Shown here: piece by piece, positions 1 through 64,000 of the stretch
Layout: each line of letters opens with the position of its first letter
How positions within the stretch are numbered: the stretch's first letter is position 1
Source: Zingiber officinale
Taxonomy: Eukaryota; Streptophyta; Magnoliopsida; Zingiberales; Zingiberaceae
Length of the DNA: 64,000 nucleotides
Assembly (NCBI RefSeq): GCF_018446385.1
Contig: NC_055999.1
Coordinates: 83,680,281-83,744,280, forward strand
Direction: 5' to 3'
Translations under genes and position numbers: made by a program
Notes under the pieces: model-generated
The model's input: only the letters and a program-made list of their open reading frames with translations
Told to the model about the DNA's origin: nothing
The model's database searches: none

Positions 1-530
1 ATACCAGAACCATGAGAGGGCGAGCGAGTAACAGAGGAGGGAGAGAGTATATTTATACGGAGATAAAAAATTTCATTTGGCCCCCAATAGTTTGATCTTT
101 TTTCACATATCCCTGTGTTTTCGATAATAAATGACTTAAATTTATAGGTGGTTCTATAATTTGTAAGTTTACGGAACCATGAAAGGTCAAGACCATCATT
201 AAAAATATTTATAAATTGTAAGGGTGTTTTAAAATAAGTAAATTATGGGGGGAGTGTATCGGATTTAGGAAGTCGAGATGTAAGGACTAAGGAGACGGTG
301 GGGCCTACTGCTAATGGAAGAGAGGATGGTTTGTTGGTGGGGGCAGTGATCTATCACGTTGGAATATTTAATTTGTGTACTGGTGTATTTAATGCTATGT
401 GGCATTTCCAACGTTTTGATAGTTTCATAATTTACTAAAGAAATGAATTTATCCCCGCTGTTTAAAATGGGGCAGGAGTCTTTCCGGAAGTGGGGAAAAA
501 AATAAAAAAACACATCTTAATTGTTTACCA
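1..530. other. Intergenic AT-rich DNA, no gene seen
   Basis: No convincing coding region on either strand. The first 60 bases are purine-rich and differ from the following AT-rich DNA, so they could be the edge of a neighbouring gene or element cut by the window border. That cannot be decided here. Confidence 0.4.
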
Positions 531-2384
531 TGTTAAAAAGGTACTATTCGGAATACTTTTCCTTTTCCTTCTATAAAAATTTTATATAAATCTAGAATCT
601 TTCTTAATAATTTATTATGTTATTTAAAAATTAAATTTAAAATTATAAACAAAACTTAACATTATTAATTTCAAATTCAACTTATCTGTTCTTAGAGGTT
701 TAAACTTAGATCGCAAACGATGCTTAATATTATTAATTCAAATTCACCTATGTTACAAATTTAATTAAATATTATTTCAGAGATCGACTTCCAAATTAAA
801 CATGGCGAGACACTAGGCCTTCTTGGGTATGAGATCATCCACCACTTCCTAGACAAAGCCTTTCGACGAAATTCAATATTTAATCTCCTTATAGTAATCC
901 TAAGTTTAACCATTAAGAACAATCGAATCACAAGATCGAAAAACAAAAGAAACACAAAATCGAATCATAAATCTGAAACCTAGAATCGTTAGCCTCTTGT
1001 GTTTGGTATTTCAAAATCCATACAAAAGATGAACTAGTTATGATCCGGAAACAAAACTAGTTATACATTTTGTAGCTTATAGACCCCACGATCTTCTGTC
1101 ATATTCCTCTTTTTATCTCGGACGTCGTGTGAGCGACGATCTACCGAGATGAGAATCCACCCAAGTCTTCTTCCTTCCAAGTTTTGGCCACTACCACCAA
1201 AATCCCAGGGATGCTAGGAAACAAAGCCTCCTTTCTCTCCTTCTTCCTCAAACAAGATCCGGCCACCAAAAGCTCTAAGAGATGTGATGCCACTAGCCTT
1301 CAAGGAAGAAGAGAAGAGGATGAGCAAGAGAAGAGGGCTGGCCACTACCAAGGAAAAGAGAGGAGAGGAATAATAGATGTGTTCACTCATGGGGCAACCC
1401 CTCCCTCTCTTTTATAATCCTTGGTCATGGCAAATAAGGAACATTTTAGACATAATTAAAACTTCCTTATTTTCCTTACCAATGAATAAAAGGAAAATTT
1501 AATTAAAAATTTCTTTTTATTCTTTCTATGGCCGACCACCTCATTGAGCTCCAAACAAGAAAAGTTTTAAACACAAAATTAAAACTTCCTTATTTGTTTC
1601 CCTTCATAATAAAATAAAATTAAAATTCCCTTCATAATTGGTTATAAAAGGAAACTTTTATAAATTAAAATCCCTTTTAAAACATGTGGACGGTTAAAAA
1701 AAGAAAAGTTTTCTCCAAAATTAAAATCTTCCTTTTCAACTACAAATAAGGAAAGATATCAAATCTTTCTCTTAATATTTTGTAGAAAGCTATAAAAGAA
1801 AAGATTTAAATTTAAAACTTTCTTTTAAAACCATGACTTTCACATAAGGAAATATTTTAAAAAATTAAAACTCCTTTTAACCTAATGTGCCCGGCCACCC
1901 TACTTAGGCTCCAAGCTAGGGTCGGCCACCACTTGAACCCATCTAGCCTTGGTTTGGCCGGTCCTAGCTTGGGCTCCAAGCTTGGCTTGGCCGGCCACTT
2001 TAAGGTGGGTAAGAAGATAGGTTTGGGTGGATATAAGAATTTATAAATAAGAAGCTACGACAGGGACCGAGAGGAGGAATTGGTTTTGGTCTCTCGATGA
2101 ACTTGAGCTTCTCGTGTTCGCCCCGAACACCCAACTCGAGTTCATCAATAATAACTCATACCACTAAAGAGTTATTATTGAACTACCGCACCAATCCCAT
2201 ATTACTATATGGGCTCCTTCTTATCATGAGTGTGTTAATCTCCCTGTGTTTAAGATATCGAATGTCCACTAATTAAATGAGTTACTGACAACTCACTTAA
2301 TTAATATCTAACTCCAAGAGTAGTACCACTCAACCTTATTGTCATGTCGGACTAAGTCAACCTGCAGAGTTTACATGATAATCC
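531..2384 (-). repeat. Older Copia element: 3' LTR, first part (split by insertion)
   Basis: This stretch is a diverged copy of the LTR at 2385-4761 and 9755-12170. The blocks around 800 (cggcgag-like and 'ccttcttgg' motifs), 1080-1420 and 2040-2340 align in the same order. The continuation is at 12171-12747, so one LTR was split by the element at 2385-12170. The outer edge is taken as TGTTAA at 531, which would pair with CTAACA at 12742-12747. The first 150 bases are badly decayed, so this edge is uncertain by about 100 bases. A promoter-like TATAAAAG on the minus strand lies at 1409-1416, the position it occupies in the other LTR copies. Confidence 0.7.
2380..2384. repeat. Target site duplication AATCC, left copy
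   Basis: AATCC directly precedes the TGTTGG start of the inner Copia element and recurs at 12171-12175 directly after its CCAACA end. A 5-bp duplication is normal for Ty1/Copia integration. The host sequence on both sides is LTR of the same family. Confidence 0.9.
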
Positions 2385-4761
2385 TGTTGGTTGCTACTCG
2401 GAAAACCTATAGGTTCCACTGTACAAAAATTTTGTACAAAGGTCTGAACCTTTTCCTAGCTACCATGTGTTCTTTTAAATTAAATTTTGGATCGCCTGCG
2501 GAACTTAACACGTTTGATCCAAAACTTAATCTATTTGTTCTTTTAGGTTTTGACTTGGATCTCCTGCGGAACTTAACACGTTCGACCCAAGTCTCCTTAA
2601 GTTATTAATTCCATTAAATATTAATTTCCATAAAAGGTTCCCAGTACTGACGTGGCGAGGCGCATGGCCTTCTTGGATATGGGAGCAACCACCACCGACT
2701 AGACAAAACCTTTAATAGAAAGCTAATATTTAATTTCCTAAAATAACTTTAGGTTAACCAAATAGAACAATCAAATCACAAGGAAAAGAAAGAAACAAAA
2801 GAACACAACCTCGAAAAAACATATTCGAAATTCTAGAACGTAAGCCTCTTGTATTTGGTATTATTTCCATAAATAACTAGCATGATGCGGAAATAAAATT
2901 TACTAGTTATACCTTGTAGAAAAACCTCTTGATCTTCTACCGTATTCCTCTTCTAACCTCGGACGTTGTGTGGGCAACGATCTTCCGAGACGAGAAACCA
3001 CCAATCACCTTCTTCTCCTCCTAGCTAGGTTCGGCCAACAAAGAGGAAGCTTCACCAAGGAAGAAAAACAAAATACTAACCAAGCTCCAAGAGATGCTAG
3101 CTTTCTCTCATTCTTCTTCTTCTTCTCCGAGTAGTATCCGGCCACCACAAGAGCTCCAATAGATGGGTAGGGTTCGGCCACCACAAGAGGAAGAGAGGGA
3201 GAGGTTGGCCGGCCACACCAAGGAACAAAAGAGGGAGAGGAATAATAGATGTTGTGTCTTGTGAAGGCACCCTCACCCCTTCTTTTATATTCCTTGGCCT
3301 AGGCAAATTAGGAAATTTAATTACAATAAATTTTCCTTAATTTCCTTGACATGATTTAATTGAGAGAAATAAAATAAAATTTTCCCAATTAATTTCAAGT
3401 GGCCGGCCACATTATTGGAAAACAAAAGAGGACAAGTTTTAATCAACAATTAAAACTTCCTAATTTGTTTCCGGAAATTTTAAAAAATAAAATTTCTCTT
3501 TAAAATCTCTTCATGGTTGATAAAAGGAAATTTCTATAATTTTAATTTTATCAACATGTGAATAATTTTAAAGAAAAATAAAACATCTCTCCAATCTACA
3601 AATAAGGAAAGAGATCTAATCTCTTTCTTTAATCTTTGTAGATCTTTTACAAGAGAGATATTTTAATTTTAATTCTCTTTAAAATATATCTTCCACATAA
3701 TAATAAAAATTAAAATTAAATTTCTTTTTAATTTATTTTGGCCGGCCCTACTAGCTTGGGTTCAGCTAGGGCCGACCACGCCGGCCCTAGCTTGATCCCA
3801 AGCTAGCTTGGCGGCCCCCTATGGGTGGGTATAGAAGGTGGGTATAGGTGGGTATAGAACTCTATAAATAAGAGGCTACGATAGGGACCGAGAGGAGGAA
3901 TTGGTTTTGGTCTCCGATAAAATTAAGCATCCCGTGTTCGCCGAACACAACTTAATTTTATCAATGATAATTCATTCCACTAGAGAACTATCATTGAACT
4001 ACCGCACCAATCCCAAATTACATTTTGGGCTCCTTCTTATTATGAGTGTGTTAGTCTCCTGTGTTTAAGATATCAAATGTCCACTAATTAAGTGAGTTAC
4101 CGACAACTCATTTAATTAATATCTAAGTCCAAGAGTAGTACCACTCAACCTTATTATCATATCGGACTAAGTCCACTGCAGGGTTTAACATGACAATCTT
4201 TATGAGCTCCTCTTGAGGACATTATCAACCTAGTATCTCTAGGACACTTCTTTCTATAATCAACAACACACACTATAAGTGATACCATTTCCCAACTTAT
4301 CGGGTTTATTGATTCAACGAACTAAATCTCACCCATTGATAAATTAAAGAAATAAATATCAAATATATGTGCTTGTTATTACATTAGGATTAAGAGCACA
4401 CACTTCCATAATAACCGAGGTCTTTGTTTCTTTATAAAGTCAGTATAAAAGAAACGACCTCAAATGGTCCTACTCAATACACTCTGAGTGTACTAGTGTA
4501 ATTATATAGTCAAGATAAACTAATACCTAATTACACTCACGACCTTCCAATGGTTTGTTCCTTTCCATCATGGTCGTGAGCTACTGTTTATAATTTATAA
4601 GGTACATGATCTTCTGTGTGTGACACCACACACCATGTCATCTACAATATGAATTAATTGAACAACTACATTTATCATAAATGTAGACATTTGACCAATG
4701 TGATTCTTATTTCTAGATAAATGTTTATACCAAAAGCTAGGCTTTTAGTATACACTCAACA
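2385..4761 (-). repeat. 3' LTR of inner Copia element
   Basis: Starts TGTTGG and ends CTCAACA, just before the complement of the polypurine tract. It aligns along its whole length with 9755-12170. It lacks about 30-40 bases near 3770 that the other LTR has, and many single bases in homopolymer or dinucleotide runs between 3550 and 4100. The predicted promoter TATAAAAG lies at 3282-3289 on the minus strand. Confidence 0.92.
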
Positions 4762-4780
4762 CAATCTCCCACTTATACTA
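4762..4780 (-). other. Polypurine tract of inner Copia element
   Basis: Read on the minus strand this is ATAAGTGGGAGATTG, directly upstream of the 3' LTR. Plus-strand DNA synthesis of an LTR retrotransposon starts at such a purine run. The same tract adjoins the older LTR at 12748-12762. Confidence 0.75.
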
Positions 4781-4789
4781 AAAAGACAT

Positions 4790-7694
4790 ATCTGCTGCCA
4801 TATATCTGATTCCTAACCCTTCAACATGCCCATCAAAAGCTCTTGCCTTAAGGACCTCAGTGGAAGGATCAATAGGTCATCACCTGATGCAATCTAGGCG
4901 GCAACAACTTCTCCTCGTTTATACGATTTCTCGTATTGGGTGGTACTTGCGCTCTATTGTGTTTACTTGCCTTATAGACTTATGGTTTCTTCGAGTTTGC
5001 TACTGCACCAACATTATTACAATAAATTGTAATAATTTTTGGACAAACCAGAAATCATATCTAAGTCTATCTTTATTGAGTCATACAGATTTTAATGGCT
5101 ACCTCAGAGGCTTGCCATATACTAAGCTTCTATGGTGGAGTCCAGAAAAACACCTATGCTTATCACTCTTCCATAGTTATGACTTTATCTCCTAAAATAA
5201 ACACAAAACCCTGAGGTTGACTTATTATTATCCCTATCCGATTGGAGGTCAAAATCCATACAACCCATAGGAACCAAATTAACTTCCTTGTAAGCTAGCA
5301 TATAATCTTTAGTGCCTCTAAGGTACTTTAATATATGCTTTACTGCAGTCCAATGTCCTTGTCTGGGGTTACTTTGATATCTGCTAACTATGCTCTTGGC
5401 AAAACAGATTTCTGATCTCGTGCATAGCATACATTAGGTTGTCTAACTGTCGAAGCATAAAGAACTGCCTACATGTCCTCAATCTCCTTTAATGTCATCG
5501 GAGACATCTCTTTAGATAAAGACACTCCATGCTTAAAAGGTAAGAAACCTTTTGAGGAGTTTTGCATGCTTAAAACGAGCAAGGATTTTTCCGATGTATC
5601 AAGCTTGGAATAAATATATTTTTTCTTGTGATCCCTTATTACTTTGATCTTAAAAAAATATATACATTCTCCCAAGTCCTTTATATCGAATTATTTGGAC
5701 AACCATACCCCTACTTCTGACAACATTTTGATATTGTTTCCAACTACCAAAAATGTTATCTACGTATAGTACAAGAAATACCACCATGTTTCCATCACAT
5801 CTTTTGTATACACAAAACTTTATCCGTTTACTCAATAAATCCATAGGTGTGGATTACTTTGATAAACTAGATGTTCCAAGACCTTGAAGCTTTATATCAG
5901 TCCATAGACTGATTGAGCTTGCACACAAGATGCTCTTAGCACTTTGCAATGAACCCTTCTGGTTGTTTTATATGGATGCTTTCTTCAAGACTTCCATTAA
6001 GGAATGCTGTCTTGACATCCACTTGCCAAATAGATAAAAGAATCTGGATAGACTTAAGCATGGCTACCAGTGAAAAAGGTTTCCTTTTTCATCAAGCCTT
6101 GCTTTGAAGGTTTCTACCTTCCTGTCTATCCATCTTTTTCTATTATAGACCTTTTACACCCAAAGGCTTTTACACCACTTGGTGGTTCTACAAGCTTCCA
6201 GATTTTATTAGAATACATATATTCTAATTCTATTATTCATTACTCTTTGCCAAGATGCTTCATATATATCTTGGAGTGCTTCGTCATATGACCGGGGATC
6301 AGGTTCATGTTTACCCAGGATCAAGTCCGAAGACTCTCCCAAAAACATGAATCTTTCAGGCTGCCTCACAACCCTCCCACTACGACGAGGTACTGTCTGT
6401 GGTTGTGCATCATGTGTGACACGTGTTGCAGTCTCTTGTGGTACTTCATCTTGTACTGTTGGTACTGAAGTAGACATGTCCTCTCTAAGTTCTTCTAAAA
6501 CAACTTTACTACTGGGCTTGTGATCCATTATATAGTCTTCTTCTAAAAACTGGGCATTGGTACTAACAATGACCTTCTGGTCTTTAGGACTATAAAATAA
6601 ACCACCTTTCGTTCCTTTAGGATATCCTACAAACACGCGAACTTCTGTACGAGATTCTATCTTATCAGCATCTGGTTTCAGCACATGTGCTACCCCAAAT
6701 CCGAATATGTCTTAGACGGGTTTTCGCCCATTCCACAATTCTATGGGAGTAGAAGAAACGATTTAGAAGGTACTAAGTTCGAACATATCTTCTGTTTCAG
6801 AGCATATCCCCAAAACGAATTTGGTAATTCGAATAACTCATCATTGATCTAACCATCTCCATAAGAGTCCTATTCCTTCGCTCTGCTACACCATTCTTGG
6901 GGTGTTCGTGCGAACAATTGGGATTGAATCCCACCTCGATAAGTAATTCCTAAACTCTCCTAAGAGGTATTCGCCACCACGATCGGATCGTAGTGTCTTG
7001 ATACTTTTACCTAATCGTTTCTCCACATCAGCCTTGTATTCTTTGAACTTGTCAAAGCATTCGGACTTCGGCGCATTAGGTAAATGTATCCATATCTTGA
7101 ATAATCGTCTATGAAAGAGACAAAATATTCAAAACCTCCTCTTGCCTGACGGACATAGGACCACACAAATCAGAGTGAACCAACTCTAACACTTCTTTGG
7201 CTCTATACCCCTTGGCCTTGAACGGCCTCTTGGTCATTTACCTTCTAAGCAAGATTCACAAGTTGGAAAATTTTCCAACTCTAATGAACTCAAAGTCCAT
7301 CGGCTATAAGCCTCTGAATCCTACTTAAATTAATATGACCAAGTCTTAGATGCCAAAGATATGCTTGGTTCATTTCTGAAGGTTCTTTTCTCTTATTAGA
7401 ATTAGAAGATGAGTTATAAATTTCCATGTTTTGCTTTGTGGAAGAAATTGGATTTAAAATATACAAATTGCCAACTAATGCACCAGAACAGATAATCACT
7501 TTATTTCTTTTAATAACTACATCGTTACTGAAAGAAACTGAATATCCATCTAAAAACAGTTTAGAAACTGAAATTAAATTCTTTCTAAAACTGGGTACAT
7601 AAAGACAATTTCTTAAAACCAAATTTCTATTTCTACTAAAAGACAAGTAGACGTCTCCCACTGCAACAGCTGCCACCTTAGTAGCATTGCCCAT
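4790..7694 (-). pseudogene. Decayed Copia pol: integrase, reverse transcriptase, RNase H
   Basis: Pieces of a Copia polyprotein appear in the expected order on the minus strand. 7290-7694 covers the GAG-pre-integrase region with HLRLGH. 6208-6684 holds the integrase C-terminal part with the motif VFVGYPKGTKGG. 5650-5844 holds the reverse transcriptase core, where the catalytic YVDD reads YVDN. 5185-5430 holds RNase H. Between these pieces the frame changes repeatedly through one- and two-base gaps; one gap near 6900 removes bases at the ERRNRT/PQQNG part of integrase. Compared with the plus-strand relative (35889-37409), the product would be a polyprotein that copies RNA into DNA and integrates it, but this copy cannot make one as read. 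Confidence 0.85.
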
Positions 7695-7721
7695 GTAGAC
7701 GGTAATCTCCCTTTCAGATAG

Positions 7722-8646
7722 TCATCGGGTTTCCTGGAACCCCTGCAAGGAATTGCAGACATGATCAGTGGCTCCCGTATCTACACACCAGGTGCTGGTA
7801 GATAACACCGCTAAACATGTTTCAACAACTAGAGTATGAGATATACCTTTGTTTTGGTTCTTACGAGGACAATCCGCCTTCCAATGTCCTGCCTGCTTGC
7901 AGATGAAGCACTTGCCCTTCGGCTTCTTCATTCCAGCTTTAAATCCCGTACTCTGAGATTTATTCACTTTCTTTGCTGAACCAGCTTGTTTCTTCTTCTT
8001 CTTTCCTTTCGGTTTAGAAGTAGAACCATTTTCAGCATAGTGAATTTGAGCATTGTGACGAAATAATCCTTCTGCTGCTTGAAGTTCTGTCAGTAGTTCC
8101 CCTAATGAATAAATCCTCTTATTCATATTATAGTTCAGGCGGAACTGCTCAAAATTTTTAGGTAGCGTTTGGAGGATCATATCGATCTGGGTTTCCCATC
8201 AATTTCTCCTCCAAGGATCTATATCTTTCAGATAAGCCATCATGTTTAGGATATGATCCCTTACAGAGTACCCTCTTGCATGGTGGTGTCATTATCTTTC
8301 TCATAGCTTCTTGTCTAGAAGCCCTATCCTGATGACCAAAGAGTTCCTTGAGATTGTTCATAATATCATAAGCTGTTGGTAAATCTTGATGCTGATGTTG
8401 CAATACATTTGACATTGAAGCCAAAATGTAACACCGCGCCATCTCATCTGCCTTTACCCATCTCTTATGATATTCAATCTCCTCTTGGGTAGATTCACCA
8501 GTGGGTGCATCAGGACAAGGTTCAGTCAGTACAAATTTATAGCTTTCAGCAGTCAGAACAATATCCAGGTTTCTTTTCCAATCTATGTAATTTGGTCCGG
8601 TAAGTCTATTTTGTTGAAGTATGATGGACAGTGGGTTGAAAGTCAT
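7722..8646 (-). pseudogene. Copia gag with zinc knuckle and protease (frameshifted)
   Basis: The likely ATG is at 8646 (MTFNPLSIIL); codons upstream in the same frame lack an ATG. The N-terminal Gag part runs to about 8160, where an indel shifts the frame, and the rest continues from 8180. Residues CFICKQAGHWKADC at about 7869-7910 form a CX2CX4HX4C zinc knuckle, the nucleic-acid binding motif of Gag. A lysine-rich stretch precedes it. The motif DTGATDH near 7781 is the aspartic protease active site. Gag would form the particle that packages the element RNA. The frameshift near 8160-8240 breaks it. The intact counterpart is at 34608-35879. Confidence 0.88.
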
Positions 8647-8679
8647 CCTAAGAATCACAAATAACTTTTGGTCAGAACT

Positions 8680-9754
8680 CTAAATTTAGAATAATATTGA
8701 TTCCTCAAACAATACTATTTTAAATTAACCAACACCTCATAACACCGTGAATTTTGTATGCCACGTTAGTGTGGACGTATACAATTTCAACATTTGTAAA
8801 AGGAGGGTTTTAACCCATTAATTTTATTATCTTGTCAACCTAACTTTTTGACAAATAAAATTAATAGTTGGTATTATTTGGTCACACAAATAATAACAGT
8901 GACTCCGTTGGGGAGGATACTATTAGATGTGTCTAAGTGTACACCATTACTTGACACTAAGTCCATTAATAAGATTATGCCCCTTCCGTTGGGGAAGATC
9001 ACACGCTCTTGATTAACTTCCTATAGTCATCCAAAATTGGAAGTCTGTTCTAGTGATCCGCAAACAAGCTCATCCGTTATGGAGGAAGGCACTCAAAGCC
9101 AACGCGCAAGCTTGTTTGCATCACTTACAAACCAGTAATGGAGACCATGGGATTTACTTAAAAATCCCTCTCCCACTTAGTTATTTAAAAATGAGGAATT
9201 TTAACTATGCTAGCCTACTAAACTTGTAAACTAACATGCACACACAGCACAATATAAAAGTAATAAATAGAAAATCTAATTTTCAACTATTATGGCTTTT
9301 ATCTTTAATTGTCTTCCGTGTGTTGTCATCCGAAGCTGCTGCCATATTTGGCCACCGCCACCGGGTCTAACTGTCGCATCCATCTTGCTCCTAGTTCCGC
9401 TGCGCCTCTGGTCCTTAGAAGGTTCCACGCTTTGCAAGATTCGATCCGCGACATAAATAGAATTTTACATTTTGATCCTATATTCCATAAAAGGAATGTA
9501 CATGTATCTAGATCAAAAATAAAATCCTAATAAAACTAAATACAGCTCCTGCTGTATTTTAATACAATCATGCACACACATATAAATGCCCTTGACATGT
9601 CCAAGGGTCCAATCACACACATAATAACTAAAAGCCATAATAGTTGGATCCTGCATCCACAAAGTTAGCACATCCTACTATTAACCTGCCTAAATTATGT
9701 ATGACATGTGCATAATTAAACTAATACCAAATACACAGAGGCAAAACCCGATAC
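8680..9754 (-). other. 5' untranslated leader of inner Copia element, damaged primer site
   Basis: This non-coding leader lies between Gag and the 5' LTR and matches 33491-34590 of the plus-strand relative in inverse orientation. In the relative the LTR is followed by TGGTATCAGAGC, complementary to initiator Met tRNA. Here the LTR edge is followed directly by GTATCGGG on the minus strand, so about ten bases of the primer binding site are gone. Confidence 0.75.
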
Positions 9755-12170
9755 TGTTGGTTGCTACTCGGAAAACCTATAGGTTCCACTGTATAAAAAT
9801 TTTGTACAAAGGTCTGAACCTTTTCCTAGCTACCATGTGTTCTTTTAAATTAAATTTTGGATCGCCTGCGGAACTTAACACGTTTGATCCAAAACTTAAT
9901 CTATTTGTTCTTTTAGGTTTTGACTTGGATCTCCTGCGGAACTTAACACGTTCGACCCAAGTCTCCTTAAGTTATTAATTCCATTAAATATTAATTTCCA
10001 TAAAAGGTTCCCAGTACTGACGTGGCGAGGCACATGGCCTTCTTGGATATGGGAGCAACCACCACCGACTAGACAAAACCTTTAATAGAAAGCTAATATT
10101 TAATTTCCTAAAATAACTTTAGGTTAACCAAAAAGAACAATCAAATCACAAGGAAAAGAAAGAAACAAAAGAACACAACCTCGAAAAAACATATTCGAAA
10201 TTCTAGAACGTAAGCCTCTTGTATTTGGTATTATTTCCATAAATAACTAGCATGATGCGGAAATAAAATTTACTAGTTATACCTTGTAGAAAAGCCTCTT
10301 GATCTTCTACCGTATTCCTCTTCTAACCTCGGACGTTGTGTGGGCAACGATCTTCCGAGACGAGAAACCACCAATCACCTTCTTCTCCTCCTAGCTAGGT
10401 TCGGCCAACAAAGAGGAAGCTTCACCAAGGAAGAAAAATAAAATACTAACCAAGCTCCAAGAGATGCTAGCTTTCTCTCCTTCTTCTTCTTCTTCTCCGA
10501 GTAGTATCCGGCCACCACAAGAGCTCCAATAGAAGGGTAGGGTTCGGCCACCACAAGAGGAAGAGAGGGAGAGGTTGGCCGGCCACACCAAGGAACAAAA
10601 GAGGGAGAGGAATAATAGATGTTGTGTCTTGTGAAGGCACCCTCACCCCTTCTTTTATATTCCTTGGCCTAGGCAAATTAGGAAATTTAATTACAATAAA
10701 TTTTCCTTAATTTCCTTGACATGATTTAATTGAGAGAAATAAAATAAAATTTCCCCAATTAATTTCAAGTGGCCGGCCACATTATTGGAAAACAAAAGAG
10801 GACAAGTTTTAATCAACAATTAAAACTTCCTAATTTGTTTCCGGAAATTTTAAAAAATAAAATTTCTCTTTAAAATCTCTTCATGGTTGATAAAAGGAAA
10901 TTTCTATAATTTTAATTTTATCAACATGTGAATAATTTTTAAAGAAAAAATAAAACATCTCTCCAATCTACAAATAAGGAAAGAGATCTAATCTCTTTCT
11001 TTAATCTTTTGTAGATCTTTTACAAGAGAGATATTTTAATTTTAATTCTCTTTAAAATATATCTTCCACATAATAATAAAAATTAAAATTAAATTTCTTT
11101 TTTAATTTATTTTGGCCGGCCCTACTAGCTTGGGTTCAAGCTAGGGCCGGCCACCCAATCTCATACCTAGGCCGGCCCTAGCTTGATCCCAAGCTAGCTT
11201 GGCCGGCCCCTATTGGGTGGGTATAGAAGGTGGGTATAGGTGGGTATAGAACTCTATAAATAAGAGGCTACGATAGGGACCGAGAGGAGGAATTGGTTTT
11301 GGTCTCCCGATAAAATTAAGCATCCCGTGTTCGCCCCGAACACACAACTTAATTTTATCAATGATAATTCATTCCACTAGAGAACTATCATTGAACTACC
11401 GCACCAATCCCAAATTACATTTTTGGGCTCCTTCTTATTATGAGTGTGTTAGTCTCCCTGTGTTTAAGATATCAAATGTCCACTAATTAAGTGAGTTACT
11501 GACAACTCATTTAATTAATATCTAAGTCCAAGAGTAGTACCACTCAACCTTATTATCATGTCGGACTAAGTCCACTGCAGGGTTTAACATGACAATCTTT
11601 ATGAGCTCCTCTTGAGGACATTATCAACCTAGTATCTCTAGGACACAGTTTCTTTCTATAATCAACAACACACACTATAAGTGATACCATTTCCCAACTT
11701 ATCGGGTTTATTGATTCAACGAACTAAATCTCACCCATTGATAAATTAAAGAAATAAATATCAAATATATGTGCTTGTTATTACATTAGGATTAAGAGCA
11801 CACACTTCCATAATAACCGAGGTCTTTGTTTCTTTATAAAGTCAGTATAAAAGAAACGACCTCAAATGGTCCTACTCAATACACTCTGAGTGTACTAGTG
11901 TAATTATATAGTCAAGATAAACTAATACCTAATTACACTACGACCTTCCAATGGTTTGTTCCTTTCCATCATGGTCGTGAGCTACTGTTTATAATTTATA
12001 AGGTACTGATAACATGATCTTCTGTGTGTGACACCACACACCATGTCATCTACAATATAAATTAATTGAACAACTACATTTATCATAAATGTAGACATTT
12101 GACCAATGTGATTCTTATTTCTAGATAAATGTTTATACCAAAAGCTAGGCTTTTAGTATACACTCCAACA
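9755..12170 (-). repeat. 5' LTR of inner Copia element
   Basis: Starts TGTTGG and ends CCAACA, 2416 bases, followed by the right copy of the AATCC duplication. In element sense it is the promoter-bearing LTR. A TATAAAAG box reads on the minus strand at 10652-10659 and would start the transcript shortly after. It contains purine-rich runs of GGCCGGCC palindromes near 10575, 10770 and 11113-11200. Confidence 0.93.
10652..10659 (-). promoter_or_regulatory. TATA box of the Copia 5' LTR
   Basis: TATAAAAG on the minus strand, conserved at the same place in all four LTR copies of this family in the window (1409, 3282, 10652 and, inverted, 32593). Conservation across copies supports a promoter role; the transcription start itself is not visible. 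Confidence 0.6.
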
Positions 12171-12175
12171 AATCC
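12171..12175. repeat. Target site duplication AATCC, right copy
   Basis: Directly follows the CCAACA end of the inner element and matches 2380-2384. The bases after it resume the older LTR where 2384 left off. Confidence 0.9.
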
Positions 12176-12747
12176 TTATGAGCTCCTCTTGGGGACATCA
12201 TCAACCTACATTGCTAAGACACAGTTTCCTTCTATAATCAACAACACACACTATAAATAATATTATTTCCCAACTTATCGAACCTCTTGATTTATCGAAC
12301 TAAATCTCACCCACTGATAAATTAAAGAAATAAATACTAAATATATGTGATTGTTATTATATCGGGATTAAGAGCACACACTTCCATAATAACAGAGGTC
12401 TTGTTCTTTTATGCAGTCAGTATAAAAAGAAACTACCTCAAATGGTCCTGCTCAATACACTCAGAGTGTACTAGTGTAATTTTATAGTCAAGATAAACTA
12501 ATACCAAATTATACTACGACTATTCCAATGGTTTGTTCCTATCTATCTTAGTCGTGAGCTACTATTTATAACTTATAAGGAACTGATAACATGATCTTCT
12601 GTGTGTGACACCATACGCCATGTTACCTACAATATAAATTAATTGAACAACTACACTTAGCATATAAATGTAGACATTTGACCAATGTGATTCTTTATTT
12701 CAAAATAAATATTTACAAAAGCTAAGCTTTTAGTATACACTCTAACA
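12171..12747 (-). repeat. Older Copia element: 3' LTR, second part
   Basis: Continues the LTR broken at 2384 and aligns with 11595-12170 of the inner LTR with visible divergence. It ends CTAACA at 12747, followed by the polypurine tract complement at 12748-12762. The greater divergence fits the nesting order, in which this element is the older one. Confidence 0.85.
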
Positions 12748-12784
12748 ATCTCCCACTTATACTAAAAGACTATGTTGCCATAAA

Positions 12785-14293
12785 CGCTGTCATACATCTG
12801 ATTCTCATTCCATCAACATGTCGATCAAAAGCTTTCGCCGGAAGGGCCTTAGTGAAAGGATCTGCCAGGTTATCTGCTGATGCAATCTTGGCGACAACAA
12901 CTTCTCCTCGCTTTACGATGTCTCATATCAGGTGGTACTTGCACTCTATGTGTTTACTCGCCTTATGAGCTCGTGGTTCATTCGAGTTTGCTACTGCACT
13001 ACTATTATCACAATAAATTGTGATGATTTTGGACAAACCAGGAATCACATCTAAGTCCATTAGAAAGTTCCTAAGCCATACAGCTTCTTTGGCTGCCTCA
13101 GAGGCTGCCACATACTCAGCTTCCATGGTTGAGTCTGAAACACATTTCTGCTTAGCAATCCTCCATTCTATGGCTCCACCTCCTAAAGTAAACACATAGC
13201 CTGATGTAGACTTACTATTGTCCCTATCTGATTGGAAGTCAGAATCTGTGTAACCCATAGAGAGCAGATCATCTGCTTGGTATACCAGCATATAATCTCT
13301 AGTCCTTCTCAGGTACTTTAATATATGCTTTACGACAGTCCAATATCCATGTCCTGGATTACTTTGATATCTGCTAACCATGCCTACGACAAAATAGATA
13401 TCTGGTCTCGTGCACAACATAGCATACATTAGGCTTCCTACAGTTGAAGCATAAGGAACTGCCTTCATTTCTTCTATCTCTTTTGATGTCTTCGGAGACA
13501 TCTCTTTAGATAAAGATACTCCATGCCTGAAGGGTAGAAAACCTTTCTTGGAGTCTTGCATGCTAAAACGAGCTAGGATTGTATCGATATATGAAGATTG
13601 GGATAAGCACAATATTCTTTTCTTGCGATCCCTTATTACTCTGATACTGAGAATATGTGTGCATTCTCCCAAGTCCTTCATATCGAATTGCTTGGACAAC
13701 CATACCCTTACTTCCGACAACACTTTGATATTGTTTCCAACTAACAAAATGTCATCTACGTATAGTACAAGAAATATCACCACGTTTCCATCACACTTCT
13801 TGTATACACAAGACTCAACCGGACACTGAATAAATCCATATGACTGGATTACTTCATTAAACTGGATGTTCCAAGATCTTGAAACTTGCTTCAGTCTATA
13901 AATTGGCCAATTGAGCTTACACACTAGATGCTCTTTGCCTTTTGCAATAAATCCCTCTGGTTGCTTCATATGAATGTTTTCTTCAAGACTTCCGTTAAGA
14001 AAAGCTGCCTTGATATCCATTTGCCAAACCTCATAATCCATATGAGCGCCAATAGATAAGAGTATCCGGATAGACTTAAGCATGATTACCGACGAAAAAG
14101 TTTCCTCATAATCGATTCCCTCTTTCTTAGTGTACCTCTTCGCAACAAACCTTGCTTTGAAGGTTTCCACCTTCCCATCTGTCCCTCTTTTCCTTTTGTA
14201 GATCCACTTACATCCAACGGCTTTTACACCATTTGGTGGTTCTACAAGCTCCCAGACCTTATTAGAATATATAGATTCTATTTCAGAATTCAT
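12785..14293 (-). pseudogene. Older Copia pol: reverse transcriptase and RNase H
   Basis: A long open stretch of 456 codons (14293-12923) covers the reverse transcriptase from MNSEIESIYS through WKYKRK-like and AFLNGSLEEN motifs, the catalytic YVDD, and RNase H with DNSSAVA and SKHIECKYHLI. A TGA at 12923-12925 then stops it. The reading continues in frame behind the stop (DIVKRGEVVVAKI, then DPFTKALP) to about 12790, so the stop is a point change; the inner element has CGA at this place. Further upstream the frame is lost near 14300. The family function is reverse transcription of the element RNA. This copy is non-functional but retains the RT and RNase H core unusually well for its age. Confidence 0.88.
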
Positions 14294-14601
14294 CGCTCTT
14301 TGCCAAGATACTGCATCTTTATCTTGGAGTGCTTCGTCATATGCTCGGGATCAGGTTCATGTTTACCTAGGACCAAGTCTGACAACTCTCCCAAAAACAT
14401 GAATCTTTCAGGTTGCCTAACAACCCTCCCACTACGACGAGACACTGTCTATTATTGTGTATCATTTGTGATACGTGTTGCAGTTTCTTGTGATATTTCA
14501 TCTTGCACTGTTGGTACTAAAGTAGACGTGTCCTCTCTAATTTCTTCTAGAACAATTTCACTCATGGGCTTATGGTTCATTACATAATCTTCCTCTAAAA
14601 A

Positions 14602-15173
14602 TCAAGCATTGGCGCTAACAATGATCTTCTGATATTTAAGATTATAAAATAAACCACCTTTCGTTCCTTTAGGATATCCCACAAACAGACAAACTTCTGT
14701 ACGTGATTCCAACTTGTCAGTGTCTCCCTTCCGTACAAATGCTGGACTACTCCAAATCCGAATGTGTTTCAGACTAGGCTTACGCCCATTCCATAATTTT
14801 ATAAGAGTAAAGGGTACTGATTTAGAAAGTACCATATTCAGAATATACACTGCTGTTTTCAGAACATATCCCCAAAATGAATTTGATAATTTTGAATAAT
14901 TCATCATCGATCTAACCATTTCTATAAGAGTCCTATTCCTTCGTTCTACCACACCATTATGTTGGGGTGTACTAGGTTAAGATAATTGAGATTGAATCCC
15001 GACCTTTGATAAGTAATTCCTAAACTCTCCAAAGAGGTATTCGCCACCACGATCAAATCGTAGTGTCTTGATACTTTTACCATGACATTTCTCCACATCA
15101 ACCTTGTACTCTTTGAACTTATCAAAGCATTCAGACTTGCGGCGCATCAAGTAAATGTACCTCGAATAGTCAT
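14602..15173 (-). pseudogene. Older Copia pol: integrase part, cut by the CACTA element
   Basis: 14952-14602 encodes VERRNRTLIEMVRSMM, then the WNGRKPS and GYPKGTKGG motifs of the Copia integrase C-terminal half. Behind it, 14953-15173 aligns with the integrase core of the plus-strand relative (36180-36380), with stops. The coding sequence stops at 15173 where the CACTA element begins and resumes at 30916. The region 14294-14601 between this and the RT piece is the hinge between integrase and RT, frameshifted. Confidence 0.85.
15171..15173. repeat. Target site duplication CAT, left copy
   Basis: CAT precedes the CACTACAAGAA end and recurs at 30913-30915 after the opposite end. A 3-bp duplication is the rule for CACTA elements. 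Confidence 0.85.
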
Positions 15174-15600
15174 CACTACAAGAAAAAAGCTAAACAACAA
15201 CGCTTTTTTGGCGTTGTCGTATGTACTTAAAAAGTGATGTTGTAGATGGTGTTGTAGAAAGTCATATCAAAGACAACGCTTTAAAAGCGTTGTGGTTGGT
15301 CACAAAGACAACGCTTTTTAAGCGTTGTCTTTTCGTTCTTAAAAAGCGTTGTTATAGATGCTGTTGTAAAAATGCACATATCAAAGACAACGCTTTAAAA
15401 GCGTTGTGGTTGGTCACAAAGACAACGCTTTTTAAGCGTTGTCTATTCGTTCTTAAAAAGCGTTGTTAAAGATGCTGTTGTAAAAATGCCCATATCAAAG
15501 ACAACGCTTTAAAAGCGTTGTGGTTGGTCTCAAAGACATTATTTTTTAAGCGTTGTCTTTTATTACTTAAAAACGTTGTCTTTTTAAATTTATAAAAAAT
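15174..15600. repeat. CACTA left end: TIR and palindromic subterminal repeats
   Basis: After the terminal CACTACAAGAA, a motif built on ACAACGCTTTTTAAGCGTTG recurs about every 60-130 bases in both orientations, often as a full palindrome (for example near 15279, 15305, 15385, 15421 and 15498). Two larger direct repeats of about 130 bases start near 15262 and 15378. In En/Spm such subterminal repeats bind the TNPA protein and bring the ends together. Here the role is inferred from position and pattern. Confidence 0.85.
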
Positions 15601-15879
15601 AGTGTTTTTCTTAATTAAATAGCAAAAATTATAAAAAATACTCAAAATTTACATATAATTGAATATCCACAACCACAATCATTTTTATAAGAAGACTATT
15701 TAACAAATAAATAAAACTTTATATTATACAAACAAAATGTATACATATTGATCCACAAATTAAATTTGTATCATACAAGTTATCCTTAACTTCATGACAA
15801 TAATTTTTCAAACACACAAGTTTTACAAAACCTCATCATTGACTAACCCCTGTTGTTGGTGTCCATCGCATGGAATTGC

Positions 15880-15965
15880 TTCTTTAAGTCCAGCAATCTC
15901 TTCTTCTGAAAGGCTTTCAGCTATCACTCTTAGAGCCATCTTCTTCAACTTGTCATCAGCACACC
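15880..15965 (-). pseudogene. Captured exon of a calcium-dependent protein kinase (CDPK)
   Basis: On the minus strand, 15951-15880 reads KLKKMALRVIAESLSEEEIA followed by GLKE, which is the conserved junction between the autoinhibitory segment and the first EF-hand region of plant CDPKs (CPK family Ser/Thr kinases activated by calcium). A CAG splice acceptor-like site lies just upstream at about 15966. After GLKE the sequence no longer looks like a CDPK; the usual MFKMID continuation is absent. Only this short piece is present; no kinase catalytic part was found. It lies inside the CACTA element in the same sense as the transposase genes, so it could be part of a chimeric transcript. No function is claimed. 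Confidence 0.75.
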
Positions 15966-16019
15966 TGGGGTTGTAGGCAATCAAGAAATTTTGTATGAAA
16001 ACTTTCATACATGTAAATC

Positions 16020-17150
16020 TCGTACTAAATAATATGTCAATGTTATATATACATGTAATTCATACCGTAAGTGTGTTTATATCGTAACTGACAAGTTTTC
16101 TTTAGGGCCAACTTCTACTCAAGCTCTTTAAACACTGCATCAAAATAAAAAAATTGGCATTAGTTCTGTGCTAAATGAAAATCATATTTAAAGGAAAAAG
16201 CGGGAGTGCTGTAGATGGATATATTAACCAAGCATATTAATGTTTGACCTGTCTTTACAAGTTCTAAGCATATATATTAACCAAGCGAGAGTGCTAGCTG
16301 TAGACTCCGAACCAAGTAAAAATAAACTATGTTAGCAATTGTTTTTACTTAACTTATATTCTGCTGCATTTTACTCAATTGTTTTTAAACGAACGTGAAA
16401 AAGCAACGAGTGCTATTGACATTAATTTTGAACTAGAATTAATTTTGAACTAGAATTTCTGTAATAGAATCTAACTTAAGTTATACCATGAGATTGACAA
16501 TTATTTACACAATTGAGCTGAAGCAAGGTAAAAGTTCAACTTGACATGACACATTCACAGTCCCAAAATCGAGGACGACATTCTATTCCCTTCCAACACC
16601 CATGCGTCATGGAAATATATATATTAACAAACTGTAGACATTATCCTACTATCAAATTCTCAGAAGTCAGAAGTTGGCAATGGAAATGTGAATGCAGTTC
16701 AATTTATGAATAGCTAATGATCAACTAAGTTGATTTTGGTTAGCTTTCCAGCGAGAGCTTGAATAAGAAATCGCATGCAGTGTACAAGATTCTTAGTTCA
16801 CGAAATTCCATAAAAACGGGTTAATTATAACAACATTAACTACCCATATTAAAAGATATATTGCATCTTTCAAAATAGGTTCACAAGAAACAAATCATCT
16901 AAAGAGGTCAATGCATGAAAACAAAATTCAAACAGCACACACCTAAGTTCGCTAACCATTGAACCAAGTGTACAATAAGCAAGTGGATTACATTTGTTAT
17001 TTCAATTTTTATTCAAAAATACGATAATGATGAATAAGGAGAAATGAATGAAGTCTTGATAAAGATTTACAACTAGGCTTTTTTACCAAAAAAAAACTTT
17101 TAATTAAATGGATTTGCCTCGTACAGTAAAAAAAATCTTATTAAAAGGTT
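16020..17150. other. CACTA interior, no coding region seen
   Basis: AT-rich, intron-like DNA between the captured CDPK piece and the captured S-acyltransferase exons. The stretch 16085-16170 resembles 19855-19970 (both hold 'actgcatcaaaa' followed by 'ttggcatta'), so a segment has been duplicated inside the element. Nothing else recognisable. Confidence 0.5.
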
Positions 17151-17219
17151 TTTCAAAATAATCTTAACCATGGTAAATTACATTCACAATAACTTTCTAA
17201 ATAATGAAAGTATGATACC

Positions 17220-18499
17220 TGATCCTCAAGGAATAATCTTGGCGGAGTACACCATGCACCGCGATGGAATTGATTGAAAGAACTGGTGCTGCTTAGTCCA
17301 GTAAAAGAGCTCACTTGGGACATTTGCGGACTTTGCTGCCCACCAACAGCAAGTTGCTCCTGCTCCTGATCTTGCTTCCTCAAAGCAATAATGTAATCAT
17401 AGGTGCTGATTCCCTGTAAGCGCATCCATGTAGAGTAGCATGAGCTAGTTAAAGTGTCAATTTTCTCCAGAATTGATGAATAAACAACACCATATCGTTC
17501 AAATTCTACTATTTGTTTTCCACTATGGAAAATCTATCAGTTAAATAACAAGCTGTAATAGTTCAGTTGGATAATAAGTTTCAGTAATGCTCAGTGTATG
17601 GATGAATGCAAAGAATTTGAAAATATAAAAGATATATTCCTTGAAATAGAGATATTTGACCGGATACATAGGTTTGTTTTATATAAATGTAGGAGCTGTG
17701 TAACTGGTAGTGTTTGCTGTGTCACAAGTAGAAATATGAAAGTAGTGTACCTTTTTTATTAAAAGAATATGGAAGAAGAAAAGTTGTGCAACTGGAAGAG
17801 TAGCAACCATGGCTAATAAAGTGCACACAGCCTGCATTATAGAGACATTATCAAATTAGTATCAGAACCTTGAAAAATCCTCATTATGATGTGTGATTTT
17901 CATTCATTTTCTCTTCTGAGTACTCACCACCACAATGATAAAGGGTGCCAAGGAAAAGCTACTACCCAGCTTTGAAACAATTTCAGCAGAAAATCTCCTT
18001 CTCTCAACAAAACACAGTATCAGCACAAGCATCCCAACAGCCCACTGCAGAATAAGCTGGCCCAAGGTGCACAAAGCATGGAGACCAATCAATAGTCAAT
18101 CAGAATGAAAAGGACCTGACATAAAATGCATTCTATGTATCAGGTCCTTCACGTACTAAGAAAATAGTATCTTCTAAGTTGATGCACACAGATGATAAAT
18201 CTACACTAAGAAAATAGTGTCAATCACTATGCATGATTAATGAATACAACTATTGGAATGGTAGGAAATATTTGTGCTTACCAAGAGAAGAGCAAACACC
18301 ATGAGGATGAAGAACCTTTTGTAATTTTTTCTTCCTATGCAGTTATTGATCCACTACAAGGAAAGATGAATACTGCATATTACTACAAGATAACAAAACA
18401 TATAAGGTTGTGAATGGAGAAAACCCTCACCCTGCAATGATGATCAAAGCCATCAACGCATTTGTCACAGACTCTACAATGCTTACTATATTTTAGAAC
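17220..18499 (-). pseudogene. Captured DHHC S-acyltransferase fragment, five exons with introns
   Basis: Five exon-like pieces on the minus strand, each with GT-AG borders, spell the second half of a plant protein S-acyltransferase. They are: 18499-18431 ([20 protein letters not shown], the zinc-binding DHHC cysteine-rich core); 18353-18282 (WINNCIGRKNYKRFF and a membrane segment start); about 18060-17927 (a hydrophobic membrane segment, then FVERRRFSAEIVSKLGSS); about 17835-17755 (AVCTLLAMVATLPVAQLFFF, a further membrane segment); and about 17415-17220 (GISTYDYIIALRKQDQ, then FHRGAWCTPPRL). DHHC enzymes attach palmitate to cysteines of membrane proteins; the DHHC cysteine is present. The N-terminal membrane part and the gene start were not found, so this is a fragment. 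Introns are retained, so it was copied from genomic DNA, not RNA. Frames look open within exons. It lies in the element's own sense. Confidence 0.85.
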
Positions 18500-19382
18500 C
18501 TGTAATACAAACAGATAGAAATCATTAGAGAAAAACCAAGTTAATATAAAGCACATAAGAACTTTATTTTCTTGAAAAGATTGTGTGGCTCATCGTAAAT
18601 GAGATCTCTATCACCTTTCTCCCTAATAACCAATATTCTGAATTATCCATCTTTTATGGTTATGCATTTGTCCAAAGGCCATCTGATCAAGCAATCAAAA
18701 AAAGTAAATTACTCATCTTACTGTCCTATTCTTTTTAAGACATCCTACCACACCACATGAGAAGCACCCACATTGTTTTGGTTAGCCTAGAAATTTGCAA
18801 CTTATCACCTCGAATCCCAACGGTGGCATCACTCTGAATTATTGCACAACTTCTCCATCCATAGCAATCCAAACACCAGAACACGAAATGGCGAAGAAAT
18901 ATTACCTTAGTTAAGATGGAAGATTAAAAGTATTGATCAGGAAGAGACCAACAACTTTAGAAGCCTCGAAGTTTTAAATTTTGTCCATGCTGGTTGGCAC
19001 AGGGAAAAAAAATTCATTCCATCTGCCAACTGGCACACGAAAAAGAACAAAACTACTGGTATGCTCCTATGAACTGCACCACCGCTTGCCGCCTTTAACA
19101 CCTCATGTGTTCCTCTTTGTCGGTTGAAACCTACTATGTCACCTCATTGCCAATTGAAACCCACTGCATCCCCTCACGAGCAGTCTTCTGAACAGCCACC
19201 CACCGGATGAGGCCAATAGCTTTGAATGCCTTAAACACATCAAGCAAGGAATATAGAACAATCTGCTTGAACACTAATACTTTGGTTCATGTTCAAGCAA
19301 GAGGATAACAATCTCATCGACAGTTAGTATTTCCTTTTAATATAGAACACTAAAAAGAAGGAATATCAATGATGAAACAAAC
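18500..19382. other. CACTA interior, no coding region seen
   Basis: No exon with recognisable protein similarity. Possible upstream intron of the captured S-acyltransferase or filler of other origin. Confidence 0.4.
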
Positions 19383-19460
19383 CTGAAAATGCGAGCTACT
19401 GAGGCAGCGAGCAATCTGCTTGAACAAGGTAATCATGCAGCGTTGGAACTCTGTCGTGAG
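19383..19460 (-). pseudogene. Captured exon of a PP2A B' (B56) regulatory subunit
   Basis: Read on the minus strand, 26 codons give EFQRCMITLFKQIARCLSSS followed by HFQ, then a GT donor. This matches the strongly conserved heart of the B56 (B') regulatory subunits of protein phosphatase 2A, normally EFQRCMVPLFxQIxRCLNSS then HFQ. B' subunits target the phosphatase to substrates. No further B' exons were found, and the usual continuation VAERAL is missing after the donor. The piece is inside the CACTA element in its sense. Short but specific; the main risk is that only 26 residues support it. Confidence 0.72.
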
Positions 19461-19638
19461 CATCAAAGACCAAATATTACCAAATATTAAGATCACTGAC
19501 AAACCAAATAATACCTTATTTTTAACAGCTATCTAGAGGATCTGGCTTTTTGACTTGAAGCTGGTTCAAAGAAGACAAATCAAATATACAAATACTAAGA
19601 TGAAAGCATAATGAAGTAGTTAACTTTTTCTACTTTAC

Positions 19639-19676
19639 CTGATTATAAGATCTACAGCTTCTTGCTCAGTATATTG
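19639..19676 (-). other. Possible captured small exon of unknown origin
   Basis: A 38-base stretch with a clean acceptor (GCAG before it) and donor (GTAAAG after it) on the minus strand reads QYTEQEAVDLII in one frame. The source gene was not recognised. It lies 180 bases upstream of the PP2A-like exon, so it may come from the same or another captured gene. Confidence 0.35.
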
Positions 19677-20041
19677 CTGCACGAGTAATTATTAGAAAAA
19701 CAAACCCAATAGTGGAACAAAAGCTTGATAAAGAAACTAGATAATTTACACTGATAGAACTTTACAGAATAACATATAATACAGTGCTTTGTACTTGCAT
19801 ATTAATCCAGAAAACATCCTTTCACCTAAGTGACAATTTTTCCAAAACATCATCATTCACTAAAAATTTTCACAAGTTTTTAAACTTCAGTGACAACTTT
19901 TCTTTGGGGTCAACTGCTCAAGGTCGATCTGGTAACTATGCACTGCATCAAAAAAATTGGCATTAACTATGATTCCACCAAAAAAACCACCATTCCATGA
20001 ACTTAAATCTAAATAGAATTATGGCAACTATCATTCCATAC

Positions 20042-23000
20042 CTATTCATAAATATGATCTTGTATGCACTCCGCCAACTCGGACCGAACCTCATCAATTT
20101 GTTCACGAGAGTACCCTTTTTTTGTGAACTGTGAGCATACACAATTTATGTTAATGGAAAAATAATCAACACTGATCACTTTGCAATTTTAAATAGTTTA
20201 TGTCAAATAATTTGAGATAAGCTAAATAATGTTACTATTGATTGCAGCGAATCTCTCTCAATAGTCTCAACTTCTTCAATAATTTCTCTCATAAAGCGCA
20301 TCACAAAAAAACCACATTGTTTCGCATCCGGTTGTTGAGGAGCCTATATATAGTAATTAGAGTCAAATTGTTAATGAAAATTATACACATTACAATATAT
20401 GTTAAACAAAAGTACACATACCTTAACTACTTCCCACTTAACATTTTTCCTACCTTTCCTTCCCTTGGTTGAATTAAACAATTTTAAGGCCCTTCATACG
20501 TTAAGAATATTTGTTAAATAAGATTTTTATTATAATAAATATTTACTAAAAGAAATCTGAACTCACATTTCCATTACGTATTTTGAATCATCATCGCGAA
20601 TGCGGCAACTTAGGGAATCCAGTAAATAGCATCCTTGTAAGGTTCAATAACACTAAGATTCCAATGGAAACTAGGCAAATACATAGGATTAGATCATAAA
20701 ATTGAATAAATTATCGAAAGGAAGCAATTGAAAGTGATGTTTTACTTCTTGCTTACCCGACATTACATGGCACTAACACTAGTTGATCTGTTGATGCACT
20801 TGTCAGCTTATCTGCTAAAAGAGTTGCCCTTTGATTCAGGGTTTCAAGCTTAACTGATTTGTCTTGTGCCGTTTTTGCCAGATATGGGAGTTTGTGAGGA
20901 TTCATAAATCTGAATTTCTTTGTCTTGGTATCTTTCACCATCTTTTTATACAGACACCTATCATTGCAAAGAAAAAAAATATTTAGATACTAAATAATAA
21001 AATTTAGATACAAAACACTCATAATAAGTTGGAAAAAATAATGATCACTCATAACACTAAGTTATGGTTGATGATAGTAACATCCATACGTGAGAACTTA
21101 CTATGAGCAGTCTTGCATATTAAACATACCAGAAATGTATACATGCAAATTCTTTTATTTCTTGAGGACAAGCACATTTAAGATACTTAAAAATATACAA
21201 GAAAAAAGATATGAGCAAAGTACTTCCTGTCTAGAAGAACAAATGGCAGAAGGCAAACATTAAGGGCCGGTTGAAAATGAATGAGCTATATTTATGTAAA
21301 GTGTACCACATCAATTGATATTAGTAAACCTCTCAATAGAAATGATGAACTATTAACTTAATGAGAATAACATGGTATGAGAAAATTACTAGAAGTTGAA
21401 TTTTCAAGAGTAAACTTGTTCACACAACAATATTAGTAAACTTCTTGCAGTTCAAATCAGGGATTTTCTGTCTTGCTAGATATTAGAATTTCCCAGCAAA
21501 CATAAAGCAATGCAGTAATTTCCCAGCATAAGTAAAGCAATGCAGTTGCAACCGAGAAAATAATATTTAGATACTAAATAATAAAATTTACTAACAAAAC
21601 AATCATGTGGATTAAAAAATAATGATCACGCATAATAAGTTGGTGAAATTGTAACAATAAACCATAATAAGTTGCTAAAATTGGGAAGCAAACATGTGAT
21701 GAAAAAGTTGCTGAAATTGCTTAAATAAACTTACTTACCATATGTAGGCAACGATCAAATTTCCTGAAATTGCCTCCAAATGATACAAAGAATTGATGTC
21801 CTCAAGGTCAAGAAAAAGTTCACAATCTTCATCAAACACTTCATTATCTAAGCACATTGATATACATTTTCCTCCATCTAGAGCATGCTTACTGTAACAA
21901 TATAACATATGTAATGATCTTGGGACACTTGTTGACAAAGTAGGTTTTGATTTTTTTCGTTCAAACTTCTTCCTTCTAGGCTTCTAATAATTTCAAATAT
22001 AAACAAGTTAGATAGCTAGGTTGAATAATAATAAAGTGGCAATATAATTAGAAATATAATAATAAAGTGACAATATAATTAGAAATATAATATCTCATAT
22101 ACCTCATCTTGCTTCACAATCTGCTTGTTCAGGCCAAGCCACAACAGTTCCTATGGCATCACCAATTACTTCACATTCACTTGGAATTGGATATGGCAAA
22201 GGAGCGGATTTGTCCACTGCTTGATCAATGGAGACTCGAATGCAATTCTTGGGAAATGGAATACCATGAAGCATTTTTTCCATGCCATTGAAACAAACAA
22301 TTGTACCATATGCAGCAATATTTGAGCAAGATTCCAATGTCAATGCAACTGATTGACCCTAAAATATTAAAAAAAAAACATGTTGATTATATTTAGTTTA
22401 TAATGCTATAATAATAATGAATATCACTATAACTTGTATTTTACCTGTAAAACTTCGTCTTTACCCACAATCTGTACGTCATCTTCTTCAATATTCTTCT
22501 GATGAAACTTCACCGAGCAACTACCTTTGTCATCAATTGAATTGTCCCATGCACCCCTTTTATGCATTAATGCTTCAAGTTTTTGGATGCGTACATCTTG
22601 TTCTAAAATTTGCATCTTCGCCTCCTTCAGCTCCCTTTTATGCTCAACGATTATATCTAGGGTAACATCATATTTCTTCCTTGTTCTACCAACATTGAAA
22701 TAGATTGTTGGGTTGATATGACCTCCGATACCCCGGACACGCCCAGAATATTCCTGAGTTTCAAGTGTCTTGGTAAGAATATCCTCTTTTGCTCCTTCGC
22801 ATTGCAGCTTACCCTCCCTCTTTTGCTGTATATATTCATCCTGTAATGCAACATTAAAAAGAATTATCAGTACTTTACCAAGGATAATTACCAAGGATAT
22901 GCAATATTGGTTTAAAAAATACTGATGTCCAGGCCGGTTCTTCCCGTGATAGCTCAAGTCAAGTGCTTAGTAAGTCATATTGAACAAATATGAAGTTGAC

Positions 23001-25596
23001 TTTGAAATATTTTTTCCTTTTTTGGCATTCAATCATATATTTACTTCTGCACAGTTCTAAAAAAGGCACATATTTGATTGAGCAATTGACTACAAGTTTA
23101 ATAAAATGACAAAATTTTAATAAATTTTCACTACACAAACCCATAAAGAGAGGACCACCACATAATTGAAGCTAATTGTCTGGAGTTGCAGGAAAGAATA
23201 ATCAAAAGTAAACCTGCTAAATGTGTATACAAATTAAAGAGTTCATTTTAATATATCGTTTCTTATTAACTTATTAATTGAGTTGTGCCTCATGCACTTA
23301 TGTCCTTGTATGCAGTGTTATTCCGAAGTCTTTGATGCTAAAGGAGGTGAGTTAGTTCTCTGAAGCTCCCTCTCTTTCTTTTATACAAATTAACAATGAA
23401 TGTGAATGAAAAGCACTGTTTGTTCTTTTGTTGCTGTTACCTGTAGTTAACTGGCGGGCCAGTAGGAGAAGTTAGGGAAGTATCGGACATGCATGAAATG
23501 TAATGTAAGTCCAAACAAACAAATTTTGTTTATCTTAAGTCCTTTATCTTATCTCAATTTTGTAATGTTAGGCGGGCCGGTAGACCAAACAAACTTCTCC
23601 TTCAGTCCTTTATCTTATCTCAATTTTGTTTCTTCTTCTGGATCTAATTTTTGCTTATAGAATTAGCTTTTTGTGAAATGTAATGTAAGTGCATGCGTAT
23701 CACACCTTCCATTTTCTATAAGCATATAATATAATAATAAGATCGGTATTAAAATAGGAGATAATGAGTTATTTATAAGGAAATGTAGATGAGAATATTA
23801 GGATGAATATGTGGACATATGACAATGAAAAATATAAGACATGAGAATAATCAAAGTTATACTTATCAAGAAAAAACTGAAAAATAAATTTAAGATGAAA
23901 ATATGTACGTAAACAATTAATAAATAAACGATGTGAAATTATAAAAGTTATACACATTTAGCAATGGTTGTTATATATTCTTTAATCTATATTTCCTAAG
24001 TGGGAAAACATAATAGAAGCTTCAGAGCAGTGGTCTGGGGAACAACTTTACTGGCCCTTGGGTTACTGAAGCTTACAAATTTCTTACTGCCAAGAACGTT
24101 TCAAACCTGGTTGATTTATCTGCATCTATTCTATAGAAACTCTAGCTATCACCTCTAAGTTCTCAATGCATTCACCATTAATTGATTGCAGCAAAAGGAA
24201 ACCACTGCATGTAATAGACTTTTCGACTTGATCTCTTCTCCAAGTAAGAACATTTCAAACCTAGATACCTAGTAAATCCACATCTGTTCTATATAAACCC
24301 GTCACCTCTAAGCTCTCAATGCATTCATTCACCATTTACTTCCTCAATACATGCTCTAGTACTGAGAATTCAAGCTATGCAAGGAATGACTATTAAACTC
24401 CTCATTGCACTGCTTGCCTTGGCTTCCTCACGCAAAGGGTATGCATGCATGCAACTTTACTCTCGAAAACTAGAAGATATATTGAAGTCATTATCAGAAG
24501 AACATGAAAATTTACTTACAATCTTGTGTACTGTGTCCACCAAATCTTCACCTTCAAACTCTCCTCCTTTGTTGGCGCGTCCTTTCTTCCACATAATAGC
24601 TCTATTGATGTCATTATCATCACATAATTCAGTCCCCTACAACAAAGAAAAATCAAATAACAAATGTGAAATAATTTAATGTGAATCAATTAGAGGGTTC
24701 TTAGAGGAAATATATTTTAAAAATACTTACAATTTCTTCAGCAAAGCGTGCATACCCTTTGCGTGAGAGTCGATGAGGATATCTATTTTTTTCCTTCGCT
24801 CTTTTTGTTGATCACTGAGTTTCTAGTTATTTCAAACAGGCGACATATCAAATTTGAATAATACATAATGAATTATGATCGAATAGTTTCAAAAGAAAAA
24901 ATTTAGAATCTTACAATGAAATCTTCAGAAATGCGACTAATGACAAACGCACGCCAATCTTCTCTTGTAATTTCAAAGCCAATAGGTGGCTCATTCAACT
25001 CCTCAGGTTTGTCACGCCTGCTTAAAATAAATTTTTGGGTGAGATGGGTCTTGTATTGCCTCCACTTACTGTTTGCAGACCTCAAACATCCCTTTTTCCA
25101 CTTTGAGTCAACATTATAAATCAATTGTACATCAAATAAGTGGAAAACATTAATAAGATTAATTAAGACAAACATAAAATATATCTATCATTAGTAGTGA
25201 AATATTATAATTGTTAAAACATGCTAACTTGCTTACATTGACTGATTCCCATATTAATTCTTTGACAGCAATTGGGACTTGCTTCCATGTCTTGTATTTA
25301 ATATTAACCTTTTGCCGAGCCAAGACACCAATGTAACTTTGCATGGCTACAGCAGCTGGTCCTATCGGTTGTCCAAAATTATTGAATGACACCTCATTTC
25401 TAATACCTTGCATTCTTTGCTTTGTAATCTTATCCAACTGTGTGCGACCTCTAGAAGTTCTTGAGGAGATAGTGTCTTTGGAATCCAACACTTTATCACC
25501 CTCGCAACTCTCTTCACGGGCAGCTGTAATGACTTCTTTACCCTTGTCCAACTTTGCAAGTTGCCCTATTCTCTTACTCTTTCTAGTAGAATCCAT
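20042..25596 (-). CDS. CACTA second gene: Ptta/En/Spm region plus Ulp1-like cysteine protease
   Basis: The likely start is the ATG at 25596 (MDSTRKSKRIGQLAKL). Exons on the minus strand are approximately 25596-25240 (basic region, then NNFGQPIGPAA); 25130-24915 (WKKGCLRSANSKWRQYKTHL); 24830-24730 (SRKGYARFAEEI); 24640-24515 (RAIMWKKGRANKGGEFEG); 22845-22445 (coiled-coil-like, HKRELKEAKMQILEQDVRIQ); 22360-22110; 21990-21735 (LDLEDINSLYHLEAISGNLI); 20945-20755; about 20690-20590; 20343-20236; and 20128-20042. The first four match the plant transposase family Ptta/En/Spm (TNPA-related). The last exons carry a peptidase C48 (Ulp1/SUMO protease) layout: HWNLSVI at about 20665, a DSL after YW, and QCGFFVMRFMREII with the catalytic Cys. 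A one- or two-base shift near 20617 interrupts the exon with DSL. Exon borders of the last two exons are exact in phase; the others are approximate. TNPA-type proteins bind the subterminal repeats; the role of the protease part is unknown. Confidence 0.75.
22960..24480. other. Large intron of the CACTA second gene with foreign pieces
   Basis: This 1.5-kb gap between exons of the second gene is longer than its other introns. It contains a near-duplicate of about 90 bases (24100-24190 and 24240-24335, each with 'catctattctata/catctgttctata' and 'ctctcaatgcattca'). It also has possible plus-strand exon pieces at about 23312-23352 and 23457-23500 with GTGAGT and GTAAGT donors. None was identified. 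It looks like insertion of captured DNA. Confidence 0.45.
24285..24445 (+). promoter_or_regulatory. Possible captured promoter and signal-peptide start
   Basis: On the plus strand a TATA-like box (CTATATAAAC at about 24289) is followed some 85 bases later by an ATG at 24377, reading MQGMTIKLLIALLALASS. That is a hydrophobic start typical of a secreted plant protein. The similarity then ends and the frame runs into antisense of the transposon exons. It may be the 5' end of a captured small secreted-protein gene. The source was not recognised. Confidence 0.4.
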
Positions 25597-25854
25597 TGAT
25601 CTGTAACAACTTAGACTGATCAACATAAGTTTAGTTAGAAACATGCATAAACTCACAGCAAGATGATATATTTACACCAACAAATTCACAACAGTATGAA
25701 AAAAAATAAAAGATAAAAGCAGAAACTTGCAGCAACATCACAACATATCTGATTCGAATTAAAGTGAGGAATATAACATATTAATATTGTCCACAAATTC
25801 ATCCTCATAGGTAAATTGTTTACACACTTATAATCAAAAGCAAAAATTCAGCAA

Positions 25855-28800
25855 TTAAATATTGTCAATCCAACTTCCATCACAGTCTTCACGAATACAT
25901 GGTGGTTCATTATCATCTTCTCCGTCAATATCCATTGATGGTAACCCCCTACTAAAACATTGATAGTGGATAGCAGTGTCCTCTAACTCTTCGCCCTTTA
26001 GGTATTCAAAGTAGTCTCTGTTTGGTGTTGCAAGTACAACACTCCATAAAGGATCTTCGGGATCTTGAATGTAAAATACTTGCTTTGCTTGGCTTGCCAG
26101 GATAAAAGCGTCAGATTTGAATCCAAGTCTATTGAGGTTTACCAATGTGAAACCAAGATCATCTACTTTAATGCCGTTATTATGCTCCACCCAATTACAT
26201 TTAAACATTGGAAGTTGAAATTTATGGTAATCAACTACCCATATTTCTTCTATAACTCCATAAAAAACCATATCTGACACAATAGGATTTTTATCCTTTG
26301 CACTTGCAACTTGCATTGTCTTTGCAACTAAGCTGACTCTGGAGTTTTGAACAACTCGTATAGCATCACGCTCTTTTGTAGCATAAGTAACCCCATCAAT
26401 CAAATAGCTAGAGTATTTTAGTACTTGCTTGTTAGGCCCGCGAGCTATCCACATCAATCTTTCTGAAACTTGATGAGTGGAATGGTCAACTACATCAGCA
26501 ACCTAAATTTTTTATGCAATAAATATTTAATTATGCATAAATATGAAAATGAATGTATGCCAATATGTAATACTAAAGAAACTTACACGATCACGCAACC
26601 AAGTAATAAACGTTCGATTATGCTCATCTTGTAACCACTTCTTGGACTTAGCCTTACGAGGAAATCTTGCATTCAAATACGTCATGTGTTCCCTAATCAA
26701 ATTATTTGGTATAAATAAACCAACAGAATGTAAGCAAACCACATTAAAATATTAATAAGTTAGATACATTACTCGATATAGAGATCAATCTCAGCATCAT
26801 TTGCCAATACATAACGATGTGCTTGCGTCAACTCATCGTGAGTAGTGGAGTAGACTACTGCACCTGATAAAGGCTTAGTAAGTTCTATTTGTCGATGACT
26901 TGATGGGATCCCAATTGTGTGCACACTAGACAGATAGTCTGAGCAAAATTCAACAGCCTCTTCAGCAATATAAGATTCAGCCATACACCCTTCAGGTCGA
27001 TTGCGATTTCGCACATAACCTTTCAAAATCTTCATGTATCTTTCAAATGGATACATATACCTATACCAAACCGGTCCACACAGTTTCACCTCCCGCACAA
27101 GATGAACACTTAAATGAATCATTATATCAAAAAATGAAGGGAAATACTTTTCAAGTAAACACAATATTGTCACAATCTCTCTTTGCATATCATCCATCCT
27201 TGAAACATCTATCACTTTATTACATAACACATTGAAGAAGAAACACAAGCGAGTGATAGTGTCTCTAACATGTTTGGGCAAAACACCACGTATCGCAACA
27301 GGAAGCAATTGTTGCATTAAAGCGTGGTAGTCGTGTGACTTAAGGCCAATAAGTTTTAAGTCCTTCAACGACACGAGGTTTTTAACATTAGATGAGTAAC
27401 ATGATGGAAGTTGTATTCCAAACAAAGAATTCAAAATTTTCCTTTTCTCATCCTTACTAAGTGTATAACAGTCTGTTGGCAAAAATGTTTTCTTCTCCCC
27501 CATCCTTGGTGCCAAATCTGTCCTGACATTCATTTCCAAAAGGTCTAATCTCGCTGCTACTCCATCCTTTGTTTTTCCTGGAATATCAAGTAACGTTCGA
27601 TAAGACTTTCACAAATATTCTTTTCAATGTGCATCACATCAAGAACATGTCGAATGTATAGATGTTTCCAATACTGAAGTTCAAAGAAAATTGATTTTTT
27701 TTCCAGCATGATTTTACATCATCATTCGACTGAGACTTTCTACTCATTTTTCCCCAATGACAATTAATTCTTTCAACTCTTTCAAAAACTTCATCGCCAC
27801 TTAATGGTTTTGGAGCAGGGTTAAATTCTTGGTTCCCATTAAATGCCTTCCGTTGCCTTCGATAAGGATGAGTTGCAGGTAGAAACCTTCTATGACCTGT
27901 ATAAGACATTTTCCTACTATGCTTCAACCTTGTTGAATAGGTATCTTCACCACAAATAGGACATGCATGATATCCTTTCACAATGCATCCTGACATGTTC
28001 CCATATGCAGGAAAATCATTGATCGTCCATAATAAGATAGCCCTAAGCATAAAAGTTTCTTGGCGATATGCATCATATGCTTCGACACCTATATCCCATA
28101 AGCATTTTAAGTCATCAATTAGAGGTGCTAAGTAAACATCAATATCATTTCCTGGCTGTTTGGGACCAGAAATTAACAATGTGAGCATCATAAATTTTCT
28201 CTTCATACACAACCATGGAGGAAGATTATAAGTAATCATTAAAACTGGCCAACAACTATATGCAGAACTCATTAAACCATGAGGATTCATCCCATCAGCT
28301 GATATAGCCAATCTGAGATTTCTTGCCTCAATACCAAAATCTGGCCATTTGCGATCAACTATTTTCCAAGAAGGTGTATCAGCTGGATGGCGTAAATATC
28401 CATCACAAAGTCTTTTTTCGGCATGCCAAGTCAACTCCTTAGATATCTCTTTATTCCGAAACATTCTTTGAAATCTTGGAATAGGGGGGAAGTACCACAA
28501 AACCTTGGCAGGAATTCCTTCATTTATCATATTTTTTTTCCCAACTTCCACCTTGACATCCCGCAAGTAGGGCAATTAGTTAAATCCTCATACTCCTTCC
28601 GGTATAAGATACAATCATTAGGACAAGCGTGAATTTTTACATAATCCATCCCTAATGCAGATAAGCTTTTCTTTGCATCATACAGAGATAAAGGCAATTT
28701 ATTGTCATCTGGAAGTATTTCTCCTAACAAACTGAGTAGGTCGGTGAAACTTTTATCACTCCAACTATATTTGGCCTTCAAGTTGAATAATTTCACAATT

Positions 28801-29222
28801 GCAGATAACCTTGTAAATTTAGTGCATCCCGGATATAAAGGTGTCTCGGCATCTTCAAGAAGCTTATTGAATTGGGTTGGATTCTCAGCATAACTATCAT
28901 ATGCATCATGAACCATATTTATTGGTTCCTCACGAACATATTCATTTGGCCCTACTTGGTCACTTTCATTTTGTGAAATCCCTATCGTAGATCTTTCGCC
29001 GTGCCATATCCATGTATGATATGTCATATCTATACCGTTACAATACAGATGTGCCCTGATAGTTTGTATATTTTTCTTCTTTAGATTGCCACATTTTGCA
29101 CATGGGCAAGATATTCCCATATTCGGATCATTAGTGTTTTCCATTGCAAATTGCAAGAAAGACTCAACTCCATTCTCATATTCACGTGATAGTCTATCCT
29201 TTGACATCCAATCTTTGTCCAT
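25855..29222 (-). pseudogene. CACTA TNP2-type transposase gene, several frameshifts
   Basis: The start is the ATG at 29222 (MDKDWMSKDRLSREYENGV). In order on the minus strand: the N-terminal transposase-associated region with CPCAKCGN and ACPNDCILYRKEY (29222-28530); the TNP2 catalytic region with KWPDFGIEARNLRLAISADG, SGPKQPGNDIDVYL and CPICGEDT (28575-27634); the DUF4218-like region with FFNVLCNKVID and YMYPFERYMKILKGYVRNRN (27539-26773); a 106-base exon (26692-26587, EHMTYLNARFPRK); and a last exon (26502-25855) with the DUF4216-like block GFTLVNLNRLGFKSDAFILA and the stop. The last three exons join in phase by GT-AG borders. The first half carries three one-base shifts: in an 8-base A run at 28532-28539, in another at 27695-27702, and near 27600. 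This is the enzyme that cuts and joins CACTA ends. As read it cannot be made in full. Confidence 0.9.
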
Positions 29223-30200
29223 TCTTTATAACTAATCAATCAACAATGAGCTAATACCTAAAAATATTAACACAAACAATAGTGTGAAACTATAACAAAA
29301 TATTTAAACAATTAATCAAAATTGTATTTCTACCTGAAAATTTTTGACCATACAGGTTTCTCATCAAAATGCAATCCCAATAGCAATTTTCTCACTTGGG
29401 GAGATAACCTAGTTATCTATATTATCCATATGTACATGTTTGTTAGAGTCTACGTATAGGTAGTTAGGTACTTTTGCCTTGGTATAAATTGTAGAGTCAT
29501 ATAATATTGGAGCATTCACCAAAACATATTCTCTATTGAAACATGTTAACCTTTAGTTGAAAAATGAAACCATTCCAGGAAAATGCTTGAATTATAACTT
29601 ATAATAAGCAACTTTGTTTCTTTAGCACTTGAGAATCTGCAACTTCCTCAAAGGGACATCAACATAAGCAACTCAATGCAATAGTGCATGATGTATTAAA
29701 TCATACTTAAGCCATTAAGCTCTTAGAAGGCATGTGACATAAATATAACAATAGTAGTTGATATAAATTCAACAAACTGAGTAGGCACAAGTCACTGCCC
29801 AGAATTAAGATGAGATAATGCAGAACACAAGTTTTAGATACAATAAAAATGAGAGATATTCTCTGCGCATTAAGGGTACACAATAAAAATAATAGTAGAA
29901 TAACACTAGAGATTGATTAATTTCAAGCTGCACATTATACCTGACGACAAAGAAAGGCTGGAATGTGAATAATATCTGCAACTTGGCCAACAGCTTCACA
30001 CTGAATTTGAGAAAAAAGGATAGCATGTTATATGCTTCATGCTATTTTTAAGGATTAATACCTATTGCCAAAGTCTATAGCTAAACGTTTAAAAATTCCA
30101 GATTAAATCATGAGAAAATACAATCAGGGGAGGGGGAAAATTGATGCAGTATGAATCCGGCAAAATGGCTAGTTCGGAAAATAATCAAAAATAAACAAAA
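29223..30200. other. Upstream region of the transposase gene
   Basis: Non-coding AT-rich DNA between the TNP2 ATG and the GC-rich right end, probably the leader and first intron of the transposase transcript. No exon was recognised. Confidence 0.45.
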
Positions 30201-30229
30201 TCTTATTCTAGAGGGATGGAAGAAATTTT

Positions 30230-30665
30230 ACCTTTCTTTCTTCCGTTCCTCCTACTCTCGAATCTGCTCTGCGAGGAAGGAACTAAGATCGAAGGGTTCA
30301 GAGGAGTTGAGGAGCCGTGAGAAGATTAGGAAGGATAAGCTGACTTTGATTGAGGAGATGGGGAAATGCGAGATTAGGGATCTCGACTTGGAGGAGTTGG
30401 GCCGGCGTGAGGAGTTTTGCGTGAGGAGTTTGGGTCGAGATTAGGGTTCAGAGGAGATCACGCGGCAAGGAGAGGAGAAGGCGCTCGTGGAGAGGAGAAG
30501 GCGCTCGTGGAGAGGGGTGGAGAGGAGAAGGCGCTCGTGGAGAGGAGAAGGAGAGGAGAAGGCACTCGTGGAGAGGAGTGGAGAGGAGAACTCGTGGAGA
30601 GGAGTGGTGAGGAGAAGGCGCGCGCGCGTTGAGGGTTTAGAGTTTAGCAAAGCGAGGGCTGCGAA
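30230..30665. repeat. GC-rich promoter-proximal region with GAGGAGAAGGCGCTCGTG minisatellite
   Basis: A GC-rich island at the 5' (right) end of the CACTA element. Between about 30470 and 30620 a unit of about 20-33 bases containing GAGAGGAGAAGGCGCTCGTG is repeated at least five times. GC-rich first exons next to the TIR are typical of the En/Spm 5' end, where methylation controls the promoter. Its regulatory role here is inferred only from position. Open frames across it are by-products of the repeat. Confidence 0.7.
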
Positions 30666-30689
30666 TTTATTTTAAGTGAGTTTAGGGGA

Positions 30690-30912
30690 AACATACACAA
30701 CACTTTAAAAAACGTTTTTTAAAAAAATGTTGTCTTTGACCATAAACAACAACACTAAAGACAACACTTCATTAAAAACCGTTGTCTTTAGTAAAAAGTA
30801 AATACCATAGACAACGCTTTTCACTAAAAGCGTTGTAAAACAAAGAACGACAACGTTTTTATTAAAAAGCGTTGTCTATTGGGTGTTGTTGAATGCAAAA
30901 ATTCTTGTAGTG
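30690..30912. repeat. CACTA right end: subterminal repeats and TIR
   Basis: The same ACAACG...CGTTGT motif as at the left end recurs near 30695-30720, 30760-30785, 30810-30835 and 30848-30878. The last bases, TTCTTGTAGTG, are the inverted partner of the left TIR. The CAT duplication follows at 30913-30915. Confidence 0.88.
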
Positions 30913-31048
30913 CATCTATAAAAGAGATAAAATATTTGAAACCACCTCTTGCCTGGATAGATATAGGACCACACAAATTAGAATAAACCAGTTATAACAC
31001 ATCTTTGGCTTTATACCCCTTGGCCTTAAAAGTTCTCTTGGTCATTTT
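30913..31048 (-). pseudogene. Older Copia integrase, continuation beyond the CACTA insertion
   Basis: The CAT duplicate at 30913-30915 is followed by sequence that aligns with 7105-7240 of the inner Copia element (integrase and GAG-pre-integrase border, minus strand). It continues the reading left at 15173. It ends where the plus-strand LTR starts at 31049. The rest of this older element, including its 5' LTR, is not in the window. Confidence 0.85.
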
Positions 31049-33490
31049 TGTTAGAGTGTATACTGAAAGCCTAAGCTTTTGTAGACATTTATTTTGAATA
31101 AAGAATCACATTTGGTCAAATTATCTACATTTATTTGTAGTTGTTCAATTAATTTATATTGTAGATAACATAGTATGTGGTGTCACATACAGAAGATAAT
31201 GTTATCAGTACCTTATAAATTATAAACAGTAGCTCACGACCAAAATAGAAAGGAACAAACCATTGGAAGGTCGTAGTGTAATTAGGTATTAGTTTATCTT
31301 AACTATATAATTACACTAGTACACTTAGAGTGTATTGAGTAGGACCATTAGAGGTCGTTTCTTTTATACTGACTTTATAAAGGAACAAAGACCTCAGTTA
31401 TTATGGAAGTGTGTGCTCTTAATCCTAATATAATAACAAGCACATATATTTGATATTTATTTCTTTAATTTATCAATGGGTGAGATTTAGTTCGATAAAT
31501 CAATAAGCCCGATAAGTTGGGAAATGATATCACTTGTAGTGTGTGTTATTGATTATAGAAGGAGACTGTGTCCTAGTGATCTAGGTTGATAATGTCCCCA
31601 AGAGGAGCTCATAAGGATTGTCATGTTAAACCTTGCAGGTGGACTTAGTCCGACATGATGATAAGGTTGAGTGGTACTACTCTTGGACTAAGATATTAAT
31701 TAAATGAGTTGTCAGTAACTTACTTAATTAGTGGACATTCGACATCTTAAACACAGGGAGACTAACACACTCATAATAAGAAGGAGCCCAAAAATGTAAT
31801 TTAGGATTGATGCGGTAGTTTAATAATAGTTCTTTAGTGGAATGAATTATTATTGATAAAATTAAGTTGTGTGTTCGGGGTGAACACGGGATGCTTAATT
31901 TTATTGGGAGACCAAAACCAATTCCTCCTCTCGGTCCCTATCGTAGTCTCTTACTTATAGAGTACTATACCCACCTATACCCACCTTCGTACCCATCTAA
32001 AAGGGCCGGCCAAGTTTTGCTTGGAGCCCAAGCAAGGGCCGGCCAAACCATGTTTAGATGGGATTGATTGTGGCCGGTCCAAGCATGGGTTCAACCTATG
32101 TGTGGCCGGCCATTAGAAATAGAAAAAGAATTTTAATTTTAAATTTTTTCTTATGTGGAATACATGATTTAAAAGAGAGTTTAAAAATTAAAATATTTCC
32201 TTTTATAAGATTCTACAAAAGATTAAGAGAAGAGTTAAATCTCTTTCCTTATTTGTAGATTAAAAGGTTGATTTTAATTTTGGTAAAAACTTTCCTTATT
32301 CATAAATCATCCACATGTTGAAAAGATAAATTTTAAAATTATAGAAATTTCCTTTTTAACATCAACCATGAAGGGATTATTAAAGAGAAATTTTATTTTA
32401 AAATTTTTCCGGAAGCAAATTAGGAAGCTTTAATTTTTCTAGCGAAAAATTTCCTTGTTTGCTTGTTTGATGTGGCCGGCCGTATACACTAAGAAAAGAA
32501 TTTTAATTTTAATTAATTTTAAAAAAAATTTCAATGGCAAAAGAATTAAGGAAGGTTTTATTAAAATTTCCTTATTTGCCAAGGCTAAGGAATATAAAAG
32601 AGGGGGTTTGGGTGCCTTCATGGACACAACCTCTATTCTATTTTCTTTCTCTTTTCTTCCTTGGTGTGGCCGGCTTCTTCAAGGTCTCTCCTCTCCTTGG
32701 TGTGGTCGAACCTCTCATCTTTCTTGGAGATCAAGTGGTGGCCGGATCTTAGCTTGGAGAAGAAGGAGAGAAAGCTTGCATCCCTTGGAGCTTGGTTGGT
32801 GGAAAAAGCTCTTCATCCTTTGGAAGTTTTGTGCTTGGCTGAAACTTGAAGGAAGGAGAAGAAGGTGCTAGGTGGTTCTCGTCTCGGAAGATCGTTGCCC
32901 ACACAAGGTCCGAGATTAGAAGAGGAATACGGTAGAAGATCAAGAGGTCATTATTCACAAAGAAAGGTATAACTAATAATTGTTTTCCGCATCATGTTAG
33001 TTTTGTTTCTTTGTAAAAATATCAAATACAAAAGGCATACGATTCTAGTTTTTTTGAATTAGTTTTCGAAGTTGTGTTCTTTTGTTTTTTCTTTTCCTTG
33101 TGATCTGATTGTTCTTAGTGGTTAACCTAGGGTTACTATGGGAAGGTTAAATATTTAATTTCCTTAAAAGGCTTTGTCTAGTCGGTGGTGGTTGCTCCCA
33201 TATCCAAGAAGGTCATGTGCCTCGCCATGTAGTACTAGAAGCCGATTTTGGAAATAGATATTTAATTGTCTTCGTGACCTAGGTGATTTGGATCGAACGT
33301 GTTAAGTTTCGCAGAAGATCCAAGTCTAAACCTAAAAGAACAAATAAATTAAACTTAGGATCAAACGTGTTAAGTTCCGCAGGTGATCCAAGTTAATTTA
33401 AAAGAACACATGGTAGCTAGGAAAAGGTTTAGACCTTTGTACAAATTTTTGTACAGTGGAACCGTTAGGTTTTCCGAGTAGCAACCAACA
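31049..33490 (+). repeat. 5' LTR of third Copia element
   Basis: Starts TGTTAGAGTG and ends GCAACCAACA, 2442 bases, the inverse complement of the LTRs at 2385-4761 and 9755-12170 with moderate divergence. GGCCGGCC sites recur near 32005, 32038 and 32105. With the copy at 9755-12170 it forms an inverted pair 19 kb apart. Confidence 0.92.
32593..32600 (+). promoter_or_regulatory. TATA box of third Copia LTR
   Basis: TATAAAAG, matching in inverse orientation the conserved boxes at 3282, 10652 and 1409. Confidence 0.6.
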
Positions 33491-33492
33491 AT

Positions 33493-33504
33493 TGGTATCA
33501 GAGC
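33493..33504 (+). other. Primer binding site for initiator Met tRNA
   Basis: TGGTATCAGAGC lies two bases after the LTR end. This is the standard plant Copia primer site, complementary to the 3' end of initiator methionine tRNA, from which minus-strand DNA synthesis starts. It is intact here and lost in the inner element at 9745. Confidence 0.92.
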
Positions 33505-34607
33505 TAGGGTTTTGCCTTTGTGTATTTGGTATTAGTTTAATTATGCACATGTCATACATAATTTAGGCAGGATAATAGTAGGATGTGCTAACTTTATGGA
33601 TGCAGGATCCAACTATTATGACTTATAGTTATTGTGTGTGTGATTGGACCCTTGGACATGTCAAGGGCATTTTATTGTGTGTGCATGATTGTATTATAAA
33701 ATACAGCAGGAGTTGTATTTAGTTTTATTAGGATTTTATTTTTGATCTAGATACATGTACATTTCTTTGAGGAATATAGGATCGAAAAATATAAAATTCT
33801 ATTTATGTCGCGAATCGAATCTTGCAAGGCGTAGAACTTTTAAAGGACCAGAGGCGCAGCGGAACAAGGAGCAAGATGGATGCGACAAATAGACCCGGTG
33901 GCGGTGGCCAAAAATGGCAGCAGCTAGGGATGACAACATACGGAGGACAACAATAGATAAAAGCCATAATAGTTGAAAATTAGTTTTTCTATTATTGCTT
34001 TTATGTTGTGCTGTGTGTGTTTGTTAGTATGCATGTTAAGTAGGCTAGCATAGTCAAAATTTCTCACTTTAAATAACTAAGTGGGAGAGAGATTTTAAAT
34101 AAATTCCACGGTCTCCATTACTGGTTTGTAAGTGATACAAACAAACTTGCGCGTTGGCTCTGAGTGCCTTCCTCCATATCGGATGAGTTTGTTTGTGGAT
34201 CACTAGAACAAACTTCCATTTTGGATGACTATAGGAAATTAATTAAGAGCGTGTGATCTTCCCCATCGGAAGGGGCACAATCTTATTAATGGACTTAGTG
34301 TCAAGTAATGGTATACACTTAGGCACGTCTAATAGTATCCTCCCCATCGGAGTCACTGCTATTATTCGTGTGACCAAAGGAAACCAACTATTAATTTTAT
34401 TTGTCAAAAAGTTAGGTTGACAAAATAATAAAATTAATGGGTTAAACCCTCCTTTTACAAATGTTGAATTTGTATACGTCCACACTATTGTGACATACAA
34501 AATTCACGGTGTTTTGAGCTGTTGGTTAATTTAAAATAGTATTGTTTGAGGAATCAATATTATTCTAAATTTATAGTTCTGACCAAAAGTTATTTGTGAT
34601 TCTTAGG

Positions 34608-35879
34608 ATGACTTTCAACCCACTGGCCATCATACTAAAAGAGAACAGACTTACTAGTCATAACTACATAGATTGGAAAAGGAACCTAGACATTGTTCTT
34701 ACTGCTGAAAGCTATAAATTTGTACTGACTGAGCCTTATCCTGATGCACCCAATGGTGAATCTACCCAAGAGGAGATTGAGTATCATAAGAAATGGGTAA
34801 AAGCAGATGAGATGGCGCGGTGTTACATTTTGGCTTCAATGTCAAATGTATTGCAACATCAGCATCAAGATTTACCAACAGCTTATGGTATTATGAACAA
34901 TCTCAAGGAACTCTTTGGTCACCAGGATCGGGCCTCTAGGCAAGAAGCCATGAGAAAGATAATGACGGCCACCATGCAAGAGGGTACTCCTGTGAGGGAT
35001 CATATCCTAAAGATGATGGTTTATCTAAATGAAATACAAATCCTTGGAGGAGAAATTGATGGGGAAACCCAGATCAATATGATCCTCCAAACGCTACCTA
35101 GAAGTTTTGAGCAATTCCGCCTCAATTATAATATGAATAAAAGGGTATATTCATTGGCGGAACTACTGACAGAACTTCAGGCAGCAGAAGATTTGTTTCG
35201 TCACAATTCTCAGATTCACTATGCTGAAAATGGCTCTACTTCTAAACCGAAAAGAAAGAAGAAGAAGAAACAAGTTAGCTCAGCAAAGAAGGTGAATAAA
35301 TCTCAGAGTACAGGACCTAAAGCTGGAATGAAGAAGCCGAATGGCAAGTGCTTCATCTGCAAGCAGTCAGGGCATTGGAAGGCAGATTGTCCTCGTAGGA
35401 ATCAAAACAACAAAGGTATATCTCATGCTCTAGTTGTTGAAACATGTTTAGCGGTGTTATCTACCAGCACCTGGTGTGTAGATACGGGAGCCACTGATCA
35501 TGTCTACAATTCTTTACAGGGGTTCCAGGAAACCCGACGACTATATGAAGGAGAGATAACCGTCTACATGGGCAATGCTACTAAGGTGGCGGCTGTTGCA
35601 GTGGGAGACGTCTACTTATCTTTTGATAAGAATAGAAAATTGGTTTTAAGAAATTATCTTTATGTACCCAGTTTTAGAAAGAATTTAATTTCAGTTTCTA
35701 AACTGTATTTGGATGGATATTCTGTTTCCTTTAATAACAATGTAGTTATAAAGAGAAATAAAGTGATTATCTGTTCTGGTGCATTAGTTGACAATTTATA
35801 TACTTTAAATCCAATTTCTCCCATAAAGCAAAATATGAAAATTTATAACACATCTTCTAACACTAATAAGAGAAAATAA
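34608..35879 (+). pseudogene. Copia gag and protease, open up to an in-frame TAA
   Basis: The start is taken as the ATG at 34608 (MTFNPLAIIL). Codons upstream in frame begin with GTG and are unlikely to be used. The Gag region carries the LFGHQDRASRQEAMRKIMTA and LPRSFEQFRLNYNMNKR motifs, a lysine-rich stretch, and the zinc knuckle CFICKQSGHWKADC at 35349-35390. The protease active site DTGATDH is at 35481-35501. The frame stays open for 424 codons, then meets TAA at 35877-35879. The following pol is in the same frame, and the inner element has GAA at this point, so the stop looks like a single-codon change. Gag forms the particle and the protease cuts the polyprotein. Confidence 0.9.
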
Positions 35880-37409
35880 CCTTCGGAAATGAACCAAGCG
35901 TATCTTTGGCATCTAAGGCTTGGTCATATTAACTTAAGTAGGATTCAAAGGCTTATAGCCGATGGACTCTTGGGTTCATTAGAGTTGGAAAATTTTCCAA
36001 CTTGTGAATCTTGCTTGGAAGGTAAAATGACCAAGAGGCCTTTTAAGGCTAAGGGGTATAGAGCCAAAGAAGCGTTAGAATTGGTTCATTCTGATTTGTG
36101 TGGTCCTATGTCAATGCAGGCGAGAGGTGGTTTTGAATATTTTGTCTCTTTTATAGACGATTATTCAAGATACGGATACATTTACCTAATGCGCCGCAAG
36201 TTCGAGTGCTTTGATAAGTTCAAAGAGTACAAGGCTGATGTGGAGAAACGACTAGGTAAAAGTATAAAGACACTACGGTCTGATCGTGGTGGTGAATACC
36301 TCTTAGGAGAGTTTAGGAATTACTTATCAGAAGCCGGGATTCAATCCCAATTGTCCGCACCTGGTACACCCCAACAGAATGGTGTGGCAGAACGAAGGAA
36401 TAGGACTCTTATGGAAATGGTTAGATCGATGATGAGTTATTCAGAATTACCAAATTCGTTTTGGGGATACGCTCTGGAAACGGCAGCGCACATTATGAAC
36501 TTAGTACCTTCTAAATCAGTATCTTCTACTCCCACGGAATTGTGGAATGGGCGAAAGCCCAGTCTAAGACATATTCGGATTTGGGGTAGTCCAGCACATG
36601 TGCTGAAACCAGATGCTGATAAGTTAGAATCTCGTACAGAAGTTCGCGTATTTGTGGGTTATCCCAGAGGAACGAAAGGTGGTTTATTTTATAGTCCTAA
36701 AGATCAGAAGGCCATTGTTAGCACCAATGCCCAGTTTTTAGAAGAAGACTATATAATGGATCACAAGCCCAGTAGTAAAATTATTTTAGAAGAACTTAGA
36801 GAGGACACGTCTACTTTAGTACCAACAGTACAAGATGAAGTACCACAAGAGACTGCAACACGTGTCACACATGATACACAACCACAGACGGTGCCTCGTC
36901 GTAGTGGGAGAGTTGTGAGGGAACCTGAGAGATTCATGTTTTTGGGAGAGTCTTCGGACTTGATCCCGGATAAACATGAACCTGATCCCCGAACATATGA
37001 CGAAGCACTCCAAGATATAGATGCAGTATCTTGGCAAAAGGTAATGAATTCTGAGATAGAGTCTATGTACTCTAATAAGGTCTGGGAGCTTGTAGAACCA
37101 CCTGATGGTGTAAAAGCCGTTGGATGCAAGTGGATCTACAAAAGGAAAAGAGGGACAGACGGGAAGGTAGAAACCTTTAAAGCAAGGCTTGTTGCGAAAG
37201 GGTACACTCAGAAAGAGAGAAACGATTATGAGAAAACCTTTTCACCGGTAGCCATGCTTAAGTCTATCCGGATACTCTTATCCATTGCCGCTCATATGGA
37301 TTATGAGATTTGGCAAATGGATGTCAAGACAGCTTTCCTTAATGGAAGTCTTGAAGAAAACATCCATATGAAGCAACCAGAAGGGTTCATTGAAAAAGGC
37401 AAAGAGCAT
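35880..37409 (+). pseudogene. Copia pol: integrase and start of reverse transcriptase, truncated
   Basis: In frame with gag after the TAA. HLRLGHINLSRIQRLIADG is the GAG-pre-integrase zinc-binding region. The integrase core shows SDLCGPM, FIDDYSRYGYIYL, LRSDRGGEYL and APGTPQQNGVAERRNRT, the catalytic D-D-E setting. RIWGSPAHVL and FVGYPRGTKGG mark its C-terminal part. RT begins at about 37040 with YSNKVWELVEPP and contains WQMDVKTAFLNGSLEEN with the first catalytic Asp. Homology stops at about 37409, before YVDD. The open frame runs on for about 17 codons into unrelated DNA. Integrase as written has no stop, so this is the best copy of that domain in the window, but it lacks most of RT and RNase H. 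Confidence 0.9.
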
Positions 37410-38160
37410 GGCACGGAAAGGAGGGGTGACAGCGAGAGTGAATCAATCGGCTGGCCTTGACTCTACCAAAAGGGTGATGGTAGCTCTCACCCGGTCCATG
37501 ACTGCGGCAACGCGGCGGCAATGACTGAATGATAGCGTTGGAGCAGTGGTAGAGGTCTAGGGCAGAACCGCGAGAGGGGAAAATTGGGAGATAAGGCGAC
37601 ATCATCGAGATGACAGCGTCGTAGTGAGGTCGCGCGAGAGGGAAACGACGACTTCCAGTGGTGATCGAATAGAGGACCGGCTTAGACTATGCCAGCGATT
37701 GGGTGTGAGTGGTGGCGTGATCGACGATCAATAGGCTCTGGGGCTCGGCGAGGCGGCACAGCAGTGGTGGCACGAGCAGTGGAGGCGGTGGACAAGTGAT
37801 GTCCGCTCCTTTGTGGTCGTTGGTGTCGATGCCTGGCAGCCGGCGATCAGTGGCACACGCGAGAGAGTAACCACGTTCATATCCTCTTTAGACTTATTTA
37901 ATATAATTTACTTAGTTCAATTTCCTCAACTCACTCCTATTTTAATCGGGTATCTAAACAGATTTTCTCTTAGTTTAATCGATCCATCCCTTTAAAAGTG
38001 TTATATGGACTCCGTTTAAATCCTAAAAATTTTTAAAAAAATCCTAAAAAATTTTATAAGATTATTTCTCCAATAATATTTATTATTTAATTGTCATATC
38101 TTACACACTCGTATTTCAAAAAGATAATCATTTTAAAAATACACATAATTCTCCCACCCC
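37410..38160. other. Unidentified DNA, GC-rich then AT-rich
   Basis: 37410-37880 is clearly GC-richer than its surroundings and has no recognisable protein on either strand. 37880-38160 is AT-rich. The junction at 37409 is abrupt. It may be a deletion join or a remnant of another element. Confidence 0.4.
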
Positions 38161-38189
38161 TATCACGTGCACACCGATCCTATAAGTAC

Positions 38190-38766
38190 GTGCGCTAGAG
38201 ACCAAATTTGTACTAAAGAATCCCATTTAACACATGTTAGAAGAATTTTTAGGTATCTAAAATGAACAATTAATGTAGAAATGTGGTATCCTAAAACTGC
38301 AAGTTTTGAGTTAGTTGGTTATTTTGACTCAGATTATGCCAGATGTAAGCCAGATAAAAAAAGCACAAGTGGAAGTTGTCAATTACTAGGATCTTTATTA
38401 GAAGTTGGTTTAGTAGAAAACAATATTGTGTTACACTGTCAACTACTGAAGTCGAATACGTAGCTAGGGGATAATATGTTGCCCAACTATTATGGATGTC
38501 CTATACTTTAAAAGATTTTATGTTAGATTATAAAAATGTTAAAACATTTATTGATAATATAAGTTCAATCAAACTTACTAAAAATTTAGTACATCACTCT
38601 AGAACAAAATATATACAAGTTAAACATCATTTTGTTAGAGATCATGTTACAAAAGAAAATATTGAACTTAACTACATTGAATCTAAGTCAAACTTAACAG
38701 ACATATTTACAAAACCTTTACCTGAATCAGAATTCAGTAGTTTAAGATGACAATTAGATATGTGCT
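38190..38766 (+). pseudogene. Sirevirus-like RNase H fragment, frameshifted
   Basis: Pieces read CARDQICTKESHLTHVRRIF (about 38190-38250), then SFELVGYFDSDYARCKPDKK and STSG (38305-38370), and after a shift and stops near 38400-38500, the terminal part with ILTDIFTKPLPE-like residues ending at 38750. These are the RNase H catalytic surroundings (D in FDSDYA) and C-terminus of Copia pol. The middle part with the EAEY motif is damaged near 38450. Confidence 0.82.
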
Positions 38767-40036
38767 TTGCAAATAGGTATTTATTTTTGTGCCTTTTTTG
38801 ATTGATAGTTTTCAAAAATTTATTTTTCTTTTATATCCATGATTTTCAAAAACCTAGGTTTTCAAAAATATAAAGATGAAATTAGCCTAGGTAATACCGT
38901 AGAAAACATGATCGGATATCTTTAGAAAGCTAACATCTCATAAACACACTAGGATCCCTTATTTGTGATTGTGAAACATAGAATGGGGAGAGATGTTTAG
39001 GCCTTAACCTAGATTTTAGATGCTTTTATCAGCGCATCTATATAAATCTGGACTTTAAACATACATTGATCAAGTTGGGTGATCTTGCTTAGTCAAAACT
39101 AACTGGAATCTAAACACTCAACTTGACTAACTTTAGTCAAATAAGTTGATATCTTAGATAAACAACTAAAAACTAAAATTAGACATTTCAAAATAATGAC
39201 ATTTTCTAGTTGTTTCACCTTTGTGTACTTAGACTTTAGGATATTTTTAATTTAGGGGGAGCATTAACATCAACCTTGGAAGAAGTTTTTTTCAAAACTT
39301 ATTTCAAATATTTTCCTCAGAAATTTTAAAACTTTTTTTTTTTCAAATTTTCCTTAGAAATTTCAAAACATATTTTTAAATTTTTAGAAATTGCAACTTA
39401 TTATCAATTTTTTTTTCAAAATTTTCCTTAGAAGTTTCAAAACTTATTATCAATTTTTTTTTTTCAAAATTTTCCTTAGAAATTTCAAAACTTATTAGAA
39501 ATTCCAAAATCTACTTTCCTTAGAAAATTCAAAACTTAGAAATTTCAAAAATTTCTTTTATTTTTGGAAATTTATCATTTTCTAAGGAAATTTGTGAATA
39601 TATTTATCTTTTACAATATTCAAAATTTCTTCTAAGAAAATTTTATCCTTAGAAAACTTTTAAAATTTATACACTTATCATTATGAGTTTTCAAAATTTA
39701 TTTCAAAAATTTTTCTTTGAACATTTTAAAAATAATTTGCAATTTTTTTTTGAATTTTTAAAGATATTTTCAAAATGAATTTTAATATTGGTTTTTCAAA
39801 TACTTATATCTTAGATATTTTTCAAAACTTAGTAGCATCTTCAGTGTTTTCAACTTTATCAAAATTCTAATCTTGATTGATGCTTGTGCTGTAATCTTAA
39901 TTTTTAATGTATGTCAAAAGAGAAAGATGTTAAATTCAGGAGAGTTTAACTTAAAGGGGAGAAAGTTGTGTCTTTTTAATATCATATTTTTAATTTAAGT
40001 TTGAACCAGGTTATCAAATATTAAAAGAGGGAAGAT
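38767..40036 (+). other. Sirevirus-like 3' spacer, low-complexity and purine tracts
   Basis: 39280-39800 is dominated by repeats of TTTTCAAAA and CCTTAGAAATTTC-type words, with no coding. Purine tracts occur at about 39251 (TTTAGGGGGAGCA), 39952 (AAAGGGGAGAAAG) and 40022 (AAAAGAGGGAAGA). Multiple tracts before the 3' LTR are known from Sireviruses. Confidence 0.6.
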
Positions 40037-41413
40037 TATTGATGCAAAGAGCATCATAATCAAATTTATATTTTGATGTTGTCAAAAGTTCAAGTTAAGT
40101 CTTATTGTTATCTGATAAATTGATCAAGTGTAGGAAACTCGGCTTAAAAGTCCTAGTAGGTCAATTGGACTCGATACTAGGCAAGGAAAGTCTCAATGGA
40201 TCATGAAACCAAGCAGGAATTCCATATGGGGTCAAGTGGACTTGACATCTGGCAGGTGGACTCGGTAGGTCTAGAGGACCCGATATCGAGTTAAGTGGAA
40301 GCCCTGACAGTCAATATGATGTTAAGCGGTTAAGTCCAAATAGGTCTGGATCTAAGAACTCAATATTTGACAGATAAGTTGAGGTAAACTACTGAAAGTA
40401 GTGAAGTGAGGTCGTGTCCCATCGAGGACAAACCCTACATACTGACCTGACTAAAGAAACCAACGGAGGTTTCTAAGTTGAGATCAAGATAGTTATTACT
40501 ATCTCATTCATGTATACTATATTTACACTAATCTTGCTCTACAGATTTATGTTCGAACTTTATTTTACAGGGTAAATATTATTTTTATTTACTAACACTA
40601 TGTTGCAGAAAAAGTTGTTCCATCGACAAAACAAAGGTGTTCTATCGACGAATCCATGGAATATCGAAATAGCGAGATTTGATTCGAAATACAAAAGGTA
40701 TTTTCGGTTTAGTCAGCGGATAAAGGTGATCAATCGACAGACAAAGGTGATTAGTCGACGGATCAATTTATTTCTAGAATTAAACAAGATTCGAATCAAA
40801 GTACAAATGGAAAAAAGATTTTCAATCAACAGCAAGATCTTGATTCATCGATGGAACAACGAGATTTCATCGATCGAATGGATTGGATCAACGCAAATAA
40901 GGAAGGAATAGAGGATCAGTCAACAGATAGAGTGATCAGTCGATGGATCAGTTCAGTTGATAGAACCTCTTATTAGTCGACGAAACGAGACTTATAAAAG
41001 AAGCCCTTGAGCTTCGAGCTAGACACAAGCTCTTACTTTTCAATTTTACTACTGTGCTCTTTCTTTTCTCGTACAAGCTGCAACTACTATAACGCCGAGA
41101 GATTTCTGACAACTTACGCTACTTCTTAGATTCATCGTTGTCAGTATACTTTACTTTTACTTGTACATTGTACTCTCATTTGTAATATCAATTTATCATT
41201 TAGTGGATTGCCCAATGAAAGTAATCGACGATCGCATGCCTTAGAGTAGGAGTCGATTAGGCTTCGAACCAAGTAAAAAAGAGATGTATTCTTTATTTTT
41301 ATTTTTATTTTTACTTTATCTCACTGCTTACTCTAAGTGTTTACAAAAATAAGAAAAGTTTTTAAAGCTACAAAATTCACCTCCACTCCTCCTCGTTCTT
41401 TCACGATCCAACA
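40037..41413 (+). repeat. 3' LTR of the Sirevirus-like element
   Basis: Start inferred at TATTGATGC just after a purine tract (TGTTG with one change); end at CCAACA (41413). A TATAAAAG box lies at 40993-41000. The words near 41230-41275 (ATCGCATGCC, GAGTAGGAGTCG, CGAACCAAGTAA) resemble Sirevirus LTR 3' ends as I remember them. A loose repeat of about 20 bases, GATCAGTCGACGGATCA-like, recurs 8-10 times from 40610 to 40985. About 1.4 kb long. Confidence 0.65.
40993..41000 (+). promoter_or_regulatory. TATA box in the Sirevirus-like LTR
   Basis: TATAAAAG about 420 bases before the LTR end, the usual region for the U3/R border in this lineage. Confidence 0.5.
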
Positions 41414-42964
41414 AGTTGAAATTCTATGAGCATCATGTTTATGAAAACTAGAAAAGGATTATTTTAGCACAATTACTCACATTACAAAGGTATTGTTGAT
41501 AATATTTATTATAACCTTAAATGTGGAAGAGTGTTCAACAACAACTACTACTACTAGTAAACTTTTTCCCACTAATGAGGTTGACTTAAATATGGAAAAG
41601 TGTTAAAGAGCTTAAATATGCATACTAGATATTTACAGTTGATTGCTTATACTTTGACTACCTTTATGGATAGTAGTTATGAATCATATATCTATTCTCA
41701 TGACATTTCAAGCGATAATAAAGATAATTTTGTTGATATTTTTAGATAGTGTTTTCATAGAAGTGATTTAAGCATTGCTCGGATATGATTAGAGTAATTG
41801 CTACTTGGTTAGCACTTTATTCTTTAATTGTAAATTTTACTCATGGCCTTTATAGTTATTTTTCTTTCTCTGTTTTAACCATATAATTTTTTCGTGTGAT
41901 CTTCATACTTTTTTTTATTTCTAATAAAGATTTTATATTTTACTAAATAAAAGGTCTCTCTTTATTCCATTATGTACATATTACATTACATAGAAAAGAT
42001 CTAAATTTTTAAAGATGGTAGAAATTGAAAAATAAAATCAGTACAAGAGAATGTTAATTGAGAAAAAGATGAATTTTTTAAAATATTTATTTTTAAAAAA
42101 ACATGAAAAGTAACCATGATTATAGATAAATTTAATCTATTAGTATAATGCAAAGGGGAGCTGCTAGTTAAACAATTAAAATTATCAACCAAATTTAATT
42201 GGATAATAAAAAATTTAAATTTACAGGTAAAATTTAACTTTGGTCAATAAAATTTTAAAATTATCAATCAAATATAATTTTTACCTATAAAAAATTAAAA
42301 TTATTAGTCAAATTTGACCTTGGTTTTTAAAAAATTAAAATTATCAACCAAATTTAACTTTATCTAGTAAAAAATTAAACATTATTGGCCGACCATTAAT
42401 TATAATTATTTACCCATAAAAATTTATTTTAACAGTAATATAAAATTTTAATCACATTTGATCTTATGAGAAATGTATGCCTTTTAACATCGCTAGCCCA
42501 ATATATTTATAGAAGATTCTCTACTCATAGTATTGTCAATTGACATTAAAGAGAAGTATATATTTTTTTTATATAAAGTAATCATAAAAAATTATTAATA
42601 AATATTAAAATTATTTTCAATATTAATATAATTTTATTTTTGGATTTCATCAAAATTGGTTATAAGTTATTAAAGATTTAGATTCTTAATAAAACAGTAA
42701 GTATATAGTTAAACTCAATTTACATTATTTAAAATTTATATATTTAATTGATAAGAGATAATTTTTTTTCTATATAATAATTGATATATTTCTGGATAAA
42801 CATAGAGTTTAATAATATGTTAATTTAATAACTTAATTCCACAAATAAGTTAATTTATATGATTTCACAAATATTCTTCAATTGTTAATTATTGATACAA
42901 ATGACATTTTCCTCTTATAATAAAGAGATGTGGGACTATTGACCGATTCATTATAAATATTTTT
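41414..42964. other. AT-rich intergenic DNA, no gene seen
   Basis: Only short frames. From 42160 to 42400 a degenerate unit with AAATTAAAATTATCAACCAA and variants recurs about four or five times at spacing near 60 bases. Confidence 0.5.
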
Positions 42965-42969
42965 AGAGC

Positions 42970-43356
42970 ACAGATCGTCTGGATCACTTTTTTTTATGGT
43001 CCAAAAGAAGCATCACTCATATTTATGGTCGGATCGTGATCACGATTCGATTGTAAAAGGTTACGATCTTTTCTTAGGTTCATCGTTCCCACTAGATTAT
43101 AATTTTTGTTTGGAGCGGGCAGCCGGAGGCCGCCCAAAGGCCTCCGGTGGTAGATAAATGGTCAGGTTACTAAGCACTAAGCGAGGATGCCCTCCAGACG
43201 ACCTTCGGTCGCCCATTCCGAACAAAAACTATAACCTGATGGGGACGATGAACTCAGGAAGGGATTGTAACTATTTGCGGCCGGATCGCAACCGCGATCT
43301 CGCTACAAATGCAAGTGGCACATCCCCTAGATCACAAAAAGTGGTCCAGGAGATCC
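42970..43356. mobile_element. Fold-back MITE (long imperfect hairpin)
   Basis: The two halves are inverse complements over almost their full length. 43079-43122 (from GTTCATCGTTCCCA) pairs with 43210-43256 (to GGGGACGATGAAC). Outside that, 43020-43078 pairs with 43256-43310, and 42972-43005 pairs with 43330-43356. A short loop of about 90 bases remains, itself with GGAGGCC and GCCTCC inverted words. A sequence that can fold along its whole length is typical of miniature inverted-repeat or fold-back elements. Exact ends and target duplication were not resolved. Confidence 0.75.
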
Positions 43357-43372
43357 CGCCTCATATTTTTAA

Positions 43373-44209
43373 GGGTGCGTTTGGTTGGAGGTTATCCATC
43401 CAAGATTATCAACGAAAACCCTATTTGGTTTAGATAATCGATGATTCTCGAGTAATGTTCCATATCCGATACGTCAGCAAAAGGGACATACAATCTGTAA
43501 TCGGACAATCTCGGAAAATTAAGATTTTTTTTTTTATTCCGGGGTTTAACAAAATTTTTTTACCTAAAATATTTTTGAATAAAAGAAAAATATGATAAAA
43601 AAAGAAAAATGTAAAGAAAAAGTATAAAATATAAAAAAACAAAATAAAATTTTTTAAAAAATTTAAAAACCAAAAAAAACAAAAATAGAAAAAACGTAAA
43701 AAATTTAAAAATAAAAAGGGGAAAAAATAAAAAAATCTTAAAATATTAAAAACATAAAAAATATAAAAAAAATTAAAAATATATAAAAAATAGGAAAAAA
43801 AATTAAAATTAAAAACATAAAAATAGAAAAAATATTAAAAAAAATAAAAAAAAAGTAAAAAAAAATTAAAAAAATTAAAAATTAAAACAATTTTAAAAAT
43901 TTTAAAAAATAAAAAAACTTTAAAAAATTTTAAAAAACAAAAAAATGGGAAAAAAATAAAAAACGAAAAGAAATAAAAAATAAATAAATAACACATAAAA
44001 ATAAAGAAAAAATGTGGGAAAAAAAACGTAGAGTTTAAAAGATATATATGGTTAGTTTTATAACTAAGGATAATATAATAAAATATTAAATTAAATTATT
44101 CATTAAAATTTTTAAATAAATAAATTTTTATTACATTAATTAGATTCAATTAAACAATATTTAATTATATATATTAAAATTATACAAGATAGTTTGAACC
44201 AAACACATC
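43373..44209. mobile_element. Small TIR element with very A-rich interior
   Basis: Left end GGGTGCGTTTGGTT, right end GAACCAAACACATC, nearly inverse complements. TTTAA stands just outside both ends (43368-43372 and 44210-44214). Between 43650 and 44040 the plus strand is almost only A with scattered T. TIRs of the GTTTGGTT kind are common in plant non-autonomous PIF/Harbinger-like and related elements; superfamily not certain. Confidence 0.55.
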
Positions 44210-44499
44210 TTTAAATTTATTTATAAGGGAAAAAACAATCCTCTCTGAAATTAGTCCTTACGAAGGAATGAGATATTAAAAAAATTTTAAAAAAAATTAA
44301 TAAGGTAGTTCAATATAGGAATGGGATATAAAAAATTTAGTTCAATAGATTGTTGAAATCTAATGATAGAAAAAGCGTATCTGAAGCAGATCCGTTTATT
44401 GCTTTAAATCCTTTAGATAAGCGTTGCTGACCAGGATCCACGTCGGCGTTAAATAGGATGTATTAGTTGAACCACGAAAATCTGTTTCGAATCGATCTG

Positions 44500-44535
44500 T
44501 TTATATATATATATTATATATATATATATAAGCCT
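44500..44535 (+). promoter_or_regulatory. TATATA-rich core promoter of the F-box gene
   Basis: A run of alternating TA at about 44500-44530 stands about 165 bases upstream of the ATG and directly before a GC-richer leader. It could serve as the TATA element. It is also a simple repeat, so the exact start of transcription cannot be placed. Confidence 0.45.
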
Positions 44536-44695
44536 TTTTTGGATTCCTTGCCCTCGTTTCCAAGCAAAGCATCGAATCGATCCGCGGAGTGCGACGGCTG
44601 CCTGATCGAGCGAGCGAGCGACCTGGAATCGATTCCGGTGTGGATGCCTCTTTCTTCCTTGCTCCGGTGCGCTGTGGTGTCGTTGGCTGCGGGGG

Positions 44696-46840
44696 ATGGG
44701 GTCGTGGATTTCGAGCATCGTTAGGGCGGAACACGCCGCCAGCGGCGGCGGACTCGGCGCGGGCCTCGGGGACTTGCCCGAGAGCTGCATCGCGGAGGTG
44801 CTGCTGCACCTTGATCCTCCGGAGATCTGCCGCGCGGCGCTGCTCAGCCGGGCTTTCCGAGGGGCGGCTTCGGCGGGCGTCGTGTGGGAGACGAAGCTGC
44901 CGAAGAACTACGCGTACTTGATGGGGAAGGCGATGGATGAGACGGCCAGGGCACGTCTTTGCAAGAAGGAGATCTATGCGCGATTGTGCCGGCCGAATCC
45001 CTTTGATGGCGGCGCCAAGGTATCCTCGTCTCCTTATTCGCTAATTCCAAATTCCTGGAACTTCATCTTTTGGATAAAAATTCAATCTTTCTCCTCGGGG
45101 TAGATTTTCTTTTCGTATAGTCGCTAGCAATATAAAAAAAAAAAATCCGTTGTTTGCCTTTTTAGGGTTTATCTAACTTCGTATGAGGATGAATTAGGAA
45201 TTTTGGCTGGAGAAGAACAGGGGTGGAATCTGCATGTCTATTTCCTCAAAGGCATTGCTGATTACAGGAATCAACGATAAGCGATACTGGACATTCCATA
45301 CAACTGAGGAATCTAGGTATTGAGTCTTATCTATAGAGTAACTGGTTAGTTCTTCTTTGAATATTTCCTTTGACCTTCTTTGCAAATTTTCATCTCATTT
45401 TGACATCTTTATTGGCTGCTGATACCTGTTGACATCTTGCCATCTGCTAGTTGAGGGACTTATTTTCCTTTTTTGCCTCAAAGTGTTTGTTGTGTTCAAG
45501 TCAATCATTCCTGCAGGATTTTGTTTGTCCATATCTACCTTGTACACATCCCCTAATCTTCTAGCAATACGGTCAAAGGGTTATTCATTTGTTGCATATT
45601 TTTACAATTAAACTACATTCCCATTATTATTATTTAGCCAGTCGTTGTAACTGAGAATACGAGTATAGCATCAGATCATCACGATCTCAATACACAAATC
45701 ATTTTTTCAATCTCTTGATTCTATCATCTTAGAGCAAGTATATCATGGACGTTAAGAATGCGAGGAGTCACCCTCTACCTTTTCAGAATTACAATTCCTT
45801 GATGTTTCCTTGTTATTACAACTCCATAGACAATTGCAAAGAAATTACTTGGTGTAAAAGAGAGTACGTCATTCAACTCATATGATCTCAATACAGATAA
45901 ATCATTACTGCTATCTACTATAAGATTGAAGTTATTAACTATCTATTCTATTATCTTAGAGCAAATATGATATTGATGTTAGAAATTTGTGGAATTGGAT
46001 TCCTACATTTTCTGAGTACCATTTCTCATAGCTTGTTTGCAGGATTGTTTTAAGTGATTGATCCTTCATTTCATAATATACTCATTCATCTAGAAAAATC
46101 CTAAAAAAGTTAAAATATATCTTATACATCAAGGATTCTGAAGAAGTCAGCATTGATTTGATTCTGCCAAATTTTCTCTGCACTGCATGACACTATTTTT
46201 AATAGTCGTAAAATTCTAGTTAGTTCACTTATGTGATTTTTCAGAGTTGAATATGTTATAATCAACAAAAGTAACCAATTATTGGCAAGAATTTGTCCTC
46301 CGATGTTGGTTACGGTTTGTTGAAATGTCAAAATAGACTTCCATAGCAATTAAGTCCTGGTGTCCCCGAGGAAGAAAACATGACTCATGACTTTATCTTT
46401 GCAGGTTTAAGAGCGTTGCATACCTTCGGCAAACCTGGTGGTTTGAGGTGGCTGGGGAAGTAGATTTCTGCTTCCCAGCTGGGACTTATAGCGTGTTCTT
46501 TCGACTCCATCTTGGTCTGCCTTCCAAGCGGTTCGGTTTCCGAATTTGCAACTCTGAACACATCCATGGGTGGGACAAAAAGCCTGTGAAATTCCAGTTA
46601 TCGACATCGAATGGCCAAAAGGTTCTTTCCAAGTGCTCTTTAAGTGAGCCTGGAAGTTGGATAAACTATCGTGTAGGAGATTTTGTGGTAGACAAATGTG
46701 ATGTACCTACCAGGCTCAAGTTCTCGTTGACACAGATAGATTGCACACACACTAAAGGTGGCATTTGTATAGACTCAGTGTTCATATTTCCCAAAGGTTT
46801 TATGCAGGGAAAGGTTTTCAACACAATTGCGATTTTGTAG
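44696..46840 (+). CDS. F-box protein with PP2 (phloem lectin-like) domain, PP2-A12/A13 type
   Basis: Three exons: 44696-45019, 45198-45316 and 46405-46840, joined at GT-AG borders with phases that fit exactly, giving 292 residues and a stop at 46838-46840. Exon 1 holds the F-box (LPESCIAEVLLHLDPPEICR, then WETKLPKNY). Exons 2-3 hold the PP2 domain: EFWLEKNRGGICMSISSKAL, WWFEVAGEVDFCFPAGTY, SEHIHGWDKKPVKFQLSTS and TQIDCTHTKGGICIDSVFIF. The start MGSWISSIV and the length are normal for the PP2-A11 to A15 group. Such proteins act as the substrate-binding part of SCF ubiquitin ligases, in cytosol and nucleus, with a sugar-binding-like C-terminus; the target is not known from sequence. Exon 1 is far GC-richer than the rest, as in many monocot genes. 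All key positions look intact and no frameshift is seen, so this is the one clear host gene here. Confidence 0.93.
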
Positions 46841-48539
46841 GTTACAACATTTAAACAATAGATATGCAAGTAATGTATATTGTTCCTTATTCAACGGTTT
46901 GATTATAAAAGGGTAGATTTTGCATATCCTTCTTGCTGTTTTATTTAACTATTGAATGGACCATTTTGATTGATATATCCAGTTTAAGGTTTGTTATCAA
47001 GAAAAACAATCAATATTAACTTCTAATTGAGGAAGCCCTTCTAACAATGCTCAATGGAGTGGTGTCAATGGACTATAATTGGATCATGTGCCACTTGTAG
47101 TAGAGGTTTAGTAAAAATGTTGACAACGTGATCTTATGCTTTGATATGAACTATTTCTAACTTGTTCTTCATGTGCTCTCAAATGAAACAAAAAAAAAAT
47201 GAAGTGAAACTTCAAGGTAATATGTTTCATCTTCTTGATGCATTTGTAGGTTCTCAAACGAGTTTCTTAGCTTTACAAGTGAATTTAGTGTTACTATCAT
47301 TTGGTGAAGGTTGTATCTCTCAAGTTAAAAAACAAATCCAATGGTTACCTTTTCTATCATTTAGATTTCCTTGTCGATTAGTAATGAGTTAATCAACAAA
47401 ATCTGGCAGAGAGTACCTTTAATATAGCATAAAACTCTTTTGATTATCTTCCAATGAATTGAAGTTAGCTCCCATGTGAATTTAATGCAACATTGATGCT
47501 ATCTAAATATCATATTGAAATGAGGCTCATCGCGAGCTTGAAAGTTGCATCCACAAACTCCTAATTTGCACAGAATCTCTATAAATTATGGTCCTCCCTC
47601 GACATTGTTGTCTGGTATTTGCAAACTTTTCGATTGACACAAACAATTGCTAGGGCTAATAATAGAGCATATCACATCCATAAGTTAGTCATTGATGATT
47701 GATTATAAATGCCTACATAGTTAGTTGGTGTTATTGTTAATATGTCTGAGATTGATTTTCAATAATGCAAATGTCCTATTGGTTGTTCCGACTTCTCTTT
47801 ACATGCATTGTTATTGTCGAGTGAAATCTGTCGTAATTTATCTCCCTTCTATACAATGGGAGGTCATCTTGGAAGGACGTTGAGATGACGGTTTTACCTT
47901 TTTACGGCTAATAATGATCAATTGTAGGTCTCCATGGATTAATGTAGTTGATATATATATAAGTGGTTGCTCCAATAGATGTTGGGGTTAATTCCCAACG
48001 GATGCAAATTACTTCGTTAGGTGTCTAACCTCCCTCATGTAAAGGACCGTCGTGCTAAGATAAATGTCTCCCGTAATTTATTCCCTTCTTGAGAGTATGA
48101 GATAATCCTGAAAGGGTCATTAAGATGACGATTTTACTTTTTACTCTAATGATGATCAATTCTAATCGGGGGCATAACCTAAGTGGATAAGATAATAATA
48201 GTACCAATCGAATCATCTACGATCAATTTCCAACTAGAATATTTTTTCCGCTAATTAATTCTAGACAGTCTGAAGATAATTATGGGGTCACTTGATATTT
48301 CTAAGGTTTATTTTGATAACTAGTGAAAAACTTTGATGTCATGTTTAAGATTAGCCAATTCAAAAGTGGGATGCATACATTACTTAAAAAAATGATTATC
48401 AATTTTAGACCAATTTAGGCCTAACAATGTAAATTACTAATTGTTTTTCAATTTTTGATCCATTTAGAATTATCTAATAGTTTTGAATCAAACTCCTGAC
48501 TCTAAGTTAAGCATCTTTAGCTGCGCCTTTCATTTCGAG
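46841..48539. other. 3' flank of the F-box gene and intergenic DNA
   Basis: AT-rich, no convincing gene. 47030-47400 contains words reminiscent of decayed Copia RNase H in short frames, but this is too weak to call. Confidence 0.35.
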
Positions 48540-49300
48540 ATTTTTTTTTTATAAATACTCCATAGCTAAAAATGGAATCTAGATACCTAGATGATAACTT
48601 AAATATTCTATCATAATATTATAATCTAAGAATAACTTTTTCATGTTATAAAAAAAATGATAATCTCAGTTAATTTTATTAGCTATCCTTGGAATGATCG
48701 GTCCGGTCCCATAAAAATTTCCCATCGATCACCAGGGTAAATTAAGAAGCGCATGCAATAGCCAACCCATAAGCCCAACAAAAAATAATAATCCCAGTCA
48801 GTCTCATTGACTATCCCTGAGATGACCGACCTGGTCCCATTTAAGTTTTCCACCGACCACAAGGATAAATCGGGAAGCGCATGCAGTAGTCAGCCCAGAA
48901 GCCCAACATCCTTAGATTATACCCCTCATTTGGAGGCAAAATTCCTACAAATACGCCGTAGTTAGGGTTCAAACTGCGGGTGTCTATGTGCCAACCTAGA
49001 TGTCCCACCACGACATTATAGCCTCGGGAACTTCTTCATGTTATAAAAAAATGATAATCCTAATTAATCTTATTGACTATCTTTGGGTAGCCGGTCTGGT
49101 CCTACGGAAATTTCCCACCGCCCATCAGGATAAATTGGGAAGTACACGTGACGACTAGTCCAGAAGCCCAGTATCATTTGATTATGCTCCCCATTTGGAG
49201 AAAAAATTTCTATAAATACTTCATAGTTGGGGTTCGAATTGTAAGTATCTGAATATCTTATTATGATATCATGACCTTGAAGATAACTTATTTGGGTTAT
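48540..49300. repeat. Diverged tandem repeat, about three units
   Basis: A block containing AAAAATGATAATCC, a GACTATCC-like word, GGTCCCAT and TTCCCACCG, then GGATAAATTGGGAAG and CCCAGAAGCCCA, occurs near 48652-48780, 48787-48910 and 49043-49172. A second block (ATAAATACTCCATAG ... CATGATAT-like) follows units at 48552, 48950 and 49212. The units differ by about a quarter of positions. Non-coding; perhaps part of an old transposable element. Confidence 0.7.
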
Positions 49301-49670
49301 TATAACTACTAGTAGTTGCTAGAATAATATCTTAGCTAGAGACAGATGATAAGCTAATGGGACAATCCTAGAGATCTTGTCATGAGTTTACTATCTATGC
49401 TCTTATGAAACCGCCCCTCATGTGAGACCGTTATAGGGACCGTTAATATCGCGTTCCATATTTTTTTTACAATAATCTGGCCAAAAGTTACTTTCAAAAT
49501 AAAATTATTGATGAAAGGGTGCGTGATGCTTCTCTATATTTTTGGGCCTTTTTTTTTTTTTTTGCCAATTTTAAATTGGTCTAAATATTTTAAAAAAACG
49601 TTAGAAAAGCGGCCCTAGGTCTCGGATAACAAGGCCCGAGGGATTTAGTTCAGACTCGAATCCAGTGGCA

Positions 49671-50104
49671 ATGAGTTCCCCGGCGAGATCGTCAGTCTCG
49701 GCGACGAGCGTCGGCCAGGGCTGCGGGGTTGGCGGCTTCGTCGATGAGTCCCCTGGCCCTTACCAATTACCGCCGGATGCCATCTTCTCCGCATATGAAC
49801 GCAAGGACGAAGCCCTCGCTGGTGATCAATCGCATATTTCTCTTCCGTTTTTTTTCCCTCTTTCGTGCTCTCTTGCCATCAAATTTAGGGTTTCCTAAAT
49901 ATTTTCCTCTTGTGTCTCCTGAAACTCGCCTGGCATTTTCCTTGGATAACTTTTTTTTTCCTCAAAATTTGTTATTTTCTGGCGGTAATAAAGCATTGAA
50001 GTCAGAACTGATGGAGGCGCTTCAGAAGGAAGTGAAATCTTTGGACGAAGACGCCTGGATGTTTGCTGGCCCTCGGTCTCAAATCCAACGCATTTCACGG
50101 CCAG
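49671..50104 (+). CDS. First two exons of an unrecognised plant gene (partial)
   Basis: Exon 1, 49671-49821, starts with ATG (MSSPARSSVSATSVGQGCG) and ends with YERKDEALA before a GT donor. Exon 2, 50006-50104, follows a CAG acceptor in the right phase and reads LMEALQKEVKSLDEDAWMFA, then GPRSQIQRIS, before GTATGC. Exon 1 is GC-rich and preceded by DNA free of other features, so this looks like a true 5' end. I do not recognise the family. The rest of the protein would have to lie downstream past several insertions, beyond what I can identify. A very long intron or a broken gene are both possible. The GTG six bases upstream in frame is not a likely start. Confidence 0.45.
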
Positions 50105-50949
50105 GTATGCCTTCCTTTTAAGTCGTTTGCTGAACAACTTAAAACCGGTGTTTTTCTGCCGTTTCCTTATATTTTCTTTCAACAAGTTGATATGGCACAA
50201 GCACGTCTAGATTCAACTTGGAGTTGTCAGGGTTCAACGTTGGAACTCTGACGCCTATTTTTTAGCCAAATGTTTCATTTTATATCTTCAACATAGGAAA
50301 ATTTGAATACTTTTTTTGTGAAGAGTTTGATGGCATGACAATTTTATCAATCATTTCGGTGCCTTCTTTGAATAATCTAAATTTGGTAAGTTTGATTGTC
50401 TCAATGATACGTATTAGTTAGGACAATCTTTAAACTCAATTAGCCAGTCCAAAGGAACATGACAGAGAATGCCACAGTCAAACCCTTTTGAATGCTAGCA
50501 GGTTCATGGTTTCCAAGCTAAGAACCCACAAATATCAGTTAACATCTACTGCTAAGGATAGATTCTTTATTTTTGGCCCACATTTAGCAGTTTTCTAGGA
50601 CATGCACTATGTTGTCAACCTATTAGATGCCATTATGGGTTCAGTAGCATTGCTCTTCTTGATTAGCTAATGCACTATTTTGTTATAGAAGAACAAGAAA
50701 TCAGCAGTTAAATTCTTTTGATGGAATGCTAATTTATTTCCCTTTTCTATTATGGCATGGTGGCACTGGCTTCAAAAAATTTTAGATTCGTTGAAAATTT
50801 CATTCTCAAACTAACTTATTCAATTATTTATGTTAAGGTCATTAAAATATAGAAGTTTCTCCTGATCTCATTGGATAATCGCTTCAGGCCTTACTAAGAA
50901 AACTTCCTGTGAATAACCTTTTTGTATCTTTATGTTATTAATTTGAATT
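50105..50949. other. Probable intron or intergenic DNA
   Basis: AT-rich with T-rich stretches before the next element. No exon was recognised. Confidence 0.4.
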
Positions 50950-50954
50950 GACAT

Positions 50955-51765
50955 TGTTGGTGCCGCGGAAGTGGTTCGGATTGCTAGAGGGGAGGGGTGA
51001 ACAACGAACCTGCAATTAAAACAATCTATTTCTCTTGCTAACTGCTTAACAAGGACACACACACATTAAGCAATAAAAATAAACATAAACATAAGACAAG
51101 GGGACACAACTATTTACTTGGTTCACAACCCCTTAGGGTGCTATGTCCAAGTCCTTATGCACGATTGAGTGTCTGTTCGCATTGGTAAAGTACCAGTTTA
51201 GAACAATTGCGCACAAGTAAAAGATAGAGGAACAAAAAAAATAGAATGTAATCGAGTGTGTTGTATTTTGAATAGAGCTCCTTGCCTCCTTTTATAGCCT
51301 CTAGTCGAGCTGCTTACGTGGCTCATTCGGTTGATTGGATAGACTGTTCGGTCGATTGAAAATTGATGACATGGCTGATAAGACTTATCCTCTCGTTGGT
51401 CCTCACTCATCCCTTTACTGATGTGGCATCAATTTGGTTGACCTTATCACTTATTGGTTGACCGAAACTTATCAACTTTGGATGACTTTTTCGGATCTGC
51501 TGCCACCTATCCTCCAATCACCCAATCCTTGTCTTCGATCGCTCGATCCACTTACATCGGATCTTCGCTATCGGATCAGCTTCCACGTGGCCTTCGGTTG
51601 CTTGATTAGTTGACCAATCTTCCTTATATCCTACAGATAGATAATATTTTATCTCTTGCAATGGTCGACTGAACCACTTATCCGGTCTATTGGAAGATCC
51701 AGTCGTGCAAACTTCCTGACGTAGTCGACTATGTTTGTGTCCATGTGTCCGCTTAGAGTTGAGTC
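50955..51765 (-). repeat. LTR-like remnant (left part)
   Basis: Starts TGTTGGTGCC and shows GCTAGAGGGGAGGGGTGAA and TTACTTGGTTCACAACCCC, words common in one end of plant Copia/Sirevirus LTRs read backwards. It contains repeated GGTTGACC/GGTCGA-type words at 51310-51770. It has no matching LTR end of its own before the next TGTTAGG at 51766. Confidence 0.5.
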
Positions 51766-53340
51766 TGTTAGGACACGTATGGGCTAGAGGGGGTTGAATA
51801 GCTCGCATTGCTTCTTCAAACATTGATGTTGCAGCGAAAAACTTGAAGCGAAGACTCTACAATGCTAACACTTGGATTTTACTTGGTATCCACCTCACTA
51901 ATTCAAAGGTCCACTCCTCACACTCATAGCTCCACTATGAATGCCTCCTTCTCGAAAACTTTTCGGAGGTGGAGAAGTCTTGTAGAAGCTCGAATGCTAG
52001 AATACAAACCAGAAACACAAACAAAATTACAAAGGAAATCGAAAAACGATTTTACAACATGAACCTTGCTTTTCTTGTTGTTTTCTTGCTTTGAATTACC
52101 TCTGGTGGTAGGAAATGCAACAACACTTGTCTCCTAAACACCCATAAACCGGTCTCAAAGAAACTCCACGAAACCCCCTTTTCGAGGGTACCTCTCAGGT
52201 TGGAAAACGCCTCCTAATCGATTAGGCTTACTCCTAATCGATTGCTTAGGGTTTGTCATTCAATTCCTCTACCTGGCAATCAATTACTAATCCTAATTTT
52301 AGCCTTTTCGAGGCTGAATTCACGTCTTGCTTGGTATCCGGTTGACCTCAACCTACCATGACTTCTATTGCCCAACATCCAATCGTCCGTGACCTGTTGA
52401 GACTTCCCCTTGCTTAGCATCCGGTCAACCTTAATTTGCCAAGCTTCTTTACCAAGTGTCTGGTCAACCTGTGACCCATTTGGACTTACCGTCTTGTGCC
52501 AAGTGTCCGGTCTTCCATAACCCACTTGGACTTACCATCTCGTGCCAAGTGTCCGGTCCTACCCATTTAGATTTTTCCACTACCTAGCCTTGCTAGAACT
52601 TCCATTGCTTAGTAACCAACTAGGTCTTCCACTGCCTAGTTCCGCTAGAACTTTCATTGCCTAGTTCCCAATTAGGTCTTCCACTGCCTAGCCTCGGTAG
52701 GACTTCCATTACCTTGCCTAATCTCTAGTTAGGACTTTTTGTCATTGCCTAACCTCTAGTTAGGACTTTCTGTTGTCTAACTTTCAATTAGGGTTTTCTT
52801 GGTCAAGTATCTGGTATTTCCTTGACCTACTTGACTTTTCTCTCATAGATTGTCAAACATCGAAACTCAAACTTGGACCAACTCGAGCTTAGTCAAAGTG
52901 GTCAACCTTGACCCGAGGATGATTGCACCAACAATATTATACCCTCATCCGATTTAGAGTTCATTCAATTTTGTCTCACTAGCTTACCTTGCGCATGCTT
53001 CCTCTTGGCTTCGCGTGCCTTGGATGCCGGAGTACTTTTTTGTAGCTTCTCGTTCCTCGAATTCACCAAACCCGTTGGTTCCCTTTCCGTGCCATCCTTC
53101 ACGCTCGCTCGCATCTTCTGTCAAGGTCCTCCATCTTCTATGCTTCGTGTCCTTTTCGGTCCCTTAAGTGCCCCATACCACCTTTCACCATACTTAACCA
53201 GAACTTGAGACATCGGGTACCTGTGTGTTCTCCTAAGTTCTTGTACATTTAGACTAAAGTGACACAAGCAAAACCTAATCTTAGACTAATTTCACAACAC
53301 AGCAAAATAGTTGTGGTTCAGACCACTTGGGGTTCTAACA
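51766..53340 (-). repeat. Second LTR-like sequence, complete ends
   Basis: Starts TGTTAGGACAC and ends GGTTCTAACA, so TGTTAG and CTAACA pair. Internally GGGCTAGAGGGGGTTGAATA and TACTTGGTATCCACCTC resemble the LTR at 56269-57951. Tandem words GCCTAG...AGGACTTCC recur between 52560 and 52810. The base block GACAT left of 50955 and GGCAT right of 53340 differ by one base and could be a worn target duplication of the combined unit. Confidence 0.6.
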
Positions 53341-54630
53341 GGCATTGCATATAAGGATGCTTTGCTTTGCTCTGTGGTGGATTTAGTAATAGGTTTTGGT
53401 GGTTAGTACAATATGTTCTGAACAAGTAATTTGAACAGATCTTTTCATATGTTCTTTAAAATGTAATGTTGTTTTCTGATTATTTTTTTCTTTGCATTCT
53501 TATGTCTTATAATTGGTTAGGAAATGTTATAAACATCAATATTGTCATAAATAAATTAGGCAGTATTAGATCAGAGTTATTTTATAATCCTAGGGTTCTT
53601 GTTTTAAGTACAATAAAATAAATAAAGGAGCTATTACTTGAAGCCATTTTTTTGTTGGCATGAAAGAGACGTCCCTTATCGTTAAGGTATTAACTAAATC
53701 ATCTGTCGAAGTGCATGTCATCATAATTTCCCACAGTGAGCATAGTTTCTTTAGGGTTAATGCAAATTTCATGCACCAAAATGGAAAAGTTGAGAATGTG
53801 GAAGAGAATAGAAGGAAAACTATGTAGAACAACTGTAATATAATGCCAAATAGATTCTCTAAGGTCTTCTGATGCTAACTTCGATGTTAGATGCTTTATC
53901 TTGAAAGAATGTTGTTATTTGTATGCAGTTAGTACATTTTTGCACAGATAGCGTTCCTACTGGTATCCAAATTTCAGACAGGTTATGCTAGAACTAGGAA
54001 ATGCGCTAGTCAAAGTGATGTATCTGAGGAGAATAACTTGAGTTAAATACTTGTAAACATAAACCATTAAAAGGTGGCTTTTCATTTTTCATGAAGGGTG
54101 GCAATAACGATAGTCAATTTTTTTTTCTTTATATAAAGGTAGATAGAGTTATATGTAAACATATAAGGTAGTTTCTGAGGTATGCTTGACAAAATAACGC
54201 CAACTAATAGTATTAGATATCGGTGTTAGAAAATGTAAGTATAAAAAAGTTTGTAATTTTACAAGAATTAGATGGTGGAATTTTGAGGATAATAATATAA
54301 TTTATGAAAGAAGAAGTTTGCAATGAAGAATTAGGTAATGTCGATATTATATAGATTATGATGCCAAATAAGATCAAGTAGCTACATCCAGGTAAAATAA
54401 TATAAGTAAAGTTGGTGATAGTGTGAGGATGTTCAAAAGGATATTAGTTTAACGGAGTTGTGTTTTAAATATCTATAAAATTGTAGAAGTGAAGATAATT
54501 CAGACAGCTATACAATAGCTAAAATCAAGGAAAAAATTTTATACGTATAGAAAAATTAAAACATATAATAAATTCATGATAATCTAGGAATTAAGAATGA
54601 GAGTAAGATATTTATCAAATTGCTAAACCT
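53341..54630. other. AT-rich DNA, no gene seen
   Basis: No coding or repeat structure that I can support. From about 54250 the sequence may already be decayed LINE (see next entry), but no motif is clear. Confidence 0.35.
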
Positions 54631-54639
54631 AGAGATTGG

Positions 54640-55640
54640 AAAAGTAGAGACTTAGGTAATCAAGTTGTGATGCTGAAAATGAAGTAATTAGTACCTATGC
54701 ATAAGAATAAAGCTACTATTCAATATTGTTCTGGTTATAAAGAAATCAAGTTGATGAGTTTACCATGATACTTTGAGGAAGGGTTATCAAGAGGAAAATA
54801 AGATATGAGACAACCATTTTTGAAAATCTATTTGGTTGCATGTTGAAAGATCAACCATAGATGTTGTTTAGTTGATAAGACAACTAATAAGAAAAACATA
54901 GGGTAATAATACATATGATTTTTATTCGTTTTTAGTAAAAGCTTATGATAAAGTCTCTAGACAATTATTGTGGTGAAGATAACTATTCTGGTGGGGATTT
55001 GGGTTTAAAGAAGACAGGAATATATTATAAGTTCTCGTCGCCAGAGCTCATCGAGCTCTAATAAGTGTACAATCCCTGGTCTTCAATGAGAAGTATTGAC
55101 CCAACGCATCTTTCTATATCCCCATATCCCCACCCAGCGCACACTTAGGTAAGAACAAAGAGTGAATTCACTCTCTCCTCTACCGCTTATATCAAGTAAT
55201 TATATATATGATGACATTGTTATATTAGTGTTAAAGTCTACCATATGTGACAAATCATATGCTCATGATTGTAATTTTGCATAAAGGGTCAACTTGTCTC
55301 TATCTTTTAACGTTGTTAGATGAAATAATCAATCACATGCAAGATAAGTCTATTGGCAAATGATATTGTATTAATTTAAGAGAACATAATTGGATTAAAA
55401 CTTGAAGCTTAATTGTGGATAAAAAGTTAGCTTTTAAGATGAGTAAAATAAAATTGAAATATGCAAAATGTAGTTTCAGTAAAATGTTTTTTATGGAAAC
55501 AATAAAGGGATATCAAGAAGCTTCTAGAATCTTATGCGATTGTCATGCCCCTCTTAGGCTAAAAAGAGAATACATTTATAATATTATGGTGCATCTCATT
55601 ACACATTATGAATCAATATGTTGGGTTATTAGTAAGTAAC
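54640..55640 (+). pseudogene. LINE-type reverse transcriptase relic
   Basis: Across several frames of the plus strand, pieces of a non-LTR reverse transcriptase appear in order. These are a PIYKNK..IQYCSGYKEIKLMS-like block (54695-54765), a KAYDKVSRQLLW-like block (about 54945-54972), DDIVIL (about 55210), then MSKIKLKYAKCSF (55439-55478) and EASRILCDCHAPLRLKREY with CW (55515-55630). In intact elements these correspond to the finger/palm region, the catalytic DD and the thumb of ORF2. Stops and indels break every block. No poly-A tail or target duplication was found. Old and dead. Confidence 0.7.
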
Positions 55641-56263
55641 ATGTAATAAAAGTTACTTTAGCAGAGATGATTATACAAAGATGTATACGTGAAATTGTTA
55701 GAGGATAAAATAAAATATGCAGTAGTTACAGCAATTAGGATCTTCTCTGACTGTTGATATCTAGATATGGACATATTCCTAAGGATCTATAATTAAAATA
55801 GTCGAATGAAGGCGATTTCAAGTGGTAGGCAATTCACCTATTGCATTGCGCATAGGCAATGGCTTAGGCGAGATACTGGACCATAGACACTAAAGTAATA
55901 TTAAAGTAAAATGATTGAAATTGACCTTAAAAATGACCAACACTAAAGAATATAAACATTTACATCACCAACAAGTGATACATGATAAGTAAACACCTAC
56001 TTACAACAAAATTCATTATATTTCATAATGCAACTTGTAAAAGGAACAGATAATACACTAAAATATATAAGCACATAACAATGTGCATTTAATGATCCTA
56101 TCAAAAATGTTATAACTAAACACAAAGTTCATATAACCATATTTATATATTTCAAAAGAACATATTACACAACAATATAACCAATTAACCACCCAATTAA
56201 ATTGCTTGTTAACTAGTATCATGCTACAATATCAAAATTTACTAACGTGAATAACTTATAGTC
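55641..56263. other. AT-rich DNA, no gene seen
   Basis: No supported feature. Confidence 0.4.
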
Positions 56264-56754
56264 AATTTTGTTGGGACCGATGTGCCCGCTAGAGGGGGGG
56301 TGAATAGCGTCTCGTCGTGCGCTCGTCGGTTGCGTCTTGATGATATGCAGTGGAAAGAAAGACACAACAAACCAAAACGCTAACACCTAGGGTTTACTTG
56401 GTATCCACCTCAAGAAGAGGTGACTAATCCAAGGATCCACACACCGACTCACTCCTCCATTATGAAATACTCCTTTTCGGTCGCAGCCGGAGGCGGAGAA
56501 GCCTCGTACAAACACACACAACACTACAACACTCACACAAGAAGAAAATACAAGAATACAACTGAAATACTCCCTTCTTCTTGCTTACTTGTTGCTTGTT
56601 GTTGTTGCCTCTTGAATCTTGAAGATGCACTCCAAGAACCCTCAAGAACTGGCAAGAATCTCGGAGGAGATCGCTGGTGAAAATCGCAAAAAATCGCAGG
56701 AGAAGAACGCAAAGTTCTAGCGAAGAAAACGCTTCGCCTAGGCTTTAAACAGTG

Positions 56755-57130
56755 CTCCCAATCGATCGAATTCATCCCCAATTGATTGCCACATCAGCAC
56801 CGCTCCATCGCAGCCATCCATCACCAACATCCTGCGCAACGGTCACTTCCCAATTGATCGACCGATCGATTGGGACTTCCTGAATCGATCGCACGATCGA
56901 TTCAGAACCTCTCGCATCCGCATGAGAGCTTCTGCTGCCCAATCGATCGACCGATCGATTGGCAGCTCCCAATCGATCACCCGATCGATTGGGAAAGTCT
57001 CTGTGCTCACGATTCCACATCCCAATCGATCGACCGATAGATTGAGCCTTCCCATAATCACAGCACACTCCAATCGATCAGTAGATTGATTGGACACTGG
57101 TTCAATCGATCGCCCAATCGATTGACCAGC
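56755..57130. repeat. Palindromic CCAATCGATCGACCGATCGATTGG array in the solo LTR
   Basis: At least seven copies of words built from AATCGATCG and CGATCGATTGG, mostly as near-palindromes, near 56757, 56853, 56882, 56940, 56970, 57022, 57070 and 57101. Open frames through it are by-products. The Sirevirus-like LTR at 40610-40985 has a similar dense set of GTCGA/TCGAC words. Confidence 0.75.
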
Positions 57131-57334
57131 TTGGACTTGACTTAAACTCAAATCCAAAGTCCCAAACCTAACTCCTGGTCAACCGTGACCTGTTGGGTCT
57201 CCATGCCTAGCATTTGGCCACACCCGACCAACCTCGAACTAACCTTCTAGCCTCCTCCATCAGCCTTGCGTCCCTCGGATATCTCCCCATCTTTCACGCC
57301 TTGCATTCAGGAGCTTCCTTCGGCCTCATCCTAG

Positions 57335-57745
57335 TTGTCGGGTCTTCCTTGCCAAGTCATACCAGGACTTACCTTGCCAAGACCACATGCTTGGACTTAC
57401 ACCCTTTGCCAAGATCACACTTGGACTTTCCAATTGCCTGACTTCTCACCAGGACTTTCTCCTTGCCAAGATCACACTTGGACTTTCCAACTGCCTGGCT
57501 CCTCACCAGGACTTTCCACTTGCCTGGCTCCTCACCAGGACTTTCCCATTGCCTGGCTCCGCACCAGGACTTTCCCTTGCCTAACTCCTCACTAGAACTT
57601 TCCCGTTGCCTGGCTCCTCACCAGAATTTTCCCTTGCTTAGCTCCTCACTAGAACTTTCCTGTTGCCTGACTTCTCACCAGGACTTTCTCCTTTGCCAAG
57701 ATCACACTTAGACTTTCCAACTGCCTAACATCCAGTTAGGACTTT
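57335..57745. repeat. CTGGCTCCTCACCAGGACTT minisatellite in the solo LTR
   Basis: About twelve units of 26-30 bases with the core GCCTGGCTCCTCACCAGGAC and variants (GCCAAGATCACACTTGGAC) follow each other. Each unit holds a small inverted pair (CCTGG...CCAGG or CCAAG...CTTGG). A related array with CCTAG...TAGGACTT is at 52560-52810 in the other LTR. Confidence 0.8.
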
Positions 57746-57974
57746 CCCAGTCAAGTCTCCTGTCAACCTTGACCTACTTGACTTGTATTCTCATCAACCT
57801 AGTCAACCCTTTGACCATCTCCATAACCGGACGATTGCTCCAGCAATCTCCTTATATTGTCAAACATCAAAACTCAAATCCTGACTCAAGCTTGACTCAA
57901 CTCAAGCTTAGTCAAGCTGGTCAAACTTGACCTGGGGAAATTGTCCCAACAAATTCATCATAATAGTTAGTCTA

Positions 57975-58147
57975 TGTAGCACAAGCGGAGATTGAGGGTT
58001 GGGTGGTTTGGGAAGTCGAAATTTGGATTGAAGTGGTAGGGATTGTATAAAGAAATGTAGAAACTTAGGTATCACACATGAGGGTTCTTAGGCATCACAC
58101 TATAGGAAGATTGTATCACACAACCAAAGAAAACTCTCAAAACTTGA
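57975..58147 (-). repeat. Inverted fragment of the Gypsy LTR 3' end
   Basis: TGTAGCACAAGCGGAG and the following 160 bases are the inverse complement of the LTR end found at 58220-58352 and, with the hAT element removed, at 60836-62031. It stands head to head with the normal LTR end that starts at about 58170, giving a broken palindrome. Confidence 0.75.
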
Positions 58148-58357
58148 CCACTTGTCTCCATCAACTTGTGATGATGCCTAGGAATCCTTAGGTGTGATTT
58201 CTAAGTTTCTACATTTCTTTATACAATCTCCCTATGGTGTGATGCCTAGGAATCCTTAGGTGTGATACCTAAGTTTCTACAATCCCTTTACCATTTCATT
58301 CTAAATTTCTACTTCCCAAACCACCCAATCCTCAATCTTCGGTTATGCTGCATCATT

Positions 58358-58370
58358 TGGTATCAAAGCC
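58358..58370 (+). other. Primer binding site of the Gypsy element
   Basis: TGGTATCAAAGCC follows the LTR end by five bases. It resembles the Met tRNA primer site TGGTATCAGAGCC with one change. Confidence 0.65.
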
Positions 58371-58383
58371 TTAGAGCTTTAAT

Positions 58384-59300
58384 ATGTCTACAAGATCCCA
58401 GAGGAGCTTTAGAGGAAAGTTACTTATAATCAATGTGATGAGATACTTATTCACATGATAGAGCAACTTGATGGCATGCAAATTCGTCTATATGGTGTTG
58501 AAGCCATGATTTCTCAATCTAAAGGTGATCAAGTCCAAGGAGAGCATGGAGAAACATCTCAAGTAAACAACAACTTGATTCAAGAAGGGATTCCACCACC
58601 TCAACAACATCAACCTTTTTCTGAGTGGGCTAGAGGATTTCTTGAAGCAGAAAATAATTGCCAAGATGTTGGAGATATCATAAAGACAGTTTGAACTGAG
58701 GTGCTAGATTTCGAAAGAAAAGTGAACCCCATTTTATTTGCTGATTGACTTGCAGCAATAGAAAATATTTTGATTGGTACAACATGTCAGATGATCGTAA
58801 GGTTTGCTCAAATGAAGCTCGTGGGTTTAGCAAAAATATGGTGGACTGGTGTTGAAGTAGACATAAGGAGACTAGGGCAACAACCAATCAACTCATGGCA
58901 GGAGATGAAAGTAAAACAATGAGAGAAGTATTTGCCTACAAATTACTATGACAAATTATGTGATCAGCTTATTAATTTAAAGCATAATGATTTATTTGAG
59001 TATATGCAGAAGTTTAACGAGTTAAAGGCCAGGAGTCAAATTGTTGAAGATTCTAGACAGGCTCTTGTAAGGTTTAAAGCTGGATTAAGGTTTGAAATCC
59101 AAATAGAATTATTAAGACAGCCAATTTAGAGCCTAGAACAAGTTTTCCAAGTTGTCTTCGATATGGAGGAGTATCTGAGTTATTCATTTGGTAAGAAGCT
59201 TGGAGTTTTAGGGATGAATAAAGGAATTCATGAAACCAACCAGCAAACAAAAAGTGGATTCGCCAACTCATTTAATCAGCATAGTGACTCTAAACCACTT
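58384..59300 (+). pseudogene. Gypsy gag remnant
   Basis: The plus strand gives, over three frames, EWARGFLEAENN-like N-terminal sequence (58455-58694), then KLVGLAKIWWTGVEVDIRRL (about 58816-58875), INSWQEMK, YLPTNYYDKLCDQLINLKHN and FNELKARSQIVEDSRQALVR followed by FKAGLR. This is the retrotransposon Gag domain with its WW..W and RF..GLR signature. Stops at 58465, 58693, 58921 and 59127 break it. No zinc knuckle was recognised at its end. Confidence 0.78.
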
Positions 59301-59539
59301 TGAAACCAACGAAGTTAAAGAACAAGGGCAGCATATGACTTATAATTGTCCGGGAAAAAAATCTACACTTTGGGATAGAGCATGAAGATGATGCTAAAAA
59401 TCAAAGAGTAGAAGGAGATGCAAAATTCTTTTGATTATGGAGTTTATATTGAAGATGATTTGGAAGAAGAAGACACTTCTTTGGCAACTATTGTTAGGTG
59501 TATTCTTACTACTCCAAAAGTCGAAGGTAAGATTGGTGA

Positions 59540-60220
59540 CGGATATCTATTTTTTAGATGTTGGTTCGTTGTGGGAATCAAACACATAAGCTTATCATTG
59601 ATGGAGGAAGTTGTATGAATGTTGTCTCAACATTCATGATAGAACGCCTCAAGCTTCTTATGTGGCCACATCCCCAACCATACATGGTCGGATGAATAGA
59701 TAACACAACTATTCCGGTAACACAACATTACCTTATTTTTCTTTCTTGTGAAAATTATAGTGACTATTTGGTGTGATATTATTCTTATGAAAGTAACTCA
59801 TACTTCTTGGGAGACCTTGGTTATATGATCGAGATATGCTTCATTAAGGCAAGGAAAACACACACATGTTCATGTTCAACAACAAGGAAGTATTATTGAA
59901 ACCAATGAAGAAATACAAGCAAGAGAGGGCAAAGATGCTAGTAATAGTGGAAAATCTCTTCCTATTCTGATAGAGAAAAATAAAGTAGAGAAAGTTCTAC
60001 TATATATGCTCTTATAATCAAAGAAGTTAAAGAAGTATTTGCTCCTGAAGCGTCCTTATTTCCTCTGAAAGTCACTATGTTATTGAATGAGTTTTTTGAT
60101 GTGGATCCAGAAGAATTAGCTTCTGAGCTTCCACTAATGCGTAAAATTCAGCATGCTTTTGATTTTGTACCTGGTTCACAACTGCCCATTCTACCAGACA
60201 TGGCTATTAGTAATAACTTC
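59540..60220 (+). pseudogene. Gypsy protease and start of reverse transcriptase, truncated
   Basis: LIIDGGSCMNVVSTFMIERL (about 59595-59655) is the Gypsy aspartic protease active-site region, followed by PHPQPYMVG, TIPVTQHYLIFLSC and LGDLGYMIE-like parts. At about 60010-60200 the block VTMLLNEFFDVDPEELASEL, then IQHAFDFVPGSQLP, marks the lead-in to reverse transcriptase. The catalytic part is missing: the sequence jumps to the 3' untranslated end near 60300. Stops and frame changes are frequent. Confidence 0.75.
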
Positions 60221-60926
60221 AACATTGAGGACCTTACTTTATATTTTTGACATGAAAATGTTATTACAAGTAATGCAAATAATGCTCGTTTTCTATTCAA
60301 ACAATGAAAGACGACATTGAAGATGTAATTGATCATCAGACTGTGTCTGAAAAAGAGAACGGTTATCATAAGTATCTTATCAAATGAAGGATACAACCCC
60401 TTTTTGAATGCGACCTTTATGAAAGATTCCACGCTTTAACTCACCAGAGACGAGTTTTTCTCACCGGGAGAGAGTTGATGAAGACAAGTGGCAAACTCCA
60501 TTAAAAGTCTATAAGCTCATAATTAAAGATTTTAAAACTCCACTATTAATTTGGCATGTCTTGAAAAGATGATAAACCTACTTGGGAAATAATAGTTCAT
60601 CCGTTTTTAAGGATTGAAGTCAAAAGTCAGCATTAAATGACCAACAATTCCAATATGCTTTAATCATGTTGGGATGGTAGCATATTTATGAGTCTTTTAA
60701 GTTTCCTATGTCTTTTTGAGTTCTTTGTGTTTTTAATGAGTTTATCTACTAACATTTATGTTGCTTGAGTCCTTTATGAGTCCTTGTATAAATATGTGTA
60801 CTGTTGTGATGTTGGAATATGGAATATATATTAAAGTTTTGAGAGTTCTCTTTGGTTGTGTTATACAATCTCCCTATGGTGTGATGCCTAGAAACCTTTA
60901 GGTGTGATACCTAAGTTTCTACATTT

Positions 60927-60934
60927 CTTTATAC
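60927..60934. repeat. Target site duplication CTTTATAC, left copy
   Basis: CTTTATAC recurs at 61896-61903 beyond the far end of the inserted element. Eight bases is the hAT length. Confidence 0.88.
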
Positions 60935-61895
60935 CAAGGTTTGAAGTGCCGAGCCGTGCCGCTCGAAACAGTCGAAATTTACGGTTTCGGTGACGAACCG
61001 AAACCGACACATGAGGAGAACAAATTTCGCTGCCACCGGAAGCGTTGCAAGACTCTTCCGGTGGCGGTGGAGGCGTCGCGCGACGCTTCCCGCGGCGGCG
61101 GAAGCGTCACGCGACGCTTCCGTTGCCAGAAGAGTCGTGCGACGCTTCCTGTTGCGGCGGAAGCATCGCGCGACGCCTCCGCCGGCGGCGGAAGCGTCGC
61201 GTGATGCCTCCACCGCCGGCGGAGGCGTCGCGCTCCGCAGCGCGCGATCGCGAGATCGGGCTCGGGCGGACTGTTACAAACGAAATTTTTTTAATTAATT
61301 AAACAATTCCTAAGTGGGATATTTTGAATAGGCTTTTATAAACCCTAATTAAATTATCCCTATAAAATATATTTAAAATTTTAAAAAAAAATTAAAAAAA
61401 ACTTAATTGATATTAAAAAAAATCTTTTTACTGCTTTAAATTTATTTAATTTTTTTTTAAAAAATAAAAAAATCTAATAAATCATATTTATATTCTAATA
61501 ATTTATTATTATTATTTTTTTGCTGTTTAATTTATATTTTAATTTTTTTTACCATTTTAAATATATAAGATTTAAATTAATAATTAATTAAATGAATAAA
61601 CAATTAATTTATATAATTATGATGTATCAATTTTAATTCGAGTAATTAATACATCTTTAAAAAAAAATTATATTTAATTATTTTTTTTAACCATATTAAG
61701 TTGTTCAAGCAACTTATATAAAATCAATATACAATTTATTTTAAAATTATATACAATAAACATATCTATCTAATAATTACTATATATTAATAAAAAAATA
61801 TCGAAACGGTATCGGCACAGCACGATACGATACCGAAACCGTATCGTTCCGGTCTGAGACCGAAACCTCGGCACGGGTCGAAATTTTAAACCTTG
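60935..61895. mobile_element. Non-autonomous hAT element, 961 bp
   Basis: Ends CAAGGTTT and AAACCTTG are exact inverse complements, and similarity goes on inward (GTGCCGAGCCGTGCCG against CCTCGGCACGGGTCG). The 8-bp duplication CTTTATAC and the CAAGG end (YARNG rule) point to the hAT superfamily. It encodes no transposase. The left half holds a GC-rich array (61045-61260), the right half is AT-rich. Removing it restores the Gypsy LTR word CTTTATACAATCTCCC seen at 58217. Confidence 0.85.
61045..61245. repeat. GGAAGCGTCGCGCGACGCTTCC palindrome array inside the hAT element
   Basis: Units of about 27-30 bases built on GGAAGCGTCGCGCGACGC and its inverse recur about seven times with CGGCGG spacers. 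CpG density is very high against an AT-rich background. Frames open on both strands are a consequence of the repeat. Confidence 0.8.
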
Positions 61896-62031
61896 CTTTA
61901 TACAATCTCCCTATGGTGTGATGTCTAAGAATCTTTAGGAGTGATAGCTAAGTTTCTACAATCCTTTTACCATTTCATTCCAATTTTTTACCGTCCAAAC
62001 CACCCGACCCTCAATCTCTGCTTGTGCTGCA

Positions 62032-64000
62032 TCAAGTCCTCTCTAGGAGGGGGAATTACAAAAAATACTCATGAAATTTTTTATCATCACCCTCTTCACT
62101 TTATATTTTTGTTATCATTCAAGTTTCTGGTTTAGGAAATGAATCTTTTTTTTTTTTCAATTAAACTACTGACACCACCTACTTACCTCACCTGGATGGC
62201 CTAGCCTGCCTGGTTGAACTGCCTAGGCCACTTTATAGAAGACCCACCAAAAGAGGACCGCCTAATGAGTAGTCAAAGCGGTTCCCCTATCCAAGTGAGC
62301 AAGCGGCTAGCTGGGCAATCCAAGCTGTTGTTTTTTAGATCAATATGAAGGTGCAAGGAATTGAAGCAGATCAAAGATAACATTTATTAAATAAATTGTA
62401 ATGAAAAATGATTTAATTAATTCAAATATTATTAATGATATTGTCTTACGTAGAGCACAATGAGCGATAAAATTCATGTATCCATTTTCAAATAGTTGGA
62501 ACAAAACACATCTTGATGATTGTTTGATTCTTGCAGTTTAGCCGGAGCTTCTTCTATGTTGTCAGTTTGATGTATACTTGATTTCTTATGGTTTAAGATG
62601 AACTTATCATAATTTTCAGTACACAGATCTTAAGATAGTAGGTGAATTGTAACACAAGCAACCACAGATTGCAAGACTTTTTTCTATTGTAAATTCAGCT
62701 CGGTTGCTACAGGGATACTACTAATCTGACCTTCACTAACAAGATTGGATTATTGGAGAAAGAAAACTGGTTAGCTGCTTTCATAAGCATGCTCTTAAAA
62801 AAATAGTTTAAACTAATAATAATAAAAAACAACCTTGTTGCGTGCCACTAGATTTTGTTCAAACATTAGTGTTGCTGGAAAATTGAGTTGCATGAAAAAA
62901 CACAAGTGGCCTGTGCATTCCATCAATATGATCTTACAACTTGCAAGTTATATTTATAGAAAACTTTGTTGCTGATATACTTCTGGTTATTGGAAGAATT
63001 CCATGTCAGGAATCAATGGGAGTGAAGATTAGATATATGATCAAAAATCAAAATAGAATTAAATGATTTGACATATATGGTTATAAATTGCAAAACTTAA
63101 AAAAAAAACTTGTAAGAAGGAAATTGGCTGTAAAATCAATGTACAGGAAACCAGTTGAGAAGGCGGGACTTGCAGAATGAAGAAACCCTTGTTACATCAG
63201 CAAACTGGGATGTAACATGTTATGCACATGAAGTAATAGGTTTTCTTCATTCTGGGAACTTGACCCGGTGTGGATTGATATCGAATGTATGGTCGAGTAG
63301 AGAGTAGATACTAGCATTCTCTTCCTCTGAAAACCTAACTTTGGTGTTTCAATATCCTTGATTATCCTTATTTTGAGAAAACTGAATAATGATGCTTATA
63401 TTACACATTTGTGCTCAGATACAACATTAGAGTTTATCCACCGTACTTCAGTGACCATAAGGGATGCAAAGGGATTGTAATTACTATATTGGAGGGTTTC
63501 TTTTCCTGCTAGTGTGATCCTCCTGAATTAACTTGCCGGCTGTGGGCTTCTCCACCCATCCTTTGCTTCTCAGAAGGTACTCAGTTGAATGAGCTAGTGT
63601 TAAGTTCAGAAACTGGGATGGTTATGATGACTAAAATCCATTGATAACCTTCAACATGTAATTAGGTAAGATGTGGAAAGGATTTTCTCTTTCTTTTTCC
63701 TTGAAACACAGCAGATCACTTTTTTTTTTTTATCACTTGACCCATAATACACTAAGTGAAGATGTGTCATGAAATTGAGAATGATCCATTTTGGAAATAT
63801 TCTCGGCAGATATTATAGTTTATAGTGATGTGTTGATAGGGCTCTTCTATTTTTGAAACAGCAATGACTTGCTGAGGAGCTTTATGCAAAAAACATTTTC
63901 ACTTCGTACCTTCAGATTTCTGGTGCATTAACCAATAGATTCTCTTATGAGCATTGAAGAAACCTGTGAAATTCATCTTTATAGGATGCCTTTGACCACC
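62032..64000. other. Intergenic or intronic DNA, no gene recognised
   Basis: Moderately AT-rich with T runs, resembling intron sequence. A short GC-richer piece near 63525-63580 could be an exon, but no frame with a clear donor and acceptor was recognised. It might belong to the gene that starts at 49671. Confidence 0.35.

Follow-up and report, generated by a model that had tools for sequence, protein, structure and literature searches.

What this locus asks is how pieces of several host genes come to lie inside a transposable element of the ginger genome, and whether they are captured fragments that move with it or part of a host locus that merely resembles one. In the 64,000-nucleotide stretch of DNA that was analysed (the window), the element is a CACTA transposon at 15174-30912, bounded by 11-bp TIRs and a 3-bp TSD, with these borders and element genes:

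15174..30912, minus strand (that of the transposase genes): CACTA element, from TIRs, TSD, empty-site reading and domains
15171..15173, strand not applicable: left TSD, CAT
15174..15184, plus strand: left TIR, CACTACAAGAA
15197..15579, strand not applicable: subterminal repeats, 114-bp unit x3.4
20040..20989, minus strand: Ulp1-like (Peptidase_C48) second gene, exons or remains
25855..26502, minus strand: DUF4216 part of the transposase gene, E=5.8e-20
26769..27608, minus strand: DUF4218 part, E=3.4e-40
27634..28575, minus strand: Transposase_21 (TNP2) part, E=6e-98
28527..29225, minus strand: Transposase-associated domain part, E=1.4e-22
30902..30912, minus strand: right TIR, inverse of CACTACAAGAA, ending at 30912
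30913..30915, strand not applicable: right TSD, CAT

The hallmarks of the CACTA (En/Spm) superfamily are all present, namely TIRs that start with CACTA at both ends, a 3-bp TSD, a TNP2-type transposase with its Transpos_assoc, DUF4218 and DUF4216 companions, and subterminal repeats, of which the right end holds a weaker sequence related to the 114-bp tandem unit of the left. When one copy of the TSD is removed, the flanks join into a Copia integrase frame (FIDDYSRYIYLM), and on all of these grounds the TIR- and TSD-bounded CACTA element proposed in a first-pass annotation of this DNA is upheld. The Copia flank has one stop, farther upstream; no match came from scanning the window against Rfam or for tRNAs. 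An autonomous CACTA element has unbroken transposase genes, and the TNP2 frame of the window copy is broken into three ORFs in different frames. Over the part of the transposase gene that was compared, 5 of 15 other copies carry none of the three length changes of the window type; one of these five, L038, is much more diverged.

The largest piece of host origin belongs to a DHHC S-acyltransferase gene. The five-exon fragment that had been placed at 17220-18499 is found at 17219-18499, where it stays open for 182 aa, has GT/AG at all ten splice ends and matches the Pfam DHHC profile (E=3.4e-28):

18431..18499, minus strand: DHHC exon 1 of the piece
18282..18353, minus strand: DHHC exon 2
17928..18056, minus strand: DHHC exon 3
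17751..17831, minus strand: DHHC exon 4
17219..17413, minus strand: DHHC exon 5
16299..19240, minus strand: single captured block from the host gene, by alignment to L064 and L065

The host-derived block is thus wider than the exons, taking in introns and flanks. It aligns to one copy of the donor gene, L064, at 96.0% over 2,950 columns, and the window aligns to the other, L065, at 98.6% over 16679-19240 and at 98.5% over 16493-16687. The donor is a host gene present on two contigs, with no element sequence in the stretches read; on C22 it has one further upstream exon and, outside the block, no match to the element, and it has a counterpart on C21. This upstream exon, which carries a CxxC, is missing from the captured piece. 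Since the introns were kept, capture took place at the DNA level. Two of the grounds on which the capture reading might have failed can be judged from these alignments. The DHHC fragment does have a closer-matching parent in the genome, contrary to the first of them; as to the second, a DHHC region without TIRs does exist, but this is the donor gene, at a place of its own and with its extra exon, and the block also lies inside TIR-bounded copies elsewhere. Alignment of fragment to parent has thereby succeeded for one of the three fragments.

Copies of the element that carry the same fragments, which the earlier annotation had suggested looking for, are numerous. Besides the window there are 39 scored DHHC matches, 20 of which were fetched; in all 20 the alignment begins at the element's left end, their flanks are different, and the 3-bp flanks are identical in 14 of the 17 with both ends read. 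In L027 the 3-bp flanks do not match, and the right end is altered in both L014 and L015. For a 37-mer of DHHC exon 1 the genome gives 79 matches over two haplotypes, the donor included (reversed control, 0), and for the junction of the CDPK piece described below with the element tail it gives 360 (control, 0), few of either set having been read. The similar coordinates of two matches on C4 and C5 were considered as a sign of haplotypes, a reading dropped on account of their differing flanks. Among the 20 fetched copies, three are without the Transposase_21 region: in L027 nothing matches the transposase region, and L019 and L024 keep the equivalents of 28642-30574 and 29069-30574 of the window, part of the Transposase-associated ORF. 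Cargo differs among copies as well, with further pieces in L026 and L027.

Two smaller host pieces, and the sequences around them, bear on how capture may have occurred:

15847..15966, minus strand: CDPK exon piece (KLKKMALRVIAESLSEEEIAGLKE), frame broken, adjoining tail copy Y at 15846/15847
19383..19465, minus strand: PP2A B' (B56) exon, 3' end, then GT
19833..19965, minus strand: tail copy X, next to where the second element gene ends
16089..16162, minus strand: tail copy Y, first half (score 52 against a shuffle maximum of 36; reached by 0 of 300 shuffles)
15816..15846, minus strand: tail copy Y, second half (score 42 against a shuffle maximum of 41; reached by 0 of 300 shuffles)
19241..19276, strand not applicable: 36-bp filler, 15 bp of which also occur in the PP2A piece at 19412

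The CDPK piece matches a CDPK in PDB (E=3.2e-9) and nothing in Pfam. It had been described as an exon at 15880-15965, and a CDPK piece is indeed there, but it extends as far as about 15847, and beyond AGLKE its frame breaks. A genome pattern search for an in-frame CDPK donor found no acceptable one; its sole match, L069 on C2, was rejected, being 61 bp only at 90% and damaged in appearance. The PP2A B' exon, annotated earlier at 19383-19460, is borne out as a 3' exon end by Pfam B56 (E=1.3e-5, with a score of 24.8 where the curated cut-off is 25) and PDB PP2A B56 (E=0.001). The CDPK piece sits within tail copy Y, between its halves, and where the window has the 36-bp filler L026 has ~1.05 kb more sequence. 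For an exon-like ORF at about 19640-19690 (QQYTEQEAVDLIIR), joined to an adjacent piece, the one match obtained was to PYRIN and fell below threshold.

It is established by these observations that the element is a mobile unit with multi-copy cargo, a host donor for its DHHC piece, varying cargo and internally deleted derivatives; the multi-copy TIR-bounded units, their different flanks and the DHHC donor together support the view that a mobile CACTA element captured host gene pieces. We therefore regard it, with a probability of roughly 0.9, as a member of a recently amplified, transposase-bearing, gene-capturing CACTA family, whose host pieces were taken up as DNA with their introns, probably through template switching, and spread by transposition. 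Breaks inside the element would probably have been repaired with template switching, bringing in pieces of unrelated host genes that cut-and-paste transposition could then spread, the copies presumably being moved by the family transposase in cis or in trans. The tail duplication around the CDPK piece and the filler that repeats nearby words are consistent with such break repair; the match of one tail half is thin. Because the DHHC piece is without the donor's upstream CxxC exon and the CDPK frame is broken, the gene pieces are likely to be carried passively and to have no function themselves.

Other histories have to be weighed against this one. That the region is an ordinary host locus with chance TIR-like words for borders has nothing in its favour except that the TIR is short, and is ruled out by the copies and the donor: insertion units with TSDs recur at many places, and the donor gene stands undisturbed elsewhere. 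In the tandem-element route of Pack-CACTA capture, described in a review (PMC13317346), two nearby insertions, losing the ends that face each other, merge into a single hybrid element that encloses the host DNA between them, and the direct tail duplication X/Y flanking the cargo could be a leftover of such a hybrid. We consider this route unlikely here, as cargo from at least three unrelated genes, the position of the CDPK piece within tail copy Y and a filler repeating nearby words mean that several repair events would be needed.

It is also conceivable, if highly improbable, that selection has maintained the DHHC exons, for instance in a spliced exon cassette or a truncated protein derived from element transcripts. 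Of 21 copies, 20 have the frame open and all keep the splice ends; in an alignment of the window and 19 copies, from which L019 was omitted, comparison with the donor alleles gives 2 changes over 543 exon sites and 36 over 1,948 sites elsewhere (Fisher p=0.009); and the 37-mer has one substitution over the ~75 matches taken as element copies, 22 of them read. The copies were, however, picked by similarity to the DHHC piece itself, exons are under constraint on the donor branch too, and polymorphism in exons as compared with the DHHC introns alone is 2/546 against 11/735 (p=0.05); moreover, the piece is without an upstream exon of the enzyme, and in so young a family open frames are to be expected.

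The orientation of the cargo invites a related speculation. As the first-pass annotation stated, the DHHC, PP2A B' and CDPK pieces all lie on the minus strand, that of the transposase, which is weak evidence by itself since three fragments would agree by chance one time in eight if orientation were random. The annotation drew from this layout the idea that chimeric transcripts, and perhaps small RNAs against the parent genes, might arise. Counting every piece with a match or exon structure, 5/5 are in transposase sense, the others being an exon in L026, with neither a Pfam nor a PDB match, and a proteasome alpha-5 piece in L027. A possible signal-peptide-like ORF on the plus strand near 24376 has no Pfam match. 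Given the 5/5 and the fewer changes in DHHC exons than in their surroundings, the family might be an exon-shuffling platform under constraint, in which pieces that lie in sense, can be spliced and merge into element transcripts are favoured through host tolerance or escape from silencing, an improbable reading in our judgement.

The capturing CACTA family that we favour represents a known kind of event. Tgm-Express1 of soybean, as described in PMC1947982, is likewise a CACTA element with several unrelated gene pieces that retain introns and canonical splice sites, five host fragments in its case, which are spliced into chimeric transcripts; it is 5.7 kb long and composed of gene fragments, whereas the ginger element has 15.7 kb, transposase domains and many copies. 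On wheat chromosome 3B (PMC4290129), where some CACTA-captured genes are described as transcribed and with low dN/dS, a captured gene is also repeated within one family, the largest repeat described being one gene in seven copies on that one chromosome; in ginger the DHHC 37-mer has its 79 matches over two haplotypes, and the donor is identified. The CACTA-like elements of Chenopodium, according to PMC8978399, also hold captured pieces outside the coding region, upstream of ORF1 rather than downstream of both element genes as here. Like the Pack-TYPE or Pack-CACTA elements of PMC8903248, the window element has captured coding DNA between TIRs, but these are defined there as non-autonomous and without a transposase match, and it retains transposase domains; L027 fits that class, and L019 and L024 do so in most respects.

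What becomes visible here is one donor gene together with a set of transposed copies. Transposons that carry pieces of host genes can shuffle exons and may feed the silencing of their donors. In a young, many-copy family of this sort the donor, the captured block, the repair scars and the gains and losses of cargo can all be read in one genome, so that stepwise capture and orientation bias become measurable.

The annotation of 15174-30912 as a CACTA element is borne out by its ends, with CACTACAAGAA at 15174, its inverse ending at 30912 and a CAT triplet on each side. When the flanks are joined over one CAT, a Copia integrase reading frame runs across the insertion site, which places the element inside a Copia retrotransposon. 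Internal to the left terminus lies a 114-bp unit repeated 3.4 times, and weaker related sequence is internal to the right. Related Copia-like sequence clusters around the insertion (4195-12748 and 31047-37409), with 578-bp LTR-like copies in both orientations. The element's minus-strand ORFs carry Transposase-associated, Transposase_21 (TNP2), DUF4218 and DUF4216 domains, and are followed by a second gene:

20040-20989: Ulp1-like gene pieces, downstream of the transposase ORFs (Pfam match)

Joined, these pieces pass the curated Pfam cut-off (E=4.1e-5), which the 36-residue piece by itself fails (E=0.0023). The TNP2 frame is broken at three places, two of them homopolymers, so that assembly error is possible. 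Five of 15 other copies compared over this stretch have none of the window's three length changes, and the remainder vary. One of the five, L038, has 79 base differences from the window; it is the transposase stretch of copy L018, yet the left 9.8 kb of L018 is 99.4% alike, and this copy looks as if it were a mosaic. Positions 23213-23996 are missing in copies L026 and L028 and kept in the 15 full-length-type copies. On the plus strand, 24246-24450 holds a TATA-like stretch and then a short signal-peptide-like ORF, antisense to the transposase; its upstream part is partially repeated at 24092-24174.

The three gene pieces named in the first-pass annotation are all present, on the transposase strand. 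The DHHC S-acyltransferase piece consists of five exons with 182 open codons and canonical splice ends at 10 of 10 sites, and matches Pfam (E=3.4e-28) and ZDHHC5 in the PDB (E=5.4e-16). The PP2A B' piece, 28 residues ending at a GT, matches Pfam B56 at E=1.3e-5, with a score slightly below the curated cut-off, and the PDB at E=0.001. The CDPK piece has a PDB match (E=3.2e-9) and none in a Pfam search, its frame being broken past AGLKE. Since introns are retained, the cargo was captured as DNA. A CDPK-like locus elsewhere (L069, G000:C2:153379216) is seemingly frame-damaged.

Other copies carrying the same fragments were sought in the window's own assembly (3,090,333,446 bases, 211 contigs), where 40 of 80 candidates for the DHHC piece were scored, each given as 100% identical. 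All 20 copies fetched, from 39 scored non-window matches, align from the element's left end (window 15153-15175), 15 of them matching over ~9.8 kb at 99.0-99.5%. Their short flanks all differ, and flanking triplets are identical in 14 of the 17 copies with both ends read (the right end of L016 lay outside the stretch read; L026 and L028 were left out); the right ends of L014 and L015 are altered, and L027 lacks matching triplets. Among the window copy and the 15 full-length-type copies (120 pairs), substitution divergence has a median of 0.37% (range 0.13-0.58%), or roughly 0.14 million years at 1.3e-8 per site and year, the rate used in PMC8342452, although the mutation rate of transposons may be higher. 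A 37-mer taken from the first DHHC exon has 79 genome matches at up to 3 mismatches (75 exact; reversed control, 0), and the junction between the CDPK piece and the tail, the stretch beside the Ulp1-like gene, has 360 at up to 2 mismatches (control, 0); both were counted by pattern, a minority being read one by one. Both would cover two haplotypes should this be, as is likely, the phased ginger assembly of the same paper, which used ONT reads, measured 3.09 Gb prior to Hi-C scaffolding and has 11 homologous pairs of pseudochromosomes (22 in all, from 88.69 to 194.39 Mb). In L009 and L020 the CDPK piece shows clusters, each confined to a single copy, in which several bases have changed close together, a pattern resembling local error-prone repair or an error of assembly.

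Alignment to parent genes located the DHHC donor among the 79 matches. L064 (C22, 6.5 kb) is 96.0% identical to window 16299-19240, the rest of the element being unmatched; L065 (C21, 5.0 kb) is 98.6% identical to 16679-19240 and 98.5% to 16493-16687, with ~600 bp of other DNA between these parts, an additional weak match (68%) at 19039-19176, and an end short of the DHHC block's left end. Upstream, L064 has an extra exon-like frame ending FYCSLCEVEV, not seen within the L065 stretch; with it the Pfam DHHC match begins at profile position 7, versus 18 for the piece alone. A pair on C19 and C20, merely 76.7% alike, is taken as a paralogue, and the last mismatched 37-mer match, L068, belongs to a copy of the element that has lost an internal part. 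Site differences (window versus L065, 30/2,557; window versus L064, 58/2,891; L064 versus L065, 26/2,517) suggest that the capture and the divergence of the two donor alleles are of about the same age.

Of 21 copies, 20 keep the DHHC frame open (L017 has lost one base) and all have intact splice ends. Among sites with the same base in the two donor alleles, changes in the window and 19 copies (without L019) number 2/543 in exons and 36/1,948 elsewhere (p=0.009); polymorphism alone gives 2/546 in exons against 11/735 in DHHC introns (p=0.05). Selection is a lead only, because the copies were picked by the DHHC piece itself and donor exons are constrained.

Each of the 20 fetched copies has DHHC exon 1 and the CDPK piece, and 16 have the PP2A piece. 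Three copies that keep DHHC and CDPK lack the Transposase_21 region: L019 (6,223 bp) and L024 (6,338 bp), which retain part of the Transposase-associated ORF, and L027 (8,022 bp), which has ~2.3 kb extra that includes the final exons of a gene for proteasome alpha-5 (PDB E=8.7e-22; Pfam at E=0.086 only). At ~4224-7643 of L027 these and other exon-like pieces lie in the same sense, in a copy without a transposase match. L026 and L027 hold ~1.05 kb more, containing an exon without an assigned gene; the exon-like piece of L026 (LSFQRFQADEQGWVDTIKSMRFGGAVRISTMDWLGQSQYLRQTVFWPSLSSAVSE, about 4224-5275) had no match in Pfam or PDB and is missing from the window copy. There, 36 bp replace the ~1.05 kb, and 15 bp of these are a word of the PP2A piece ~150 bp off. 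The tail is repeated and split, flanking the CDPK piece on both sides; 0 of 300 shuffles reach either tail-copy score, one margin being thin. The filler word and split tail fit break repair with template switching, a mechanism that PMC8978399 credits to Rubin and Levy. The tandem-element route described in PMC13317346 is a less likely possibility.

A literature search on CACTA transposons in ginger gave no ginger CACTA title among the matches listed, which does not prove absence in print. The ginger element belongs to a known kind: CACTA elements bearing pieces of multiple host genes have already been published, as have chimeric transcripts from such elements and repeated captures (PMC1947982, PMC4290129, PMC8978399 and PMC8903248).
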